Shown here one piece after another: positions 1-64,000 of a DNA stretch of 64,000 nt; position 1 is the first letter of the stretch; each line of letters begins with the position of its first letter. This DNA is from Pseudaestuariivita rosea (GTDB lineage: Bacteria; Pseudomonadota; Alphaproteobacteria; Rhodobacterales; Rhodobacteraceae). The position numbers were made by a program, and so were the translations under genes. Under the pieces are notes generated by a model. It made no database searches and had not been told where the DNA came from. It saw nothing but the letters and a program-made list of their open reading frames with translations. Location: the NCBI RefSeq assembly GCF_017592335.1, contig NZ_JACNMP010000002.1, positions 209,973 to 273,972 of the forward strand, in the 5' to 3' direction.

Positions 1-227
1 ATACCGGAAAACAGCAACTGCCGACCCAATGCATTCCACATTCGATCCGACGCCAGCATTTCCTCAAACCATTCCAGACCCACCCAGAAAAATTGATTGT
101 TCCCGAAGGTATCCTGGATCGAGTAATTCACCACGGTCATTAGTGGGATAACGGCTGAAAAAGCCACCAGCACGAGAACTGGCAGAACCAGAAACCAGGC
201 TTTGTGGTTGACGGTCTTTTCTTGCAT
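1..227 (-). CDS. glpP: Glycerol ABC transporter permease GlpP (partial, N-terminal part)
   Basis: Inner-membrane permease subunit. Only the first 75 codons are in the window; the rest lies beyond base 1. The visible protein starts MQEKTVNHKAWF and carries a hydrophobic segment at about residues 11-30, then a periplasmic-looking stretch (FWVGLEWFEEML) typical of CUT1 sugar permeases just before the second membrane helix. Its ATG (225-227) overlaps the TGA of the upstream ATPase gene by one base (TGATG), which implies translational coupling. Order glpD-glpS-glpT-glpP matches the glycerol ABC operon known in Rhizobium; glpQ, glpU and glpV would be expected further left. The identification rests mainly on this gene order. 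Confidence 0.85.
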   Translation of the reverse strand, partial: MQEKTVNHKAWFLVLPVLVLVAFSAVIPLMTVVNYSIQDTFGNNQFFWVGLEWFEEMLASDRMWNALGRQLLFSG

Positions 228-1318
228 CACGCGGCCTTTCCAAGCGGGTCTTGCGGGGGGATGCGCCAGTCGTCGACATAGACGTTCACATGCGGGGCAT
301 CGAAGGCAACGCGGGTCATATCGGTGCCAATCTCTTCGCCCTCATTCGCGATGATGTTGATCGCATGGCCAAAGCAATCGGCACGGATGATCTTGTGACG
401 CCCCACATCCTCGATCCGGCGGATGTTCACCGGCAGGCCCCCTTCATCCGTCAACCGGGCATATTCCGGTCGGACGCCGATTTCGACTTTTCCGTCCAGC
501 GTGCTGTAATGCCCGGACAGGGCCACCTGGGTTCCATTCACATAGGCATGCGCCCCATCAATCTTTGCGGGGATCACATTCATACCGGGTGAGCCGATGA
601 AATAGCCCACAAAAGTATGCTCGGGCGTCTCAAATAGTTCTTCCGGTGTTCCGATCTGCACCACCCGCCCATCGTGCATGACGACGACCTTATCGGCGAA
701 GGTCAAAGCCTCGGTCTGATCATGGGTGACGTAGATCATGGTGTGGCCGAATTCGTTGTGCAGCTTTTTCAACTGCGTGCGCAGTTCCCATTTCATATGC
801 GGATCGATCACTGTCAGCGGTTCATCAAACAGCAGCGCGTTGACGTCCTGACGCACCATCCCGCGCCCCAGACTGATTTTCTGCTTGGCATCCGCCGTCA
901 GACCGCGCGCCTTGCGAAAAAGCATCTCTTCCATCCCGATCATCTGGGCAATATCCTGAACCCGTTGCGTTATGTACTGCTCTGGGCGCCCCCGGTTGCG
1001 CAGGGGGAAGGCCAGATTTTCATAAACGGTCATCGTGTCGTAAACGACGGGAAATTGAAAAACCTGCGCAATGTTGCGGTCGGCGGTCGGGGCATGGGTG
1101 ACGTCCTGATCATTGAACAGGATACGCCCGCGCGATGGCTGCAAAAGCCCCGAGATGATGTTCAACAGTGTGGATTTGCCACAGCCCGACGCGCCAAGCA
1201 GCGCATAAGCCGCCCCATCGTCCCAGTCGTGGTTCAACTCTTTCAGCGCATAATCGTCGGGCGTCTTAGGATCCGGCAGATAAGAATGTGCCAGATTATC
1301 AAGGGTTATCTTTGCCAT
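227..1318 (-). CDS. glpT: Glycerol ABC transporter ATP-binding protein GlpT
   Basis: Cytoplasmic ATPase of the glycerol importer, 363 residues. Walker A is GASGCGKST (about residues 42-50), Walker B is NALLFDEP, and the switch histidine is present in YVTHDQTEA. A TOBE-like tail follows the GSPGMNVIPA motif. The ABC signature is degenerate: where LSGGQ is expected the protein reads LTADAKQKISLGRG. The partner GlpS has an intact signature but no switch histidine, so the pair probably forms one working and one degenerate ATP site. The gene is 11 bp downstream of glpS and overlaps glpP. Assigned to glycerol rather than another sugar because it sits between glpD and glpP. Confidence 0.88.
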   Translation of the reverse strand: MAKITLDNLAHSYLPDPKTPDDYALKELNHDWDDGAAYALLGASGCGKSTLLNIISGLLQPSRGRILFNDQDVTHAPTADRNIAQVFQFPVVYDTMTVYENLAFPLRNRGRPEQYITQRVQDIAQMIGMEEMLFRKARGLTADAKQKISLGRGMVRQDVNALLFDEPLTVIDPHMKWELRTQLKKLHNEFGHTMIYVTHDQTEALTFADKVVVMHDGRVVQIGTPEELFETPEHTFVGYFIGSPGMNVIPAKIDGAHAYVNGTQVALSGHYSTLDGKVEIGVRPEYARLTDEGGLPVNIRRIEDVGRHKIIRADCFGHAINIIANEGEEIGTDMTRVAFDAPHVNVYVDDWRIPPQDPLGKAA

Positions 1319-1329
1319 TCATCCGCCCC

Positions 1330-2418
1330 CTACGCAGCCATGGCATAGGCCGCCGCGGCAACCAATTGGCCATCTTCGCCGAAGATATAAACATGGGACG
1401 GGGCCAGATAGACTTTCAGACCCTTCCCCAGTTCCAGATTGTGCACCCCGTGGATCAGCCCCACCCAACGGTCGCCGTGATGATCCAGATGCACAAAGGT
1501 TTCTGACCCGGTCAGTTCCGTGACGTTCAGCGTCGCGGTGAACTCCATCGCGTCACCTGTATGGCGGCCGATTTCAAGATGATTTGGTCGAAAACCAGCC
1601 ATATATCGACCATCAGGCAGATCAGCCAAAGCGCCATTTGCGGGCGCATTCTGGCCATCGCCGAACATCAGCTTATGCCCCGTCTTCGATACCTGAAGAA
1701 AATTCATAGGCGGGTCCGAGAACACGCGTGCCGTTGTGGCGTCGACGGGCTTACGATAAACCTGAGGGGTAGCCCCGAACTGAGTTATCCGCCCTTCCCA
1801 CAATGTGGCGGTGTTTCCGCCCAGCAGCAGCGCCTCTTCCGGTTCGGTCGTGGCGTAGACGAAAATCGCACCCGAGCCTTCGAATATCTTGGGGATTTCA
1901 ACGCGCAGTTCCTCGCGCAGTTTATAATCAAGGTTCGCCAATGGTTCGTCCAGTAGCACAAGGCCGGCATCCTTGACCAAAGCACGGGCCAAGGCACAGC
2001 GTTGTTGCTGACCGCCTGACAACTCAAGCGGTTTGCGGCTTAGCATCGGTGTCAGTTGCATCAGGTCGGCCGTTTCGCGGACGCGCTGGTCGATCTCTTT
2101 CCGACTCTTCCCCATCAGCCGCAGGGGCGAGGCGACATTGTCATAAACAGACATCGTCGGGTAATTTATGAACTGCTGATAGACCATTGCAACCTTCCGG
2201 TCCTGCACGCGCATGCCGGTCACGTCGCGGCCCTGCCAGAATATCCGCCCCGTCACCGGCGCATCCAGGCCCGCCATCAGGCGCATCAAAGACGTTTTGC
2301 CCGACAATGTTGGCCCCAACAGAACATTCATTGTTCCGCCGTCCAACGTCAGATCTGTGGTGTGGATATGGGTCTGCCCCTCCACGACCTTTGTAACGCC
2401 CCGAAGCTCAAGCGTCAT
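1330..2418 (-). CDS. glpS: Glycerol ABC transporter ATP-binding protein GlpS
   Basis: Second ATPase of the glycerol importer, 362 residues. Walker A reads GPTLSGKTS, the signature LSGGQQQRCALARAL is canonical, and Walker B is LVLLDEP. The H-loop is altered: YATTEPEEA replaces the usual YVTHDQ, so the switch histidine is a threonine. This complements the defect in GlpT. The C-terminal half is the regulatory TOBE region usual for CUT1 ATPases. It lies 20 bp after glpD and 11 bp before glpT in one apparent operon. Confidence 0.88.
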   Translation of the reverse strand: MTLELRGVTKVVEGQTHIHTTDLTLDGGTMNVLLGPTLSGKTSLMRLMAGLDAPVTGRIFWQGRDVTGMRVQDRKVAMVYQQFINYPTMSVYDNVASPLRLMGKSRKEIDQRVRETADLMQLTPMLSRKPLELSGGQQQRCALARALVKDAGLVLLDEPLANLDYKLREELRVEIPKIFEGSGAIFVYATTEPEEALLLGGNTATLWEGRITQFGATPQVYRKPVDATTARVFSDPPMNFLQVSKTGHKLMFGDGQNAPANGALADLPDGRYMAGFRPNHLEIGRHTGDAMEFTATLNVTELTGSETFVHLDHHGDRWVGLIHGVHNLELGKGLKVYLAPSHVYIFGEDGQLVAAAAYAMAA

Positions 2419-2438
2419 GCGTCTAATCCTCCCCCGAT

Positions 2439-4040
2439 CTATTCAGCGGCGGTTTGTGTTCCCCGCTGTCGTCGGTCTTTTATCCAGGCCTGCAGCGTCG
2501 CGATCTCCTCCTCGCTTAGCCGTAAGCCCAATTTATTGCGCCGCCAAACCACATCTTCGGCCGTGCGGGCGTATTCTTTGTCTATCAGCCACCTGACCTC
2601 GCGCGCCGTCAAGGTGCCCCCGAAATCCTGACCCAGATCACTGGCCCCTTTCGCATCGCCCAGAACATGGCGCGCCTCGGTTCCGTAGGCCCGGATCAAA
2701 CGGCGCGCCCAGACATCGGTCAAGAACGGATGGGTCCGTTTCAAGTCAGACACCAAGGTATCAAAGCCATCCACCGGGAAATCACCGCCGGGCAAAGGGG
2801 CGCCCGCAGTCCATGGGCCTTTCGCATGTGGCAGATGTTTTGATATCTTTTCCAAGGCACTTTCGGCCAGACGCCGATAGGTGGTGATCTTGCCGCCAAA
2901 TACGTTCAAAATCGGCGCACCTCCACTGTCGTCGACCTTCAGCGTGTAGTCCCGTGTCGCGGCTGTGGCGCTTGAGGCCCCGTCGTCATACAGCGGTCTG
3001 ACGCCCGAATAGGTCCAGACAACATCATCCGCGCCAAGCTGTTGTTTGAAATACTGATTGGCGAAGTCCAGCAGATAATCGCGTTCCTCATCCGTGCATT
3101 CGGCGGGGCTGGATGGATCGTCATGTTCGGCATCCGTCGTGCCGATCAGTGTAAAATCCGTTTCATAGGGAATGGCGAAGATGATGCGTCCGTCTGTGCC
3201 CTGAAAGAAATAGCATTTTCCGTGGTCAAACAACTTACGCGTAACGATGTGCGATCCGCGGACAAGACGAACGCCTTCGGTTGAATTGACGCGGATTTTC
3301 GTCTGAATGATATCGCCCACCCAAGGCCCACCGGCATTCACGATCATCCGGGCACGGTGCGTTTCCGTTTCGCCTGTTTCTGTGTTCTGGGTCGTAATGG
3401 TCCAAAGGTCACCCTCACGGGCTGCCGACAGAACGCTGGTGCGCGTCATGATCTGGGCGCCGCGCGCCTCGGCATCGCGGGCGTTCAGGACGACCAGACG
3501 GGAATCCTCGACCCAGCAATCCGAATACTCGAAAGCCTTTTCAAACCGATCCTGCAGCGGTGCGCCCTCTGGCTGACCTTTCAAAGACAGGGTCGTTGTA
3601 CCGGGCAATATCTTTCGCCCGCCAAGGTTATCGTAAAGAAACAGACCCAATCGGATCAGCCAAGCGGGGCGGCGCCCTTTCATCCACGGCATGAAGATCG
3701 TCAACAGCTTTGAGGTTGGCGTGGCCGATTCAAAGCGCATATCCTTGTGATACGGCAACACAAACCGCATCGGCCAACTGATGTGGGGCATGGCGCGCAA
3801 CAGAACCTCACGTTCAATCAAGGCCTCGCGCACCAGACGAAATTCGAAGTACTCAAGATACCGCAAACCACCATGAAACAGCTTGGTGGACGACGATGAC
3901 GTGGCCCAGGCCAAATCCTTCATCTCGGCCAGTCTGACCGACAATCCGCGCCCTGCGGCATCACGGGCAATGCCGCACCCATTGATGCCACCGCCGATGA
4001 TGAAAAGATCCACAATGTCTGTTTCAGACGGTTGGTCCAC
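2439..4040 (-). CDS. glpD: Aerobic glycerol-3-phosphate dehydrogenase GlpD
   Basis: FAD-dependent, membrane-associated enzyme that oxidises sn-glycerol 3-phosphate to dihydroxyacetone phosphate and passes electrons to quinone. The N-terminus has the dinucleotide-binding motif GGGINGCG, followed by the GlpD-typical SSSSTKLFHGGLRYLE; the FGGKITTYR motif sits in the C-terminal half, followed by the helical C-terminal domain. The reading frame is open to a TTG at 4052, but a GTG at 4038-4040 is preceded by a strong GGGGGGA ribosome-binding site and gives a start MDQPSETDIVD that fits the family, so I chose it. First gene of the glycerol operon; transcribed away from glpR. Confidence 0.93.
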   Translation of the reverse strand: MDQPSETDIVDLFIIGGGINGCGIARDAAGRGLSVRLAEMKDLAWATSSSSTKLFHGGLRYLEYFEFRLVREALIEREVLLRAMPHISWPMRFVLPYHKDMRFESATPTSKLLTIFMPWMKGRRPAWLIRLGLFLYDNLGGRKILPGTTTLSLKGQPEGAPLQDRFEKAFEYSDCWVEDSRLVVLNARDAEARGAQIMTRTSVLSAAREGDLWTITTQNTETGETETHRARMIVNAGGPWVGDIIQTKIRVNSTEGVRLVRGSHIVTRKLFDHGKCYFFQGTDGRIIFAIPYETDFTLIGTTDAEHDDPSSPAECTDEERDYLLDFANQYFKQQLGADDVVWTYSGVRPLYDDGASSATAATRDYTLKVDDSGGAPILNVFGGKITTYRRLAESALEKISKHLPHAKGPWTAGAPLPGGDFPVDGFDTLVSDLKRTHPFLTDVWARRLIRAYGTEARHVLGDAKGASDLGQDFGGTLTAREVRWLIDKEYARTAEDVVWRRNKLGLRLSEEEIATLQAWIKDRRQRGTQTAAE

Positions 4041-4143
4041 ACATCCCCCCAAGCGACAGATCAGCTTTCGTTTCAGTTCGGTTTTTCAAAATGGCACTCT
4101 TGAAACAGGTTCTTACGTTAGGTCAGATTTGAAAAGCGCGCAA

Positions 4144-4160
4144 GTTCGAAAATAGCGAAC
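4144..4160. promoter_or_regulatory. Candidate GlpR operator in the glpD/glpR divergent region
   Basis: The intergenic region contains GTTCG (4144-4148), seven bases, then CGAAC (4156-4160), a short inverted repeat. The TTCG/CGAA half-site is the conserved core of GlpR operators in enteric bacteria and recurs in many DeoR-family operators. Further CGAA half-sites occur close to the glpR start (about 4210-4225). Position between the two divergent genes fits autoregulation plus repression of glpD-glpSTP. The function is inferred. Confidence 0.45.
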
Positions 4161-4247
4161 ACCGGTATTTTAAAGATTGATTGAAAATCCGGCCTAAAGG
4201 ACATTAGATCGTACAATACGAACAAAATCGAAAACACAGAGCAATCC

Positions 4248-5030
4248 ATGTCACAAACCTTCCGACACCCCGAGATTCTGGAAATAGCCCGCCGCGAAGG
4301 TAAGGTTACGGTTGAGGGCCTGGCCGAGCATTTTGGCGTCACGTTGCAAACCATCCGCCGCGATCTGGGTGAATTATCCGACAGCGGCAGGCTGGAACGG
4401 GTTCATGGCGGCGCGGTGCTGCCGTCGGGGACAATGAATATCGGTTATGAGGAACGCCGTGGCCTGAATGTCGATGAAAAAGCCGCCATAGCCGCCGCCT
4501 GTGCCGACCATCTGCCGAACGACATATCGCTGTTTCTGAACATCGGAACCAGCACCGAGGCTGTCGCACGTCAGCTACTGCATCACCGTAATCTGCTGGT
4601 CGTGACCAACAACATGAAAGTGGCCAATATTCTTGTTGCCAACCCGCACTGCGAAATCATCGTCACCGGCGGGCATTTGCGCCGCAGTGATGACGGTCTG
4701 GTCGGCAACCTGGCATCTGAGACAATCCGTCAGTTCAAATTTGATATCGCAGTGATCGGCTGTTCCGCCCTGGACGGCGAAGGCGATCTTTTGGATTTTG
4801 ATATACAAGAGGTCGGCGTCAGTCAGGCGATTATCCGGCAATCGCGAAAGACGTTTCTGGTTGCAGATCATTCCAAATTCACCCGCAGCGCCCCGGCCCG
4901 CATCGCGTCATTGGCCGAGATTGACACGTTTTTCACTGACCGGGCCCTGCCGGCCGACCTGGCAAACCGCTGTGATGATTGGGGCACGAACGTCGTTGTC
5001 GCGCCAACAAACCCAACGATTTTGGTCTGA
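4248..5030 (+). CDS. glpR: DeoR-family glycerol regulator GlpR
   Basis: Cytoplasmic repressor, 260 residues. The N-terminal DeoR helix-turn-helix is at about residues 6-55 (KVTVEGLAEHFGVTLQTIRRDL), followed by the family signature ERVHGGAV. The C-terminal half is the sugar-phosphate sensing domain (LNIGTSTEAVARQLL, VTNNMKVANIL, VTGGHLRRSDDGLVG). Divergent from glpD, so it most likely controls the glycerol operon and responds to glycerol 3-phosphate. Its stop is 6 bp from the stop of the convergent ABC ATPase gene and no terminator hairpin separates them. Confidence 0.92.
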   Translation: MSQTFRHPEILEIARREGKVTVEGLAEHFGVTLQTIRRDLGELSDSGRLERVHGGAVLPSGTMNIGYEERRGLNVDEKAAIAAACADHLPNDISLFLNIGTSTEAVARQLLHHRNLLVVTNNMKVANILVANPHCEIIVTGGHLRRSDDGLVGNLASETIRQFKFDIAVIGCSALDGEGDLLDFDIQEVGVSQAIIRQSRKTFLVADHSKFTRSAPARIASLAEIDTFFTDRALPADLANRCDDWGTNVVVAPTNPTILV

Positions 5031-5036
5031 CGTAAG

Positions 5037-6134
5037 CTAGTTCAAACGACGCCCTGTATCAGGCTCAAAGTAAGACACCTTGGCCAGGTCGAATGCAAAA
5101 TTCAAATCCTGTCCCGGCGTGGCCTGTGTTTCTGCATGCAGACGGGCGGTAACCTCTTTTCCACCCAGATGGGACACGACGAACGTATCAGCGCCAGCGG
5201 GTTCGACCATATCGACATGGCAGGTGGCCGTCTGAACGTTCTGACCGGACCGATAGCCTGCCTCGACAATATCCTCGGGGCGCAGTCCGATGATCACGTC
5301 CTCGGGCAAATCGCCATTCGACTGATCGACCAGAACCAGCGGGTCGGCATCGGGGCGCGCGATCTCGATCCGGCTGGATGAGGCATCACAGGTCACCTTG
5401 GCGGGGATCAGGTTCATCGCGGGCGATCCCATGAAATCGGCCACAAACAGATTGGCGGGGCGGTTATAGATTTCAGCCGGTGATCCGACCTGTTGCAGGA
5501 CGCCCGATTTCATCACGACGATCTTGGTGGCCAGGGTCATCGCCTCGATCTGGTCATGGGTGACATAGACCATCGACGCGCCAAGGTTATGATGCAGCTT
5601 CTTGATTTCACTGCGCATTTCAACGCGCAGCTTCGCATCAAGGTTCGACAGCGGTTCATCAAACAGGAACAGCTTGGGGTCGCGCACCAGCGCACGACCC
5701 ATCGCCACGCGTTGACGCTGACCGCCTGACAATTGCCCCGGACGACGGTTCAGAAGCTGTTCGATCTGCAGCTGCTTGGCGACTTCGTCCAGCTTGCGTT
5801 TTTGCGTGGCCTGATCGACGCCGCGGACCTTCATGCCAAAGGTGATATTTTTGGCAACCGACATGGTCGGATAAAGCGCATAGGACTGAAACACCATGGC
5901 GATATTGCGATCCTTGGGGGACACATGTGTCATGTCATGCCCATCGATCAGGATCGACCCGCCCGATATATCCTCAAGCCCAGCGATGCAGTTCAGCAGT
6001 GTCGATTTTCCGCAACCGGACGGGCCAACAAGGACCAGAAAGTCGCCTTTGTCGATCGAGATATTGATATCCTTCAAAATCTCAAGCGATCCGTAGCTTT
6101 TGTACAGGTTTTTGATTTCCAGAATGGGGGCCAT
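5037..6134 (-). CDS. Sugar ABC transporter ATP-binding protein (UgpC/MalK type)
   Basis: Cytoplasmic ATPase of a CUT1 carbohydrate importer, 365 residues. All motifs are canonical: Walker A GPSGCGKST, signature LSGGQRQRVAMGRAL, Walker B LFLFDEPLSNLD, switch histidine in YVTHDQIEAMT, and a C-terminal TOBE domain after GSPAMNLIPA. Last gene of a four-gene operon (binding protein, two permeases, ATPase), 4 bp after the second permease. Substrate is not decidable from the ATPase; the binding protein suggests an aldose such as glucose or mannose. Confidence 0.9.
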   Translation of the reverse strand: MAPILEIKNLYKSYGSLEILKDINISIDKGDFLVLVGPSGCGKSTLLNCIAGLEDISGGSILIDGHDMTHVSPKDRNIAMVFQSYALYPTMSVAKNITFGMKVRGVDQATQKRKLDEVAKQLQIEQLLNRRPGQLSGGQRQRVAMGRALVRDPKLFLFDEPLSNLDAKLRVEMRSEIKKLHHNLGASMVYVTHDQIEAMTLATKIVVMKSGVLQQVGSPAEIYNRPANLFVADFMGSPAMNLIPAKVTCDASSSRIEIARPDADPLVLVDQSNGDLPEDVIIGLRPEDIVEAGYRSGQNVQTATCHVDMVEPAGADTFVVSHLGGKEVTARLHAETQATPGQDLNFAFDLAKVSYFEPDTGRRLN

Positions 6135-6138
6135 GTGA

Positions 6139-7026
6139 TTACCCTTTCACCGATCCCGCGGTCAGTCCGCGAATAAAGTATTTTCCGGCGACGACATAGA
6201 CCAGCAAGGTCGGCAGCGCCGCGATGATGGCCGCAGCCATGTCGACGTTGTATTCTTTGACGCCAGTGGTTGAGTTGACGATATTGTTCAGGGCGACCGT
6301 AATAGGCTGTGTACCGGCCTGACTGAACGACACTCCGAACAGGAAGTCGTTCCAGATTTGCGTGAATTGCCAGATGACTGTGACGACGATGATGGGCAGC
6401 GATAGTGGCAGGAAGATCGCCCAGAAAATGCGAAAGAACCCGGCCCCGTCAACCTTGGCCGCTTTGACCAGTTCCTGCGGGATGGTCACATAGTAATTGC
6501 GGAAGAACAGCGTTGTGAAGCCAATGCCATAGACCACATGCACAAAGATCAGACCGCTGATCGTACCTGCAATATCCATGATACCCAAAACGCGCGCCAT
6601 GGGCAGCAAAACCACCTGAAACGGGATAAAGCAGCCAAACAGCATCGCCGAAAAGATCAGGTTTGCGCCCTTGAACCGCCATTGCGCGATCACATAGCCG
6701 TTGATGGCCCCCAGAAGGGTCGAAATCAGTACCGCAGGCACCGCCAAAAGGACCGAATTCCAGAAATAGGGACGCAAACCTTCGCAGGTGACACCGCTGC
6801 AGGCGCCAGACCATGCTTTTTGCCAGGGTTCAAACGTGATGTCGCGCGGCAGTGCGATCAGCGATCCGGTGCGGATTTCCTCAAGGCTTTTCAGCGATGT
6901 GGTCAGCATCACGAAAAGCGGCATCAGATAGTACAGCGCAAAAAGGGCGATCAGCACATATAGCAGCACACGCAGAAAAAGGCGGCTGGTGTTGCTTCGG
7001 CGGGGTTGGAACGGGATATCAGTCAT
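6139..7026 (-). CDS. Sugar ABC transporter permease (MalG type)
   Basis: Inner-membrane permease of the CUT1 transporter, 295 residues from the chosen start MTDIPFQPRRSN. It has about six membrane segments and the EAA loop in the form ELVKAAKVDGAGFFRIFWAIFLPLS, which docks on the ATPase. An unusual insertion containing two cysteines (GACSGVTCEGLRPYFWNS) lies in the first periplasmic loop, a feature shared by the glucose/mannose-type transporters of Pseudomonas and alphaproteobacteria. The frame is open 15 codons further upstream, but the ATG at 7024-7026 overlaps the previous stop in an ATGACTGA arrangement and is preferred. Confidence 0.9.
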   Translation of the reverse strand: MTDIPFQPRRSNTSRLFLRVLLYVLIALFALYYLMPLFVMLTTSLKSLEEIRTGSLIALPRDITFEPWQKAWSGACSGVTCEGLRPYFWNSVLLAVPAVLISTLLGAINGYVIAQWRFKGANLIFSAMLFGCFIPFQVVLLPMARVLGIMDIAGTISGLIFVHVVYGIGFTTLFFRNYYVTIPQELVKAAKVDGAGFFRIFWAIFLPLSLPIIVVTVIWQFTQIWNDFLFGVSFSQAGTQPITVALNNIVNSTTGVKEYNVDMAAAIIAALPTLLVYVVAGKYFIRGLTAGSVKG

Positions 7027-7891
7027 TTTTCGCCCGCAGTTCTGAGTAAAGATAAGGCACCACAATCGCAAAGACGACAGCCATCATGACCATGGCCGAG
7101 GATGCGGCCTGTCCGATGTCACCCCGCGAAAAGGCCATGGCGTACATATACGTCGCAGGCAGGTCGGTGGCATTGCCCGGCCCGCCCCCGGTCAGCGCAA
7201 TCACAAGGTCAAAACTTTTGATCGCCAGATGCGACAGAACGATAAACGCTGACAGAAAGATCGGCGCCATAGACGGAATGATGATCGCCGTATAGATACG
7301 GAAGGTCGGGATACCGTCCACTTGCGCGGCCTTGATGATTTCTTCGTCGACCGACCGCAATCCGGCCAGAAACAGCGCCATCACAAAGCCCGACGACTGC
7401 CAGACACCGGCAATCACGACGGTATAGATGGCCATATCGGGGTTGACCAACCAGTCAAAGGTGAAGTCTTCGAAACCCCACCGGCGCACCATCGCCTCGA
7501 CCCCCAGACCGGGGTTCAGCATCCACTTCCACGCCGTTCCCGTGACGATCATCGACAGCGCCATCGGGTAAAGATAGATCGTGCGAATAGCGCCTTCGGT
7601 TCTGATTTTCTGATCCAGCAGAATGGCCAGCAGTAGCCCCAGGGCCATTGAAATCAGGATGAACAACGTCCCAAAGATAAAAAGATTGTTCATCGCCGTG
7701 TCCCAACGCGGGGCAGCAAAGAGGCGTTCGTACTGGATCAGGCCTTCGATATCGTAGCGCGGCAAAAGGCGCGAACGTGTCAGCGAAACCCAGGCCGTCC
7801 AGGCAATAAAGCCGTAGACAAAGATCAGGATCGCGATGAAGGACGGGGCTAATACCATTTTCGGCAAATGGCGTTCTAACCAAACGGTCAT
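7019..7891 (-). CDS. Sugar ABC transporter permease (MalF type)
   Basis: First inner-membrane permease of the CUT1 transporter, 290 residues starting MTVWLERHLPKMVL. It has six predicted membrane segments and an EAA loop EEIIKAAQVDGIPTFRIYTAIIIPSM. The frame stays open far upstream, but the upstream part is low-complexity arginine-rich antisense of the binding-protein gene; the ATG at 7889-7891 gives the family N-terminus. It overlaps the next permease by 8 bp and follows the binding-protein gene after a 61-bp gap that contains a strong hairpin. Confidence 0.9.
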   Translation of the reverse strand: MTVWLERHLPKMVLAPSFIAILIFVYGFIAWTAWVSLTRSRLLPRYDIEGLIQYERLFAAPRWDTAMNNLFIFGTLFILISMALGLLLAILLDQKIRTEGAIRTIYLYPMALSMIVTGTAWKWMLNPGLGVEAMVRRWGFEDFTFDWLVNPDMAIYTVVIAGVWQSSGFVMALFLAGLRSVDEEIIKAAQVDGIPTFRIYTAIIIPSMAPIFLSAFIVLSHLAIKSFDLVIALTGGGPGNATDLPATYMYAMAFSRGDIGQAASSAMVMMAVVFAIVVPYLYSELRAKND

Positions 7892-7913
7892 GGGTCGTCT
7901 CCGCAATGGGAAT

Positions 7914-7942
7914 GGCCTGCCCCGCTGAAATGAGGGCAGGCC
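7914..7942 (-). promoter_or_regulatory. Intercistronic hairpin after the binding-protein gene
   Basis: GGCCTGCCC (7914-7922) and GGGCAGGCC (7934-7942) form a perfect 9-bp stem with an 11-base loop between the binding-protein stop (7953) and the first permease start (7891). No T-run follows on the transcribed strand. Such hairpins in ABC importer operons protect the upstream mRNA or partly terminate, so that the binding protein is made in excess; that role is inferred here. Confidence 0.7.
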
Positions 7943-7952
7943 CTTGGTTGGC

Positions 7953-9200
7953 TTACATGCTGTTTTTAACAGCCGTTGCCAGCATCTGGACCGCGTCCTG
8001 GGACGACATGTCTGAATTGAAATGCGCGGTGACGACATCTGTGATCGCACCCGATTGCGCACCCCGCAGCGCCATGCCGTGGGCATAGCTGGGCAACAGC
8101 GATCCGCCCTCGGCGCTGGCCGCCATTTCGTTCGAAGACGTCAAGGCACAGCTGTCGAAGTCATCCAGGGCAACATCGGTCCGCGCAGGGATCGAGCCTT
8201 TGTTCAGGTTGAAGACCTTTTGGAAGTTCTGGCCCATGATCAGCTCGGCCAACAACATCTGACCCTCTTCCTTGTCGGACCCGCGGACGTCAAACATGGC
8301 AAAACTGTCGACGTTATAGAGGAAACCGTCACCAGGCGTCGACGCGCACAGAAAGTCCGTGCCGGGCGTTTTGCCAGCAGCCAGGAATTCACCCTTGGCC
8401 CAGTCGCCCATGATCTGGAAGCCCGCTTCACCGTTGATGACCATCGCCGTTGCCAGGTTCCAGTCACGACCGGGGAAGTTGTCATCCACAAAGCCGCGCA
8501 TGATGCGCATCTGGTCAAAGACCTGCACCATTGTGTCGGACGTCAGTGCGGCTTCGTCCAGATCGACAAGCGCCTGCTGGAAGAATTCCGGACCGCCAAG
8601 ACCCAGGACGACCGTTTCAAAAACCGTCGCGTCTTGCCAGGCCTGACCGCCGTGCGCCAGCGGCGTCACACCGGCGGCTTGCAGCTTTTCAGCGGCGAGG
8701 TTGAATTCGGCCCATGTCGTCGGCATTTCGATATCATGTTCGGCCAGAACAGCAGCATTGGCCCAGATCCAGTCAACACGGTGAACATTTACCGGGGCCG
8801 CACACCATGTGCCTTCGCACTTCATGTGTGACGCGATGGACTCGGGCAGCAGATCGTCCCAGTTTTCCTTTTCCGCCACGGCCGAGATATCGGACAAGAC
8901 GCCCTCTTCATACCATTCCTGAATGGCGGGGCCTTTCAACTGAACAGCCGTTGGTGCGTTGCCTGAAAGAACGCGGGCGCGCAGCGCGGTCATTGCCGCG
9001 TCACCACCACCACCCGCAACTGGCATATCGGTCCATTCACCGCCACGGCTGGCAAATTCATCCTTCAGAACGCCGACGGACTTCGCCTCGCCCCCGGATG
9101 TCCACCAGTGCAGCACCTCGACCTCGGGGGTGGCGAAAACGGCATTGGTCGCCGTCAATGACAAAGCGGTCGTAACCGCCAGAACGGATTTCTTGATCAT
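7953..9200 (-). CDS. Sugar ABC transporter substrate-binding protein
   Basis: Periplasmic binding protein, 415 residues from MIKKSVLAVTTALSL, a signal peptide with likely cleavage after AVFA. The mature protein begins TPEVEVLHWWTSGGEAKSV, the typical opening of the extracellular solute-binding family 1 proteins that bind glucose or mannose. The start at 9198-9200 is preceded by a GGGAGGAT-type ribosome-binding site; the longer open frame would put 25 residues before the signal peptide. First gene of the operon, divergent from a two-component system, which may sense the same sugar, as for GltR/GltS and the gts transporter in Pseudomonas. Confidence 0.9.
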   Translation of the reverse strand: MIKKSVLAVTTALSLTATNAVFATPEVEVLHWWTSGGEAKSVGVLKDEFASRGGEWTDMPVAGGGGDAAMTALRARVLSGNAPTAVQLKGPAIQEWYEEGVLSDISAVAEKENWDDLLPESIASHMKCEGTWCAAPVNVHRVDWIWANAAVLAEHDIEMPTTWAEFNLAAEKLQAAGVTPLAHGGQAWQDATVFETVVLGLGGPEFFQQALVDLDEAALTSDTMVQVFDQMRIMRGFVDDNFPGRDWNLATAMVINGEAGFQIMGDWAKGEFLAAGKTPGTDFLCASTPGDGFLYNVDSFAMFDVRGSDKEEGQMLLAELIMGQNFQKVFNLNKGSIPARTDVALDDFDSCALTSSNEMAASAEGGSLLPSYAHGMALRGAQSGAITDVVTAHFNSDMSSQDAVQMLATAVKNSM

Positions 9201-9370
9201 CTGTATCCTCCCATACTTGCTGGTTGTCTCAGCAATTGTGGACCAAGTATTCCGAAACGTGACCCCGCTATGCAACAGGGAAAAAACGGATTTGCACCGG
9301 GCGCATAACGATTTTACGGTGCTTTGTTACACGTTGTTAACTTTCATAAGCACAAAGGACATTTTGGCCC

Positions 9371-10108
9371 ATGTCAATTCCGCGCCTGCTGGTGGTAGAT
9401 GACGACGAAGACATGCGTGACATGATGGCGCAATACCTGCGAAACAACGGGTTTATTGTGCTGCCTGCCGCGTCCGAGGCCGAGATCCTGGATCACCTGC
9501 ACGCCGGGCGTATTGATCTGATCTTGCTGGATGTGATGCTGGGACAGGAAAGCGGTATTGAAATCTGCAAGGGCCTGCGCCAGGATCAGGATGTGCCAAT
9601 CATTCTGGTTTCCGCTCTGTCTGCCGACCATCAGCGCATGGCGGGATATGAGGTCGGCGCGGATGATTACATCGCCAAACCGTTCAACCCTGCCCTGCTG
9701 CTGGCCCGCATTCAGGCCGTCTTGCGCCGCGTGCGTCGATCACCCTCACTCAATTACCGGCGCAGTACATCCCGATACGATTTCGCAGGCTGGAGCTATG
9801 ATGGCCGCAAGGATGAGGTTCTGTCGCCTGACGGGGTTCAGGTGGCCCTATCGCAGCGCGAGACACGGCTGTTAAAGGTCCTGCTGGCCAGCCCGCGCAT
9901 CCCCCTGACCCGTGACGAAATCGCAGCGGCGATGGATATCACGCAGGATGGTGAACAAGGCCCCGAGGCCTCGGGGCGCGCGATTGACATGCTTGTGGGG
10001 CGTCTGCGCAGCAAGATCGAAACCAACCCAAAAGCGCCACAAATGCTGAAGACCGAACGCGGCGTAGGCTATGTCTTTGCTGTCGATGTGACAGAAAGTC
10101 GAACCTAG
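9371..10108 (+). CDS. OmpR-family response regulator
   Basis: Cytoplasmic transcription factor, 245 residues. The receiver domain (1-120) has the acidic pair D10-D11, the phosphoacceptor D54 in ILLDVMLG, and the conserved lysine in YIAKPF. The C-terminal winged helix (about 130-240) ends RGVGYVFAVD, typical of OmpR/PhoB. It is followed after one base by the sensor kinase gene, and it is transcribed away from the sugar ABC operon with 170 bp between the two, so control of that operon is the simplest hypothesis. Confidence 0.92.
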   Translation: MSIPRLLVVDDDEDMRDMMAQYLRNNGFIVLPAASEAEILDHLHAGRIDLILLDVMLGQESGIEICKGLRQDQDVPIILVSALSADHQRMAGYEVGADDYIAKPFNPALLLARIQAVLRRVRRSPSLNYRRSTSRYDFAGWSYDGRKDEVLSPDGVQVALSQRETRLLKVLLASPRIPLTRDEIAAAMDITQDGEQGPEASGRAIDMLVGRLRSKIETNPKAPQMLKTERGVGYVFAVDVTESRT

Positions 10109-10109
10109 G

Positions 10110-11555
10110 ATGGGAACCCTTAGGACGCGGGGCGTTATTTGGGTTGTCTGCGCGATGATCGCCGGCGTCGTGGCAACCTGGGGGTGGACGTTGTCGCAAT
10201 ATCGCTGGTCGACCCATCTGGATGCGGCTTTTCTGTCGGGTCTGTTGCTGTATGACACACTGGCCGAAAATGCGCCTACCCCCCCCGGGGTCACACTGAC
10301 CGAGCTATCCGTCGACCAATCGGCGCTTGCAGATCAGGGTCGTTTCAATGCGCTGGCCGCCATGTCGCCACCGTCGTTTGTCACACAGGTGTCGGTTCTC
10401 GGTCAGTTCCCGGATGAATTCAGCGGTGCGCGCCTGTCCATCGCCGTTGTTTCACCCGATCTGCAGTACCCCGTCGCCGACATCAGCGCCGATGGCAGCC
10501 CGGGTCCGGCGGCCACCCTGGGGGGCGTCACACGACTGCTGGCCAGTTATTGTTCGGACCCGGTGCTGTTCGCGCGGTATGGTACGGCGCAATGGGTCCG
10601 CATTGATGGCGACGGGGTCTGGGGATGTTCTGCCGCGCCTGCAGACCTGCGGCTGCCATCGGCCATCGGGTTGTTCATTGTGATGGCTCTTATACTTTCA
10701 ACAGTTCTTGAAACCTCGTCCTTTTTTCGCGATTTCGCACATGCTTTGCGGGAACGGCGCCATCAGGGCGGCCCGGATGAATACCAATCCAGGGGGCCCG
10801 TGGAACTGCGTGAAACCATTGACGCCGTGAACCACTATCTGGGGATCGAACGCGATATTCTTGCAGAACGCGCGATGATCCTGTCCGGTGTCAGCCATGA
10901 TCTGGGCACGCCCGCAACACGTCTAAAGCTAAGGTCCGCGCTGATCACAGACGACACGCTGCGCGGCAAGCTGAACGAGGATATCGATCAGATGACGCAG
11001 ATGATTGAAAGCGTGCTGACCTATACCCAATCGGAAATCAGCGCTGAGGCCCCGCGCAGACTGTCGCTGACGTCTTTGCTTGAATCGATCGTGGATGACT
11101 ATCGCGATGTGGGCAAACCGGTGACATTCATACCCGCCACAGGCCTTGCCGTCGTGCGGGATGCAACAGTGTTTGAAAGCCGCCCGACCAAGGGTACAAA
11201 CGTGAATGAAGCGCAACGCATCGTTGTTACGGCACGACCCGTCGGGTTGCAGCGCGCGATAGCAAATCTGATCGATAACGCCTTGAAATACGGACGAAAA
11301 GCGCTGGTGACGGTCGAGGCAACCTCGGATGTTGCGCGGATCGTGATCGAAGATGAGGGCACAGGATTGGGCGATGATGACATGCAGCGCCTGATCGCAC
11401 CGTTTGAGCGCGGGCCGAATACCGGCCATTTGCAAGGTGTGGGGTTGGGGCTGACAATTGTGTCGACGATCGCCCGCCAGCACGGTGGCACCCTGACCTT
11501 TGCACGTGGATCAACCGGGCTGCGGGCCATACTGACCATTGCGCGCCTTGGTTGA
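10110..11555 (+). CDS. Sensor histidine kinase
   Basis: Inner-membrane sensor, 481 residues. Membrane segments at about 9-26 and 184-201 enclose a periplasmic sensor of about 155 residues with two cysteines (C148, C173). A HAMP-like linker leads to the H-box SGVSHDLGTPATRLKL with phosphoacceptor H263; the usual HDLRTPL arginine is replaced by glycine. ATP-binding motifs are NLIDNALKYG (N), DEGTGLGDDD (G1) and GVGLGLTIV (G2). Cognate of the response regulator one base upstream. The likely signal is a periplasmic sugar or a sugar-loaded binding protein, inferred from the neighbouring transporter. Confidence 0.92.
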   Translation: MGTLRTRGVIWVVCAMIAGVVATWGWTLSQYRWSTHLDAAFLSGLLLYDTLAENAPTPPGVTLTELSVDQSALADQGRFNALAAMSPPSFVTQVSVLGQFPDEFSGARLSIAVVSPDLQYPVADISADGSPGPAATLGGVTRLLASYCSDPVLFARYGTAQWVRIDGDGVWGCSAAPADLRLPSAIGLFIVMALILSTVLETSSFFRDFAHALRERRHQGGPDEYQSRGPVELRETIDAVNHYLGIERDILAERAMILSGVSHDLGTPATRLKLRSALITDDTLRGKLNEDIDQMTQMIESVLTYTQSEISAEAPRRLSLTSLLESIVDDYRDVGKPVTFIPATGLAVVRDATVFESRPTKGTNVNEAQRIVVTARPVGLQRAIANLIDNALKYGRKALVTVEATSDVARIVIEDEGTGLGDDDMQRLIAPFERGPNTGHLQGVGLGLTIVSTIARQHGGTLTFARGSTGLRAILTIARLG

Positions 11556-11603
11556 CATGTCTGGATGCAAGTGATGTCCTTGGTTGTGACTTTGTGACAA
11601 ATC

Positions 11604-12218
11604 ATGGATGGGGCTGGCATGCGTACAACACTTCTTGACGATACAAATCATAAAGAACAACGCGACGGTGGCGGGCGGGTCGACACACTGTTTTTCAGAT
11701 CGCGAAATGTCATCATCACGGGTGAGATTACGGATCAGGTTGCGCAAAAAGCGGTGACACATCTTTTGGCCTTGGCCGAAGACAGCGATGCGCCGATCAA
11801 TCTGTTCATCAGCTCGCCCGGCGGTCACGTTGAGTCGGGCGATATGGTCCATGACATCATCAAGTTCATCCGCCCAACGGTGCGCACGATCGGCAGCGGA
11901 TGGGTGGCCAGCGCCGGTGCGCTGATCTTCATCGGAGCCGAGCGTAAGTACCGGTTTTGCCTGCCAAATACCCGGTTTCTGCTGCACCAGCCCAGCGGTG
12001 GTGTCGGCGGTCAGGTGAGTGACATTCAGATACAGGCCGAGCAAATTCGCAAGATGTGCGACCGTTTCAATCATCTGTTTTCAGAGGCGACAGGACAGAC
12101 CCCCGACCGTATAGCACAGGACACGGCCCGGGATTTCTGGCTGAATACGGATGAGGCATTGCGTTACGGATTGCTGGGGTCAGTCATTCAGAACGCTGAT
12201 GATTTGCCGGGGGCGTAA
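11604..12218 (+). CDS. ClpP-like ATP-dependent protease proteolytic subunit (paralogue)
   Basis: Cytoplasmic serine peptidase, 204 residues. The catalytic triad is intact: S103 in GWVASAGALIF, H128 in RFLLHQPSGG, and D177 in DTARDFWLNTDEA. It diverges from housekeeping ClpP, for example GSGWVASAGA replaces the usual GxAASMGA, so it is probably a second, ClpP2-type subunit. There is no clpX or clpA next to it. An alternative start MRTTLLDD lies at 11619. It stands alone between the sensor kinase gene and a repeat-rich region, ending with a weak CCCAAGT/ACTTGGG inverted repeat about 35 bp downstream. Confidence 0.85.
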   Translation: MDGAGMRTTLLDDTNHKEQRDGGGRVDTLFFRSRNVIITGEITDQVAQKAVTHLLALAEDSDAPINLFISSPGGHVESGDMVHDIIKFIRPTVRTIGSGWVASAGALIFIGAERKYRFCLPNTRFLLHQPSGGVGGQVSDIQIQAEQIRKMCDRFNHLFSEATGQTPDRIAQDTARDFWLNTDEALRYGLLGSVIQNADDLPGA

Positions 12219-12305
12219 GCGACTGTTATAATTTAGGAAAAATGCACTGGCCCCAAGTATTACGGGCACTTGGGTCGTAACATCGTGCCAAGGCCCAAAG
12301 GCATA

Positions 12306-12674
12306 ACGCAACGTCATGAAAGTTAACCCGCCCTTCGGTGATGTTTTTGAATGTGCAATTTGCACATTTTCCGCAAAACCGCGTAATTCAGATGTGCAAT
12401 TTACACATTTTTCGCGGGATTTGCGGCGACTTCCTGATTCCCACGGATTTTTCACGAAAACGCCTTGTGGATAACTTTCATGTCAACGCGCGTGGGTGGG
12501 TCAGAGTTCGGTAACACTCTGCCCGAATTAATCATTTTCCGAGGCCATTAACGCATCATAAATCGCACCGTACGGTGCCAAACTTCGCAAGTTTACAAAA
12601 ATCGAAGCGAAAAGTTTGCAAAGTTTGCAGCGTTAAGGTTTGGGTAAGGAAAGTGAGAGGTCCGGTTTGAGCCA
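12306..12674 (+). repeat. Long intergenic repeat, copy A (~368 bp)
   Basis: A non-coding block that matches 47,873-48,240 over its whole length, in the same orientation, almost without gaps and with roughly six of seven bases identical by eye. Shared elements in order: a 15-bp palindrome TGTGCAATTTGCACA (12352-12366), a near-palindrome TGTGCAATTTACACA (12393-12407) exactly 41 bp later, a perfect DnaA-box core TGTGGATAA (12466-12474), a CATTAACGCATCATAAATCGCACC block, TTTGCAAAGTTTGCAG, and a terminal TTAAGGTTTGGGTAAG. Conservation is highest in these elements, which suggests protein binding sites rather than decay. Confidence 0.9.
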
Positions 12675-12998
12675 GACGCAAAGCTTTTGGGCGTCGCCGC
12701 TAAGGTCGTCATCTGAAGCCCGTAGTACCCGTAGCGCGTGTTGTCGGCGATGAAGTCTTCGGGTGACCAAGAAAACTCTCCACACCAACAGGCAAAATGA
12801 GCCAAAAGACAGAATAAACCCCAGATAAAACCCAATCCGGCTTTTATCAGTTCTTGCAGTATTATGTTCCCTCTTTGCTCTCACATCTTTCTCCTGCTGT
12901 CCCTGACGTGCGGGCATATGCGCAGTCGGTAACGGGTCCCATTTCTGGCCCGAAACCTCTCGCTGCCGACATGTCGATACACGAAAAAGGAGACCAGG
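12675..12998. other. Gene-free stretch before the decayed island
   Basis: No convincing gene. Reverse-strand open frames run through it and through repeat copy A, but they lack recognisable domains and a plausible start with ribosome-binding site. A purine-rich GAAAAAGGAGACC just before 12999 is the ribosome-binding site of the AlpA-like fragment. Confidence 0.6.
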
Positions 12999-13151
12999 AT
13001 GGTTGAGAAACACTACCGGCGCCTTGAGGTCGAGGAAATCACAGGCCTGAGCCGCACCACAATTTACAAGATGATGAGCCGCGGCGAGTTTCCCCGTCCA
13101 GTGCGCCTATCATAGCGATCTGCCGAATTACATCGTTGGGAAAGCGAACAG
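12999..13151 (+). pseudogene. AlpA-like excisionase/regulator, broken by an in-frame TAG
   Basis: A small helix-turn-helix protein of the AlpA (MerR-like) family, which in phages and integrative elements controls excision. Translation from the ATG at 12999 gives VEEITGLSRTTIYKMM and GEFPRPVRLS, the family core, then TAG at 13113-13115. The same frame continues with RSAELHRWESEQ, which matches the usual C-terminal continuation of AlpA. The frame is then lost at about 13150 where RHS sequence begins. Good AGGAGA ribosome-binding site. The 38-residue product is unlikely to work. Confidence 0.75.
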
Positions 13152-14072
13152 TGTTGTTGTGACGGGGCAGGGGGGTGCTGGCCCCGGTGGCTCCTATCGC
13201 AATCGCGTTGCCACCTTCGAAACCAGCACTGGTAATATGCTGCAGCTAAGCTCGCTTTTGGCCGACGGTAGTGCCGCCGTCACCGATATGTCCTATGACA
13301 GTTTTGGCAACCTGATCAATGTGACCGGGCCTGCCAATGCCACGGGTCAGCGCTATGCATTGGACTATGTCTTCGATCCGGAAGTGACGACATATGTCAC
13401 CAGTATCACCGACAGCTTCGGCTATACGTCCGCGGCCGCCTATGATGTGCGCTTTGGGGAGCTTCTCAGCACAACGGACCTGAACGGTCAGCCCATGACC
13501 TATACGCTGGATGATGTGGGGCGGATCGTGACGGTGACAGGTCCATATCAAGCTGGCACCGGCTTCGACACGATCACATTCGCCTATAATCCCTTGCTGG
13601 ACGTTCCTGGCGATGATCAATACCCGGATGTGGGTGTCAGTTGGGCGCTGACGCAGCATATCGATGTTTATCGCAATATCGCGGATCCGATTGAGACGGC
13701 ACTGTTCATTGATGGCTTAGGCCGTGTCCTGCAAACCAAGAAAGATGCAGCCATCTATGATGCCGGGACCGTCACTGACAAAATGGTTGCATCCGGTCGG
13801 ATCACGTTTGATTTCCTCGGGCGGCAGACGGAGCAATACTACCCGGTCGAAGAGGCTTTGGGCAGTCAGGGACTCTTTAATGCCACTTACGATACCATCG
13901 CGCCCACTCTGACCGATTACGATATCCTTGATCGACCCGTGCAGGTCACGATCCCGGATGGAACAAGCACGTAGATGGTCTATGACTTTGGAGCTGACCG
14001 GAGCGGTGCTCAGCAGTTCCGTACGCTCTTTATCGATGCCGAAGGTAATCGGCGCGAAACCTTCGCGGATGT
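13147..14072 (+). pseudogene. RHS/YD-repeat protein fragment
   Basis: Internal fragment of a large RHS/YD-repeat protein of the secreted toxin-cage or surface type. Repeats are visible as MSYDSFGNLINVTGP, TYTLDDVGRIVTVTGP, ITFDFLGRQTEQYY and DYDILDRPVQVTIPDG. An in-frame TAG at 13972-13974 interrupts it; the same frame continues MVYDFGADRSGAQQFRTLF for about 30 codons. Neither the N-terminal region nor a C-terminal toxin domain is present. It joins the AlpA fragment on the left and an IS66 fragment on the right, so it is a remnant carried in by rearrangement. Confidence 0.8.
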
Positions 14073-14117
14073 GCAGGCTATACCCGCTTGCTCAAACGCC
14101 CGATGCAGGATGTGACA

Positions 14118-14678
14118 CTGGCCTATTGTTGAGCGCACGCACGGCGTAAACTGCATGACGTCACCCAATCCAGCGCGGCTCCAATGGCGCAGGAGGGTCT
14201 GGCCCAAATCCAGGCGCTTTACCGCATCGAAAAAGATTTGCGCGGCCTGCCCGCCGATCAACGGCACGCTGCTCCACAGGACCGCTCAAAACCCATCGTC
14301 GACGCCTTCGAGATTTGGCTCGCCCGAAGCCGCACCCGCGTCTCGGCCAAATCACCGACAGGGGAGGCCCTGAAATACATCGCCAAATACTGGGACGGGC
14401 TCATCCTGTTCCTCGACGACGGTCGCATTGAACTCGACAACAACTCCGTCGAACGCACCATACGACCCATTGCCCTGAACCGCAAAAACGCGCTCTTCGC
14501 TGGACATGATACAGGCGCTCACAACTGGGCCGTCATCGCGTCCCTGATCGAGACCTGCAAGCTCAACGCGATCGAGCCTCAGGGCTATCTATCAGGTGTC
14601 CTAACCGCCATTGCCAACGGCCACAAGCAGACGGACATCAAAGAACTGCTGCCTTGGAACTACATCAAACCCGTGTGA
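14118..14678 (+). pseudogene. IS66-family transposase, C-terminal fragment
   Basis: The C-terminal third of an IS66 TnpC transposase. The conserved block normally reading CWAHARRK appears as AYC-stop-AHARRK at about 14130-14160, that is, the tryptophan codon has become TGA. Then follow the expected IAKYWDGLILFLDDGRIELDNNSVERTIRPIALNRKNALFAGHD and WNYIKPV. The catalytic glutamate region is retained but the first two aspartates and the zinc-binding N-terminus are missing. No tnpA or tnpB and no terminal repeats are visible. Confidence 0.85.
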
Positions 14679-14788
14679 CCAGCGCACCGTTTATGCTGAA
14701 GTCGGAGTTGCCGTTCAAGGATGACATCCTTAAGGTACTCCGATGCTTCAAGGGTACGCAAAGCCGATGGAAGGTCGGTCTCATCTTC

Positions 14789-15957
14789 GGGTTTCCAGTT
14801 CGATTGGAGCGAAGACTGGGCCAGTATCGGTGGCGAGCGGGTCAAACTTCAGGTCGCCCATATCAAGCTGTCACACAGCCGGGCGTTTCTGGTGCGGGCC
14901 TACCCGCTGCAAACGCACGAGATGCTGTTCGACGCTCAATGGCATGCGTTCCGCGTCTTCGGCGGCGTACCCGGTCGCGGGATCTATGACAATATGAAGA
15001 CCGCCGTTGATCGTGTTGGCAAAGGCAAGCAGCGGGACGTCAATGCCCGCTTCAAATCCATGGCCAGCCACTATGTCTTTGAACCAGAGTTCTGCAACCC
15101 GGCCGCAGGCTGGGAGAAGGGACAGGTCGAGAAGAACGTGCAGGATGCGCGCAACCGCCTGTGGCAGATCATGCCGGTCTTCACCGATCTGGCCGAGCTG
15201 AACCAATGGCTGGAAGATCGCTGTATCGCTTTGTGGGCCGAGACAAAACACCGGGACCTGCCCGGCACGATCGCTGATGTGTGGGAAGCCGAGAGGCCCA
15301 TGCTCATGGCATTGCCCCCAGCCTTTGACGGAACACAGCAAGAGGGTGTCGCCCACATGCCTGATCACCTTCGAGCGCAATCGCTACAGCGTGCCTGCCA
15401 GCTTTGCCAATCGCCGTGTCAGTTTGCATGTCTACCCTGAACGGCTGGTCGTCGTGGCGGAAGGCCAAGCTATTTGCGCCCATGACCGCATCATCGAGCG
15501 GTCGCACCACAAGCCAGGCAGGGTGATCTATGATTGGCGGCACTATCTGGCGCTCGCCATTTTCCTCGGACCGATGGCGGACAAGGGCTCGCTCCAGCGC
15601 AAACCCGGTGCCCTGCGTAATGGTGCGCCATTTGCCGAGATGCCCGACGCCTTCCGCCGCGTGCAGGATCATGTGTTACGCAAGGAACGCGGGGACCGCG
15701 AGATGGTGGATATCCTGTCTCTGGTTCTGCACCACGATGAAGACGCCGTTCTATGTGCCGTGGAATTGGCGCTGGACGCAGGCGTGCCCACCAAGACACA
15801 TGTCCTGAACCTCCTGCACAGGTTGATCGACAAAAAGCAAACTGAACATCCAGAGGTCGATCCGCCAGAGGCCTTAGCTTTGGATACGGCACCAAAGGCC
15901 AATGTCGACCGCTATGATGATCTGAGACAGACCGGGGAGAAGCGCCATGCGTCATGA
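14789..15957 (+). pseudogene. istA: IS21-family transposase IstA, truncated and frameshifted
   Basis: Integrase-type transposase. The first frame carries the catalytic-core sequence [32 protein letters not shown] and [15 protein letters not shown], so the DDE residues are present. The frame shifts near 15332, after LPPAFDG, and the protein continues in another frame as [22 protein letters not shown] through to TGA at 15955. The N-terminal helix-turn-helix region is absent. The 3' end overlaps the istB start as in intact IS21 elements. Confidence 0.85.
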
Positions 15958-16720
15958 TCCAGCAGGCGCCTCGATCGTGATTATGCTCCGCAGCCTGAAA
16001 CTGCATGGAATGGCGCAAGCCGTTGATGATCTCGTGGCCCAAGGTGCACCAGCCTTCGAGACCGCAATGCCGATGTTGTCCCAACTTCTCAAGGCAGAAA
16101 TGACCGAGCGGGAAGTGCGGTCAATCGCCTACCAAACCAAGGTGGCGCGCTTCCCGTCCTATAAAGACCTGGCAGGCTTTGACTTCAAATCCAGTGAAAT
16201 CAACGAAGCCTCCGTCAAGCAACTGCATCGTGGCGCCTTCATGGAAAGCGCCGAAAACGTCGTGCTGATCGGCGGCCCAGGCACGGGCAAAAGCCACATT
16301 GCGACAGCCCTCAGCGTTCAGGCCATAGAGCATCACAGATGCAAGGTGCGGGCCTACTCGACGGTGGAACTCGTTAATGCCCTGGAGCAGGAAAAGGCGA
16401 TCGGAAAGGCCGGCAAATTGGCCGAGATGCTGACCAAGATCGATTTGGTCATTCTCGATGAGCTTGGCTATCTGCCGTTCAGTTCGTCCGGTGGCGCACT
16501 GCTCTTCCATCTCCTGAGCAAACTCTATGAGCGCACCAGCCTCGTCATCACCACCAACCTCAGCTTCTCGGAATGGGCTCAGGTCTTCGGCGATGCAAAG
16601 ATGACCACCGCGCTCCTCGATCGGCTCACACACCGCTGCCACATTCTGGAAACCGGCAACGACAGCTACCGCTACAAAGCCAGCTCAGAAGCCGCAAAGA
16701 AAAAAGAAAGGAGACAACGA
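15947..16720 (+). mobile_element. istB: IS21-family helper ATPase IstB
   Basis: AAA+ ATPase that assists IS21 transposition. It has Walker [10 protein letters not shown], Walker [14 protein letters not shown], sensor [14 protein letters not shown] and the C-terminal [13 protein letters not shown]. The reading frame is intact but its last residues are replaced: after [10 protein letters not shown] the sequence runs into an IS481 fragment and the frame ends at 16759. So IstB itself may still be made, but its partner IstA is broken and no right end of the element is seen. Confidence 0.85.
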
Positions 16721-17126
16721 CATTGCCTTCCTGGGCGGCGCGGGCTTCCAGAGCCTTGAGGCGCTTCTTCATGGTCTCCAGATCGTTGCGCAGCCAGATC
16801 GACCTGACGCCGGACGAGGACACCATGATGCCCTTCTGCTGCAACGCCCAACTGGCGCGTTTCTGGCCCAAGGCAGGGTTCTCAATCGCCAGCTCAATCA
16901 CGGCGCGTTCCACATGCTCTGGCACGCGGTTCTTGAGGATGGGTTTCTTGCGGCTGAGATCCATCAGCGCCTCTTCGCCGCCCTGATCGTAAAGCTCCTT
17001 GAACCGGTAGAAGCTGTCCCGTGAATACCCCATCACATTGCAGGCCTGCGAAACAGACCCGAGCTGCTTGGCCAATTCCAGCAGCCCGAGCTTCGGCTTG
17101 ATGATCTTCTCTTGAATGCTTGTCAT
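16720..17126 (-). pseudogene. IS481-family transposase, N-terminal fragment
   Basis: The first ~134 residues of an IS481-type transposase, on the opposite strand to the IS21 remains. The start [20 protein letters not shown] is at 17124-17126, with helix-turn-helix sequences ([19 protein letters not shown]) and [28 protein letters not shown]. It stops matching the family at about 16720, exactly where IstB ends, so a deletion or insertion joined the two. The DDE core is absent. Confidence 0.85.
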
Positions 17127-17184
17127 TGATCGACACTCCTTCTTGCGCTCCATAAGAGCAGAAATGTCAGATCAAGTCGTGTGC

Positions 17185-17669
17185 TTTGCACGTTATCCCT
17201 GTCTGGGTGTTCGGCTGGCCTTATCCGCGGATTTTATCACTGTTTTTATTGGCATTGCTGATCTATCTTGCAGATTTTTGATCTGCGCCATTTGCGTTTA
17301 CCTGATCATGCAACGCTGCTCCTTGCTTTGCTTGGACTTCTGACAACCTGGCAGTTCTGGCCATCCTTGCTGACTATGCATCTTGTTTCCGGGATTGTTA
17401 CAGGCGGCATCTTATGGCTGTTGTCCACCGTATGGTGGCGTATCAGCCATACAGAGGCATTAGGCTTGGGTGACGTGAAATTCGGCGCTGCGGCCGCCAT
17501 CTGGGTTGGGCCTGCAATCAGCTTGGTGATCATATTAGCTGCGGGCAGTGCACTACTCATAGCTCTTGTGAAAACCAGCATGAACAGAGCTGATTTACGC
17601 AAACCTCTAGCGTTTGGCCCATTCCTATGCGTCGCACTTTGGTCCGTGTGGTGCTGGTTTGCAGCTTAA
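17185..17669 (+). pseudogene. Type IV prepilin peptidase (A24) remnant, frameshifted
   Basis: A small TadV/CpaA-like prepilin peptidase. The main frame (from about 17268) reads IFDLRHLRLPDHATLLLAL and later GLGDVKFGAAAAIWVGP, containing both catalytic aspartates of the A24 family (the D of RLPD-type loop region and the GxGD motif) and three membrane segments. The first membrane segment (PYPRILSLFLLALLIYLA) is in a different frame, with the shift near 17270. No start codon with ribosome-binding site leads into the main frame other than a TTG, so it is probably dead. Confidence 0.65.
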
Positions 17670-18057
17670 AGGATCGGGTTATGGCTGCGTATTTAGGCGT
17701 GCACAAAGGAATCATTCTCTACCAAAAGCAGTATGCTGCAGAGTTTAGAGGTTCGGCCATTTCTCAGCAAAAATAATTCAGTTGTGTGAGAGAGTTTCTA
17801 GTTATGCCGATCTTATGTATCATATCCAGAGGTGGCATCCTTTACGCATCAAACATCAACCTAAGCTAACATAATGACAATCCATCCCAGCTTCGGTCGC
17901 TATTTGCCGTATATATCCTCCGTCTTCCTACACACAGCAGAAGGCCACATCAGTGAGAAGGACCGCTGGAATCAGCGAGTATCAATGTTTTCAGATAGGG
18001 CTATAAAGTATAAAACTTATATAAGTTATTGTTTTTTATATATTATAATATATTTTT
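17670..18057. other. AT-rich gene-free stretch next to tRNA-Thr
   Basis: No gene seen. The base composition falls sharply towards the tRNA, with a run of TA-rich sequence at about 18005-18058. A forward open frame here reads into the tRNA as PHEGLEPPTHRLRSDCSTG, a well-known artefact of translating across a tRNA on the other strand. This could be the distal end of an element that used the tRNA 3' end, but I see no second copy of the tRNA end. Confidence 0.6.
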
Positions 18058-18133
18058 TGGTGCCGCATGAGGGACTTGAACCCCCGACCCATCGCTTACG
18101 AAGCGATTGCTCTACCGGCTGAGCTAATGCGGC
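18058..18133 (-). tRNA. tRNA-Thr (anticodon CGT)
   Basis: On the reverse strand the sequence starts GCCGCAT and ends ATGCGGCA followed by an encoded CCA (18058-18060). Acceptor arms GCCGCAT/ATGCGGC pair fully, the D arm carries AGCTCAGCCGGTAGAGC, the anticodon stem ATCGC/GCGAT encloses TTCGTAA (anticodon CGT, reading ACG), and the T arm is GGGGGTTCAAGTCCCTC. Its 3' end faces the decayed mobile island. Confidence 0.97.
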
Positions 18134-18256
18134 GATGTGCCCCGTGTTTTGGGCGTTGCCGTTATTTATCGAAATGAAATCTGTTGGGCAATGTCATATC
18201 GATAAAAATGCGCAGGATTGTTACGCGGTTCAACGGCACCGACCGCCATTACGCAT

Positions 18257-19069
18257 TCAATTCCCCAACGCGGCTGCGGGGTCTATCCCGACCTCTTTGC
18301 ACATCCGATCGGCGTAAGAATTTTCTAACGGCGGGTGCTTGCGCCACCAGGGTTTTGTGCCATTGGTGTACAGATGCACCGACACGGTCTGATCGGTAAA
18401 GTGCCCCTCGACCCGGCCATGGGGGTCGTAAAAGACGTCGTTCAATTGAAATGGAACGGGGTAGAGCACATCCGGCGTCATCGCCTTTTCAAAATCACCG
18501 GTCTGCTTGGCGAAATGGGTAAAGGCCTGGGGGCCAAAAGCGGTCCGTTCAGTTTTATAAATCCGCACAGGATGGGACAGTTTACTGTTTTGTTCATCCA
18601 TCTTCTTTCGCTGGCGGCGGCCCCACCAGGCGGGATAATCGGGCAGGTTGTCGTAGTAATCCAGAAGCTGATCCATCAACTCGCACTGTTGCGGCAGGCC
18701 GACAACGCCACAGTTCAACGCCCCGCGCATTCCGTGCCCGGCAAAGATATATTCCCATTCATCGGGGAAGGGCTTGTGACAGAACGCATCGCAATCCACC
18801 CAGATTGCGCCGGTTTTTCGGATCATCTGATAGCGAAAGACATTCGACAGGAATGATGCTGAGGTCTGGCTGACGATGTCCATGTCGATATCCATAACCT
18901 CGGTCGCGGGGCGAATATCAACGCCTTCAGGCGCATTGGTCACATTGTCCGTGCAATATAGCGTCACCGGATGCCCGTGTCGCAGGTGTGATTTCAGGCA
19001 AAGCTGGTTGAGGTAGTGCAGATGCTCACCTATCCAGAGGGATGCGACGGGGCGCCGGGTTTGTACCAC
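18257..19069 (-). CDS. Glycosyltransferase with DXD-type sugar-binding motif
   Basis: Predicted cytoplasmic glycosyltransferase of the capsular-polysaccharide/GT32-like group, 270 residues. The motif TGAIWVDCDAFCHKP contains the DxD metal and nucleotide-sugar site; the N-terminal SLWIGEHLHYLNQLCLKSHLRHGH is typical of this group. No membrane segment or signal peptide. It lies 78 bp downstream of the ExoQ-like polymerase on the same strand and probably decorates or starts the same polysaccharide. The sugar cannot be deduced. Confidence 0.7.
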   Translation of the reverse strand: MVQTRRPVASLWIGEHLHYLNQLCLKSHLRHGHPVTLYCTDNVTNAPEGVDIRPATEVMDIDMDIVSQTSASFLSNVFRYQMIRKTGAIWVDCDAFCHKPFPDEWEYIFAGHGMRGALNCGVVGLPQQCELMDQLLDYYDNLPDYPAWWGRRQRKKMDEQNSKLSHPVRIYKTERTAFGPQAFTHFAKQTGDFEKAMTPDVLYPVPFQLNDVFYDPHGRVEGHFTDQTVSVHLYTNGTKPWWRKHPPLENSYADRMCKEVGIDPAAALGN

Positions 19070-19147
19070 GTTGGGGGCCTCATGTGTTGTGATCTGAGCA
19101 GGATTGCCTGGCGGCGTTCATTCCACAAAACAGCGTGCAAATCAAAA

Positions 19148-20413
19148 CTATTGTGATGTTTGTGCGCCCGGACCAAGCGCCTGGCGGGTGCGGGCCCTGC
19201 GCAATTCATGCAATGCACGCACGCCGTAAATATATCCACAGATCAGCATGATGCTGGTGACCGAAAAATGGGTAAAGGCCGGAACCTCGACCGCGCCTGT
19301 GACAGCTTTGACGAAGATGAAACTGGCGAAAAAAGCCGCCTCGGCGGTGGCGGCACGCAGTGCCCAGATCATACATAGAACCAGCCCACCCAGCAATATC
19401 CACATCTGGATACCCGCACCGATCACACCACCTTCGACCCAGGCTGCAATCAGCATGTTGTGAAAGTTGAAGCCGTTGCGTTCCTCAATCCCGAACATCG
19501 CCCAAAGATGTTCGGCCGAGTTATGCCCCTGTACCCAAAACGCCTGATATCCCACTCCGAATATCGGGTTTTCGCGAATATACTGCAGCCCGACGGCCCA
19601 GATATCGGTACGCCCGGTCAGGGTTGTGTCCTTTCCGGTTTCTTCAAGCACGAAGCCCGCGATCGTATCTTGCAGGGCGATGGCGGCGATCACACCCAGG
19701 ATCAGGATCAACCCCGTCGCTGTCAGGATCACGAACTTGGCGCCCGCCGAAAAGCGATACAGGATCAACAGAAGTGGTATCAGAACCAGCCCGGGGATGG
19801 TCAAAAGGGTCTGACCGACCGATTGTGCCCCGACCAGCAGTCTTAGTCCTAAAAGCAGGGCCAAGACCCCCACAACGCGCAGCCAGCGCGCCGCGCGGCG
19901 GTCCATCGCGACGGCCAGGGCCACGATCACAAAGGTCGACATGGCGCCACCGAATGCGTTCTTGCTGCCAAAGATCCCCAAAAGCGCGCCATCAAAACGT
20001 GTTTTGCCGATGGCGACACTCAGCAATGCCGCCAAACCGAAACCGGCAAAAACGACATACATCATACGCCGCGGTCCCAGGCGATGGGCCATCACAATAG
20101 CGATGGCGACCGTCACGCCAAGCTGCAGCGCATGGCGAAATGTCACACCTGGATAAAGGGACCAGGCCATGCTGATACCGGCATAGATCGGCAAAAGCAG
20201 CACGGCCCAGTGTGTCATCCAGGCATTATAGCTTTGGCGCGGCCACAAAAAGATCATGGCCATGCCAGACAGAAGAAAGACCAACACGGCCAGCCGACCC
20301 ACCATCGGAACCAGCAGCAGCGGGGCCAGAACACCAAAGCTTAGCAGGGTGACCGGGCAAACATCATAGATCCGTTGCGGTCTATGTTGATATGTCTGCC
20401 CAAGTGACGCCAT
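19148..20413 (-). CDS. exoQ: Exopolysaccharide polymerase, ExoQ/O-antigen-ligase-like
   Basis: Inner-membrane protein of 421 residues with about ten to eleven hydrophobic segments and the large periplasmic loop of the Wzy/WaaL (PF04932) family. The family motif appears as DTTLTGRTDIWAVGLQYIRENPIFGVGYQAF, and a HNMLIAAWVEGG histidine region follows. ExoQ polymerises succinoglycan repeat units in Sinorhizobium; the neighbouring ExoK, ExoP, ExoM, ExoA and ExoL-like genes support this rather than an O-antigen ligase role. Confidence 0.78.
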   Translation of the reverse strand: MASLGQTYQHRPQRIYDVCPVTLLSFGVLAPLLLVPMVGRLAVLVFLLSGMAMIFLWPRQSYNAWMTHWAVLLLPIYAGISMAWSLYPGVTFRHALQLGVTVAIAIVMAHRLGPRRMMYVVFAGFGLAALLSVAIGKTRFDGALLGIFGSKNAFGGAMSTFVIVALAVAMDRRAARWLRVVGVLALLLGLRLLVGAQSVGQTLLTIPGLVLIPLLLILYRFSAGAKFVILTATGLILILGVIAAIALQDTIAGFVLEETGKDTTLTGRTDIWAVGLQYIRENPIFGVGYQAFWVQGHNSAEHLWAMFGIEERNGFNFHNMLIAAWVEGGVIGAGIQMWILLGGLVLCMIWALRAATAEAAFFASFIFVKAVTGAVEVPAFTHFSVTSIMLICGYIYGVRALHELRRARTRQALGPGAQTSQ

Positions 20414-20452
20414 GGCCCATCCTGACTTTGCTTTGGTTTGCTACATCGCAGT

Positions 20453-21244
20453 TTAATCGCCCCCGCGCAATTTGCACATCACACTTTCTTCGAACTGACA
20501 TCGGTCGCTCAGACGGGTGTAGGCGATCCAGTCGATTTTCATGATCGCAGGGTGGCGCAGATCGTTGAACTGACCCATCCACTCGACCAGTGTTTCAGTA
20601 CCCCAGTGGCTGGCGAAAATCTTCTGCGGTTCAACGGGCAAGTTGTTTCCACGCGTCTGATGCACCAGAGTGCCGTTGATGTACCAGCGGATCTTGTGCG
20701 GTGTCCAAAGAATGGAATAGACGTGATAGGCCTGATCGGTCGAGGGCGATATGGGCACTTTGGTTCCGTTCTTGGGCTGACCGTTCACATAGGTGTTGAA
20801 TTCCACCATACCGGTGTCTTTGGTCAGGATCTCGACGTCAATCTCATCCCAACGCGCGCCCTGACTTGGGCCGATATAGGTAAAGAACGCAGCGTTCAGG
20901 CCCGACCCAGTGTCTGTTTGAATGCGCGCTTCATACAGGCCATATCCATACCGCTGTCTTGTGCTGATCTCGGCGCATTCATAGTCAAGTTTGCCGTTGG
21001 ACGCAGGGGCGTATTGCAGATGCAGTTTGCCATTGGCGATCTTCACGCGATCGCGGTTCCAAAGGCAGTTCTGGTATTCGCCGTTGCGCCATCCGTCCGA
21101 GATGTACCAATGGCTTTCATCAAGCGTGTTGAAGTCTTCCTTGAACGATTTGCCCAATCCATCGGCCTGAACCGACAGTGCGCCAAGCGCCAGTGAAAGA
21201 GTCGCCACGACCCACCCCCTGACATGGTTTTTCACAGTAAACAT
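20453..21244 (-). CDS. exoK: Family 16 glycoside hydrolase, ExoK-like
   Basis: Secreted endo-glycanase, 263 residues from MFTVKNHVRGW, with a signal peptide (cleavage near VQA-DGLG). The GH16 catalytic motif is DEIDVEIL, holding the nucleophile and acid/base glutamates around the aspartate, and W-rich substrate residues are present. In Sinorhizobium ExoK cuts nascent succinoglycan to give low-molecular-weight polymer. The open frame extends 13 codons upstream, but GAGGTGA just before the ATG at 21242-21244 favours the shorter form. It is 39 bp upstream of exoQ on the same strand. Confidence 0.85.
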   Translation of the reverse strand: MFTVKNHVRGWVVATLSLALGALSVQADGLGKSFKEDFNTLDESHWYISDGWRNGEYQNCLWNRDRVKIANGKLHLQYAPASNGKLDYECAEISTRQRYGYGLYEARIQTDTGSGLNAAFFTYIGPSQGARWDEIDVEILTKDTGMVEFNTYVNGQPKNGTKVPISPSTDQAYHVYSILWTPHKIRWYINGTLVHQTRGNNLPVEPQKIFASHWGTETLVEWMGQFNDLRHPAIMKIDWIAYTRLSDRCQFEESVMCKLRGGD

Positions 21245-21557
21245 AGTCACCTCATACATTGCTGGAACAACGTGCCTAAGCACATGGGTCTTATTTGGGG
21301 CGTCATCGATTCCGTCAAAAGTGACATAGGGTAAACTGTTTCATATTCGGCATAAAACTTCCGACGTGGTGCAAATTTTATGCAATCTCGCATCAATGCC
21401 ATCATCTTGCCGGTAAATAGCCGCAGAAAATTAACGTTTGATCAGCGATTGGCTGCTGCACCTGCAGTGTGGCCCTTGCATTGTTGCCTTGATCAGTGGT
21501 CATGTGCAGTGCATTTCGATATCATTTGTATTTCGCGGACGCAGGGTAAGGCAACGC
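21245..21557. other. Divergent promoter region exoK / glycosyltransferase
   Basis: A 313-bp gap between divergently transcribed genes. It must hold promoters for both sides, but I cannot pick out convincing -35/-10 pairs. No small open frame with a ribosome-binding site was seen. GGGTAAGG at 21543-21550 serves as ribosome-binding site for the gene at 21558. Confidence 0.5.
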
Positions 21558-22856
21558 ATGATCGGCGCAACCAGACAGACCGTCACCGGCCAGGTCCCGC
21601 AGGTTTCGGTGATCATGGCAAACTATAATGGTGCGTCCTTTATCGAGGCGTCGATCCAATCCGCTTTGCAGCAAACCATCCAGAATATCGAGGTGATCGT
21701 GGCCGATGATGCCTCGACCGACCGCAGTATCAGCATCGTCAAAGGGATGTCCGACAGCCGGATACGCCTTTTGCCAGCTATTCAGAACGGCGGGCCAGGC
21801 GCTGCGCGCAACAGGGCCATCAAGGCCGCGCGGGGCAAATGGCTGGCGATTGTGGATTCGGACGATCTGATGCACCCCCACCGGCTGGAACGGCTGATTG
21901 GGTATGCCGAAAAACTGGGTGTTGATGCGGTTGCCGACGATCAGATTTGCTTTTCCGACGAAACAGGTGCCGAAGAGCAGTCTTTGTTCGGTATGCTTTT
22001 GCCCGATCCGATCCGATCGATCACGCCCGCCTTGATGGCGCAAAGCAGCAGTCAGGGTCCGGCAGTGACCAGCCTTGGTTTTATGAAGCCGGTGTTGCGC
22101 TGCGACAGTTTGCAACATCAGTATCGGACCGATATCCGGATCGGCGAAGACTTCGATCTTTACATGAGATATCTGGCTGATGATGCCAGGGCCGTTTTGA
22201 TCGATGAACCGCTTTACTTCTATCGCCGCCATACCGGATCAATTTCGCACCGCTGGTCGACGGACCACATAAAAACGATGATCCGCTGTAACGATGACCT
22301 TTTGGCTGCGGATCTTGATCTAGATGCCGATGCCATACAGGCGCTGCATGCCCGCACAGCCCGGCTAATGCGCGCTTTGCGGTTTGAGGATCTGGTCCAT
22401 GCCATAAAAACGCGCAACGTGTCCGCCGCCGGGCAGCTTCTGCTGAAACATCCCGTGCTTTTCGCGAACCTGACCCGGGCCATGAAGTCCAGATTGAACC
22501 GCAGTCGGACGCTATCGACTGAAAAACCGGCGCCAAAGAAGAAACATCTGCTGGCCTTGCCGCAGGGGGATATCCCGGAATACACGCCCGTCGATCCGCA
22601 AAAAAATCGTGAGCCCTGGCCCCTGATCCAAAGTCTGGCCAATACGACCATTGATCCGGGCGGTCAGATCACTGCGATCGGCCCCAGTGGTGTTTACGCT
22701 TTGGGATACATTCTGCAGCGGCCAGACACTATCGACATCATTCCAGACGGCCCTTGGCCGGATGCTATTCGCAGGCAGATGGCGGTTGCCGGACACCATC
22801 CGCCTGATGACACCCCCACCAAAACCGAAGATACAGCAGAGCCGCTTCATGTCTGA
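21558..22856 (+). CDS. Family 2 glycosyltransferase
   Basis: Predicted cytoplasmic glycosyltransferase, 432 residues. The GT-A core is at the N-terminus: VSVIMANYNGASFIEASI, VIVADDASTDRSI, and the DxD-like IVDSDDLMHPHRL. The C-terminal ~200 residues are not recognised and are polar and alanine-rich. The frame is open 40 codons upstream, but that part does not resemble a glycosyltransferase; the ATG at 21558 has a GGGTAAGG site and gives the usual short lead-in. Its last codons overlap the next glycosyltransferase by 8 bp (ATGTCTGA). Confidence 0.82.
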   Translation: MIGATRQTVTGQVPQVSVIMANYNGASFIEASIQSALQQTIQNIEVIVADDASTDRSISIVKGMSDSRIRLLPAIQNGGPGAARNRAIKAARGKWLAIVDSDDLMHPHRLERLIGYAEKLGVDAVADDQICFSDETGAEEQSLFGMLLPDPIRSITPALMAQSSSQGPAVTSLGFMKPVLRCDSLQHQYRTDIRIGEDFDLYMRYLADDARAVLIDEPLYFYRRHTGSISHRWSTDHIKTMIRCNDDLLAADLDLDADAIQALHARTARLMRALRFEDLVHAIKTRNVSAAGQLLLKHPVLFANLTRAMKSRLNRSRTLSTEKPAPKKKHLLALPQGDIPEYTPVDPQKNREPWPLIQSLANTTIDPGGQITAIGPSGVYALGYILQRPDTIDIIPDGPWPDAIRRQMAVAGHHPPDDTPTKTEDTAEPLHV

Positions 22857-23832
22857 ACAGATCAAACCGCTGGTTCATATTCGGACCCCGACCTATAAAC
22901 GCCCCGTGGCACTGAAACGCTGCCTTCAGTCCCTGATTGACCAGACCTGGGATCACTGGGTTTGCGACGTCTACGACGATGACCCCGAACAATCCGCAGC
23001 CACGGTGGTGCAGGACCTGGGGGATGACCGCATCCGCTATACCCCGAACCAGCCACAGAAATTTGCGTCGAAAAACATCGACGGATGCTTTAGCCGCGCC
23101 AACCCGCATGGGGCGCAATATTTCTGCTCGGTCGAGGATGACAATCTGATCCTGCCGCGCTTTATCGAAGACAACATCAGGATTTGCAGGGAATATGGGG
23201 TTGAGCTGGTCTTTCGCAATCAGCTGATCGAACACGACAGCGGAACGGAAAAGGCGCGGTTCAGCGATCAGGGCATTCTGGAAGAAAAATTTCGCGAAGG
23301 TGTTTATGACCCCGATCTGTTTCGCCTTTCCATCCTGGCCGATATCGGCGTGTCGAACGGCGGCATGTTCTGGTCTGACAACGCAAAGACCGATCTGGAA
23401 ATCGGTGTGAACTGTACGGCCACCTTGCAGGAATACATGCGCACCTATGCGATCTGTGAACCGATTTATGTCGCGCTTGAACCCTTGGCCGTCTGGGCTG
23501 AAAACGGCGAACAGACGACACGCGATCTGGGCAATGCGGCCTCCTACCTGCGGCGGGAACTGGATCTAAAACGGGCGATCCAGAAACTGCAACGCAAGGC
23601 GTGGCAGCGGGGGGGCAAACCCGATCCACAGCATTTTATCAGCACCGATGAGTTTGCCTTTGATCCCAGTTTGCGCGCCACAGGTTTGGTCAAGGGGCTG
23701 ATTTCTTTTAAAACGGGTCCCGCCCTGGGCCTGCGGCGCAAGCTTGAACTGATCGCGCGAGGGCTGTTGATACAGGTCGTCGGGCGCACCGAACCGGATC
23801 TGGACCGGTTTATCCTGCAAAGGGGTGACTAG
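22849..23832 (+). CDS. Family 2 glycosyltransferase
   Basis: 327 residues starting MSEQIKPLVHIRTPTYKRPVALKRCLQSLIDQ, a GT-A fold opening, with DVYDDDPEQ and the metal-site region FCSVEDDNLILPRFIEDN. No membrane segments. Translationally coupled to the preceding glycosyltransferase by an 8-bp overlap. Its stop overlaps that of the convergent nucleotidyltransferase gene by 4 bp. Role in the exopolysaccharide pathway is inferred from position. Confidence 0.82.
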   Translation: MSEQIKPLVHIRTPTYKRPVALKRCLQSLIDQTWDHWVCDVYDDDPEQSAATVVQDLGDDRIRYTPNQPQKFASKNIDGCFSRANPHGAQYFCSVEDDNLILPRFIEDNIRICREYGVELVFRNQLIEHDSGTEKARFSDQGILEEKFREGVYDPDLFRLSILADIGVSNGGMFWSDNAKTDLEIGVNCTATLQEYMRTYAICEPIYVALEPLAVWAENGEQTTRDLGNAASYLRRELDLKRAIQKLQRKAWQRGGKPDPQHFISTDEFAFDPSLRATGLVKGLISFKTGPALGLRRKLELIARGLLIQVVGRTEPDLDRFILQRGD

Positions 23833-25004
23833 GCCGTCTTGGCCTGAGCGGCCGCGCGTCTGGCCTCGATCAAGCCGGCGGTTTTCAGACAAAGGGCCGA
23901 TGCGGCGGCCCATCCGGCCTCAGATGTGTATCTGACGGGCGATTTGCCGCAAAGCCGCCACAGCACTTCGCGCCGCCTGGGCCAGCCGGTTTTGACGACC
24001 CAGGGCGTTTGCACCATGGACAACATTTGACCTGTATCAATTTCTGGCAGTGGGTCAGGCAGATCAAGCCCCCGGATCGGATCGAAAACACTGCGGCGCA
24101 TCTGATCGGCAAAGGCCAATACAGGCAGCAATCCCTGGTGGTCTGCTGCCTGCATCAATCGTGTCGCCTGGCTGGGGGTCTGTGCGACCAGTGCAGCGTG
24201 CAGGTCGCAAATATTGCCGACGCAGGGTTCGTGATTGAAAAAGGCCTTTACCACACCAATTGCCGTCAAAAGCGTCAGATAGGTCATCGACAAAACCGGT
24301 ATCGGCCCTTCCGGCTGCTTTGCCATTACGGTATTCGCCAGAAACTCATTCAAATGCAGGGGCGCTGGGGATCCGGCCTGCTGCACACGGTGATGGATAT
24401 CAACGACGGTGAGCTGATCCTCATGTGTCAGGTGTCTTTCGCCCAGAAAGGTGTCTGTCCAATGATTGATCGGGGTGTCGGGGGATTTAAAGCCCGCGTC
24501 AGTCAACAGCCGAATGGATCGACCATAATCCTGTGACGCCACCAGAAGATCAACGTCACCCGATGGTTTCTGATAGGCGGTTCCGTAAAGCGCCAACTGC
24601 TGCATGGGACCTTTCAGAAAAACATGCGGCACAGCGGCCGCTCGCATAAGGTGCGAAATGCCATGGCTGTGGCGCAGGCTGCGGTTGTTCATGGTGACAG
24701 TTCGGAAACGATAAAGCGCCACATCATCAGTGATGTCTGACACATTTATGCCATGTTTGCGCAGCGTATCATCAACCAGCAGAGTAGTCTTATTCAACCG
24801 GCTGATTTCATAAAGCGATTTTGGATCGATTCCATCAATACTAAGACAAGTGTTCGACACAACCGTGAAAAAGCGTCGCATGATCACGCGATGAATTGCG
24901 CTTTCTGCCGCTATTTGCCTGCTTTCAATATTCGCAATCGTATTTTTGTTGAAAACCAAACCACTTACTCCGATGCGCGGCTTTTGACGCGCAGGTACAG
25001 CCAT
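23829..25004 (-). CDS. PF14907-type nucleotidyltransferase family protein of the lasso cluster
   Basis: 391-residue protein with the uncharacterised nucleotidyltransferase signature HVFLKGPMQQLALYG and KPSGDVDLLV (catalytic aspartates D150 and D152). The rest is helical and rich in alanine. Genes of this family accompany lasso peptide clusters that also encode an HPr-kinase-like kinase, as in the paeninodin cluster, where the role is unclear. It is divergent from the precursor gene with 274 bp between. No clear ribosome-binding site precedes the ATG at 25004; an internal ATG at 24881 (MRRFFTVVSNT) is an alternative start. Confidence 0.78.
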   Translation of the reverse strand: MAVPARQKPRIGVSGLVFNKNTIANIESRQIAAESAIHRVIMRRFFTVVSNTCLSIDGIDPKSLYEISRLNKTTLLVDDTLRKHGINVSDITDDVALYRFRTVTMNNRSLRHSHGISHLMRAAAVPHVFLKGPMQQLALYGTAYQKPSGDVDLLVASQDYGRSIRLLTDAGFKSPDTPINHWTDTFLGERHLTHEDQLTVVDIHHRVQQAGSPAPLHLNEFLANTVMAKQPEGPIPVLSMTYLTLLTAIGVVKAFFNHEPCVGNICDLHAALVAQTPSQATRLMQAADHQGLLPVLAFADQMRRSVFDPIRGLDLPDPLPEIDTGQMLSMVQTPWVVKTGWPRRREVLWRLCGKSPVRYTSEAGWAAASALCLKTAGLIEARRAAAQAKTA

Positions 25005-25191
25005 TCTGCGCGAATCTCCGCCTGAATGTGATGTATCAGATTTGAAATGTGCGGAAATGGAAAATTTGAATGATTAAAAAATATGCAAATAAGGCAAAAT
25101 AAGGCAATTTTACGCTGATATCGCCGTAATTAATCTGCCGCAGATTAGTTTTCCACAGACATTTTTTGGGAAACAATCATGAATCGTTGAC

Positions 25192-25247
25192 TTTGACGCA
25201 AGGGAAGCCAATCCGTTAAAGGCGCGTCAAAGAAATGACGTGCGTCA
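25192..25247 (+). promoter_or_regulatory. Four TGACG/CGTCA half-sites upstream of the lasso precursor
   Basis: TTTGACGC (25192-25199) is mirrored by GCGTCAAA (25224-25231), a perfect 8-bp inverted repeat, and a second pair TGACG (25236-25240)/CGTCA (25243-25247) follows immediately. All four share the core GACG or its complement. They end 31 bp before the precursor ATG, so they overlap the likely promoter or 5' leader. An operator for a dimeric regulator, or an RNA hairpin, are both possible; no regulator gene lies in the cluster. Confidence 0.5.
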
Positions 25248-25278
25248 CTAAATGTTTTAACGTGTAAGGAGTTTAAAC

Positions 25279-25434
25279 ATGGTGCAAATGAAAGCTGATA
25301 AGCGCGACTACGAAGCGCCGAAGCTTGTCGCACATGGGTCGATCGAAAAGATCACCCACGGTGGGTCTCACGGTGGTGTCACCGACGCCAACTTCACCCG
25401 TGGGACACCGATCGACGATATTACTTTTTCATAA
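25279..25434 (+). CDS. Lasso peptide precursor (A gene)
   Basis: 51-residue RiPP precursor with an AAGGAG ribosome-binding site (25266-25271) 7 bp before the ATG. The leader (1-27) has the B1-recognition motif Y11-E-A-P14-K-L16 and G20-S-I, and ends T26-H27, giving the conserved threonine at the penultimate leader position. The predicted core is residues 28-51, 24 residues: it opens GGSHGGVTD, so Gly1 and Asp9 can form a 9-membered macrolactam ring; the tail is ANFTRGTPIDDITFS with Phe12 and Arg14 as possible plugs. It ends in Ser, the site phosphorylated in paeninodin. The ring and tail assignments are inferred from the family; the sequence features are seen directly. Confidence 0.92.
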   Translation: MVQMKADKRDYEAPKLVAHGSIEKITHGGSHGGVTDANFTRGTPIDDITFS

Positions 25435-25473
25435 AGTGATTTAGTCGGACGTATAGATCCACATATTAAAACA

Positions 25474-25501
25474 GCGGGGCGCGGTGCCGTCCGCGCCCCG
25501 C
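25474..25501 (+). promoter_or_regulatory. GC-rich hairpin between precursor and processing genes
   Basis: GCGGGGCGCGG (25474-25484), loop TGCCGT, CCGCGCCCCGC (25491-25501): a perfect 11-bp stem 40 bp after the precursor stop and 26 bp before B1. No T-run follows, so it looks like a partial terminator or an mRNA-stabilising 3' end that gives more precursor than enzyme mRNA. Similar hairpins occur after the A gene in other proteobacterial lasso clusters. Confidence 0.8.
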
Positions 25502-25527
25502 GGTCTGTATAGAGTCAAGGTGTTCTT

Positions 25528-25806
25528 ATGGATATTGATACAAAGACTTTTTATAAAATTTCTTCGTCGGCGATGGGGTGCGAGCTACAGGATGGCTGGG
25601 CCATTCTGGATATGAATACAAACCAGTATTTCAGCTTGAACCCCGTCGGTCGCACGGTTTGGCAGACCCTCACCGATGGCGCTGACTTTGACCAGATCTG
25701 CAAGGCGGTTCAGGATGACTTTAACGTCGACGCCGATACCTGCCGCAACGACATCAAACAGCTGCTGGATGACCTGGAACGTCAAAAGCTGATCGAGGTC
25801 CGGTAG
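25528..25806 (+). CDS. Lasso peptide B1 protein (PqqD-like leader-binding RRE)
   Basis: 92-residue PqqD-type RiPP recognition element. It reads FYKISSSAMGCELQDGWAILDMNTNQYFSLNPVGRTVWQTLTDG, the beta-rich winged-helix core that binds the precursor leader, then a helical tail (DDLERQKLIEVR). In lasso biosynthesis the B1 protein delivers the leader, through its YxxP motif, to the B2 peptidase. It is the first enzyme gene after the precursor and hairpin; AAGGTG precedes its ATG, and B2 starts after one base. Confidence 0.92.
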   Translation: MDIDTKTFYKISSSAMGCELQDGWAILDMNTNQYFSLNPVGRTVWQTLTDGADFDQICKAVQDDFNVDADTCRNDIKQLLDDLERQKLIEVR

Positions 25807-25807
25807 G

Positions 25808-26230
25808 ATGGACCGGCGCGTGAAAGCCGGTTGGTACAAGGTGAAACAACTGTCCGAGTGTTTTTTCACCCTGCTTTGGGTGCGCGCGCTTTTGTTCACC
25901 GGCCGCTTCGAACGGGTTCGGTCCCACATTGCGCGGCACGAAACCAACGGCCCGCCCGAGCTTTGGCAGCAGCGTATGGTCGCCTGGGGTATTCCGAAAA
26001 TGGCGCGCTTTGTACCCGGTGCGACCTGTCTGACCCAGGCCATGGCAGGTCAATACATGCTGGCGCGCCGCGGTTGCGAGACCATCTTGAGATTGTCCAT
26101 TGATGGCACTCAGGGGGATGACTTGCGCCCGCATGCCTGGCTGATGTCAGGCCACGTGATCGTGCTGGGCGGTAAGTCCGATATGTACCATGCACATCGT
26201 CAATTGATCGATTTCAAGGTGCGGGGATGA
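25808..26230 (+). CDS. Lasso peptide B2 protein (transglutaminase-like leader peptidase)
   Basis: 140-residue PF13471 cysteine peptidase that removes the leader. The catalytic cysteine is C74 in PGATCLTQAMAGQYML and the histidine is H109 in DDLRPHAWLMSGHVIVLGG; the usual acidic third residue is not obvious, D125 being a candidate. N-terminal residues 1-45 are helical with LLWVRALLF. Its TGA overlaps the cyclase start (ATGA). Split B1 and B2 genes are usual for this clade. Confidence 0.92.
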   Translation: MDRRVKAGWYKVKQLSECFFTLLWVRALLFTGRFERVRSHIARHETNGPPELWQQRMVAWGIPKMARFVPGATCLTQAMAGQYMLARRGCETILRLSIDGTQGDDLRPHAWLMSGHVIVLGGKSDMYHAHRQLIDFKVRG

Positions 26231-28089
26231 GCGGCTTTCTGGCCATATACAACCCGAAGGGTGCCCCTGTCGCTGCGCCCAGGCTGACCGAACTTGCCGC
26301 CGGATTGGACCATCGCGCTGTCGATGGCCGTAATATGACAATCGATGGGCCGGTGGGGTTGGCGCATTTATGGTTCAACACGACCGATCAGACGGGGCCG
26401 GGGCCTTATGAGCTTGGCGATCCACATCTGCTGCTGACGCTGGACGCGCGACTGGATGATCCTTTTGATCTGGCGCGAAAGCTGGGCGTCACGACCGCCG
26501 ATGACGCAACCCTGATCCTGCTGTCCTATCGCAAGTGGGGGGCTGACTGTGTGCATCACCTGCGCGGCGATTTTGCCTTTGTGATATGGGATAAATCCGC
26601 CCAACAGCTTTTTTGCGCCCGTGATCCGTTCGGGGTCAAACCGTTTTTCTACACTTCTCAGGATGACCAATTCATAGCGGCCAGTGAACCCGGCCCGATC
26701 CTGTCTGCCATGGGGGGCCTGCACCCCGATCAAAACTTCATCGCTGATTTTCTGGTGGGCCATCTAAGCGATGATGCTCGGACAGGCTTTGCCGATGTGA
26801 CCCGCCTGCCGCCTGCACATACGCTTACTGTAACAAAGGGCTGCGCAAAGCTGTCGCGCTATTGGGCGCTTCGGCAAACCGAACTTCAGATCGATGACGC
26901 CTCCGAACAATTGCGTCAGCTGTTGGATCAGTCGGTGAAACGACGGATGAAGGGGCGCGACGTTGGCGCCATGCTCAGCGGCGGGCTGGATTCGTCATCA
27001 ATCGCATGCCTTGCGCAGCGGTATCGCTCGGATCTGCCCGTATTTTCGTTGATCTTCAACGATCCCGATCTGGACGAACGCCCGTATATCCAGCAAACGC
27101 TCGATCAATATGCGGTCCGGCCGCATATGGTCCAGCCAGGGCAGGGTGGGGCCTTTGCCGGGGGGGGGCGTCTTTTGGGCGAACAGGCTTATCCCTTTCT
27201 GGCGCCGGGGCATGTGACCTCACGCCCGATCTACGCTGCTGCGCGCCGGTCTGGTGTTCGGGTCTTGCTGGACGGCCACGGCGGGGATGAGGTCATCGGC
27301 CACGGCTTCGAACGCCTGTCTGAGCTGGCCCGCGCCGGACATTGGCGAAAGCTGTGGGTTGAGGCCGCAGGCACCGCCGGGCTCGATGGTCTCAGCCCCT
27401 GGGCCGTCTTTTCAAGCGCCCTGATGACGCACACCCCGTTGTCGCGCGTCAGCGGATGGACCAGCCGTTTCCGCAGAACCACCGCCGCTGTTCCCGCCTG
27501 GCGTCGCCTGTTGCGGCAGGATTTCACCCATGACAATGGCATCATCGACCGCCTGCAAGCCCGGCAAAAGGCCATCGGGTCCACGCCCTTTGACCGCTAT
27601 CGCGCCACCCTGCAGGACCCGCTGATCCCCCACGCGTTTGAGGTACTGAACACCTGCGCCGCGACCCACGGCGTTGAAACGCGGTTCCCTTTCTTTGATC
27701 TGGACCTGGTGGAATTCTGCGCCAGCCTGCCAGCTTCGGACCGGTTGAACAACGGCTGGACCCGGTGGGTGTTGCGTCAGGCGATGACAGATATCCTGCC
27801 CCAAGCCGTGCAATGGCGCCGGTCCAAGACGGATTTTACGGCCCATATGCTGCGTCAGATGCTGGATCAGGATGGCGATATCCTGCGCGATATCGTGTTT
27901 TCTGACTGCACGCTGTTTAACTATGTCGAGGCCACGGCGCTGCGTCAGACCTATGACCGCGTGACCCGGAACCGCCACAAGGCGGACCGCAACGACATCT
28001 TCGGTCTGTGGCGCGCCACCTGGGTCGGGCTATGGTTGCGGCAGCTTGAAAGCCAAGCCGCAACGCCCAAACGACAGGTGCCCGCATGA
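26227..28089 (+). CDS. Lasso peptide macrolactam cyclase (C protein, asparagine-synthetase-like)
   Basis: 620-residue AsnB homologue that adenylates the Asp side chain and joins it to the core N-terminus. The N-terminal glutaminase-like domain starts MSGFLAIYN, lacking the catalytic Cys2, so it cannot release ammonia, as expected for a lasso cyclase. The ATP-pyrophosphatase loop is SGGLDSS at 251-257, with LLDGHGGDEVIGHGF further on and the R-rich QWRRSKTDFTAHMLRQ near the C-terminus. Coupled by ATGA overlaps to B2 upstream and the kinase gene downstream. Confidence 0.93.
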   Translation: MSGFLAIYNPKGAPVAAPRLTELAAGLDHRAVDGRNMTIDGPVGLAHLWFNTTDQTGPGPYELGDPHLLLTLDARLDDPFDLARKLGVTTADDATLILLSYRKWGADCVHHLRGDFAFVIWDKSAQQLFCARDPFGVKPFFYTSQDDQFIAASEPGPILSAMGGLHPDQNFIADFLVGHLSDDARTGFADVTRLPPAHTLTVTKGCAKLSRYWALRQTELQIDDASEQLRQLLDQSVKRRMKGRDVGAMLSGGLDSSSIACLAQRYRSDLPVFSLIFNDPDLDERPYIQQTLDQYAVRPHMVQPGQGGAFAGGGRLLGEQAYPFLAPGHVTSRPIYAAARRSGVRVLLDGHGGDEVIGHGFERLSELARAGHWRKLWVEAAGTAGLDGLSPWAVFSSALMTHTPLSRVSGWTSRFRRTTAAVPAWRRLLRQDFTHDNGIIDRLQARQKAIGSTPFDRYRATLQDPLIPHAFEVLNTCAATHGVETRFPFFDLDLVEFCASLPASDRLNNGWTRWVLRQAMTDILPQAVQWRRSKTDFTAHMLRQMLDQDGDILRDIVFSDCTLFNYVEATALRQTYDRVTRNRHKADRNDIFGLWRATWVGLWLRQLESQAATPKRQVPA

Positions 28090-29000
28090 CCCGGATCTAT
28101 CGCGCCTTTGGTTTGACCCTATCGTCCGACATCTTTCTGCCCGAACTCGTCCCGTCGCCCCAAGGCGCCATCGACCTGACCATTCGCCGCGGACCCGTCG
28201 CGGCAGATCACCTGACGGGTCAAAATTTTGCACAGGATTTTGGGGACGATCACGCGGTGCTTTACTGGAAAACCGTCGGGGCCTTCCATATCGATGCCCA
28301 AGGCAATATCACCGTCGATGCCTTTCCTAACCTGTCCGACGATCTGATCGCCTTTCCGCTTTTGGGCCCTGTGATGGCCATCGCGCTGCAATACCGCGGG
28401 GCCTTCGTGCTGCATGCCGGAGCTGTTTCTATCAATGATCAGGCCGTCGTCTTTATGGGGGACAAGATGGCGGGCAAATCGACAACCACAGCGGCCTTTG
28501 TCCGTGCCGGTCACAAGATGCTGTCCGACGATCTGGCGCCGATCCGGTTCGACACCGCAGGCCAGCCCGTGATCGCGCCCGCCTTTGCGCAGGTCAAACT
28601 TTCGGACGACGCGCGCCAAGCCATCGCCTTGTCAGATGCTGTCGCACGACCGGACGTGCACGAGGTGATCGAGAAAAAGCGCCAGCTGCTGTCGTCGGCC
28701 TTTGAAAACCGCACAATGCCGCTGGCCGCGCTTTATGTGCTGGAACGCGGAACCCAGGCCCAGATCACAACGCTTCAGGGCCAGAATGCCCTGGCCATGC
28801 TGCTGCGCTTTGCCTATGCGCCGCGGTTCGGCACAGATTTCTTGTCGGGCCCGGTTGCAAAGCGTCATTTTGAAATGGCCGCCAGTCTGGCGCGGCAAGT
28901 GCCGGTTTGCATCCTGCAGGTCCCGACAGGTCTGGATAAACTGCACCAGGTGGTCGATCTGTTACAGACGCGGGTACCGAAACGGGGGCAGGTGGCATGA
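28086..29000 (+). CDS. HPr-kinase-like kinase of the lasso cluster
   Basis: 304 residues with the HPr kinase P-loop fold: VLHAGAVSI (H110), Walker A GDKMAGKST at 125-133, and LSDDLAPI (D148-D149) as metal and base residues. In the paeninodin cluster a homologous kinase phosphorylates the C-terminal serine of the precursor. The precursor here also ends in Ser, so the same reaction is predicted. Some homologues may act on other substrates. Overlaps the cyclase stop and exporter start by ATGA. Confidence 0.85.
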   Translation: MTRIYRAFGLTLSSDIFLPELVPSPQGAIDLTIRRGPVAADHLTGQNFAQDFGDDHAVLYWKTVGAFHIDAQGNITVDAFPNLSDDLIAFPLLGPVMAIALQYRGAFVLHAGAVSINDQAVVFMGDKMAGKSTTTAAFVRAGHKMLSDDLAPIRFDTAGQPVIAPAFAQVKLSDDARQAIALSDAVARPDVHEVIEKKRQLLSSAFENRTMPLAALYVLERGTQAQITTLQGQNALAMLLRFAYAPRFGTDFLSGPVAKRHFEMAASLARQVPVCILQVPTGLDKLHQVVDLLQTRVPKRGQVA

Positions 29001-30748
29001 CTGGCACAACCGGTCAGATCATATCCTTTTCCCGCTACGTCCGGCAGGGGGGCGGGCGCCGCTGGTGGATCGCGCTGACCCTATTGTGCCTGGGCCAGCT
29101 GACCGAAGGTATATCGCTTTTGCTGCTTCTGCCGATCGTCGGCATGACCGTGGGTCAGGCGCTGGTGCTGGATCTGGGGCAGTTTCAGATCGCGGGTTGG
29201 ACGCTGCCGGATGTTCAGATCAGTCTGGCGGTTTTGCTGATGTGCCTTGTCGGGCTGATCACGCTGCAGGCCTTATTCAATCGCTATAAATCGGTCTACC
29301 TTGGCACGCTGATAGCCGATTTTTCCAATCGTGTCCAAAGTGACCTGTTCCGCCGCATTGGCGACAGCGACTGGAACGCCTTCGTGCGGCTGCGCGCATC
29401 AGATCTGGATCATGCCATGACGGATCAGGTGCAGCGGGTTCAGGCCGCCGGTTTTGCCTTGCTCAGCATTCTGCAAACCATCGTGATGCTGGTGATCTAT
29501 GCGGGCATCTGCCTGATCGTATCGGTCCCGATGACGCTGTTTTCGCTTGGGTTCGGCATTCTGGCCTTTGTCCTGCTGTATCCCTTTCGCCGTCAGGCCA
29601 CTCTGTTCGGCCAACAGATCATCGCCAATCGCAAGGCGCAGTATCGCACCGTGGCCGAGTTGCTGGGCGCCTTGAAGCTGGCCAAATCGATGAACCTGGA
29701 ACAGCAGTACTACGATCAGATGGATCAGGTGTTGCACAAGGGGCGCGGCGACGGCGTGCGTTATATCCGCCGCAGCACTTTGGGCACCGCGCTTTTGCAG
29801 ATCGCGACGGCAGCCTGTGCGGCCGGGTTTGTCTATGTCGCGCTGGCCGTGCTGCAGGTGCCTTTCGCGGAACTTGTTGTGCTGATCCTGGTTCTTTTAC
29901 GCGTCGCGCCGCGCTTTCTGAACCTGCAAATGCAGGCGCAACAGGTGCTGACGAACATCGGCGCCTTTACCGCGCTGCAACAGTTGAAATCCGACCTGAA
30001 GCCAACCGCGACACGCCCCGATCCTGATCTGCCAGCCGTGCCGCGCCCGCAGGAAAGCATCGCGTTGCGTGATATCACCTTCGGGTATGACGACCGGCCG
30101 ACGCTTGCCGATATAACACTGACCCTGCCGGTCGGGTCAATCACATCGCTGATCGGGCCTTCGGGTGCGGGCAAAAGCACGGCCGCGGATATCTTCATGG
30201 GGCTTTTGCGCCCCACAACGGGCCATCTGGCGCTGGACGACACGCCCCTGACCGACGCGCATATCAAAAGCTGGCGCGATCAGATCGCCTATGTCCCGCA
30301 AGACACATTTTTGTTCAACGACACAGTGCGGTTCAATGTCGCCCTGGGCCGCCCGCACGCGACGGACGCTGAAATATGGCACGCGCTTGACCGCGCGCAG
30401 GCCAGGGGATTCGTGCAAGACCTGCCAAAGGGGCTTGATACCGAAATCGGTGACCGCGGTGCCCTGCTGTCAGGGGGGGAACGGCAGCGGCTTGCCCTGG
30501 CGCGGGCGCTTTTGCGCAACCCGGCGTTCCTGATTTTGGACGAAGCCACCAGCGCGCTCGACCCGCAAAATCAGATGATCATTGGCGCCACGATCAAGGC
30601 ATTGCGCGGCGAAACAACCGTGCTGATCATCGCACATCAGATTTCGCTGGCACGCATCGCTGACCAGATGTTTGTGCTGGAAGACGGCGTGGTCCGCCGC
30701 GTTGAAAAACCCGAAGATGGGTCCGGATTAAGGAGTGTAAATCTATGA
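28997..30748 (+). CDS. Lasso peptide ABC exporter (D protein)
   Basis: 583-residue half-transporter with a six-helix membrane domain (about 1-310) and a C-terminal ATPase: Walker A GPSGAGKST at 387-395, signature LSGGERQRLALARAL at 491-505, Walker B AFLILDEATSALD, switch histidine in IIAHQISLAR. There is no N-terminal C39 peptidase domain, consistent with leader removal by B2. Last gene of the lasso operon; it would export, and give immunity to, the mature peptide. Its stop is 6 bases inside the end of the convergent small membrane-protein gene (overlap 30743-30748). Confidence 0.92.
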   Translation: MTGTTGQIISFSRYVRQGGGRRWWIALTLLCLGQLTEGISLLLLLPIVGMTVGQALVLDLGQFQIAGWTLPDVQISLAVLLMCLVGLITLQALFNRYKSVYLGTLIADFSNRVQSDLFRRIGDSDWNAFVRLRASDLDHAMTDQVQRVQAAGFALLSILQTIVMLVIYAGICLIVSVPMTLFSLGFGILAFVLLYPFRRQATLFGQQIIANRKAQYRTVAELLGALKLAKSMNLEQQYYDQMDQVLHKGRGDGVRYIRRSTLGTALLQIATAACAAGFVYVALAVLQVPFAELVVLILVLLRVAPRFLNLQMQAQQVLTNIGAFTALQQLKSDLKPTATRPDPDLPAVPRPQESIALRDITFGYDDRPTLADITLTLPVGSITSLIGPSGAGKSTAADIFMGLLRPTTGHLALDDTPLTDAHIKSWRDQIAYVPQDTFLFNDTVRFNVALGRPHATDAEIWHALDRAQARGFVQDLPKGLDTEIGDRGALLSGGERQRLALARALLRNPAFLILDEATSALDPQNQMIIGATIKALRGETTVLIIAHQISLARIADQMFVLEDGVVRRVEKPEDGSGLRSVNL

Positions 30749-31000
30749 AACTTTAGTATTTTCCGAATTTCTGGCCGGGCCGGGAACCATTGTCGAAGGT
30801 CTGCGTTTTGGTTTTGCTTCGACCGACGTGCCGAACATCGACCACAGGATAATCAAGGCTAGATATCCAAACTGAAGGGCGACCAAAGTAATCAGGACCC
30901 GCGCCGTGACCACACCGACCGTGGCACCCGAGGATATGGACCATGCGCCAACGGCAATCACGCTGATAGCGAGTAAAAGCAAAAACGCCGTGATCCGCAT
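30743..31000 (-). CDS. Small membrane protein, possibly ExoX/SyrA-like exopolysaccharide repressor
   Basis: 85 residues from MRITAFLLLLAISVIAVGAW, with two membrane segments (about 2-18 and 27-52) and a basic cytoplasmic tail. This size and topology, and the VALQFGYLALIILW second helix, resemble the exopolysaccharide production repressor family (ExoX, SyrA), small proteins that inhibit ExoY at the membrane. It sits between the lasso exporter and the ExoP-like gene. The frame is open 12 codons further up, but GGAGGAG and GGAGAA lie just before 31000. The family call is tentative. Confidence 0.5.
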   Translation of the reverse strand: MRITAFLLLLAISVIAVGAWSISSGATVGVVTARVLITLVALQFGYLALIILWSMFGTSVEAKPKRRPSTMVPGPARNSENTKVS

Positions 31001-31220
31001 TTCTCCGTACTCCTCCCTGGTCTCATTATGTGTCATATGGCCCTCGGTTTTTTGTTATACCATCTGCGCCACGACTGAGATGTCGTCGACGTTATGCAAC
31101 ATTCTGCCATCAGGCAAGGACATTGCCATGGTCAGACCTTGACTTTTCTGGGTCATTTGTTGGGCAGCTGTGATAATTTTAGCCGTTCAGACCAGTATTT
31201 CAGCAGATGATTAAAGCTTG

Positions 31221-33551
31221 CTAGGCTTTATGATAGTTCGCGTAGGTCGAAATATAGGCCTCGCCCGTATCTGAGGACACATAGCTTGGCAGCTGCTCCA
31301 TATCGACTTTGTTCAACACCACGCCCAGGCTTTTCTGCCGAATCTTCGGATTCAGCCGCAACTGCTGACGCAAAACGGCGCGCGGGGTCTGCCCCCAGGC
31401 GGCCACCAGCAGGAATTTATGCACAAAGGGCTCAATGACTTTCGCGTCCACCACAGGGCTTAGCGGGGGCAGATCGATGATCACATAGCTGTATTTCTTC
31501 TGCGCGTCTGTCAGCAGTGTCGTCATCCGTTTCGACGTCAGCAATTCGGTATAATGAGACAGCCGTTCATTGGTGAAACAGGGTATGATATGCAGTTTTT
31601 CAACGTCATGGCCCAGTGTCACCTGATCGACCGTGGCATCACCGATCAGATAGCTTAGCAGCCCCTTTTCGGACGGAATTTTCAGCCCGCGCGTCAGGCC
31701 GGGGTTGCGGATATCACCGTCAATCAACAACGTCTTGTGCCCCGACATCGCCAGCAGCAGCGCCAGGTTTGATGATACCGTCGATTTACCCTCGCCCGGC
31801 AGGGCCGAGGTCACGCCAAGCACCTTGCAACCACTGGTGTCATCACCCGACACCCCAAGCGCAAAGCGGATATTGCGCAGCGTTTCGGCAAAGGCCGACC
31901 GGGGTTCTTCCAGCACACGCGATGCCATTTTGAAGGTCAGGGACGGCGGTGGAGCCTTTTTCAGGCTACGTCGCCGAAACATCTGCTTCAGCCCATCGAA
32001 ACGGCCACGTTTTTGTGCGGGCAGGGGAAGATAGCCCAAAAAGTTCTGCTCGACCTCATCCTCAATCTCGTCGCCGGTGCGGAAAAACCGTTCACGGAAT
32101 TCGCGCATAGCCACAATGCCCAACCCCAGCAAAAGGCCCAGAACAAGGCTGCTCATCAAAACGCTGGACTTGCGTGGCGCGGCCACATCGCGCGGCGGCA
32201 CGGCATCGGCTAGAATGCGGGCATTGATGCGGGGTGCGTTTTTCTGTTGCAGAAGGGCCTCATAGCGACTGCGCAGGTTTTCATAGCTGACCGACTGGGC
32301 CTCGGCATTCTTTTCCATGTTGATCAGTTCGACCTGCGCCTGCGACGCGGCATTCGTCTGGGACGTCGCCTGATCCACACTGTTGCGAATGGCATCGACG
32401 CGGGCCTGTTCGATGGCGGCCTGCGCGCTGACCTCATTGAAAATCCGGGCCAGTTCCTGGCGCAGTACATCAGACATTTCAGCCTGTTGTCGGGTCAATA
32501 TCTGCGCCTGTGGATGATCTGCCCCGAACTGTTCGATAACATCGTCCAAACGGTTTGAGATATTCAGATACCGTTCTTCCAACTCGGCTAGACGATTATC
32601 ATCAGTGGTGTTGACCACAGCGCGGGGGTCGATCACGCCTTCATTCGCCTGTTCAATTAGGTTTTCATAACGGTTGGCCAGGGCCATGGCGCGCGCGGCA
32701 TCGGCCTCGGCCAGGTTCAGCTGTGTATTCAACTGATCCAGACGCTGTTCGCTGACCAACTGCCCCTGTGTGGCAGTCAGGTTGTTAGCTGATCGAAATC
32801 GTTCCACAGCCAGCGCGGCCTGTTGCGAACTGACCGCCAGTTCCGCCAATTGATCCTGCATCCAGCTGATGGTGCGCTCGGTTGCTTCCAGGTTGGCGTT
32901 CAACTGATCATCCAGATAGGCCTGCGCAAAGGCGTTAGCGACATTGGCCGCCAGATTGGGGTCGTGCGACACATATCCGACGCTTAGAACATAACTCTGC
33001 CCAACCCGCCCGATGCGGATCGATTTGCGCAGATGTTGCGTGATCTTGTCGCTGACAAAGGCCTGTCTTTGAGCGTCGGAAAACTCGATCACAGGGCCCG
33101 AGGACGCCCGATCGGGGATCATCGCCCCAATCATCGACCGCAATCCGCCAATCGTTGATCCGATCGCTGAACTGGGCGGGTTCAGAAAAACCTGATCTTC
33201 ATAAAGCGCCAGATCCGCAACGACCTGCCGCGCAATCGGGGCCGAGCGCATGATATGAATTTCGTTCTGAATGCCGGCATCATCGCGGATATCACCATCG
33301 CTGACGGCGGCCTGCTGGATGACCTCGTTCAGGCGATTGTTCACCAGAACCTGCGCTTCGGCGTAGTAAATCGGGGGGGTTGTCGCGATATAGAAAATAC
33401 CCGCAAAGATACCCAGAATTGCGCAAAGTCCGATGACCTTTTTTTGCCGTTTAAGCCGGATCAGCAGGCGTTCAAAACTGATCGGCTCGGCCGCATCGCC
33501 GGGCTGGATCACGTTCGCACTTTCATTAAAGCGAAGGCCAATGCGGGTCAT
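31221..33551 (-). CDS. exoP: ExoP/Wzc-like polysaccharide co-polymerase and tyrosine kinase
   Basis: 776-residue inner-membrane protein that sets chain length and drives export of the polysaccharide. A Wzz domain follows the first membrane segment (about 37-57), then a long coiled-coil periplasmic region (about 200-420), a second membrane segment near 470-490, and a cytoplasmic BY-kinase with Walker A LPGEGKST, Walker A' LLIDGDIRNPGL and Walker B YVIIDLPPL. The tail SDTGEAYISTYANYHKA is a short tyrosine cluster for autophosphorylation. Head of the exoP-M-A-L-like gene group, or last in transcription order after them. Confidence 0.85.
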   Translation of the reverse strand: MTRIGLRFNESANVIQPGDAAEPISFERLLIRLKRQKKVIGLCAILGIFAGIFYIATTPPIYYAEAQVLVNNRLNEVIQQAAVSDGDIRDDAGIQNEIHIMRSAPIARQVVADLALYEDQVFLNPPSSAIGSTIGGLRSMIGAMIPDRASSGPVIEFSDAQRQAFVSDKITQHLRKSIRIGRVGQSYVLSVGYVSHDPNLAANVANAFAQAYLDDQLNANLEATERTISWMQDQLAELAVSSQQAALAVERFRSANNLTATQGQLVSEQRLDQLNTQLNLAEADAARAMALANRYENLIEQANEGVIDPRAVVNTTDDNRLAELEERYLNISNRLDDVIEQFGADHPQAQILTRQQAEMSDVLRQELARIFNEVSAQAAIEQARVDAIRNSVDQATSQTNAASQAQVELINMEKNAEAQSVSYENLRSRYEALLQQKNAPRINARILADAVPPRDVAAPRKSSVLMSSLVLGLLLGLGIVAMREFRERFFRTGDEIEDEVEQNFLGYLPLPAQKRGRFDGLKQMFRRRSLKKAPPPSLTFKMASRVLEEPRSAFAETLRNIRFALGVSGDDTSGCKVLGVTSALPGEGKSTVSSNLALLLAMSGHKTLLIDGDIRNPGLTRGLKIPSEKGLLSYLIGDATVDQVTLGHDVEKLHIIPCFTNERLSHYTELLTSKRMTTLLTDAQKKYSYVIIDLPPLSPVVDAKVIEPFVHKFLLVAAWGQTPRAVLRQQLRLNPKIRQKSLGVVLNKVDMEQLPSYVSSDTGEAYISTYANYHKA

Positions 33552-33712
33552 CTGTTCGGTCCACTCATCCTTGGCATGGGCAGATATGCCACTCTGGGTG
33601 CTATAGGTACAATTTTACATAGCAAAGGGGCAGAGGCCCCCCAACTTCAACGGGCATATCGCCGGATTTCCGCGCAGGTCTTGCGCATTTGCACAATTAT
33701 TATGCGTCATCA

Positions 33713-34630
33713 TCAATTCGCAGTCGTATCACTTAGCCCATAGGGCACAACGGTCTTCCCACCCAGCATCGCGCCTAGAACGCCAATATGCAACATCCCT
33801 CTGAGATACCACGCATTTTTCCGATGCGCGATGGGGTACATCAGCAACGCCCCAGCCATGCAAAAGCCCGCCTTGGCGACAGACAGAGCCATCGCCTTGA
33901 TCCGTCCGGACAGTGGTCGGTCCATGTAATAGACTGCCGCCTGCGTTTGCCCCATCCGTCTGCGCCGTTCAGCCAGCCAGGACAATTGCGCACGATGTTC
34001 GGGCACGACCTCGGTCACCAGCGCTTGCGCCGCATAGGCAAACGCCACACCGCGATCAAAAAGCGTGCTGAAGAAATCGGTGTCTTCACCACCGGTGCGG
34101 CCCTTGTTCAGATCAAACCTCAGCCCGTCAAAGGCAGCTTGGCCGCGATCCAGCAGCACGTTGCAGGTATAACCGGTTTTGATCTGGCCTTTGACCCAGA
34201 CAGGGCGCGTGTTATGGAATGCCCCCCGCTTCATCCAGCCCGGCGCACTGTCCAGATAAGTGGCATCGACCGGGCCCAGCACGACCCCTGCGCCCGTGTC
34301 GCGATGGGTCTGCACCAGATGCACCAGCCAATCGCGCGTCACGACCTCGTCATCATCGATGAACGCCATCAGCGGCGCGTCGCTTTGGTCCAGTGCACCA
34401 TTCCGCGCGATCGAGATATTACCAGCGGGCCGATGCAGATACACCACCGCAAAGGGCGCCGTTTCGGCATAGCTCTGTACCGCAGCTTTTGCCGTCGGTT
34501 CCGTATCATTATCCACGACGATCACGCGGACCTCATGCCCCTCGGGCACCTGCAAGGCATTCAGACTGGCCAGAGCATCCACCATATGCGGGCGGCGAAA
34601 GGTGCACATGCAGATATCGATCAGGGTCAT
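33713..34630 (-). CDS. exoM: Family 2 glycosyltransferase, ExoM-like
   Basis: 305 residues. GT2 motifs: DICMCTFRRPHMVDALASL, VIVVDNDTEPTA and LMAFIDDDEVVTRDWL (DxD), with GGEDTDFFSTLFDRG for acceptor binding. A hydrophobic C-terminal region (about 245-290) probably associates with the membrane. In succinoglycan synthesis ExoM adds the fourth sugar, a beta-1,4-glucose. Overlaps the upstream ExoA-like gene by 4 bp. The exact sugar step is inferred from family and neighbours. Confidence 0.75.
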   Translation of the reverse strand: MTLIDICMCTFRRPHMVDALASLNALQVPEGHEVRVIVVDNDTEPTAKAAVQSYAETAPFAVVYLHRPAGNISIARNGALDQSDAPLMAFIDDDEVVTRDWLVHLVQTHRDTGAGVVLGPVDATYLDSAPGWMKRGAFHNTRPVWVKGQIKTGYTCNVLLDRGQAAFDGLRFDLNKGRTGGEDTDFFSTLFDRGVAFAYAAQALVTEVVPEHRAQLSWLAERRRRMGQTQAAVYYMDRPLSGRIKAMALSVAKAGFCMAGALLMYPIAHRKNAWYLRGMLHIGVLGAMLGGKTVVPYGLSDTTAN

Positions 34631-35619
34631 TGCGCGCCCACCGTCTGCACAGGGTCACAACCCGTCGCCGTTTGCAGCAACCGCCACCAGAAGCCCGCCG
34701 ACCAGGCCGCATGCATCACCGCCGCCGACACACCCGTCAGGATCAGCGCCGCCGATACATGTTGCACCGCAATGTAAACCCCGCCCAAAAGGCACGCCAC
34801 CAGCCAGATCAGGGCGGGCAGGGCGGCTAGCATAGTGATCGGCGTCAACACCATCAGCAAAAGGCACGGCACCACCATCACCACGATCAACTGCCGGGCC
34901 TGGGGCTTCATGCGATGTTTCAACATCGTCCGTGCCCGTCCCTTGCCATAGTTGAAATACTGCCGCGCCAGGGCATCCATGCTTTTGCGCGGAAAATAGG
35001 TGACGAATGTCTTGTTCGTCAGCCAGATCTGATGCCCCGCCTGAACCAGACGCCAGTCCAGCTCGGCGTCCTCGTTATGGCTGAAACGTTCATCATACCC
35101 GCCCACCTGGCGAAACGCGGCGATCTGCATCAGCGCGTGATGACCATGAACCACATAGTCCCCCGTCGGACACGCACGATGCTTTGACCCGCCGGTCCCC
35201 AGGGGCGAATTTTGCACCGCGGCGTTGGCCCCCTGAACCAGGCCCGCGCCTTCGGCGACCATGCCAACAACGACACTGGCCGCACCCGTTGCCTTGGCCT
35301 CTTCCAGCAAAATGGCGCAGTAATCTTCGGGATAGGCGCTATGGGCATCGATGCGGATCAGCACATCATGATCAGCGCCAAACCGGTCCACGGCCAGATT
35401 GATGCCCGCACTTTGAATGCGCTTGGGGTTGTCCAACAGGATGATCTGTTCATGCTGTTCGGCCATCCCCGCCACAACATCCCGCGTGCCATCGGTGCTG
35501 CCGCCGTCGGCCACGACAATCTGCCCGCCGTTTTGCGTAACAAAGGGCAAAAGCTGCTGCAAAAGCGGCTTGATATGCGCGATTTCGTTCAGACAGGGAA
35601 TAACGATCAACGCGCGCAT
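34627..35619 (-). CDS. exoA: Family 2 glycosyltransferase, ExoA-like
   Basis: 330 residues. GT2 core: ALIVIPCLNEIAHIKPLL, IVVADGGSTDGTRDVV, LIRIDAHSAYPEDY, and the acceptor motif DERFSHNEDAELDWRLVQAGH. Two to three membrane segments lie at the C-terminus (about 240-315), as in ExoA, the beta-1,3-glucosyltransferase for the third sugar of succinoglycan. It is 7 bp downstream of the ExoL-like gene. Confidence 0.78.
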   Translation of the reverse strand: MRALIVIPCLNEIAHIKPLLQQLLPFVTQNGGQIVVADGGSTDGTRDVVAGMAEQHEQIILLDNPKRIQSAGINLAVDRFGADHDVLIRIDAHSAYPEDYCAILLEEAKATGAASVVVGMVAEGAGLVQGANAAVQNSPLGTGGSKHRACPTGDYVVHGHHALMQIAAFRQVGGYDERFSHNEDAELDWRLVQAGHQIWLTNKTFVTYFPRKSMDALARQYFNYGKGRARTMLKHRMKPQARQLIVVMVVPCLLLMVLTPITMLAALPALIWLVACLLGGVYIAVQHVSAALILTGVSAAVMHAAWSAGFWWRLLQTATGCDPVQTVGAQ

Positions 35620-35626
35620 CGGGTTT

Positions 35627-36793
35627 TTAACCGTGTTGTTCGGCCAGTATCTGTGCCGAATGTTGGGCGTGATCCGGGATCAGACTGTACAGTTTGTCCA
35701 CCAGATCCAATGAGTCTTCGTGCTGAATAGTCCAGGCGCTGCGATGTTGCGATGCAACAGCGGAACGGACTGCCAGCACATCCTGTTCGGACATTTCCAG
35801 CAGCGCATCCCCAATGGTATCGGGGTGAAGATCGCCAACCACAATGCCCATATCTCGCGCTTCGACAAACCGGGCGACTTCGGTGCCCGCCCTTACGATG
35901 GGCACCGCGCCATGGGCACAGCCTTCGTAAAGCCGGTTCGGCAGTAACCAATCTGAGTTCTCGCCTTGCTGGTATAGATCGATCAGCCATGAAAACCGGA
36001 CCTGCCCGTAAATCTCGGCCAAATCATCGGGATATCGATAAGGGCCGCCAAAACTCAGATAGTGATTGTCGGCAATCACATCGTCGAAATCGGGCATGAC
36101 ATCATAAGCAGGCTTGCCCCGCAGACTGACTTTTATGCGCCCGTTCGCGTCGCGCGTCATCTGATCCAGCAAATGCAGCGATGCCTGACAGCGCAGAATA
36201 CCGAACCATCCGATCCGGATGGTATCATCCTGAATCCCGACACTGCGGTTGCTTGCAGGCGTATATAGCATCTTGTTTTCGATCACCATCGTTTCGGGCG
36301 CATTCTGGCCATAGGGTTCGAAATAGTTGCGGACAAACCCAGGCGAACTGGTGATCAGCAGGGCCGTCCGCCGCATCAACTGCCGTTCGATGCCCCGCAG
36401 TATTGCACCGATCGGGTTTTTGCGCAGCATCAGCGCGTGGATATCCAGACATTCATAGACAATCGGTACTTTGCGCACCTTCAAGACGCGCCGTACCTTG
36501 GGTGCAAGCGCCAGCATTTCAAGATTACGGGCAATGATCACATCGGGTTTGGGTGTCCCTTTCAGCAAATCCCGCAGGCTGATATAGCTTTGACACACAG
36601 CCCCGATCCGCTGACGAAACCCGCCATTGAAGGTCAGCCCGAAACACCGCATCGTGCGTGCAGGCCCTTTGATCGCGGGTTCCTTGCGGGAAAACCCCGC
36701 CAAGTGTACTTCGGCCCCACCAACTGAAAGCATTTCAACCCGACGCCAAATGGCGTCGTCCGACAAATCATGTGCAAGATAGAGTATACGCAA
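35627..36793 (-). CDS. exoL: Glycosyltransferase, ExoL-like
   Basis: 388 residues of GT-B type. N-terminal MRILYLAHDLSDDAIWRRVEML with GAEVHLAGF, and a C-terminal nucleotide-sugar domain with IGWFGILRC and LPNRLYEGCAHGAVPIV, the latter including the conserved glutamate. ExoL adds the beta-1,4-glucose at step two or three of succinoglycan assembly. Starts the ExoL-ExoA-ExoM group in transcription order. Confidence 0.78.
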   Translation of the reverse strand: MRILYLAHDLSDDAIWRRVEMLSVGGAEVHLAGFSRKEPAIKGPARTMRCFGLTFNGGFRQRIGAVCQSYISLRDLLKGTPKPDVIIARNLEMLALAPKVRRVLKVRKVPIVYECLDIHALMLRKNPIGAILRGIERQLMRRTALLITSSPGFVRNYFEPYGQNAPETMVIENKMLYTPASNRSVGIQDDTIRIGWFGILRCQASLHLLDQMTRDANGRIKVSLRGKPAYDVMPDFDDVIADNHYLSFGGPYRYPDDLAEIYGQVRFSWLIDLYQQGENSDWLLPNRLYEGCAHGAVPIVRAGTEVARFVEARDMGIVVGDLHPDTIGDALLEMSEQDVLAVRSAVASQHRSAWTIQHEDSLDLVDKLYSLIPDHAQHSAQILAEQHG

Positions 36794-37074
36794 GAAAACT
36801 CACCATAAAGTATCGACAAAACTATGTTCTGCCGTGTTGCTACCGCAGCCGTGCATAAAGATAAATGCGACGGATGTCTTATTTCCATTTCTCTGCTTTG
36901 TCCTTCGCGCAATCTATTGCCGGTTGAAGACATATAGTCGCCTATATCCGCCGATTTTGCCTGTTCGTTGGGCAGACTGTGAAAGCCCTGACGACAGAAA
37001 TTGGGTTGTGTGTCGATTCTGCTGCAACGCACAGAGAATACGTGGTGCACAGCCATGACAACGTTACGTTTTCC

Positions 37075-37944
37075 TCAGAACCACTGCCCGGGTTCCATCA
37101 GGCCCAGGTTCATCAACTGCATGCTACTCCATTCAAATTGCACGGAATTATGCCATTTGAAGCTGCCGATCTCGTGCCGGGATCGCGGATTGCGCCGCAG
37201 CGCCTTGGCTGTTCGAAACGAACAGATCGCCGCGGTCAGATTATGGTGCCAGGGGCAGGCATAGGTATTGTATTCCTCATCATTGAATAAATGCCCCGGC
37301 AGCATTTTCAGCCCCGGTTTGCTTTTGAATATCGCGATACGGTCGATACGCCTTTGTTTTTGCGGCACATGTTCTTCGAACCGCCACTTCAGTCCGCCGA
37401 AAAAATCATGTTGCCGATCCTTGGGCGCCCAGTCGTTTTCAGCATCTTCACGACCGATCGCATAGTACCCGGATTTATCCAGAAAGGGCGCTGTAACAGA
37501 CACGGCGTTTGGGCAGGCCGCCAGATCTTCTGCATAAAGATCAATAACATAGCTCAGCATGGCCTCGCGCCGCTCTTCCGTATGAAAGGTCAGCATTTCG
37601 CCGATGCTGCGAGTTTCACAAAAGGGAAAGAAAAGATATTCGGCGTTGAAACAATAGTAAAACCAGACGCCCGGCGCGGCCGCGATCAGCTTGTTGATGA
37701 TCTCTTCCCGCAGGCCCGGTTTCGTGATCACTTCGGATATGCGCGTGACCTGATCCAACAGGGCAGGATCAATGGCGATACCGGGCGCGCCAATGGCGAG
37801 AACCTGTTGAAACCCCAGTGAAATATGGTGTCTAAGCGTCGACGCGACCTCGACATCATCTTCCAGAAAAATCAGCGCAATCGGCCCCTTACCAAGGACC
37901 GACCCCGGCTGTTTCAGAAACTGGTCAAAACTGTCGAACACCAT
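37075..37944 (-). CDS. PF13704-type glycosyltransferase family 2 protein
   Basis: 289 residues with an unusual N-terminus ([49 protein letters not shown]) that matches the Glyco_tranf_2_4 group, in which the classic DD signature is weak. Tryptophan and tyrosine-rich middle ([19 protein letters not shown]) and [31 protein letters not shown]. No membrane segment. Probably part of polysaccharide decoration; it is separated from the ExoL-like gene by 281 bp in which I see no gene. Confidence 0.65.
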
Positions 37945-38046
37945 CGCACGCCTCTTTCAAAACCCTATTGCCCGACGCGGTCCACACATTGCAAGCCCAT
38001 CCTCTTTTCGGTAGAAGGGCGCACCGCCAAAATCCGGAACATATCC

Positions 38047-39387
38047 ATGTCAGACGAAAACGCGAAAAAGCTTTATATCAAGACCTATGGCTGTCAGATG
38101 AATGTCTATGACAGCGAACGCATGGCCGAAGCTTTGGGTGGTCAGGGGTATGTGGCGACCGACACGCCGGATGACGCGGATATGATTCTGCTAAACACCT
38201 GTCACATCAGGGAAAAAGCAGCTGAAAAGATCTATTCGGAACTGGGTCGGTATAAGGGTCTGAAGGCCGAAAAGCCTGATCTGAAGATTGGCGTTGCAGG
38301 CTGTGTCGCCCAGGCCGAAGGCGCCGAGATCATGCGTCGCCAACCCATGGTCGATCTGGTCGTCGGCCCGCAAAGCTATCACCGCCTGCCCGATATGGAA
38401 CAGCAGGTGGCCAAGGGGCAAAAGGCGCTCGACACCGATTTTCCCAAAGAAGACAAATTCGATCACCTCAAATCCCGCCCCAAGGCGCAACGCGGCCCAA
38501 CCGCCTTTCTGACGGTGCAGGAAGGCTGCGATAAATTCTGCGCCTTCTGCGTCGTGCCCTATACCCGCGGGGCCGAAGTATCACGCCCCGTCGATCAGGT
38601 TCTGAGTGAGGCGCGCGATCTGGTGGATCGCGGCGTGCGCGAAATTACCCTTTTGGGTCAGAATGTTAACGCCTATCACGGCATAGGCGCGAAGGGAGAA
38701 ACTTCCCTGGCCGATCTGATCTGGCAATTGAATGATATCGACGGGCTGGAACGCATCCGCTTTACCACATCCCACCCCAACGACATGGACGACGCGCTGA
38801 TCGAAGCGCACGGAACCTGCGATAAACTCATGCCTTACCTGCACCTGCCCGTGCAATCCGGCAGTGACCGCATCCTCAAGGCGATGAACCGCAAGCACAC
38901 GGCCGAGGACTATATTCGCCTGATCGAACGCATCCGCGCCGCGCGCCCGGATATCCTGATGTCGGGTGATTTCATCGTGGGTTTCCCCGGCGAAACCGAT
39001 CAGGATTTCGAAGACACCATGGCTCTGGTCCGCGCTGTAAACTATGGCCAGGCCTTTTCCTTCAAATACTCCACCCGCCCCGGCACCCCCGCAGCCGAAC
39101 GCGCCCAGGTCGATCCGGATGTCGCCAGTGATCGCCTGCAGCGGCTGCAGGCCCTTCTGAACGAACAACAACGCAGCATACAGGACGCCATGGTCGGGCA
39201 AGAGGTCACTGTACTTTTTGAAAAACCAGGCCGCCTGGCCGGTCAAATGGTTGGAAAATCAGAATATTTGCACGCCGTTCATGTCCAGGCACCCAAATCC
39301 ATGCGCGGCGAACTCGTCCGTGTCCGAATCACCGAAAGCTCGACCAATTCGCTTGCCGGGGTCCTTGCCCAAGACGTTGCTGCGTGA
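38047..39387 (+). CDS. miaB: tRNA-2-methylthio-N6-dimethylallyladenosine synthase MiaB
   Basis: 446-residue radical SAM methylthiotransferase that adds the methylthio group at A37 of tRNAs. The N-terminal domain holds the three cysteines of the auxiliary cluster ([22 protein letters not shown]); the radical SAM motif is [16 protein letters not shown]; a C-terminal TRAM domain follows (about 385-446). The frame is open 74 codons upstream, but that part is antisense to the neighbour; the ATG at 38047 gives the family start [15 protein letters not shown]. Confidence 0.96.
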
Positions 39388-39496
39388 CCGGTACCATTAT
39401 TGTTCCAAAAATACTCGCGCCGCAGGCATCCCGAAGGCCCACAGGGCCTGAGATAAAAGACGCGGCGCGTCAGCGCCTCAATTGGATCACAGCCCC

Positions 39497-40330
39497 ATGC
39501 GTCTGATCCTGCTGACCGCACTGACCATGATCGCCTTTGCCGCCAATTCCGTCCTGAACCGCCTCGCACTCACCGATGGCACGATGGGCGCGTCCAGCTT
39601 TGCCGCCATCCGTATCCTGTCCGGCGCTGTTGTTCTGGTCGCTCTGGTCTGGCTAACCTCCCGTAAAGACCAACAAAAACTGCCTTTTTCTGCTGTTGGC
39701 ACGCTGTCGCTCGCTCTCTACGTCCTTGGCTTTTCCTTCGCTTATATCACGCTTGATGCCGGTGTCGGGGCTTTGCTCCTGTTTGGTGGCGTGCAAGTCA
39801 CGATGTTTCTGGGGGCGCTCATCCTGCGTGAACAGGTCCCGCTGGAACGGTGGATCGGCGCAGTGATCGCTTTTGCAGGACTGATCTATCTGATGTGGCC
39901 CGCGGGCGCTGATATTCCGCCGTTTTCAGGCAGTCTGTTGATGGCCGCCGCCGCCCTTGGGTGGGGCGTTTATTCGCTGGCAGGGCGGGGTGCCCAGGCG
40001 CCCCTTAACATGACCGCCGCCAATTTCCTTCTGGCTGTCCCACTGGGCGCGCTGGCTTTTCTGTTGGTTCCGTCCCAGGTGACGTTCAACGGAACAATCC
40101 TCGCCATTATATCGGGCGCGATCACCTCGGGACTGGGATATGCGTTGTGGTACAGCATCCTGCCCAACCTGGGCGCAACACGCGCTGCGGTTTCACAGCT
40201 AACCGTTCCGATCATCGCCGTGGCGGGGGGTATCGCATTTCTGGACGAAACGCTCACCACGCGGTTCGCTTTGGCCTCCGCCTTGGTGCTGGGTGGCGTT
40301 GCATTATCCCTAATAAAAACGGGGCGCTAG
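39497..40330 (+). CDS. EamA-family (DMT) transporter
   Basis: 277-residue inner-membrane protein with about ten membrane segments in two EamA repeats, the second ending PIIAVAGGIAFLDETLTTRFALASALVLGGVAL, the typical EamA C-terminus. Substrate unknown; relatives export amino acids or other metabolites. A TTG 15 bases upstream is in frame, but ATG at 39497 starts directly with the first helix. Stops 1 bp before the convergent purK stop. Confidence 0.85.
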   Translation: MRLILLTALTMIAFAANSVLNRLALTDGTMGASSFAAIRILSGAVVLVALVWLTSRKDQQKLPFSAVGTLSLALYVLGFSFAYITLDAGVGALLLFGGVQVTMFLGALILREQVPLERWIGAVIAFAGLIYLMWPAGADIPPFSGSLLMAAAALGWGVYSLAGRGAQAPLNMTAANFLLAVPLGALAFLLVPSQVTFNGTILAIISGAITSGLGYALWYSILPNLGATRAAVSQLTVPIIAVAGGIAFLDETLTTRFALASALVLGGVALSLIKTGR

Positions 40331-40331
40331 G

Positions 40332-41402
40332 TCATCTGGGGCCAATCACCCTGTTGATATGCCCCATCTTCCGACCCGGCTTAATCTCTGCCTTACCATA
40401 AAGATGCAGCGCCGCGCCGTCTTGTGCCAGCGCAGGCACGCGGGTCATATCGTCACCGATCAGGTTTTCCATCACCACGTCCGAATGCCGCGTCCCATCA
40501 CCCAGGGGCCATCCCGCGATGGCCCGGATGTGCTGTTCAAACTGGTCAATCACGCATCCGTTTTGCGTCCAATGCCCCGAGTTATGGACCCGTGGCGCGA
40601 TCTCATTCACGATCAGACCACCGGGCGTCACGAAAAGCTCAACCCCCATGACGCCAACATACTCCAGCTCATTCAAAATCCTGCCGGTCAACAAAACCGC
40701 ATCCGCCCGCTGCGCGGCACTTAGCCGGGCGGGCACGGTCGTCGTGCGCAGAATGCCGTCGCGATGCAGGTTTTCGCCCGGATCAAAGCAGGCGACTTGT
40801 CCATCAAGCCCCCGTGCGCCGATCACCGAAACCTCATGGCTGAACGCGACAAAACCTTCCAGAATGGCAGGCGCGCCTTGTAGATCCGCGAAAGCATCCG
40901 CCAAATCGGATTGTTCGCTGATCCGCACCTGTCCTTTGCCGTCATAGCCAAAACGACGGGTTTTCAGGACGGCGGGCGTCCCGATCTGACCCACTGCGGC
41001 GCGCAGATCATCCAGCGTATCCACCGCTGCATAGGGTGCGGTCGTCAGGCCAAGGCCGGTCAGAAAATACTTTTCGGTCAGCCGATCCTGACTAACAGAC
41101 AGCGCCTGCCTGCCAGGTCGAATGGGGCACCGGGGGTCAAGCATATCAAGCGCGGAAACGGGAATATTCTCAAACTCATAGGTGATGACATCAACCGCAT
41201 CGGCAAAGGCCTGCAGCGCGGTTGTGTCATTGTAAGACGCCGTTGTGACCTGATGGGCGACGTCCCCGGCGGGTGGCTCGGCGCCGGGCTCAAAGATATG
41301 GCACTTAAACCCTAGCCGCGACGCCGCAACCGACAGCATCCGCCCCAACTGCCCACCGCCCAGAATACCGATGGTTGCCCCGACCGGCAGCGGCTTAGTC
41401 AT
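40332..41402 (-). CDS. purK: N5-carboxyaminoimidazole ribonucleotide synthase PurK
   Basis: 356-residue ATP-grasp enzyme of purine synthesis that makes N5-CAIR from AIR, bicarbonate and ATP. Motifs: [20 protein letters not shown] at the N-terminus, [15 protein letters not shown] for ATP binding, and [23 protein letters not shown]. The frame extends 13 codons upstream, but the ATG at 41400-41402 overlaps the purE stop by 8 bp (ATGACTAA) and fits the family start. Works with purE upstream. Confidence 0.95.
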
Positions 41403-41874
41403 CCACAGGCTCCTCGGGGATTGAGGCCGAAAGCGCATCACGCCACCGATCCAGCCGTTCCGCCAGCGCGCTGTCCTGCAAGGCCAGAATACCAGCCGCC
41501 ATTAATCCTGCATTGGCCGCCCCGGCGGCCCCGATTGCCATTGTCGCAACCGGAAATCCCTTGGGCATCTGCACGATGGAATACAGGCTGTCGACGCCTG
41601 ACAACGCCCGCGTCTGAACAGGCACCCCGATCACCGGCACCCGCGTTTTCGACGCCATCATACCCGGCAAATGCGCAGCCCCGCCTGCGCCCGCGATGAT
41701 CACATGCAAGCCCCGATCGACAGCCGTCTTGCCATAGTCCCACAGACGGTCGGGCGTGCGATGGGCCGAAACGATCCTGGCCTCATATCCCACACCGAGG
41801 TCATCCAGTATGTCCGCTGCTGCTTTCATCGTCGGCCAGTCCGACTGACTGCCCATGATAATGCCGACTTTCAT
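41395..41874 (-). CDS. purE: N5-carboxyaminoimidazole ribonucleotide mutase PurE
   Basis: 159 residues, class I PurE, which converts N5-CAIR to CAIR. It shows the active-site [32 protein letters not shown] and [26 protein letters not shown]. First gene of the purE-purK pair, coupled to purK by an 8-bp overlap. No PurR or PreQ/guanine riboswitch-like structure is seen upstream; the small DUF465 gene is 46 bp away. Confidence 0.95.
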
Positions 41875-41920
41875 TCACCGCCTCCTTCAAGCGAAGCGGC
41901 ACTATACGCAGGAAAAGCGT

Positions 41921-42139
41921 TTACGCAATGATATCCGGGGTTAAGCGGTCTTCGATCTGGGCAATTTTGTCTTTCAAAGCCAGCTTCTGACGCTTGAGCC
42001 GCTGCAAGGTCAACTGATCGCCCGTGCCCTTTTCATGCAGGGCGGCAATCGCTTCGTCCAGATCGCGGTGTTCGCGTCGAAATACCTCAAGCTCAATCCG
42101 AAGAACTTCCTCGGTTTTCATCTCGCCCGGTGCATTCAT
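41921..42139 (-). CDS. DUF465 (YdcH-family) protein
   Basis: 72-residue, highly charged, wholly helical coiled-coil protein: KTEEVLRIELEVFRREHRDLDEAIAAL and LKRQKLALKDKIAQIEDRLTPD. The EHRDLD and LKRQKLxLKD segments are hallmarks of DUF465. Function not known. It is transcribed away from hsp20 and towards purE. Confidence 0.85.
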   Translation of the reverse strand: MNAPGEMKTEEVLRIELEVFRREHRDLDEAIAALHEKGTGDQLTLQRLKRQKLALKDKIAQIEDRLTPDIIA

Positions 42140-42206
42140 CCATGTAAATCCCTTGCCAAGGCCCCTTACATAGCAATTTGAATGCCTTTCGCAAAGACCC
42201 TTGCCC

Positions 42207-42235
42207 CTTGCGCAGGGCTATTTTGCGCCCCATAT
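42207..42235 (+). promoter_or_regulatory. Sigma-32 (RpoH) type promoter of hsp20
   Basis: CTTGCGC (42207-42213), a 14-base spacer, then CCCCATAT (42228-42235), an almost ideal match to the sigma-32 consensus CTTGAAA-N11-14-CCCCATNT. It lies 63 bp upstream of the hsp20 ATG, which fits heat-shock control of that gene and DUF1150 behind it. Confidence 0.75.
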
Positions 42236-42297
42236 TTGACAAAACTGGTCGCCAGAAAGGGGCCATTCACGAACGTCGCTTTTGAAGGACGATAGGA

Positions 42298-42711
42298 ATG
42301 ACAAAACTGACTTTGGGGTCACACCCCTTTCTTCTGGGGTTTGAACAGCTTGAGCGTCTGGTTGAACGCACGGCGAAATCCGGGAACGACGGATACCCCC
42401 CCTACAACATCGAGCAGACGTCTGAGACCTCTTACAGGATCACACTGGCCGTTGCCGGTTTCAGTGAAGGTGACCTGTCCATCACGGTCGAGGATCGGCA
42501 ACTTGTCGTGCGCGGCAGACAGACGGACGACGATACGGATCGTATGTTCCTGCATCGTGGTATCGCGGCCCGTCAGTTTCAGCGGTCGTTCGTTTTGGCC
42601 GATGGCGTCGATGTCGGTGAAGCGACGATGGAAAACGGATTGCTGCACGTCGATCTGAACCGATCGGTGCCAGACAGTATTGTGCAGACAATCCAGATAA
42701 AGAAGGGGTAA
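42298..42711 (+). CDS. Small heat-shock protein Hsp20 (IbpA-like)
   Basis: 137-residue alpha-crystallin-type chaperone that holds unfolding proteins for later refolding. The crystallin domain spans about 37-130 (YNIEQTSETSYRITLAVAGFSEGDLSITVEDRQLVVRG, ARQFQRSFVLADGVDVGEATMENGLLHVDL). The N-terminus PFLLGFEQLERLVER matches class A bacterial sHSPs. Preceded by a sigma-32 type promoter, and followed after 3 bp by DUF1150, the usual alphaproteobacterial pairing. Confidence 0.93.
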   Translation: MTKLTLGSHPFLLGFEQLERLVERTAKSGNDGYPPYNIEQTSETSYRITLAVAGFSEGDLSITVEDRQLVVRGRQTDDDTDRMFLHRGIAARQFQRSFVLADGVDVGEATMENGLLHVDLNRSVPDSIVQTIQIKKG

Positions 42712-42714
42712 GTT

Positions 42715-42942
42715 ATGAATACACGTTATGATCTGGCCTCGGTTTTGGGCGAGCGGACTGTTTACGTAAAACCCATCGCAGTGGCTGATTTGCCTGAGCA
42801 GCTTCAGGAACAGGCCGATGGTCTGGAAACGCTTTACGCTGTCCACACAGCCGAGGGCGAGCAGCTGGCTTTGGTTGCCGACCGCAGTCTGGCCTTTGTA
42901 CTGGCCCGTCAGAACGACTTCAGTCCGGTGACTGTGCACTGA
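42715..42942 (+). CDS. DUF1150 family protein
   Basis: 75 residues: VYVKPIAVADLPEQLQEQADGLETLYAVHTAEGEQLALVADRSLAFVLARQND is the DUF1150 fold. Function unknown; in alphaproteobacteria it follows hsp20 in one operon, as here, which suggests a stress role. Its 3' end overlaps the convergent LysE-family gene by 23 bp. Confidence 0.88.
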   Translation: MNTRYDLASVLGERTVYVKPIAVADLPEQLQEQADGLETLYAVHTAEGEQLALVADRSLAFVLARQNDFSPVTVH

Positions 42943-43573
42943 TTTCCGGTGCGGCGGCGGCCTGACCGGCCGAACCCTGGCCAAGCAGGATAGGATAAAG
43001 CGACGCCACCAGCAGCAGGGCCATTGTGATATTGAAAGCACGCAAGCGACCCGGCGTTGATAGAAATCGGGTCATTTGCTGACCAAGCACGATCCATGTG
43101 CTGTTGGTGACAGATGACACCATGATGAATACGATGGCCAGAATGGCCATGGCCAACCATCCGCTGCCGACCGAATAGAGAGTCACCGCAGTGGCGCACA
43201 TCGCCCAGGCCTTTGGATTGACCCACTGAAACGCTGCGGCTTGCAGCAGTGTCATAGGCGTACCTGTTGCGTCGCCGCCTTCAACGGGTGCTGCACGGGC
43301 AATTTTCCATGCCAGCCACAGCATGTACCCGGTTGCTGCAACCTTCAGAATGATCTCGGCCACCGGATATCTGTCGAACAGCTCGCCCAGGCCTGTCGAC
43401 ATAATCAGCAGCATTGACACCAACCCGGTCCAGATACCGACCATATGCGGAACAGTGCGGCGGTATCCGAAATTCGCACCCGAGGTCAGCAGCATAATGT
43501 TGTTTGGGCCCGGCGTACCGGTTGACGCAAAGGCGAACAGAACAAGGGGCAGGATCAGCGCAGGGTCTATCAT
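42920..43573 (-). CDS. LysE-family amino-acid exporter
   Basis: 217-residue inner-membrane protein with six segments. The family motif TGTPGPNNIMLLTSGANFG lies after the first helix and AFQWVNPKAWAM in the middle. The start is the ATG at 43571-43573; the open frame further upstream runs into the divergent regulator. Exports amino acids or homoserine lactones in relatives. A Lrp-family regulator is divergent, 73 bp away, a standard arrangement for amino-acid sensing export. Confidence 0.9.
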   Translation of the reverse strand: MIDPALILPLVLFAFASTGTPGPNNIMLLTSGANFGYRRTVPHMVGIWTGLVSMLLIMSTGLGELFDRYPVAEIILKVAATGYMLWLAWKIARAAPVEGGDATGTPMTLLQAAAFQWVNPKAWAMCATAVTLYSVGSGWLAMAILAIVFIMVSSVTNSTWIVLGQQMTRFLSTPGRLRAFNITMALLLVASLYPILLGQGSAGQAAAAPEISAQSPD

Positions 43574-43646
43574 ACACAAATATCTATCGCCCTTTGTGTC
43601 GCAAATCATTGCAAAACAATCGCCTGACTGCTTTATTTTGCAATAA

Positions 43647-44099
43647 ATGATGGAACTAGACCAAATAGACCGCAAAATATTGCGTGTTCTGGCCACCGAT
43701 GGGCGGATCAGCAATACCGGCCTGGCCGAACAGGTCGGGCTGTCGCCTTCGGCTTGTTTGCGACGTGTTCAGGAACTGGAACGCAGGCGTGTGATCAGCG
43801 GGTACAAGGCTGTGATCAATCCACAGGCCATCGGGATCGGATTTATTGCCTATGTCGCCGTTGGGCTGTCTGTTCATACCAGGGATGCCCAGGCCGCGTT
43901 TGAACAGGCGATGGCGGCTGCGCCCGAGGTTCGCGAATGCCACAACATCACCGGCATGGTCGAATATATCCTGCGGGTCGAGGTATCAGATCTGACCGCC
44001 TACAAACATTTCCATACCGAGGTGCTGGGCACCTTGCCCCATGTCAGCGCGATCACCTCCTATGTCGTCATGGCCTCACCCAAAGATGATCGCGCTTGA
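43647..44099 (+). CDS. Lrp/AsnC-family regulator
   Basis: 150 residues. N-terminal helix-turn-helix (LDQIDRKILRVLATDGRISNTGLAEQVGLSPSACLRRVQELE) and a C-terminal RAM ligand domain (FIAYVAVGLSVHTRDAQAAFEQAM, CHNITGMVEYILRVEVSDLTAYKHF). Divergent from the LysE-family exporter, which it probably activates when an amino acid accumulates. Confidence 0.92.
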   Translation: MMELDQIDRKILRVLATDGRISNTGLAEQVGLSPSACLRRVQELERRRVISGYKAVINPQAIGIGFIAYVAVGLSVHTRDAQAAFEQAMAAAPEVRECHNITGMVEYILRVEVSDLTAYKHFHTEVLGTLPHVSAITSYVVMASPKDDRA

Positions 44100-44173
44100 A
44101 CTCATAAAATTCTTTTACCTTGGCGTCCCGCAGTGCTTAATATCGGACCGGGTGAGTAAGTGGGGCTGTTTGA

Positions 44174-45463
44174 GTGAGCTATCTTTATGTGAACGACACG
44201 CCGGGTCAGTATCCGGACAGTTGGTACGCGGAAACGGCCACAATGCTTGCGCCGCAGCCTGCGTTGAAAGGCGAAAAAAGCGCTGATCTTTGTGTGGTTG
44301 GCGCGGGCTATACGGGGTTATCGGCTGCCCTGCACGCGGCCAAAGCCGGCCAAAGTGTCATCGTGCTTGAGGCGCAGCGGATTGGATTCGGTGCTTCAGG
44401 CCGGAACGGCGGTCAGATCGGATCGGGGTTCAACAAGGATGTTCACTGGCTGGCGGACCATCTTGGGCGGGATCGTGCCAAGGCGCTGTGGGCGCTGGCT
44501 GGACAAGGCAAAACGCTGGTGCGGACCCTGATCGCCGACCATGCGCCCGATGCTGACTACAGACCCGGTATCATTCACGCGGCCCTGACCCAGGGCGAAG
44601 TGGCCGAGCATCATTCCGAGGCCGATCATCTGTCGTTCAACTACGATTACCGCAGCCTGACGAAACTGGACGCCGATCAACTGGCGATGCTGATCGGTTC
44701 TAACGTCTTCAAAGGCGGTGTGCTGGACGAAGGTGCGGGGTATTGCCACCCTTTGAACCTGGTCCTGGGTCTGGCGCGCGCCGCACAGGCCGCTGGTGTC
44801 GAAATTCATGAACGATCCGAGGTGCATAAGGTTGAACCGGGCAGGGTGCAGACCAATGGCGGCGTGGTGCGGGCCAAGAACATCCTTTTGGCCTGTAACG
44901 GTTATGGAACGCATCTGAACCGCAAGACGGCGTCTCATGTCCTGCCGATCAATAACTATCTGGCTGTGACCGAACCCCTGGGTGATCGTGCCCCGATGAT
45001 CCGCCCCGTGGCTGTCGCCGACAGCCGGTTTGTCGTGAATTACTGGTGGCAAACGCGGGACGGGCGGTTGGTCTACGGGGGCGGCGAAAGCTATGGGCGC
45101 AAGTACCCCAAGGATATTCGGGCCAAGGTCCGCGCCAATCTGGCCCGTGTTTATCCGGAACTGAAAGACGTCAATCTGACCCATGCCTGGGGCGGAACGC
45201 TGGCCGTCACATCCACCCGTTTGCCCTATCTGGCCGAGGTTGAACCGGGTCTTTTCGCAGCCGCCGGTTATTCGGGTCATGGCGTAGCGCTGTCGATCCT
45301 GTGCGGAAAACTGGTGGCGGATGCAATTGCAGGTGATCGGTCTGATTTTGATCTGATCGCAAATCTGCCGACACCCGCATTGCCCGCGGGGCGGATATTC
45401 GGACCCGCCATGACCAGTGCTGCAATGTTCGCCTTTAGCCTACGCGACCGGTTCGGGGTTTAG
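44174..45463 (+). CDS. FAD-dependent oxidoreductase (DadA/PuuB-like)
   Basis: 429 residues, DAO family. It has SADLCVVGAGYTGLSAALHAAKAG (FAD-binding GxGxxG), GFGASGRNGGQIGSGFNKD typical of gamma-glutamylputrescine oxidase and related amine oxidases, and GLFAAAGYSGHGVALS near the C-terminus. It starts with GTG at 44174. The substrate is probably a secondary amine or N-substituted amino acid; the usual puuA partner is not next to it, although a glutamine-synthetase-family gene lies at 63385. Confidence 0.85.
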   Translation: MSYLYVNDTPGQYPDSWYAETATMLAPQPALKGEKSADLCVVGAGYTGLSAALHAAKAGQSVIVLEAQRIGFGASGRNGGQIGSGFNKDVHWLADHLGRDRAKALWALAGQGKTLVRTLIADHAPDADYRPGIIHAALTQGEVAEHHSEADHLSFNYDYRSLTKLDADQLAMLIGSNVFKGGVLDEGAGYCHPLNLVLGLARAAQAAGVEIHERSEVHKVEPGRVQTNGGVVRAKNILLACNGYGTHLNRKTASHVLPINNYLAVTEPLGDRAPMIRPVAVADSRFVVNYWWQTRDGRLVYGGGESYGRKYPKDIRAKVRANLARVYPELKDVNLTHAWGGTLAVTSTRLPYLAEVEPGLFAAAGYSGHGVALSILCGKLVADAIAGDRSDFDLIANLPTPALPAGRIFGPAMTSAAMFAFSLRDRFGV

Positions 45464-45544
45464 GGCATCCTCACGATATTCTTATTGGGGTTTTGCGAAA
45501 AAAGGCTCACATTGGTCGGAAACGCGCAACAACACTGATCCGCC

Positions 45545-46549
45545 ATGCCCACACGTCGTTCCGTTTTGTTTTCCACTGCCGCTGCGGCTTCGATGCCCAC
45601 AGCGCTGTTTTCCCAGGCTGCCAACAAATGGGCGCCTGCAATGGATCTGGCGCGCAGTTATGATCAGATGCACACGCTGGTGATTTCTCAGGCCGGGCAA
45701 ATCAGACTGGGCGAGGTGTTGCGCGGCCCATCGCTGGAACGTGCGGTGAATGTCAAATCGGTGTCCAAGACGGTTGTCGCCGCACTGATGGGCGCAGCCA
45801 TTGACCGGGATGAGGTATTGGGCGTCGACGCAACGCTCGGGCAGATCGTGCCTGATCTGATCCCCGCCAGCGCCGACCCACGGGTTGCCGATATCACCCT
45901 GGCCGATCTGGTCACGATGCAGGCGGGGCTTGAGCGGACATCAGGGGCGAATTACGGCGATTGGGTGTCCAGCCCGAATTGGGTGGCCTATGCCCTCAGC
46001 CGCCCGATGATCCGCGAACCGGGTGAGGGCATGCTGTATTCCACGGGCAGTTTTCACATTCTAGGCGTTGCCCTGGCCCGCGCGACGGGCCGCAGTCTGT
46101 TGTCTCAGGCCCGTCAGCGGTTGGGTAACCCGCTTGGTATCCGGATCAGTGCCTGGGCGCAGGATCCGCAGGGTAACTATCTGGGCGGCAACGAAATGGC
46201 GCTGTCACCCCTGTCCATGATCCGGTTCGGCGAGATGTACCGCCTGGGTGGAATTTGGCAGGATCAACAGGTGCTTAGCAATACATGGGTCGAAACATCC
46301 TTTGTGCCCCGAACGCGTTCTTTCTTTTCCGGGCTTGCCTATGGCTATGGCTGGTTTCTTGGGCGCACCCAGGGTCATAACTTTGCCCTGGCACGCGGAT
46401 ATGGCGGTCAGTTGATCTGCATTTTGCCTGATCTTGAACTGACAATTGCCATCACATCGGACCCGACGCGCCCGGCGCGCAGTGCGGGATATTTTGGTGC
46501 CCTGATGCGCTTGATTGGCGACATCGTGCCTATTGCCAAGACGACCTGA
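45545..46549 (+). CDS. Serine hydrolase of the beta-lactamase (class C) family
   Basis: 334 residues, probably exported: MPTRRSVLFSTAAAASMPTALFSQA has a twin-arginine-like signal. Catalytic motifs: SVSK at 72-75 (SxxK), YSTG (YxN position, with Thr for Asn), and GYGG in place of the KTG/HxG motif. These match esterases and D-aminopeptidases of the family rather than true AmpC beta-lactamases. Substrate unknown. Confidence 0.78.
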   Translation: MPTRRSVLFSTAAAASMPTALFSQAANKWAPAMDLARSYDQMHTLVISQAGQIRLGEVLRGPSLERAVNVKSVSKTVVAALMGAAIDRDEVLGVDATLGQIVPDLIPASADPRVADITLADLVTMQAGLERTSGANYGDWVSSPNWVAYALSRPMIREPGEGMLYSTGSFHILGVALARATGRSLLSQARQRLGNPLGIRISAWAQDPQGNYLGGNEMALSPLSMIRFGEMYRLGGIWQDQQVLSNTWVETSFVPRTRSFFSGLAYGYGWFLGRTQGHNFALARGYGGQLICILPDLELTIAITSDPTRPARSAGYFGALMRLIGDIVPIAKTT

Positions 46550-46657
46550 GCCGAAAAAACCCTTCAATTCAATGGGTTGCCGCTTTCGTTCAAAGGGGGT
46601 AGCGCGGTTTATTCTTTTTGTTTAGTATAACCAAAAATAACTTTCGGGATATCTGAA

Positions 46658-47851
46658 ATGACTGTCGCCCCTAATGTCTACGATGCCGAACCCATTCCTG
46701 ACGCAGCACGTGCGGAAATTGACCGCTTGCTGAAATCCGGTGATCTGTTTCGCTACACGGCCCCATCGGACGCGCCGGTGGCCTTGCTGGAAAAAGAATT
46801 CGCGGAACTGATGGGCACGGATTACGCGCTGGCGGTGTCGTCCTGTTCGGCGGCTTTGTTCTTATCTTTGAAGGCTTTAGGGTTGTCGCGGGACGCACGG
46901 GTTCTGATCCCGGGCTTCACATTTGCGGCGGTGCCGTCGTCGGTGGTGCATGCGGAATGTAAACCTGTCCTGTGTGAGGTCGGCGAGAATTATCGCATTG
47001 ATATCAATGATTTCGAGCGCAAGCTGGATCAGGATATCAGCGCCGTGATCATCAGCCACATGCGCGGGCACACCTCGGACATGGATGCGATCATGCGCCT
47101 TTGCGATGCGCGCGATATTCCTGTGATCGAAGATGCCGCCCATTCCCTTGGCACCACGTGGCACGGCAAAAACATTGGGACGATAGGGCGCGTTGGCTGT
47201 TTTTCGTTTCAATCCTATAAGTTAGTCAATGCGGGCGAAGGCGGGATCATGGTGACCAATGATCCCGATCTGGTTGCACGGGCGGTGATCATGTCGGGCG
47301 CCTATGAGCATAACTGGAAAAAGCATCCTGTGCTTCATGACAATTTTTCCAAGTGGCAGAACAAGTTACCGCTTTATAACCTGCGGCTGCAAAACCTGTC
47401 GGCGGCGGTGATCCGGCCGCAGTTGAGTGAGGTGGCGCGGCGGGTGCGGGATGGGCGGGCCAATCATGATTATGTGGCGGGGGAGTTGAACAGGTCGGAT
47501 TGGTTGTCGGTGCCGGATAAACTGAGCGCGGAGGAGCGGGCGCCGGACTCGATCCAGTTCAATCTGGTTGGGATGAGCGACCGGCAAACCCTTGATTTTG
47601 CGGCGGAATCCAAGGCGCGGGGTGTCAGTGTGCAGGTCTTTGGGCTAAGCGATGACAATGCGCGGGCGTTCTGGAACTGGCAATTTATCGACGACCTGCC
47701 CGAGCTGCCGCAAACGCGCGCGATGCTGATGCGGGCCTGCGATGTGCGGCTGCCCGCACGCCTGAAAAAACCTGATTTAGACTTTATTATCAATGCCTTG
47801 ACGGGCGCGGCTGAGCAGGTGATGGGGCCAAAAACAGCCCTGGCCAGTTAG
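46658..47851 (+). CDS. DegT/DnrJ/EryC1/StrS-family aminotransferase
   Basis: 397-residue PLP enzyme. It shows YALAVSSCSAALFLSLKAL, VLIPGFTFAAVPSSVVHAECKPV, DIPVIEDAAHSLGTTWHGK and the PLP-lysine motif CFSFQSYKLVNAGEGG. Members aminate keto-sugars for polysaccharides or antibiotics. It is not next to sugar nucleotide genes here and 9 kb from the exopolysaccharide locus, so the substrate is open. Immediately followed by repeat copy B. Confidence 0.85.
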   Translation: MTVAPNVYDAEPIPDAARAEIDRLLKSGDLFRYTAPSDAPVALLEKEFAELMGTDYALAVSSCSAALFLSLKALGLSRDARVLIPGFTFAAVPSSVVHAECKPVLCEVGENYRIDINDFERKLDQDISAVIISHMRGHTSDMDAIMRLCDARDIPVIEDAAHSLGTTWHGKNIGTIGRVGCFSFQSYKLVNAGEGGIMVTNDPDLVARAVIMSGAYEHNWKKHPVLHDNFSKWQNKLPLYNLRLQNLSAAVIRPQLSEVARRVRDGRANHDYVAGELNRSDWLSVPDKLSAEERAPDSIQFNLVGMSDRQTLDFAAESKARGVSVQVFGLSDDNARAFWNWQFIDDLPELPQTRAMLMRACDVRLPARLKKPDLDFIINALTGAAEQVMGPKTALAS

Positions 47852-47872
47852 AGGTTTCGCCCGCGGGTCAAG

Positions 47873-48240
47873 ACGCAACGTCATCAAAGTTAACCCGCCG
47901 TTCTATGATGTTTTTGAATGTGCAATTTGCACATTTTCCACAAAACCGGGCAATTCAGATGTGCAATTTACACATTTTTCGCGGGATTTGCCGTGATTTC
48001 CTGATTCCCGCAGATTTTTCACGAAATCGCCCTGTGGATAAGTTTGATGTCAACGCGCGCGGTCCCGTCAGACATCTTTAACAAACTGCCCGAATTAACC
48101 ATTTCCGCGGGTCATTAACGCATCATAAATCGCACCGCACGGTGCCAAACTTTGCAACTTTACAAAAATCGAATCAAAAACTTTGCAAAGTTTGCAGTGT
48201 TAAGGTTTGGGTAAGAAAGTTGAGATGTCGGCTATGAGCC
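47873..48240 (+). repeat. Long intergenic repeat, copy B (~368 bp)
   Basis: Second copy of the block at 12,306-12,674, same orientation and nearly the same length. Shared elements: palindrome TGTGCAATTTGCACA (47919-47933), near-palindrome TGTGCAATTTACACA (47960-47974) again 41 bp apart, DnaA-box core TGTGGATAA (48033-48041), CATTAACGCATCATAAATCGC, CTTTGCAAAGTTTGCAG and TTAAGGTTTGGGTAAG. Most differences lie between these elements. Directly precedes a foreign-looking gene. Confidence 0.9.
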
Positions 48241-48501
48241 CACAATCACGGTTACTGCACTCGGACCGAATGTCAGCGATGCGTAGGAAGCGGACTTTGC
48301 ATAGTCAAGCGTATGGCCTATTCCAGCTATTCATTCACCGATCAACATGCTCCAGTGCATCGATTCGTCGAACGCCTACGGTAGGTTTCGCCAACTTGCT
48401 AAAACGAGCAATGCGGTGTTAGGCTCTATCATGAGTTGAATTGACCTAAATCGGCTTTCAGATCGTTAGTTGGGGACAATTTCGTTTTGTATTTTTGAAC
48501 G
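48241..48501. other. Gene-free stretch before the putative nuclease gene
   Basis: No gene or repeat recognised. Base composition is lower in G+C than the flanking housekeeping genes, and no recognisable terminal inverted repeats are present. Confidence 0.5.
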
Positions 48502-50046
48502 GTGAAAAAATTGGATCAACGAAAAGGACGACCAGCCGAAAAGTATTTCAGCCTGTTGTGTTCCAAAGCAAACATCACTTGCAATAAGTCGGAAGAGGAC
48601 GACCATGGATGGGATTTCCTTGTTGAAGTGCCGATGCCGACAGCCGAGGGGCGATCAGCCGACTTAGTTGGCGAAATCCGAAAATGTGAGGTTCAAGTCA
48701 AGGCATTAGAAAAGGGAAAGCCCGTGGTGAAGCTTAGCTTGAGCAATGCGCGCGCCTTTGCCAAAAGCCATCTACCTTGCTTTATCGTCGCTATCTTGGA
48801 TCAAGACTCTCCTCATCCACGCGTCTTTATCCGACACTTTTGGGAAAATGAGATTGAGCGGTCTCTCAAACGAGTGCGAGAGGCTGGAAATCAAGGTAAA
48901 CCGCTGAACAAAACGTACACGCAATTCACTTTGTCGGAAACCGAAGATAGGTCGTCGGATCCTATTGGCTGGCTCGTAAAGGAGATACAGAGCCTGTCAC
49001 AGGACTACATCGGTGAAAAGCGGAGGATAGAGAAATCAGTCGGATATGATGAGGGAAGTTGGAAAGGCGAGGTGAAATTTGGACCATTAGAAGGAATAGA
49101 AGAGCTTGTGGATCATCAGCTCGGTCTAACTGACAATATACCGGTGGAGTTTGTTAGCATGACCGAGACTCGATTCAATATCCCATCGTCGCCGGCCATT
49201 TTTGCGGGAAAACCGAGTTTTGCAAGAATGCGCTCTCAGGCAACGAAAGCATGCCAACTTGTCCTTCGTTCAGAAGGAGGCGCGTCCATGACCGTAGACG
49301 CAACGCTTACAGCACCAACAATCCCCGACTTACCACCTGAGGCCATGAAGGTACGCATCGATACATGGTTTTCCAGTTTTGTGGTGTCAAATGGCAAGAA
49401 AATTCATTTTGACCTGAGTCTCGACTTTGATGCGATACTTACTCTCCGGCAGCTGAGCCAGTTTTTTCAGTTACTATCTTGGTCGGAAATGGGCCCAATT
49501 TCGTTCAGCATAATCGGTGACGGATTTCCAATTGCGGAGGGCCAAATGAAACTGGGCCAAGGGCAAGACGATATCTCTTATGTTAAGCCCTCGAATATGA
49601 TTTCGAAGCTGCTTGATATAACGCATCGGTCGGGTGTAGAAATGCCGTCTTTGTCTCCCGCGTCGCTAGGGAGAAATTGGGCAAAATGCGCTCAATTCTA
49701 CAATTACCTGATGACCGATGGCGCAGAGCTAAAGGTGACCTTGGATCGAGTCATCTCGCCAGATTTATCGCCTCAGTGCATGGTGGGGTTCATTGAATTG
49801 GACCTTGAGACTGCTGCTTTTCTGGCGGTTCTGGAGTTCCCAGTGAAGTCCGAAGAACGCAGTGGAAATGATATGAGCTTTTCTTTAGCTGCACCTTTAA
49901 TTCGAGATTGCTACGTGGGCTCAAGCGCTAAAACCGTGCGTAAACTTGGTGAAAGGCAAAGTGCCGAGTTTGGGGGACGGACCGGAAAAACAATAATTAA
50001 GGTCGGAAGTTTGTTCGATCACCCTACTGACATTCTTCAGCGGTAG
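48502..50046 (+). CDS. Unknown protein with PD-(D/E)xK-like N-terminal domain
   Basis: 514 residues from a GTG start. The N-terminus resembles the DUF4365/Mrr-type nuclease fold: GRPAEKYFSLLC, then DDHGWDFLVEV (D38) and CEVQVKA (E63, Q65, K67), the E-x-Q-x-K arrangement of this group. It continues LSNARAFAKSHLPCFIVAIL. The remaining ~350 residues are unrecognised, without membrane segments. Codon use is visibly more AT-rich (many TTA, AGA, ATA codons) than the neighbouring genes, which indicates transfer. A stand-alone defence nuclease is possible, but activity is not shown. Confidence 0.6.
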   Translation: MKKLDQRKGRPAEKYFSLLCSKANITCNKSEEDDHGWDFLVEVPMPTAEGRSADLVGEIRKCEVQVKALEKGKPVVKLSLSNARAFAKSHLPCFIVAILDQDSPHPRVFIRHFWENEIERSLKRVREAGNQGKPLNKTYTQFTLSETEDRSSDPIGWLVKEIQSLSQDYIGEKRRIEKSVGYDEGSWKGEVKFGPLEGIEELVDHQLGLTDNIPVEFVSMTETRFNIPSSPAIFAGKPSFARMRSQATKACQLVLRSEGGASMTVDATLTAPTIPDLPPEAMKVRIDTWFSSFVVSNGKKIHFDLSLDFDAILTLRQLSQFFQLLSWSEMGPISFSIIGDGFPIAEGQMKLGQGQDDISYVKPSNMISKLLDITHRSGVEMPSLSPASLGRNWAKCAQFYNYLMTDGAELKVTLDRVISPDLSPQCMVGFIELDLETAAFLAVLEFPVKSEERSGNDMSFSLAAPLIRDCYVGSSAKTVRKLGERQSAEFGGRTGKTIIKVGSLFDHPTDILQR

Positions 50047-50107
50047 AGTACGATGTTTTGGCCCGCCAGCGGCCAGAAAATCTGAAACATAAACGCTATG
50101 AGCCAGA

Positions 50108-50186
50108 GGGCAGCGGCCGACCTCGGGTGGGCGAGAAGCGCCCTCCCGTGGGGGAGGTCGGGCGCTGCCCGGTGGTCCCACCGGGC
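50108..50186. terminator. Tandem stem-loops between the putative nuclease gene and murD
   Basis: The gap between the two convergent genes folds into a long hairpin, GGGCAGCG (50108-50115) with CGCTGCCC (50163-50170), CGACCTC (50118-50124) with GAGGTCG (50154-50160) and an inner GGGTGGGCG/CGCCCTCCC, or alternatively into a second one, GCCCGGTGG (50167-50175)/CCACCGGGC (50178-50186). There is no T-run. It looks like a dispersed Rhodobacteraceae intergenic palindrome acting as a two-way transcription stop. Confidence 0.65.
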
Positions 50187-50240
50187 GGGAGTGGTTGGGC
50201 GGAGCGGTTCTGGTTTTCTGGACGACGCTTTTGAACGGGC

Positions 50241-51638
50241 TTAGAGCAGTTTTTCGACGCAGCGGATGAAATCCTCGCCTCGTTTTTCGAAGTTGGGGTA
50301 TTGGTCAAAGGACGCGGCGGCGGGGGCGAGGAGGATGGTGTCTTTGGGCCCCGCATCGTGGTGGGCGGCGGTGACGGCTCGGTCGATGGTTTCGCAGATC
50401 TCATGCGGGGTGTCGCCCAGTTGCAGGGCGAAATCGCGGGCGGAGTGGCCGATCAGATAGGCTTTGGTGACGGTGCTGAGGTAGGGCGTCAGGGCCTCGA
50501 TCCCGCCGTCTTTGCCGAGGCCGCCGACAATCCAGCGGATGTTTGTGAAGGCCTGCAGGGCCTTGGCGGCGCTGTCGACATTGGTGGCTTTGCTGTCGTT
50601 GACGTAGCGGACGCCGTTTTTTTCGGCGACGATCTGGCTGCGGTGGGGCAGGCCGCGGAAGCTGTGCAGGGCCTGTTCGATGGGGCGCGGGCCAAGGCCC
50701 AGGGCGCGGCAGGCGGCGTAGGCGGCGCAGGCGTTCTGGTGGTTGTGGGCGCCGGGCAGGGCGGCGATGTCGCGCAGATCGATGCTGGCCACCTGTTTGC
50801 CTTTGCGGGTTTCAGACAGGAAGCCTTTGCGGGCGAAGATGTTCCAGCCGTCGCCTTTCAGCTTTTCGGCGACGGACAGGCGGATGACACGGTCGTCGGT
50901 TGGCCCCTCGGCCAGTTGGTTGGCCAGGTAGCGGCCTTCGTTTTCATCGACGCCGATGATCGCGCGGTCGGGGCCGCCTTCGGCGAAGAGGCGGCGTTTG
51001 GCGGCGAAGTATCCCCCCATGCCGCCGTGCCGGTCCAGGTGATCGGGGCTGAGGTTGGTGAAGACCGCGATATCGGGGGTCAGGGCGCGGGCGAGGTCGG
51101 TTTGGTAGGAGCTGAGTTCGAGCACTACGACTTCGCCATCGTGGGCGGGGTCCAGGTCAAGCACGCCGCGGCCGATGTTGCCGGCCAGTTGGGTGGGGCG
51201 ATTGTTGTGATGCAGGATATGGTGGATCAGGGCGGCGGTGGTGGATTTGCCGTTTGATCCGGTGACCGCGATGATGCGCGGGGTGGTGTCGTAGGCGTCC
51301 CAGTCGGGTGTGGCGAAGGACCGGAAGAAGAGGCCAATGTCGTTATCCACAGGCACGCCCGCGGCCCAGGCGGCAGCGATGATGCGGTTTGGGTCGGGGT
51401 AAAGATGCGGGATGCCGGGGGACACGATCAGCGCGGCGATGTCGGTCCATGCCGTTTGGCGGGTCAGGTCATGCAGGGTCAGGCCCTGGGTTTCGGCTTT
51501 TTCCCGGGCCTCGGGGCTGTCGTCCCAGACCAATGCTGTGGCGCCACCGGCCTGCAACGCCTGTGCTGTGGCCAGGCCCGAGCGGCCGAGGCCCAGTACA
51601 GCGACCTTTCGGCCTTCATATCCGCGGACGGGGATCAT
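50241..51638 (-). CDS. murD: UDP-N-acetylmuramoyl-L-alanine:D-glutamate ligase MurD
   Basis: 465 residues, cytoplasmic. The N-terminal UDP-binding domain starts [20 protein letters not shown]; the ATP site is [14 protein letters not shown]; the middle holds [34 protein letters not shown]; the C-terminal domain contains [15 protein letters not shown] and [10 protein letters not shown]. Last gene of the dcw cluster in the window. Nothing of ftsW, murG or murC follows; a foreign gene lies there instead. Separated from mraY by 148 bp containing a short palindrome. Confidence 0.96.
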
Positions 51639-51708
51639 AAGTCGTTCTTACGTAAACAGGAATTGATTGTCAGCCGGTATTTTATGCACGGGGTCACCCG
51701 ACTTTGAG

Positions 51709-51729
51709 GTCCCGGAGTAAATCCGGGAC
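51709..51729. repeat. Small palindrome between mraY and murD
   Basis: GTCCCGGA (51709-51716), loop GTAAA, TCCGGGAC (51722-51729): a perfect 8-bp stem. Without a T-run it is more likely a dispersed intergenic palindrome or mRNA-processing site than a terminator, since murD must still be transcribed. Confidence 0.6.
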
Positions 51730-51786
51730 TGCGCAGGTGCGAGCCGGCGATGGCCCGGCGCCTTCGGCTTGATTCCGGGCCAGGGT

Positions 51787-52869
51787 TCACCGCACCTTCA
51801 GCGTTGCCAGGCCGATCATGGCCAGGATCAGGGCGATGATCCAGAAGCGGATAACGATTTGGGGTTCGGCCCAGCCTTTCTTTTCGTAGTGGTGGTGGAT
51901 CGGGGCCATCAGAAAGACGCGTTTGCCGGTGCGTTTGAAGTAAAGCACCTGGATGATGACGCTCAGCGCCTCGACCACGAAAATCCCACCAACAATGGCC
52001 AGAACGATTTCGTGTTTGGTGGCCACAGCGATGGCGCCCAGGGCACCGCCAAGCGCCAGCGATCCGGTGTCGCCCATAAAGACGGCGGCGGGGGGCGCGT
52101 TGTACCACAAAAAGCCCAGGCCCCCGCCAAAGAGCCCCGCGCAGAAGATCAGGATTTCACCCGTACCGGGCACGTAGTGCACGTCGAGGTATTCGGTGAA
52201 ATCCACGCGGCCCACGGCGTAGGCGATGATGCCAAGCGTTCCGGCGGCGATCATTACGGGCATGATGGCCAGCCCATCCAGTCCGTCGGTCAGGTTCACA
52301 GCGTTGGCAGCGCCTACGATGACGATCATGGCAAAGGGGATAAACAGATAGCCAAGGTTCAGAAGCGTATCCTTGAAAACAGGGAAGGCCAGTTGATTTG
52401 TCAGCTCATCAGGGTGATATATCGCGGCCCAATAGGCTGCAAAGCCCGCAATGATGAAACCAAGCAAAAGCCGTATTTTGCCCGGCACGCCAGCGGTATT
52501 CTGCTTTGAAACTTTCGCATAATCATCGGCAAATCCGATAAAGGCGAAGGCCAGGGTGACAAACAATACCATCCAGACAAAGGGGTTATCCAGCCGCGCC
52601 CACATCAGGGTCGAGGTCAGCAGCGCGCCGACGATCAGCAGGCCGCCCATCGTGGGGGTGCCTGCTTTGGAAAAATGGCTTTCGGGACCGTCATCGCGGA
52701 TCGGCTGGCCCTTGCCCTGACGTTTGCGCAGCACATTGATCAGCGGTTTGCCGAACAAAAACCCAAAGACCAGCGCCGTCAGAAACGCGCCGCCTGCGCG
52801 AAAGGTGATGTATCTGAAAAGGTTAAAAAAATCACCGCCGTCTGAAAGGGCGGTCAGCCAATATAGCAT
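51787..52869 (-). CDS. mraY: Phospho-N-acetylmuramoyl-pentapeptide transferase MraY
   Basis: 360-residue inner-membrane enzyme that makes lipid I from UDP-MurNAc-pentapeptide and undecaprenyl phosphate. About ten membrane segments. Signature sequences: [51 protein letters not shown] and [15 protein letters not shown]. Its ATG follows directly after the murF stop. Confidence 0.97.
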
Positions 52870-54312
52870 CTACTCTGTCCCGTTTTCTGTTATATCTTTG
52901 GGATGACCTAGCCGCTGTAACGCTTCAACGACAAGGCTGACCTTACTGCCTTTTGATCCCTTCACCAGAATGACATCACCCGGATCGGCCAATCGGTGGG
53001 CTTTCTGGGCCAGATCTGTTGCGTTTTCGACCCATTCGCCGCGCTTTTCCGGGGGCAAGGCATCCCACAGGTGCCGCATCAGGGCGCCAACGCAGTGCAC
53101 CCGCGTGATAAGTTCCATGGACGGATCGTCGGCGATTGCGCGGTGCATGTCGGGGCCATCGTCACCCAGTTCAAGCATGTCGCCCAGAATGGCGATGCGG
53201 CGCCCCTTGGCGATGCGTCCGACGTTGTGGATAGGTTGGGCTGCGGCCAGAACCTCAAGCGCTGCGGTCAGAGAGGTCGGGTTGGCGTTATAGGCGTCGT
53301 CGATCAGGTCAACGATCGCGCCTTCATCTATATCATCCAGCACCAGCCGTTGACGCATGCCGCGTCCTGCGGGTGGGCGCCACAGACCGATATCGATGGC
53401 CGCGCGGGCCAGGTCGGCGCCAAGGGCCTCGGTCGCGGCCAGAACCGCCAGCGCGTTCATCGCAAAGTGACGACCGGTCGAGGACAGCTTGAACAGCGTC
53501 GCCTCGCCATGGATATCGGCCTGAATAACGGTCGCGTTTTCCGCCAGTTTGACGTTCAGCAGCCGGAAATCCGCGCCCATATGGCCGAACAGCATCTGTT
53601 TGGCCTCTTTTTTGGCGGCCTTTGATTGCAGAATACCCGCCGTATCAATGTCGGCGTTCAGTATGGCTGTGCCGCCCGAAACAAGGCCGTCGATGATCGA
53701 GGCCTTTTCGCGCGCGATGCCTTCGATACTATCAAAGGCTTCCAGATGGGCGGCGGCCACGGTGGTGATGACTGCCACATGGGGTCGGGCCATGCGGGAC
53801 AGCGGCGCGATTTCACCTGGTGCATTCATGCCGATTTCGATGACGGCATAGTCGGTGTCAGTGGGTATACGGGCCAGGGTCAGGGGCACGCCCCAGTGGT
53901 TGTTATAGCTGGCCTCGGCCGCATGGGTTTTGCCCTGCATCGACAGGACAACGCGCATCATTTCCTTGGTTGAGGTCTTGCCCACTGATCCGGTGATGCC
54001 CACCACCCGCGCTGCGGTGCGGGTGCGGGCGGCGATGCCCAATGCGGTCAGGCCGGTCAATACGTCTTCCACGATCAGTAGAGGCGCGTCGTCCGGCACA
54101 TTGTCAGGGCGTCGACTGACCAGGGCCGCCGCTGCCCCTTTTTCAAAGGCCTGGGCTACAAAATCATGCCCGTCACGGATGTCTTTCAGGGCCACAAACA
54201 AATCGCCGGGCTGAAGCGTGCGGGTGTCGATTGAGACACCTGTCGCCCGCCAGTCCGCTGTGGTGGTGCCGCCGGTTGCCGCTGCGGCCTCGGCCGAGGT
54301 CCAAAGTGCCAT
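52870..54312 (-). CDS. murF: UDP-N-acetylmuramoyl-tripeptide:D-Ala-D-Ala ligase MurF
   Basis: 480 residues, cytoplasmic. Adds D-Ala-D-Ala to complete the pentapeptide. ATP site VVGITGSVGKTSTKEMM, then YNNHWGVPLTLARI, VIEIGMNAPGEI and DDAYNANPTSLTAAL. The frame is open 37 codons upstream inside murE; the ATG at 54310-54312 (MALWTSAEAAAATGG), 1 bp after the murE stop, is the normal start. Confidence 0.95.
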   Translation of the reverse strand: MALWTSAEAAAATGGTTTADWRATGVSIDTRTLQPGDLFVALKDIRDGHDFVAQAFEKGAAAALVSRRPDNVPDDAPLLIVEDVLTGLTALGIAARTRTAARVVGITGSVGKTSTKEMMRVVLSMQGKTHAAEASYNNHWGVPLTLARIPTDTDYAVIEIGMNAPGEIAPLSRMARPHVAVITTVAAAHLEAFDSIEGIAREKASIIDGLVSGGTAILNADIDTAGILQSKAAKKEAKQMLFGHMGADFRLLNVKLAENATVIQADIHGEATLFKLSSTGRHFAMNALAVLAATEALGADLARAAIDIGLWRPPAGRGMRQRLVLDDIDEGAIVDLIDDAYNANPTSLTAALEVLAAAQPIHNVGRIAKGRRIAILGDMLELGDDGPDMHRAIADDPSMELITRVHCVGALMRHLWDALPPEKRGEWVENATDLAQKAHRLADPGDVILVKGSKGSKVSLVVEALQRLGHPKDITENGTE

Positions 54313-54313
54313 G

Positions 54314-55810
54314 CTAAATCCCCCCGTCCAGGGCCGCGACGGCGACGCTGGCTTGTTCGGCGTCGTCAAAGGGGAAGACGTCATCGCCAATGGTCTGGCC
54401 CGTTTCGTGCCCCTTGCCCGCAATCAGCAGCGTATCGCCGGGGCCCAGGGCGTCGACGGCGCGTAGGATGGCTTCGGTGCGGTCGCCGATTTCGGTTGCA
54501 TTGGGGGCGCCCATCATGACCGCCTGACGGATGACGGCGGGGTCTTCGCTGCGGGGGTTGTCATCGGTGACAAAGACGACGTCGGCGTTTTCGGCGGCGG
54601 CCTGGCCCATAAGGGGGCGTTTTGTGGGGTCACGATCGCCGCCCGCGCCAATGACGACGATAAGCCGCCCCATCACGTGGGGGCGCATGGCCGTCAGGGC
54701 CGTGGCAACCGCATCGGGTGTGTGGGCGTAGTCGACAAAGATCGCAGCGCCATTCTGGCGTGTGGCAGCCAGTTGCATGCGTCCGCGCACGGTGACCAGA
54801 TGGGGCAGGGTGTCAAAGACATCAGCCGCATCGCCACCCGTTGCGATGACAAGGCCCGCCGCGACAAGAACATTTTCGGCCTGAAAACCGCCGATCAGAT
54901 TCAGGCGTTTCTGAAAGGATTTGCCCTTCCAGTCAAACAGCAGGTCCTGGCCGGTGCTGTCGAACCGCTGATTGCGCAGATGCAGGTCCGCGCCGTCCTC
55001 ATGGCCGACTGTCAACAGTTTTTGCCCCCGGTCGCGCGCGATATCTGCCATATCACGGCCCTTGGGGTCATCGATATTGATCACCGCTGTGCCGTCATCG
55101 GGCAATACCCGTGTGAAAAGCGCGGCCTTGGCATCGAAATAGGCCTCAAACGTCTTGTGATAATCCAGATGATCCTGACTGAAATTCGTGAACCCGGCAG
55201 CCATCAGGCGCACGCCGTCCATGCGGCGCTGGTCCAAGCCGTGGGATGAGGCCTCCATCGCGGCGTGGGTCACGCCGGCCTGGGCCGCGTCGCACAGGGC
55301 GCGGTGCAGGGTGACCGGGTCAGGTGTGGTGGGAGGCCCCCCTAGTTTGGCGGTCCAGGCGCCCTCGACGCCTGTTGTACCAAGATTGACAGCGGGCACG
55401 CCCATTTCGATCCATATCTGGCGGGTAAAGTTGGCCACAGATGTCTTGCCATTGGTGCCGGTCACGGCGACCATTGTGTCGGGCTGCCTGCCAAACCAGA
55501 GTGCTGCCGCATAGGCCAGGGTTTCGCGAGGGTCTTCGGCGATGATCAGGGCCGTATCTGACCCGGCCAGTTCATTGGCTGCAATGCGCGCGCCCTGCGC
55601 GTCGGTCAGAATGGCCGCGGCGTCCATCCGCAACGCATATTGGATGAATTCACCCCCATGCACGCGGGTGCCCGGCAGGGCGGCGAACAGATAGCCCGGC
55701 TTGACCTGTCGACTGTCGATCGCAATGCCGGTGATCCGCGCCTCTTGTCCGCCCTGTGCGGTCAGGCCAAGGGCCGCCAGTGATTTCGTTTGATTCTCAG
55801 CAGCGCCCAT
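54314..55810 (-). CDS. murE: UDP-MurNAc-L-Ala-D-Glu:meso-diaminopimelate ligase MurE
   Basis: 498 residues, cytoplasmic. ATP site VAVTGTNGKTSVANFTRQIW, VTHAAMEASSHGLDQRRMDGV, and the substrate-selecting motif DDNPRSEDP, which specifies meso-diaminopimelate. Peptidoglycan is therefore of the DAP type, as expected for a Gram-negative. 16 bp after ftsI. Confidence 0.96.
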   Translation of the reverse strand: MGAAENQTKSLAALGLTAQGGQEARITGIAIDSRQVKPGYLFAALPGTRVHGGEFIQYALRMDAAAILTDAQGARIAANELAGSDTALIIAEDPRETLAYAAALWFGRQPDTMVAVTGTNGKTSVANFTRQIWIEMGVPAVNLGTTGVEGAWTAKLGGPPTTPDPVTLHRALCDAAQAGVTHAAMEASSHGLDQRRMDGVRLMAAGFTNFSQDHLDYHKTFEAYFDAKAALFTRVLPDDGTAVINIDDPKGRDMADIARDRGQKLLTVGHEDGADLHLRNQRFDSTGQDLLFDWKGKSFQKRLNLIGGFQAENVLVAAGLVIATGGDAADVFDTLPHLVTVRGRMQLAATRQNGAAIFVDYAHTPDAVATALTAMRPHVMGRLIVVIGAGGDRDPTKRPLMGQAAAENADVVFVTDDNPRSEDPAVIRQAVMMGAPNATEIGDRTEAILRAVDALGPGDTLLIAGKGHETGQTIGDDVFPFDDAEQASVAVAALDGGI

Positions 55811-55826
55811 TTTTTGCCTTCCGCCC

Positions 55827-57611
55827 TTAATTTGCGGTCAGTGTTACACCGGTTATGGGGCCGGGTTCAACTTGTGGTCTGAGGCCCAGCAAGGGGGCCG
55901 TGCGCCGAATGATCTCGGCGGCAACGGGTACCGCCGTCCAACCCGCCGTGCGCCGGGGTTCTTCGCCCGATGTTTCAACGGGTTCGTCCAGACTGACCAC
56001 CAGAACATACTTCGGATCATGGGCCGGAAAGATACTGGCAAAGGTCGCAATCACCCGGTCATCATAATATCCGCCGCCGTTCGTACGGGGTTTGTCTGCG
56101 GTGCCGGTTTTGCCCGCTACGTGATAGCCTGGCACTTCACCAAAGGTGGCCGACCCATCTGTGACCACTTTGCGCAGCATGGTGCGCGCCTGGGCCGAGG
56201 TGCGTTCTGAAATCACGCGCGGGCCGTTTTGCGGGCCATCCTGTTTCAGCAGGGTCGGCGTGACCTTGGTGCCGCCATTTAACAGCGACGCATAGGCGCC
56301 GGCCAGATGCAGCGGGCTGGTCGATACGCCGTGGCCATAGGAAATCGTCATGACTGAAATTTCGGACCAGTTACGGGGATAAAGCGGATTGACGGTGTGC
56401 GCCTCGATCATCTCGAAAGGTAGCGGTTCGGTCACACCAAGGGTCTGCAGAAAGCTTTTCTGACGATCTGACCCGATATCAAGTGCAATGCGGGCGGTTC
56501 CGATATTTGACGATTTTGCAATGACATCCGTTACGGAAAGCTGTGTGCCGTGATCGCGGAAATCACGAATGGTGAAACGGCCCCATTGCAAAGGCCCTTT
56601 GATGTCGATGATTGTCTCGGGCTGGACCAGCCCCAGTTCCAGGGCCTGAGCGGCCGTGAAAATCTTGAAGGTTGAGCCAAGCTCATAGACACCCTGAACG
56701 GCGCGGTTGAACAGGGGGCTGTCGGACTGGTCGCCCTGTGTCAGGGGACGGGGGCGATTGTTGGGGTCGAAATCGGGCAGGCTGGCGATGGCCAGAACCT
56801 CGCCCGTATGAATGTCCATCATGATCGCTGCGGCACCCTTGGCATTCATCAGGCGCATGCCCCCGGCCAGGACTTCCTCGGTCGCGGCCTGAAGGGTCAG
56901 ATCCAGCGACAATTGCAAGGGTGCCGTGCTGTTGGCCGGGTCGCGCAGATAGCGGTCGAACTGCTTTTCGACGCCCGCAATGCCGATAACCTCGGCCGAG
57001 GACACGCCTTCGCGCCCGAAGCCTGCGCCGCCCAGAACATGTGATGCGACAGGGCCATTGGGATAAAGTCGCATTTCGCGTGGGCCGAATTGCAGCCCGG
57101 GATCACCGATATCGTGGACGGCCTGTTTCTGTTCGGGGCTGATCCGCCGCTTGATCCAGATAAATTTGCGATTGCCGGTGAACTGCTTGATCAGCTGATC
57201 CTGCTGCAGATCGGGAAAGATTTTAACCAGCTCACGCGCGGCATGTTCCTTGTCGATCATCACCGGGGGCTGGGCGTAAAGCGAAAAGGTCTGCAGGTTC
57301 GTGGCCAGAATGCGACCGTTACGATCCACGATATCGGCGCGCTGGTTGACGATGGCGGCACCGGCTGCGGCCATGCGCGGCTCGGACGGTTCGCTTGCGG
57401 CCAGAACGGCCATACGCATGCCGACCGCCAGGAAGGCGCACAGGAAAAAGATACCCAGTACCAGCAACCGGCCTTCAGCGCGGTCACGGGATTTATCGCG
57501 CATTTCCTCATGGCGCAGGCGCAGGTTTTCACGCTCAATCGCATCCGGATTTTCGCCGTGTTCCCGGGCACTTAGGATACGGGGCAGGGGGCGCAGCGGT
57601 GTTCTGGTCAT
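55827..57611 (-). CDS. ftsI: Division-specific transpeptidase FtsI (PBP3)
   Basis: 594 residues. One N-terminal membrane anchor (about 48-70: LVLGIFFLCAFLAVGMRMAVLA), a dimerisation domain, then the penicillin-binding transpeptidase domain with ELGSTFKIF (SxxK), AKSSNIGTARI (SxN) and VAGKTGTAD (KTG). It crosslinks septal peptidoglycan in the divisome. Overlaps the ftsL stop by 4 bp (ATGA). Confidence 0.96.
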   Translation of the reverse strand: MTRTPLRPLPRILSAREHGENPDAIERENLRLRHEEMRDKSRDRAEGRLLVLGIFFLCAFLAVGMRMAVLAASEPSEPRMAAAGAAIVNQRADIVDRNGRILATNLQTFSLYAQPPVMIDKEHAARELVKIFPDLQQDQLIKQFTGNRKFIWIKRRISPEQKQAVHDIGDPGLQFGPREMRLYPNGPVASHVLGGAGFGREGVSSAEVIGIAGVEKQFDRYLRDPANSTAPLQLSLDLTLQAATEEVLAGGMRLMNAKGAAAIMMDIHTGEVLAIASLPDFDPNNRPRPLTQGDQSDSPLFNRAVQGVYELGSTFKIFTAAQALELGLVQPETIIDIKGPLQWGRFTIRDFRDHGTQLSVTDVIAKSSNIGTARIALDIGSDRQKSFLQTLGVTEPLPFEMIEAHTVNPLYPRNWSEISVMTISYGHGVSTSPLHLAGAYASLLNGGTKVTPTLLKQDGPQNGPRVISERTSAQARTMLRKVVTDGSATFGEVPGYHVAGKTGTADKPRTNGGGYYDDRVIATFASIFPAHDPKYVLVVSLDEPVETSGEEPRRTAGWTAVPVAAEIIRRTAPLLGLRPQVEPGPITGVTLTAN

Positions 57612-57964
57612 TCGCCTTGATCCTGCAGGTCACGGCTTGCAAAGGTTTCGACCGGCGTGGTGATCGGTAGCGGCGGATCTTCGGGGAAGGTCACCTGATC
57701 AACCTGACCGAACTGATCGGGCGTCATGGGCAGCAGGCCCAGGCGATCAAAGTTCAGATCCGCCAGATCGCGCAGCCGGTCGGGGCGGTTCAGAAAGGCC
57801 CATTCCGCACGCAGGACCGACAGGCGTTCACGCGCACTGCCGATGTCGCGCTGCAATTGCCGAACCTCGGACAGGGCTTGCTGGGTCTTATAGTTTTGCT
57901 GATACGCCCAGAAGGCAAGGCCCATGACCGCAAGCGCAGATGTGATAAAAAGAAATGTCCGCAT
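57608..57964 (-). CDS. ftsL: Cell division protein FtsL
   Basis: 118-residue bitopic protein: a membrane segment at about 3-19 (FLFITSALAVMGLAFWA) and a short periplasmic coiled coil (QQALSEVRQLQRDIGSARERLSVLRAEWAFLNRPDRL). Recruits and activates the septal synthases together with FtsB. Overlaps rsmH by one base and ftsI by four. Assigned by position as well as by topology. Confidence 0.9.
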   Translation of the reverse strand: MRTFLFITSALAVMGLAFWAYQQNYKTQQALSEVRQLQRDIGSARERLSVLRAEWAFLNRPDRLRDLADLNFDRLGLLPMTPDQFGQVDQVTFPEDPPLPITTPVETFASRDLQDQGE

Positions 57965-58956
57965 CAGTTTTTCCCCCTTAGTCGCGGCATTCCGATGTCT
58001 TTTGCGTCAATATCGCCAGGTGGTGCGTCGGTGCGTTCGGCCACACGCAGTTTGGCGGAGCGGGATCGCGGATTTTCGGCCAGTTCCTGATCGTCCGGGC
58101 CGATGGCCTTGCGCGACAGCAGTCTGAATTGCGCGGGCGTTTCCTGGGTTTCTGGCGCATAGCGGTTGGCGCGGCCCAACTGGCCCGAGCGTTGCTGCAA
58201 AAAGCGTTTGACCATCCGGTCTTCGGTCGAGTGGAAGGTCACGACGGCCAGTTTTCCGCCGGACCTTAGCGCGCGTTCGGCTGCCATAAGCCCCTGATAA
58301 AGCTCTTCATATTCTGTGTTTACGGCGATGCGCAGCGCCTGAAAGGACCGGGTGGCAGGGTGGCTTTGACCCGGTTTGGCGCGGGGCAGGCAGCCCTCGA
58401 TTATTTGGGCCAGGGCAAGGGTGCGCGTGATCGGCGCCTGATCGCGTGCTTTGACAATGGCCCGCGCAATCCGTCGCGACGCCCGTTCTTCGCCAAAAAG
58501 ATAAAGGATATCAGCCAGTTCTGCTTCGCTGGCACTATTCACAATATCAGCGGCCGTTTGTCCGGTGTCGCCCATGCGCATGTCCAGCGGGCCGTCTTTC
58601 ATGAAAGAAAAACCGCGTTCGGCCTGATCCAGCTGCATGGAACTGACGCCAAGATCCAGCACAATACCGTCCAGCGCCTCGCCATAGGCGTCCAGCCGCG
58701 AAAACGTGCCTTGCACCATGCGCAGGCGGTCACCGTATTGGGCCGCCCAGGACTGCGCCATGACAAAAACGGTTGGGTCACGATCAATCGCGATCACCTG
58801 ACCTGCGCCTGCGTCCAGCAGCGCGCGTGTATATCCGCCCGCGCCAAAGGTGCCGTCCAGCCAGATGCCGGACACTGGTTCAACCGCCCGCATCAAAGGG
58901 CGCAACAGGACCGGGATATGGGGGGCATCATCAGGGATTTGCGCGGCAGCCGCCAT
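57964..58956 (-). CDS. rsmH: 16S rRNA (cytosine1402-N4)-methyltransferase RsmH
   Basis: 330 residues. SAM site [21 protein letters not shown], then [30 protein letters not shown] and DMRMG; the C-terminal half shows [12 protein letters not shown] and [18 protein letters not shown]. It methylates C1402 in the ribosomal decoding centre. Second gene of the dcw operon, 3 bp after mraZ. Confidence 0.96.
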
Positions 58957-58959
58957 GCC

Positions 58960-59463
58960 TTAATCCCCTTTCTTCTGATCCAGCAGGATAAGGGGATCGA
59001 AGTCTTCGGGCTGATTGTCCAGCCAGGCTTCGGTGTCGGTCTTTTCCTCGGCCTCATAGGTGTCGGGGTTCCAGATTTGGAAATGGTCGCCGGCCGAGAT
59101 AAAAAATGCCTCGGACGTCAGGCCGATCTTTTCGCGCTGCTTGATCGGCAGAACCAGACGCCCGTCGCGGTCGACTTCTGTGGTCAGGGATGGCCCCAGC
59201 ATCGTCTGGGTAAGGATCTTACGTTCCATCGACCCGCGCGGCAGGGACATGATTTCGTCTTCAATTTCGTAGAAGGCTTCCATTGTATAGCAATCCAATC
59301 GCTTTTTGCGATGATCGCCGTAGACAATAACAAGCTGAGGCTGTCGGCCTTCGACCCATTCGGGGTCACCGGCCTGCAGGACACGGCGAAAAAGGGCTGG
59401 GATAGACACCCGCCCTTTACTGTCCACCTTATGGTGGCTTTCACCTCTGAACCTGCGAACCAC
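58960..59463 (-). CDS. mraZ: Transcriptional regulator MraZ
   Basis: 167-residue DNA-binding protein with two AbrB/SpoVT-like MraZ domains: FRGESHHKVDSKGRVSIPALFR and LGPSLTTEVDRDGRLVLPIKQREKIGL. It represses the dcw operon through its own promoter in E. coli. The frame is open 46 codons upstream with basic, non-conserved sequence; I chose the GTG at 59461-59463 because it gives MVRRFRGESHHKVD as in relatives and has AGGA eight bases before it. Confidence 0.9.
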   Translation of the reverse strand: MVRRFRGESHHKVDSKGRVSIPALFRRVLQAGDPEWVEGRQPQLVIVYGDHRKKRLDCYTMEAFYEIEDEIMSLPRGSMERKILTQTMLGPSLTTEVDRDGRLVLPIKQREKIGLTSEAFFISAGDHFQIWNPDTYEAEEKTDTEAWLDNQPEDFDPLILLDQKKGD

Positions 59464-60076
59464 TGTCCTGCGGCCCCTTTTTGTCCTGCCCCCGGATTTT
59501 CTTTTTGTTTTACCGCCGGCCCTGGAAGGAAAACGGCGGACTGAGCTGCTGCCACTGCCCAATCCGCCGCCAAGTCCCTCGCGGGTTGTCCAACTGCGCA
59601 TGCCACCTGGGGGGATGTCTGCTCGCTCACGCGTCGGATCTGTCTTGCGATGAAAGCGGGTGCCTGTATGAAACCTGACTTGGTGCTCTTATGGGGTTCT
59701 TTAGTTGCCCCGTTAGCCCGTCCCTCATCTGTGGGTATAGGGATGACATGGGATTTCATGGTAATCAACAAAAAAATGGGACTTTGTGGGAATGGGCGGG
59801 AAACTGTATTTTGGACGATATATAGATTTTACCTAAAATACACCTCAATTAGCGCATAATTCATATATGTATACTATATGTGGTGCTGTATACCCGTTCC
59901 CACGAATTCCCTTAAGTGCAAATTTTTTTGCTTGAAGCGTAGCCCGTACCTTAACAGTCAGGTCAAAACAGTACGATTTTTCTGAGAATCATCGGAATTT
60001 CAACGCATGATTCGGCGTGGATTCGGGTTTGGACCCGTCATTTTCTTAATAGATAGATATGAGTGCCATGAAATCC
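59464..60076. other. dcw promoter region
   Basis: A 613-bp gap between mraZ and mrp. It contains the MraZ boxes (separate entry) with a TATATA-rich stretch (about 59817-59826) behind them that could supply the -10 on the mraZ strand. The part at 59830-60076 is AT-rich and shows no gene. I looked for RNase P RNA, which lies here in some alphaproteobacteria, and did not find its conserved blocks. Confidence 0.6.
59777..59801 (-). promoter_or_regulatory. MraZ box array
   Basis: Read on the + strand: TGGGA at 59777, TGGGA at 59787 and CGGGA at 59797, three direct repeats with 5-base spacers. This is the pattern bound by E. coli MraZ (three TGGGN repeats separated by 5 bases). A further GTGGG lies at about 59731. 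The array sits about 310 bp before the mraZ start, just inside the presumed transcription start, so autorepression is likely. The repeats run on the strand opposite to mraZ. Confidence 0.7.
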
Positions 60077-61150
60077 CTAGGCCATCCCGCCAGCTACCAG
60101 GCGCGTAGCCAGTTGGGCATAGGCCTCGGCTTGGGGGCTGTCGCCCGTGGCGATGGGCAGGCCTGCGTCCCCGGCCAGACGGACATCCAAATGTAGCGGC
60201 AGAGCACCCAGAAACGGCACGCCGATCCGTTCGGCTTCAGCCGCAACGCCGCCGTGACCAAACAGATGCGCCTCGTGACCGCATTCAGGGCATATATAAG
60301 AAGACATGTTTTCGATCAGGCCCAGAACCGGTGTTTTCAGCGTGGCAAACATATCCAATGCCTTGCGTGCATCCAGCAGCGCAACATCCTGCGGGGTGCT
60401 GACAACGATGGCGCCGGTCAGGTGGGTGCGTTGGCAGAGCGTCAGTTGCACATCACCCGTGCCCGGCGGCAGATCGACGATCAGCACATCCAACTGACCC
60501 CATTGAACCTGGCCCAACATCTGTTGAAGTGCGCCCATCAACATCGGACCGCGCCAGACAACTGCTTTTTGTTCGTCGACCATGAAGCCGATCGACATCA
60601 GCGTGACGCCATGGGCCTGCAGTGGAATGATGGTTTTGCCATCGGGGGAGGCGGGGCGTTTGTTGATGCCCATCATGCGGGGCTGCGAGGGGCCATAGAT
60701 ATCGGCATCCAGCAAACCGACCTTGCGGCCCTGCCTGGCCAGCGCCACGGCAAGGTTTGAAGACACCGTCGATTTGCCTACACCCCCCTTGCCCGAGCCG
60801 ATGGCAAGGATTCGGTCAACCCCTGTGACCTGCATTGGGCCTTTCTGTCCGTCCGGATGCCGCCCAATCTTTAGGCTTGGCGCCGCAGTTTTGGGCTGTG
60901 CCGCCGGACCATGCGCCGTCAGAACAGCGGAAACCTGCGACACGCCGTCCAAATCCATCACGATTTTTTCAGCGGCTTGGCGGATCTGTTCCATTTTTGC
61001 CGCGATTTCGGGGGAGGGCGCTTCAATCACAAAGCGAACGGCGCCGTCCTGAACGGAAAGCGCCCGAACCATGTCACGGGATATCAATGTACCGCCGTCG
61101 GGCAGGGTCAGTTGGTCAAGTGCCTGTAATACAGTCTGTTTTGTTGTCAT
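60077..61150 (-). CDS. mrp: Mrp/NBP35-family iron-sulfur carrier ATPase (ApbC)
   Basis: 357-residue cytoplasmic protein. An N-terminal MIP18/DUF59 domain (1-85) is followed by the deviant Walker [28 protein letters not shown], and the cluster-binding YICPECGHE (CxxC). It assembles and transfers Fe-S clusters. Single gene, with 218 bp between its start and the divergent DUF1127 gene. Confidence 0.94.
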
Positions 61151-61368
61151 TTGGCGCCCCCGGTATCCGTCAGTCTTAAATGTTCACTTTTCGCCGCGGG
61201 ACAACCCCTGAATTCAGGCGCCTAATCAATAAGCTTAATGCCGTTCGTTTGGGCGCCTGCGAATTGCATTTTCTGCATGGCAGCATTGTTTGTGCGGCTA
61301 TTGTGCACACGCAGCAATGCGTTATTTACAGATCCAAGGCAGTAACGCAAAATTAAACGAGTAGAGCT

Positions 61369-61584
61369 ATGGCACATATGAGTGAAGTTCGCGCCGCACG
61401 GGGCGGTGTGTTTGAAAATACAAAAGCCGGTTTGGCTGGTCTGGTACAGCGTTATGCGCGCTACAAACTGTATAAGACCACACTGGCGGAGCTGAAGTCG
61501 CTGACGAACCGAGAGCTGAGCGACCTTGGCCTGAACCGCACCATGCTGCGTCGCGTAGCATATGAGGCGGTTTACGATCGATAG
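61369..61584 (+). CDS. DUF1127 protein (CcaF1/RSP_6037-like)
   Basis: 71 residues. The C-terminal DUF1127 core is YARYKLYKTTLAELKSLTNRELSDLGLNRTMLRRVAYEAVY, arginine-rich and with the LSxLxxRELxDxGL pattern. Proteins of this family bind RNA. In Rhodobacter sphaeroides the 71-residue homologue RSP_6037 is co-transcribed with the CcsR small RNAs downstream and influences their processing; the same layout is seen here. I could not identify its promoter; RpoH control is known in Rhodobacter. Confidence 0.9.
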   Translation: MAHMSEVRAARGGVFENTKAGLAGLVQRYARYKLYKTTLAELKSLTNRELSDLGLNRTMLRRVAYEAVYDR

Positions 61585-61596
61585 GAATTTACGGTT

Positions 61597-61629
61597 CAGG
61601 AAACCCTCTCCTCCTCCCTGGGTTTTCTG
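61597..61629 (+). ncRNA. CcsR-like (cuckoo) small RNA, first stem-loop
   Basis: CAGGAAACCC (61597-61606) pairs with GGGTTTTCTG (61620-61629) over 10 bp with one G-U; the 13-base loop reads TCTCCTCCTCCCT and so exposes the anti-Shine-Dalgarno-like CCUCCUCCC. It begins 12 bases after the DUF1127 stop. This is the defining structure of the CcsR RNAs of Rhodobacter sphaeroides (CCUCCUCCC-motif stress-induced RNAs), which lie at the same place. Confidence 0.85.
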
Positions 61630-62778
61630 TTAATCTGCGGCGGCACCTTCCTCCTCCCTGGTGTCGCCGCTTTTTTTATGCGCATTGGCCAGCGCCGACG
61701 GCAGCGCATTCGCAAAAACAGCGTTATCGGCGAATGTTCCGCAGCTGATCCGAATGCAGCGGTCCTGCGGCGCCACAAACGGCATGCGGGCAAAGACGCC
61801 TTCTTCAATCAAACCGGATAGAACGGCGCGGGCAAAGCGGCCATCGCGACCGCAATCGATTGTCACAAAATTCGTGGCCGATGGCAGGGCCGTCAGGCGG
61901 TTTTGCCGTGCGATATCTGTGATCTGGTCCCGCGAGGCTTTGATCCACGCGATGACATCGGACAGATGGGCCTGATCCCGCAGCGCCGCCATGGCCGCAG
62001 CTTGCGCCAGGCGGCCAACGCCAAAGTGGTTGCGGATTTTGTTGAAGGCAGTGATCAGCGCCGCTGGACCAATCGCATAGCCCACACGCAGACCGGCCAG
62101 TCCGTAAGCCTTAGAAAAGGTGCGCATCCGGATGACCGATGGATTTGCGACATCCAGCGCGGGCGCGGTTCCAGCCGGGGCGCAGTCGATATAGGCCTCA
62201 TCCAGCACCAAGACACATCCGTCGGGAACAGATTCGATCATTCTTTCAATGGCTGCCGCCCCATGCCAGGTGCCCATCGGATTATCGGGATTGGCCAGAT
62301 AGATCAGCTTGGCGCGGGTGCCTGTTGCGGCATCGATCAGTGCGGCGGGGTCTTCGTGATCATCACGATAGGGTACCTTGTGCAACACACCTCCATAGCC
62401 CTGCACGTGATAGTTGAAGGTCGGATAGGCCCCGTCCGAGGTCACGACCACGTCGCCCGGGCCGACAAACAGCCGGACCAGATAGCCCAGAAGCCCGTCG
62501 ATGCCTTCGCCCACCACGATATTTGCTGCATCGACGCCATGATGGGCCGCCAGAGCCTGCCGCAGGTCGTGAGTTTCCGGATCGCCGTACATCCAGACAT
62601 CCCCACCTGCGTCGCATATGGCTTTTTGCGCGGCCGGAGATGGGCCAAAGACGCTTTCGTTGGCGCCAAGGCGGGCCGCAAAGGGCTGTTGTCTTTGACG
62701 TTCCTGCGTTTCCGGTCCGACAAATGGAACCGATGCAGGCAAAGCGTCGACGATTTCAGTAAAGCGGTATTTTGACAT
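61630..62778 (-). CDS. hisC: Histidinol-phosphate aminotransferase-like PLP enzyme
   Basis: 382 residues, fold-type I. LGANESVFGPSPAAQKA, VVGEGIDGLLGYLVRLF, ANPDNPMGTW, LVLDEAYIDCAPAG and the PLP-lysine motif RTFSKAYGLAGLRVGYAIG. It resembles HisC and the related phenylalanine/aromatic aminotransferases; roseobacters often have more than one, so the substrate is not certain. The C-terminal HKKSGDTREEEGAAAD is encoded by the complement of the CcsR RNA stem-loop. Confidence 0.82.
   Translation of the reverse strand: MSKYRFTEIVDALPASVPFVGPETQERQRQQPFAARLGANESVFGPSPAAQKAICDAGGDVWMYGDPETHDLRQALAAHHGVDAANIVVGEGIDGLLGYLVRLFVGPGDVVVTSDGAYPTFNYHVQGYGGVLHKVPYRDDHEDPAALIDAATGTRAKLIYLANPDNPMGTWHGAAAIERMIESVPDGCVLVLDEAYIDCAPAGTAPALDVANPSVIRMRTFSKAYGLAGLRVGYAIGPAALITAFNKIRNHFGVGRLAQAAAMAALRDQAHLSDVIAWIKASRDQITDIARQNRLTALPSATNFVTIDCGRDGRFARAVLSGLIEEGVFARMPFVAPQDRCIRISCGTFADNAVFANALPSALANAHKKSGDTREEEGAAAD
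61637..61677 (+). ncRNA. CcsR-like small RNA, second stem-loop, with terminator tail
   Basis: GCGGCGGCACC (61637-61647) pairs with GGTGTCGCCGC (61660-61670), 11 bp with one G-U; the loop TTCCTCCTCCCT again contains CCUCCUCCC. TTTTTTT at 61671-61677 makes it a Rho-independent terminator for the DUF1127 transcript. It lies entirely within the last codons of the convergent hisC-like gene. Confidence 0.88.
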
Positions 62779-62820
62779 GCGCGGCAGATAATCTGATCAG
62801 ATCACCCGCCGCAAGGCCCC

Positions 62821-63216
62821 CTATGACATAAGCTGCGGCTGATCGTGCGCAACGCAGTGTTCGCCGACGGCCAGCAATTCGCTGATATCGACGGGTTTGC
62901 GCAGGACCGACGCGATGGCCGGGTCCATATCAAAAAGTTCGCCGCGGGGGAAAACGGTGCTGCCTGTGACAACGATGACCTTACAGTTGGGGTTCTTGTA
63001 GGTTGCCAGTGTCGCAACGGACAAACCAGTGTCTGATCCAAGGTACAGATCCAGCACAACCAGATCGAAGGATGTTGTCATCAGCGTTTTCCGTGCGTCT
63101 TCAGGCGATGCGGCCTCGAAACAGACGTGCTGCGCGCCCTCGAATACCTCGCACCACAGATGCGACAGGGCTGCATCATCCTCGACGACTAGAACTTTCA
63201 ACGTATTCTCCAACAT
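62821..63216 (-). CDS. Single-domain response regulator
   Basis: 131-residue receiver domain without an output domain: VLVVEDDAALSHL (acidic pair), LVVLDLYLG (phosphoacceptor D56), VIVVTGST and VLRKPVD (conserved lysine). It is likely a phosphate shuttle or a DivK/CheY-type signal protein. No kinase gene is adjacent, so partners are unknown. Confidence 0.85.
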   Translation of the reverse strand: MLENTLKVLVVEDDAALSHLWCEVFEGAQHVCFEAASPEDARKTLMTTSFDLVVLDLYLGSDTGLSVATLATYKNPNCKVIVVTGSTVFPRGELFDMDPAIASVLRKPVDISELLAVGEHCVAHDQPQLMS

Positions 63217-63384
63217 TCGTTAAAGCTGGACTTAAAACATTAACAATCTTTTAACCATCACCTCAAAATAGTGAATCAGCGTCAATGATCCGAACCAGTG
63301 CGGCTTTAATCTGCTATTGGTTGTATAAAGTCCAAGGCTTTCTTGTCATATCTGAGTCATCGGCACCAAAACGCTTTGCGCCGG

Positions 63385-64000
63385 TCAAACATTCAGCAAC
63401 AGATGTTCCCGTTCCCACGGGCTGATGACCTGAAGAAATTCGTCATACTCGGCCTTTTTGACGATCGAATAAACCCGGCAGAACTCGGGTCCTAGCAGTT
63501 CGTGTATCCGGGTTTCGGCGTCAAAGAGGTCCATCGCGGCATAAAGGCCACGCGGGATGTCTTCGTCGGCGTCATAGGCATCACCCCGAAAGACTTCAGA
63601 AGGCGTTTCCTGATTGATCAGTCCCAGATATCCGCAGGCCAGCGACGCGGCGATGCCCAGATAGGGGTTGCAATCCATCCCCGCCAGACGGTTTTCGATG
63701 CGACGGCTTTCCGGGGGCGAGATGGGAATGCGAATGCCCGTTGTGCGATTGTCCCGCCCCCATTGCAGATTGATGGGTGCTGCGTGATCTTTGACGTAGC
63801 GGCGATAGCTGTTCACATAGGGCGCCAGCAGCGCGATGACGCTTGGAAGATATTTCTGCAGTCCGCCGATAAAATGCTGAAATGCGGGGGTTTCGCTGCC
63901 GTCTGCATCTGAGAAGATGTTCTGCCCGTCCTGATCGGCCACAGAATGATGAATATGCATCGCACTGCCAGGTTCGCCTGCGATTGGTTTGGCCATGAAG
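63385..64000 (-). CDS. Glutamine synthetase family protein (partial, C-terminal part)
   Basis: The last ~204 residues of a GS-family enzyme entering from the right edge. FMAKPIAGEPGSAMHIHHSV is the ATP/glutamate loop, NRTTGIRIPISPPESRRIENRLAGMDCNPYLGIAASLACG the active-site arginine region. The form FMAKPIAGEPGSAMHIH and the stretch NQETPSEVFRGDAYD are typical of the PuuA-like (gamma-glutamylpolyamine synthetase) branch rather than GlnA. The start lies beyond the window. Confidence 0.88.
   Translation of the reverse strand, partial: FMAKPIAGEPGSAMHIHHSVADQDGQNIFSDADGSETPAFQHFIGGLQKYLPSVIALLAPYVNSYRRYVKDHAAPINLQWGRDNRTTGIRIPISPPESRRIENRLAGMDCNPYLGIAASLACGYLGLINQETPSEVFRGDAYDADEDIPRGLYAAMDLFDAETRIHELLGPEFCRVYSIVKKAEYDEFLQVISPWEREHLLLNV

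Follow-up and report, generated by a model that had tools for sequence, protein, structure and literature searches.

The window, a 64,000-nucleotide stretch of Pseudaestuariivita rosea DNA, contains an intact lasso peptide cassette with its own kinase gene, nested inside an exopolysaccharide locus. It is best explained as a functional cassette of the proteobacterial kinase class, with the threading of the peptide and the enzymatic reactions predicted from the sequence. The same placement recurs among the relatives of the cassette in several alphaproteobacterial orders.

The cassette and its precursor

The cassette occupies positions 23829-30748 and has the following elements.

23829-25004, minus strand: N, PF14907 nucleotidyltransferase, divergent from A (Pfam E 2e-22)
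25279-25434, plus strand: A, 51-residue precursor (lasso leader domain NF033521, 25.3 against a cut-off of 19); leader 25279-25359, core 25360-25431, C-terminal Ser codon TCA 25429-25431
25474-25501, plus strand: 11-bp all-GC hairpin in the gap between A and B1 (fold z-score -3.4)
25528-25806, plus strand: B1, PqqD-like leader-binding protein (RRE; PqqD E 4e-18), Tyr of NQYF conserved
25808-26230, plus strand: B2, leader peptidase (lasso B2 model NF033537, above cut-off), Cys74 and His109 conserved
26227-28089, plus strand: C, lasso cyclase, Asn-synthetase-like (PF00733 E 1e-56), SGGLDS motif conserved
28086-29000, plus strand: K, peptide kinase of predicted HprK/PEPCK fold, with His110, Lys131, Asp148 and Asp149
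28997-30748, plus strand: D, ABC exporter (PF00664 and PF00005)

The order is A-B1-B2-C-K-D with N divergent; every gene is intact and the catalytic residues are conserved. A first-pass annotation had reported a 51-residue precursor, split B1 and B2, a kinase gene, an exporter and a divergent PF14907 gene, all of which are found at the coordinates above. The cyclase had also been described as lacking Cys2; C indeed starts with MSGF, and the cyclases of the relatives are likewise without Cys2. The nearest model to C is the lasso cyclase NF033535, matched at 515 bits against a cut-off of 525. The RRE (B1), the cysteine protease (B2) and the Asn-synthetase-like cyclase (C) together are those of a class II lasso system. 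B1 would bind the YxxPxL leader and present the precursor, B2 would cleave after Thr-His to release Gly1, C would form the Gly1-Asp9 ring around the tail, and D would export the product.

The precursor has the features of class II: a YEAPKL leader motif (YxxPxL), Thr at position -2, Gly1, Asp9 and no cysteine. The core, predicted to be GGSHGGVTDANFTRGTPIDDITFS, would form a ring between Gly1 and Asp9. Its recomputed mass is 2403.1091 Da, or 2483.0754 Da with one phosphate, reproducing the earlier values of 2403.11 and 2483.08 Da. The alignment comprises A and 48 further distinct precursors from the clade of the kinase (n=49). Asp9 is present in all 44 cores of 24 residues. The C-terminal Ser is present in 49 of 49 precursors, A included, and is kept despite divergent tails such as ..VPFDVFS, ..VLGALS and ..GPEDGMS.

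Strong hairpins occur at the equivalent A/B1 position in most relatives examined, and the hairpin is probably a processing or attenuation element. A scan upstream of A, covering part of the promoter types, detected no promoter consensus. Together with the report that bsf, a broadly similar kinase cluster, yielded no product either natively or on heterologous expression (PMC10368454), this might suggest a silent or defunct cluster. The intact genes, the conserved active sites and the partial coverage of the scan speak against that reading, which appears improbable.

Phosphorylation and the predicted product

The sequence of K resembles HprK weakly, scoring 21 bits against Pfam HprK (PF07475, cut-off 33.3) and 18.2 bits against TIGR00679 (cut-off 240), in both cases below family membership. 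Its best NCBIfam match is TIGR04352, the kinase of the HPr-rel-A models (the other being the PqqD-like TIGR04353), but at 36.5 bits K falls far under the 200-bit cut-off and is not a member. The structure model of K (pLDDT 94, predicted without two plasmid rows) matches the PEPCK/HprK fold; no solved structure with a sequence match to K was found. His110, Lys131, Asp148 and Asp149 are invariant in 58 of 58 kinases, BsfK included. The designation "HPr-kinase-like" in the first-pass annotation agrees with the predicted fold and the His-Lys-Asp-Asp residues.

The clade of K includes Sphingomonadales kinases. A kinase-only FastTree grouped the window kinase with them (0.87), as if K had been transferred horizontally. 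This was overruled by the concatenated C+K+D tree, in which the window is sister to other Rhodobacterales (support 95).

The product is, with good confidence, predicted to be a lasso peptide that carries a phosphate on the C-terminal Ser. This site is favoured because the residue is universal in the clade, the active site of K is intact and the same position is used by homologous kinases: PadeK, ThcoK and SyanK all phosphorylate a C-terminal Ser (PMC9266682, PMC8498205). The same product had been proposed earlier; that proposal is partly supported, with this site as its best-supported element. It took no account of a second candidate site, Ser3 in the ring, which is present in the window core and is the residue on which BsfK, also with a neighbouring N gene, acts (PMC10368454); the C-terminal Ser would then be conserved for another reason. 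However, residue 3 is Ser in merely 15 of the 49 distinct clade precursors and Thr in 1, being otherwise Ala, Gly, Lys, Asn or Trp, so that the clade precursors have no conserved Ser/Thr3 of the BsfK type. Moreover, the precursor on which BsfK acts has Asp as its last residue, and BsfK, which is 22% identical to K, is placed outside the K clade. Phosphorylation of Ser3 by K is accordingly very unlikely.

The nucleotidyltransferase N has an intact active site, in which K131-G132, D150-x-D152 and D202 are unchanged across 17 relatives, and stands beside the kinase cluster as in the pseudomycoidin system. It accompanies 81 of the 89 core-clade loci as opposed to 3 of the 46 that have a different HprK-like kinase. 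A PF14907 search of plasmids gave two matches. The AlphaFold model of N (pLDDT 90) shows an NTase fold when compared with the PDB, matching the nucleotidyltransferases LnuA and ANT(2'') and, at a weaker level, the ribitol-phosphate transferase FKRP. By analogy with PsmN, the phosphoserine is the most likely target of N, which would probably cap it with a sugar or another phospho-linked group, the mature product being a capped phospho-lasso peptide. The 2483 Da species, which the earlier proposal treated as the product, may therefore not be the final one, because PsmN hexosylates phosphoserine and related kinases polyphosphorylate. In the pseudomycoidin cluster one or two hexoses are placed onto phosphoserine by PsmN, which is annotated as a nucleotidyltransferase (PMC9266682). 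The masses calculated for such species of the window peptide are 2563.04 and 2643.01 Da with two and three phosphates, 2645.13 Da with one phosphate and one hexose, and 2807.18 Da with one phosphate and two hexoses.

The nature of the cap can be read in another way. N could be a true nucleotidyltransferase, or a phospho-sugar or alditol transferase, rather than a hexosyltransferase, and the cap would then be a nucleotide or a phosphodiester-linked group. The likeness of the model to LnuA, ANT(2'') and, weakly, FKRP points this way, as does the suggestion in PMC9266682 that hexosylation by PsmN is possibly indirect, through host enzymes. The sole experimental precedent, PsmN, nevertheless yielded hexose adducts, and this alternative is given somewhat less than an even chance.

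The surrounding exopolysaccharide locus

The first-pass annotation overlooked the locus around the cassette. Its upstream part (19148-23832) and downstream part (31221-36793) enclose the cassette. The upstream genes are identified by Pfam and by synteny with G221, the one other genome of the same genus compared, and with other genomes; those from 31221 onwards are identified by Pfam and synteny.

19148-20413, minus strand: Wzy_C/O-antigen ligase
20453-21283, minus strand: GH16
21438-22856, plus strand: GT2
22849-23832, plus strand: GT2
30743-31036, minus strand: small conserved ORF at the downstream cassette border (no Pfam match)
31221-33551, minus strand: Wzz/Wzc-like
33713-34630, minus strand: GT2
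34627-35619, minus strand: GT2
35627-36793, minus strand: GT4-like

G221 has the equivalent locus without the cassette. The small border ORF is kept in this empty locus and adjoins D in many relatives. The empty site might suggest a recent insertion in the window. This is countered by locus L096, which retains decayed remnants of D and N with stops, by the tight gene overlaps and matching GC, and by the cassette borders, where neither repeats nor odd composition were found. These observations argue for an old resident with losses; within the window's genus gain and loss are indistinguishable.

Relatives in genome contigs were found with an alignment query, a kinase-only query giving none. Exopolysaccharide markers (GH16, Wzy_C or Wzc) flank 82 of 89 core-clade loci, in several alphaproteobacterial orders, and 2 of the 46 in which the HprK-like kinase is of another kind, a comparison that favours the core loci in that core-clade and family loci supplied the sequences for the marker profiles. 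Counted by genus-level unit, the nesting is seen in 21 of 25, and Pfam confirms it in Mesorhizobium, Rhizorhabdus and Brevundimonas. Within the genus Mesorhizobium, 103 of 146 genomes carry the kinase. In some relatives (L048, L156) the cassette lies outside exopolysaccharide loci, and the association is thus not a strict one. Conversely, polysaccharide loci of this type are often without the cassette, and the polymer therefore does not need the peptide.

The cassette is best regarded as an accessory module that is passed on together with the exopolysaccharide locus and has frequently been lost. As a working hypothesis, held at somewhat below even odds, the peptide may work with or in the polymer layer. 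A fuller version is more doubtful: a widespread alphaproteobacterial family in which the phospho-lasso peptide is a functional component of an exopolysaccharide system, K phosphorylating the terminal Ser, N coupling a sugar or sugar-phosphate, and the glycoconjugate priming, decorating, anchoring in or regulating the polymer. If true, such a glycoconjugate would be common in Mesorhizobium.

Alternatively, the cassette may merely sit in the polysaccharide locus, by hitch-hiking or at a tolerant integration site, and encode a peptide that acts, independently of the polymer, as a common antimicrobial or signal. Lasso peptides are frequently antibiotics, which suits this reading, as do the few cassettes of relatives located elsewhere and the at least 5 switches of cassette presence on the glycosyltransferase tree. 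It is opposed by the borders, which have neither repeats nor odd composition, and by the parallel divergence of lasso and glycosyltransferase genes (Mantel r 0.88, p 0.0001, 15 loci), although shared host ancestry may explain this correlation. The recurrence of nesting across genera and orders, and its near absence from cassettes with other HprK-like kinases, also count against it. The reading without a polymer tie is credible, but short of an even chance.

Comparison with known systems

Phosphorylated lasso clusters are of a known kind, the kinase-bearing class having been recognized for about ten years. A link of lasso peptides to exopolysaccharide, succinoglycan or Mesorhizobium was not found in the open-licence literature, which is a weak form of absence, and neither was a description of the repeated placement in exopolysaccharide loci. 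The role of lasso phosphorylation is still to be unravelled (review PMC9266682). The recurrent nesting is a first concrete lead, pointing to a possible joint action of peptide and polymer. The question is approachable in tractable bacteria that are not pathogens, as most Mesorhizobium genomes carry the kinase, and the window's genus offers a natural comparison between one genome that has the cassette and one that does not.

Paeninodin (PadeA/PadeK, Paenibacillus), as described in reviews, is an analogue in that its kinase modifies the still linear precursor at the C-terminal Ser. It differs in its Firmicute order C-A-K-B1-B2-D, its phylum and its precursor, so the window cluster is not of the paeninodin type. 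Pseudomycoidin (PsmK/PsmN, Bacillus pseudomycoides) resembles the window in combining a kinase with an annotated nucleotidyltransferase; its product has a (poly)phosphorylated and hexosylated terminal Ser (PMC9266682), and its host is a Firmicute. The bsf cluster (BsfK/BsfN, Bradymonas sediminis) likewise has a kinase and a nucleotidyltransferase in a lasso cluster, and its B1 assists phosphorylation (PMC10368454). It differs in carrying the phosphate on core Ser3 and in having Ile at position -2.

SyanA/SyanK of Sphingobium yanoikuyae shares with the window the gene order, the split B1/B2, the HprK-like kinase and a substrate with C-terminal Ser (PMC5067487, PMC9266682, PMC8498205). SyanK and PsmN are likened here to K and N by published description rather than by sequence. 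The window has in addition the divergent upstream N and the exopolysaccharide nesting, neither of which was found in open-licence accounts of the SyanA/SyanK class. The order of the proteobacterial kinase-bearing class is A-B1-B2-C-K-D (PMC5067487), and the window agrees with this clade in gene order, in the His-Lys-Asp-Asp residues of its kinase and in the C-terminal Ser of its precursor.

The lasso cassette and its predicted product

The genes reported by the first-pass annotation, N and A to D, are all present and intact in the window sequence; they are listed here together with the genes that flank them:

23829-25004, minus strand: N, nucleotidyltransferase (PF14907, Pfam/NCBIfam)
25279-30748, plus strand: A, B1, B2, C, K and D (precursor, leader binder, peptidase, cyclase, kinase, exporter)
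One flank of the cassette: Wzy_C/O-antigen ligase, GH16 and two GT2 genes
Opposite flank: a Wzz/Wzc-like protein and three glycosyltransferases

From B2 through D, successive genes overlap by a few bases each. According to Pfam/NCBIfam, A carries a lasso leader domain above cut-off, B1 is PqqD-like, B2 scores above cut-off as a lasso B2 protein, C is an Asn-synthetase-type cyclase near the lasso model and D is an ABC exporter. The cyclase starts with MSGF and lacks Cys2, as described earlier, and so do its relatives. K falls under every cut-off of the Pfam and NCBIfam HprK family models. A comparison of its AlphaFold model (pLDDT 94) with PDB structures gave matches to the PEPCK/HprK fold at E values of 1e-9 to 1e-6, and His110, Lys131, Asp148 and Asp149 are invariant in 58/58 aligned kinases, including BsfK. 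The two-metal nucleotidyltransferase signature of N (KG, DxD, D) is invariant across 17 relatives; the N model (pLDDT 90) matches LnuA and MenT1 at E < 0.001 and, more weakly, ANT(2'') and FKRP.

With the boundary set by the leader rule Y(-17)xxPxL(-12) plus Thr(-2), the predicted core is GGSHGGVTDANFTRGTPIDDITFS (24 residues), Gly1 and Asp9 being the predicted ring partners. Recalculation gave 2403.1091 Da for the lasso and 2483.0754 Da with one phosphate, reproducing the earlier masses. The computed masses with two and three phosphates are 2563.04 and 2643.01 Da, and those with a phosphate and one or two hexoses are 2645.13 and 2807.18 Da. Between A and B1 lies an 11 bp, all-GC hairpin (25474-25501, z -3.4), and most examined relatives have strong hairpins at the equivalent position; it would increase precursor relative to the enzymes.

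Placement in an exopolysaccharide locus

The flanking Wzy_C/O-antigen ligase, GH16, Wzz/Wzc-like and glycosyltransferase genes identify the enclosing region as an exopolysaccharide locus. A 97-aa ORF without a Pfam match (30743-31036) is kept at this site with or without the cassette and also adjoins D in many Mesorhizobium loci. An IS21-type element (integrase core, IstB) accompanied by an RHS-repeat fragment (13159-16759) lies upstream of the window's exopolysaccharide locus. A 514-aa ORF at 48502-50046, with low third-position GC (0.49) and a weak DUF4365 match, looks foreign.

Kinase relatives occur in 24 of 395 same-family genomes, only the closest of them belonging to the clade of K (the core clade). 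Kinase alignment yielded 80 named loci in Mesorhizobium, Rhodobacterales, Sphingomonadales, Caulobacteraceae and Hyphomonadaceae, nearly all with A-B1-B2-C-K-D and N, which is mostly divergent. The clade kinase is found in 103/146 Mesorhizobium genus genomes. GH16, Wzy_C or Wzc markers adjoin 82/89 core-clade loci (21/25 genus-level units) as against 2/46 loci (2/33 units) with other HprK-like kinases, a comparison whose bias is not fully removable, the marker profiles being partly derived from core loci. The N gene is present at 81/89 and 3/46 of these loci, respectively. Independently, Pfam identifies UDP-glucose dehydrogenase, GH16, sugar transferase and polysaccharide export genes at the Mesorhizobium loci, and comparable genes at those of Rhizorhabdus and Brevundimonas. 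A search of the open-licence literature found no description of the consistent exopolysaccharide-locus placement or the frequency in Mesorhizobium.

The locus is shared, at 50-76% identity, with the only other genome of the genus compared. There, just 27 bp separate the matched parts of the GT2 gene and the small ORF that border the cassette in the window, and no clade kinase was found in that genome. No border repeats were found at the cassette ends, and the cassette and its flanks have the same GC content. At the corresponding place in the genome G050 (L096:4986-5774), a fragment of D containing an in-frame stop adjoins an N fragment with stops; these are remnants of a decayed, lost lasso cassette in a polysaccharide locus. 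Cassette presence changes at least five times when followed on a tree built from three flanking glycosyltransferases. The C+K+D tree groups by order, the window being sister to the remaining Rhodobacterales (95). Lasso and glycosyltransferase distances are correlated (Mantel r 0.88, p 0.0001, 15 loci), which shared host history alone could explain.

Other kinase-bearing clusters

Four genomes (G678, G806, G903, G740) have up to six HprK-like kinases adjoining PqqD-like and Asn-synthetase-like genes (for example L166, L174, L175, L179, L187-L189, L191 and L192). These look like multi-copy kinase RiPP cassettes. Their small precursor-like ORFs, where found, end in Ser; those of related non-core loci often lack an acidic ring residue. 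A precursor-like ORF at L155:7548-7670 ends in DPSYS and has no Asp/Glu at 7-9; B1, B2 and K adjoin it, though no cyclase was found nearby. Sulfotransferase genes (L048:9041-9700, L050:12175-13014) adjoin kinase-bearing lasso-type clusters on Sulfitobacter and Thalassobaculum plasmids.

Proposed pathway and the phosphorylated serine

The window cluster belongs to the proteobacterial kinase lasso class, already described by 2016 (PMC5067487). As established for the family, B1 would present the precursor, B2 cut it, C cyclise the peptide and D export the product, with the kinase acting on the linear precursor. The phosphate would be placed on Ser24, and N would probably add a cap. Hypothetically, the peptide, once capped, acts together with the polymer as a matrix-bound antibiotic, anchor, primer or regulator.

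PadeK, ThcoK and SyanK transfer phosphate onto the C-terminal Ser while the precursor is linear, with polyphosphorylation in the case of ThcoK and SyanK, and the pseudomycoidin phosphoserine gains one or two hexoses via PsmN (reviewed in PMC9266682, PMC8498205). The target of Bradymonas BsfK, whose cluster also has an N gene, is core Ser3 (PMC10368454). In the window peptide, Ser occurs at core position 3 as well as at the C-terminus. The C-terminal Ser is the likely site, judging from sequence conservation, because 49/49 distinct precursors of the clade end in Ser, residue 3 varies among them (Ala 17, Ser 15, Gly 13, others), and BsfK, 22% identical to K, lies outside the clade.

Follow-up and report, generated by a model that had tools for sequence, protein, structure and literature searches.

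What is a lasso peptide gene doing inside a locus for exopolysaccharide synthesis? The window analysed here – a stretch of 64,000 nucleotides from Pseudaestuariivita rosea – contains a short open reading frame, gene A, that a first-pass annotation described as the precursor gene of a class II lasso peptide with a Gly1–Asp9 ring. Judged by its sequence and conservation, gene A is a genuine lasso peptide precursor gene, and its family, though new, is of a known kind. New here, and more telling than the precursor itself, is the seven-gene cassette at a fixed exopolysaccharide site to which gene A belongs (Table 1); the kinase, the nucleotidyltransferase, and the exopolysaccharide setting were all overlooked by the first-pass annotation. 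The occurrence of this cassette where roseobacter-type bacteria encode a slime polysaccharide hints that phosphorylated lasso peptides have a role in the polysaccharide coat of the cell.

Table 1. The lasso cassette and the surrounding exopolysaccharide locus (coordinates are those of the window)
Feature	Coordinates	Strand	Remarks
Wzy-like polymerase / O-antigen ligase, host locus	19151..20413	-	
GH16 endoglycanase, host locus	20456..21283	-	DEIDVE motif
GT2 glycosyltransferase, host locus	21438..22856	+	Pfam
GT2 glycosyltransferase (GT2b), cassette left edge	22651..23832	+	stop overlaps N stop
N, NTP_transf_5 nucleotidyltransferase-like protein	23829..25004	-	divergent from A; model pLDDT 91
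A, lasso precursor	25279..25434	+	leader 1-27, core 28-51 (GGSHGGVTDANFTRGTPIDDITFS); isopeptide Gly28-Asp36 and Ser51 phosphorylation presumed
GC-rich 11-bp hairpin, A/B1 gap	25473..25500	+	no U-run on plus strand; z = -3.4
B1, PqqD-like leader-binding (RRE) protein	25528..25806	+	Pfam PqqD 66 bits, cut-off 23.4
B2, transglutaminase-like leader peptidase	25808..26230	+	NF033537 54.2 bits, cut-off 33
C, asparagine-synthetase-like macrolactam cyclase	26227..28089	+	SGGLDSS ATP loop; start overlaps B2 stop
K, HPrK-like kinase	28086..29000	+	H110, K131, D148, D149; model pLDDT 95.7; fold of PEPCK/HprK
D, ABC exporter, permease fused to ATPase	28997..30748	+	Pfam/NCBIfam profiles
Small membrane protein, host locus, cassette right edge	30743..31036	-	present at G221 empty site too
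Wzc/ExoP-like chain-length tyrosine autokinase, host locus	31221..33551	-	
GT2 and GT4 glycosyltransferases, host locus	34630..36793	-	

The precursor gene and its homologues

The reading frame, its coordinates, and every residue numbered in the first-pass annotation (Y11, P14, L16, T26, G28, and D36) are exactly as claimed. Gene A starts with ATG, has an AAGGAG box 7–8 nt 5′ of the start, and encodes a class II precursor of 51 residues, with leader MVQMKADKRDYEAPKLVAHGSIEKITH followed by core GGSHGGVTDANFTRGTPIDDITFS (GGSHGGVTD-ANFTRGTPIDDITFS). The leader has the Y11-P14-L16 motif and a penultimate Thr26, and a check against leader models gave a match to NCBIfam lasso_leader_L3 above its curated cut-off (25.3 bits, cut-off 19). 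Within the window, gene A is the one open reading frame that matches a strict version of the leader/ring motif, and 60 Markov-1 random windows contain no match; relaxing the motif gives about one chance match in each random window, so that the motif alone would not prove gene A.

Stronger evidence is the conservation among ten homologues, which are 40–52% identical to the gene A precursor, with one at 32%. Other genera of the same bacterial family contribute seven of them, an alphaproteobacterial MAG (L009) one, and named plasmids (of Paracoccus sp. MC1862 and Sulfitobacter indolifex DSM 14862) two; a class-wide precursor search gave no additional full-length members. In the resulting alignment of 11 rows, Y11, P14, L16, G20, E23, T26, G32, D36, and S51 are invariant, and G28, G42, T43, P44, T49, and F50 are kept in ten, the G28 position being Thr in the S. 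indolifex precursor. The leader motif is thus retained in the homologues, and because D36 is the sole invariant acid of the core (D46 and D47 vary) the alignment supports a nine-residue ring. Together with homology and the complete B1-B2-C-D set, these patterns support both the predicted Gly1–Asp9 ring and the assignment of the Cys-free core to class II. A chance or decayed origin of the gene A reading frame, which its shortness and the loose motif might suggest, is vanishingly improbable given ten homologues with the same operon and a strict motif found in no random window.

Other parts of the first-pass description fared unevenly. Phe12 and Arg14 of the core had both been proposed to hold the threaded tail; since Phe12 is aromatic in 10/11 rows and Arg14 is unconserved, Phe12 (or Phe23) is the likelier plug candidate. 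The C-terminal Ser51, named in the title of that annotation and given no role, is the invariant residue on which the kinase discussed below bears. The suggestion that such genes are missed by gene callers applies to the Sulfitobacter homologue, which has no feature in the gene table, but not to the Paracoccus homologue, annotated as a hypothetical protein.

Three precursors or candidates from elsewhere differ in their cores. The Sulfitobacter homologue, missing from the gene table of plasmid pDSM14862_d (L177, 9054–9191), would have a core beginning with Thr (TTKSGTTLD...VTLS), a rare first core residue, and is neighboured by sulfotransferase, sugar transferase, and Wzz genes. An orphan precursor (L110 in G051:C4, 6885–7172, plus strand) has the same leader and a CDYTFS end, but its Gly-rich core (GRGHGGFGGGWGWGGGRPHRPHDPCDYTFS) lacks an acid at positions 7–9; RiPP genes are absent nearby, the main cluster lies 65 kb off, and the same kinase may use the orphan as a linear substrate. 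On a plasmid of Thalassobaculum sp. OXR-137 (L178, 12980–13204), a candidate precursor with a W-x-x-P-x-L leader, a 14-residue acid-free core, and a Ser end adjoins kinase and cyclase genes.

Biosynthetic and tailoring genes

The operon is intact in the order A-B1-B2-C-K-D, with B2, C, K, and D joined by ATGA overlaps and N transcribed divergently from A. B1 scores under the cut-off of the NCBIfam lasso PqqD families, and the Cys and His of the B2 motif GATCLTQA...PHAWL are invariant in eight sequences. The gap between A and B1 holds a hairpin of at least 9 bp, unrelated in sequence each time, in every homologue inspected, and this is probably an mRNA stability or attenuation element; it is not called a terminator of the A operon because it is terminator-like on the minus strand only. 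A promoter scan of the N/A gap gave nothing exceeding chance.

The model of K matches PEPCK and HprK, and the K sequence scores 21 against Pfam HPr_kinase_C, below the cut-off of 33.3. H110, K131, D148, and D149 of K are invariant across 50 lasso-cluster kinases; this His-Lys-Asp-Asp quartet is reported to be indispensable for lasso kinases acting on a C-terminal Ser (PMC9266682), as in paeninodin and pseudomycoidin. Because the cluster encodes such an HPrK-like kinase, the invariant Ser51 gains a likely meaning. In a kinase tree the kinases of the precursor-family loci form one clade (100/99), to which neither the Bacillus and Paenibacillus enzymes nor the remaining kinases of this bacterial family belong. 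Cyanobacterial kinase-bearing lasso clusters (L010, L013, L018, L019, L025, and L041) have candidate precursors mostly without a Ser end (e.g. ...GVLIPN, ...NRGR), and their kinase may act at another site or on another peptide.

In N, residues K131-G132, D150-x-D152, H204, and D267 are invariant in 34 sequences, and the model is nucleotidyltransferase-like, with weak matches to MenT1, LnuA, ANT(2''), and FKRP. The last of these, a ribitol-phosphate transferase of nucleotidyltransferase fold that acts on glycans, is matched with a TM of about 0.25, behind other nucleotidyltransferases. A sequence search of the PDB gave no relative of N, and the N-like proteins compared from beyond its own family, PsmN not among them, are only 13–19% identical to it.

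The cassette and its exopolysaccharide locus

Genes for Wzy, GH16, three GT2, GT4, and Wzc proteins flank the cluster, and the left edge of the cassette is placed at GT2b because its stop codon overlaps that of N. A congeneric genome (G221) has the same locus genes in the same order, at 51–85% identity and cassette-free: it has none of N, A, B1, B2, C, K, and D, and GT2b sits immediately next to the small membrane gene. Since N is missing together with A–D, N travels with the lasso genes, and the seven genes form one present-or-absent cassette whose position within the exo-type exopolysaccharide locus is fixed. Positions 13159–18133 of the window contain an RHS-repeat fragment, look-alikes (by eye) of an IS21-type transposase and its helper, and, just ahead of the exopolysaccharide locus, a tRNA gene (18061–18133, minus strand), an arrangement reminiscent of a genomic island.

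A survey of 394 genomes from 393 genera of this bacterial family gave eight with the precursor, 19 with the GH16 marker of the locus, and seven with both (Fisher p = 1.4e-9, phylogeny ignored). The exception (G048) has the precursor without GH16, a Wzc gene about 1 kb off, and a very divergent nucleotidyltransferase nearby, and in the fetched GH16 loci that lack the lasso genes, K, C, and B2 are all missing and the site is free of N. Precursor-family loci lie among polysaccharide genes in 11/11 cases, compared with 1/11 for other HPrK-like-kinase loci of the same bacterial family (p = 3e-5), and a 42-kb Paracoccus plasmid carries the polysaccharide locus and cassette together, with rep and par genes. 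Because the genomes share ancestry these p-values are too strong, and the empty site and the differing replicons are the sturdier evidence of linkage.

Two broader patterns were considered and set aside. Apparent stop codons in the GH16 genes of three genomes with the lasso genes were rejected as a pattern of loss, because the catalytic parts that could be aligned are undamaged and the one stop seen precedes the conserved domain. Nor was there support for a general rule that kinase-bearing lasso clusters lie in polysaccharide loci, the other loci of the same bacterial family mostly not doing so; few cyanobacterial kinase-bearing lasso loci showed polysaccharide genes in a profile search. An archaeal plasmid, pHALXA01 of Halopiger xanaduensis (L179), has lasso B1-B2-C genes together with a nucleotidyltransferase gene and a stretch resembling HPrK at 31% identity, with flippase, sulfatase, and glycosyltransferase genes as neighbours.

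Proposed pathway and relation to known systems

We think it probable that the locus carries a kinase- and nucleotidyltransferase-tailored class II lasso cassette whose exported peptide acts with the exopolysaccharide. B1 would bind the Y-x-x-P-x-L leader, K would phosphorylate the Ser51 side chain on the linear precursor, B2 would cleave after His27, and C would close Gly28 onto Asp36; N would then attach a sugar or nucleotide to the phosphorylated Ser, in the manner of PsmN from the pseudomycoidin pathway, and D would export the peptide to act with the exopolysaccharide that the neighbouring genes produce. By analogy with characterised relatives, phosphorylation of Ser51 followed by an N-dependent modification is the likeliest maturation route. 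The sequences themselves establish the genes and their catalytic residues, the conservation, the cassette, and its linkage; we infer the cyclisation of the core from the same characterised relatives, and the action of the peptide with polysaccharide from the linkage alone.

The patchy distribution (8/394 genomes), plasmid carriage, and empty site within the genus would also fit an ordinary antibacterial or signalling lasso peptide, whose cassette hitch-hikes in a recombination-prone locus and whose phosphorylation gives self-protection or serves as an export tag; the exporter of the pathway is moreover of generic ABC type only. This is rather unlikely, however, because the same association is seen in separate kinase clades and in Bacilli (PMC13381572), on plasmids as well as chromosomes, and each time within a set of polysaccharide genes, not next to arbitrary ones, with only one of the 11 other HPrK-like-kinase loci of the same bacterial family in such a setting. 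Quite improbable, in our view, is a covalent role, in which N couples the lasso peptide via phospho-Ser to the polysaccharide or a lipid-linked precursor, giving a peptide-decorated polysaccharide – a fate so far unknown for any lasso peptide. The strict C-terminal Ser together with the kinase and N, the gain and loss of N alongside the lasso genes, and the weak resemblance of its predicted fold to FKRP are consistent with such a link, as is the addition of hexose to phospho-Ser by PsmN, shown by heterologous expression only and with its true chemistry unsettled (PMC9266682). Against it, FKRP is outranked by other nucleotidyltransferases, no conjugate is known, and an ABC exporter suggests export of a free peptide.

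For phosphorylated lasso peptides the natural role is stated to be unknown, a link to biofilm polysaccharide being only speculation, from Bacilli (PMC13381572). An alphaproteobacterial family with a separate kinase clade and the same polysaccharide link makes the question of role directly testable, aided by the empty site of the sister species and by the plasmid copies in Paracoccus sp. MC1862 and Sulfitobacter indolifex DSM 14862.

Astexin-like proteobacterial clusters have a fused B, a lasso isopeptidase, and a TonB receptor, whereas B is split here and neither isopeptidase nor receptor is found among the Pfam-scanned genes at 18260–36793 of the window. Succinoglycan-type exo loci, which carry ExoK GH16, ExoQ, and ExoP, share the GH16, Wzy, Wzc, and GT2 set that surrounds the cassette, and we know of no RiPP genes in them; no earlier report of a lasso/polysaccharide link in Proteobacteria was found among open-licence papers. 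The linear polyphosphorylated peptides (LPPs) of Bacillota share the RRE, HPrK kinase, NTP transferase, MsbA-like exporter, and polysaccharide loci (PMC13381572), but have a signal-peptidase-like protease and no cyclase; with a cyclase and B2 present, the cassette does not belong with the LPPs. The pseudomycoidin cluster (PsmK, PsmN) shares with the cassette a kinase, a nucleotidyltransferase-like protein (whose acids are intact in N), and a C-terminal Ser, but is from Bacillus and has another core, and N is divergent from A here.

Another close parallel is with paeninodin-type clusters (PadeA/PadeK, ThcoK, SyanK), in which the core is likewise of class II, B is split into B1 and B2, the HPrK-like kinase has the His-Lys-Asp-Asp residues, and the precursor ends in Ser. 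The present cassette differs in its own kinase clade, its core signature (G-D ring, GTP, TFS), its order A-B1-B2-C-K-D, and its exo-type polysaccharide locus in Alphaproteobacteria; because its kinase falls outside the Paenibacillus/Bacillus clade, it is paeninodin-like in mechanism and not in clade. Paeninodin-type and linear phosphorylated peptides of Bacilli share a kinase and an NTP transferase and are often found in capsular polysaccharide loci (PMC13381572, 2026), and with the separate kinase clade described here the polysaccharide link is therefore present in at least two branches.
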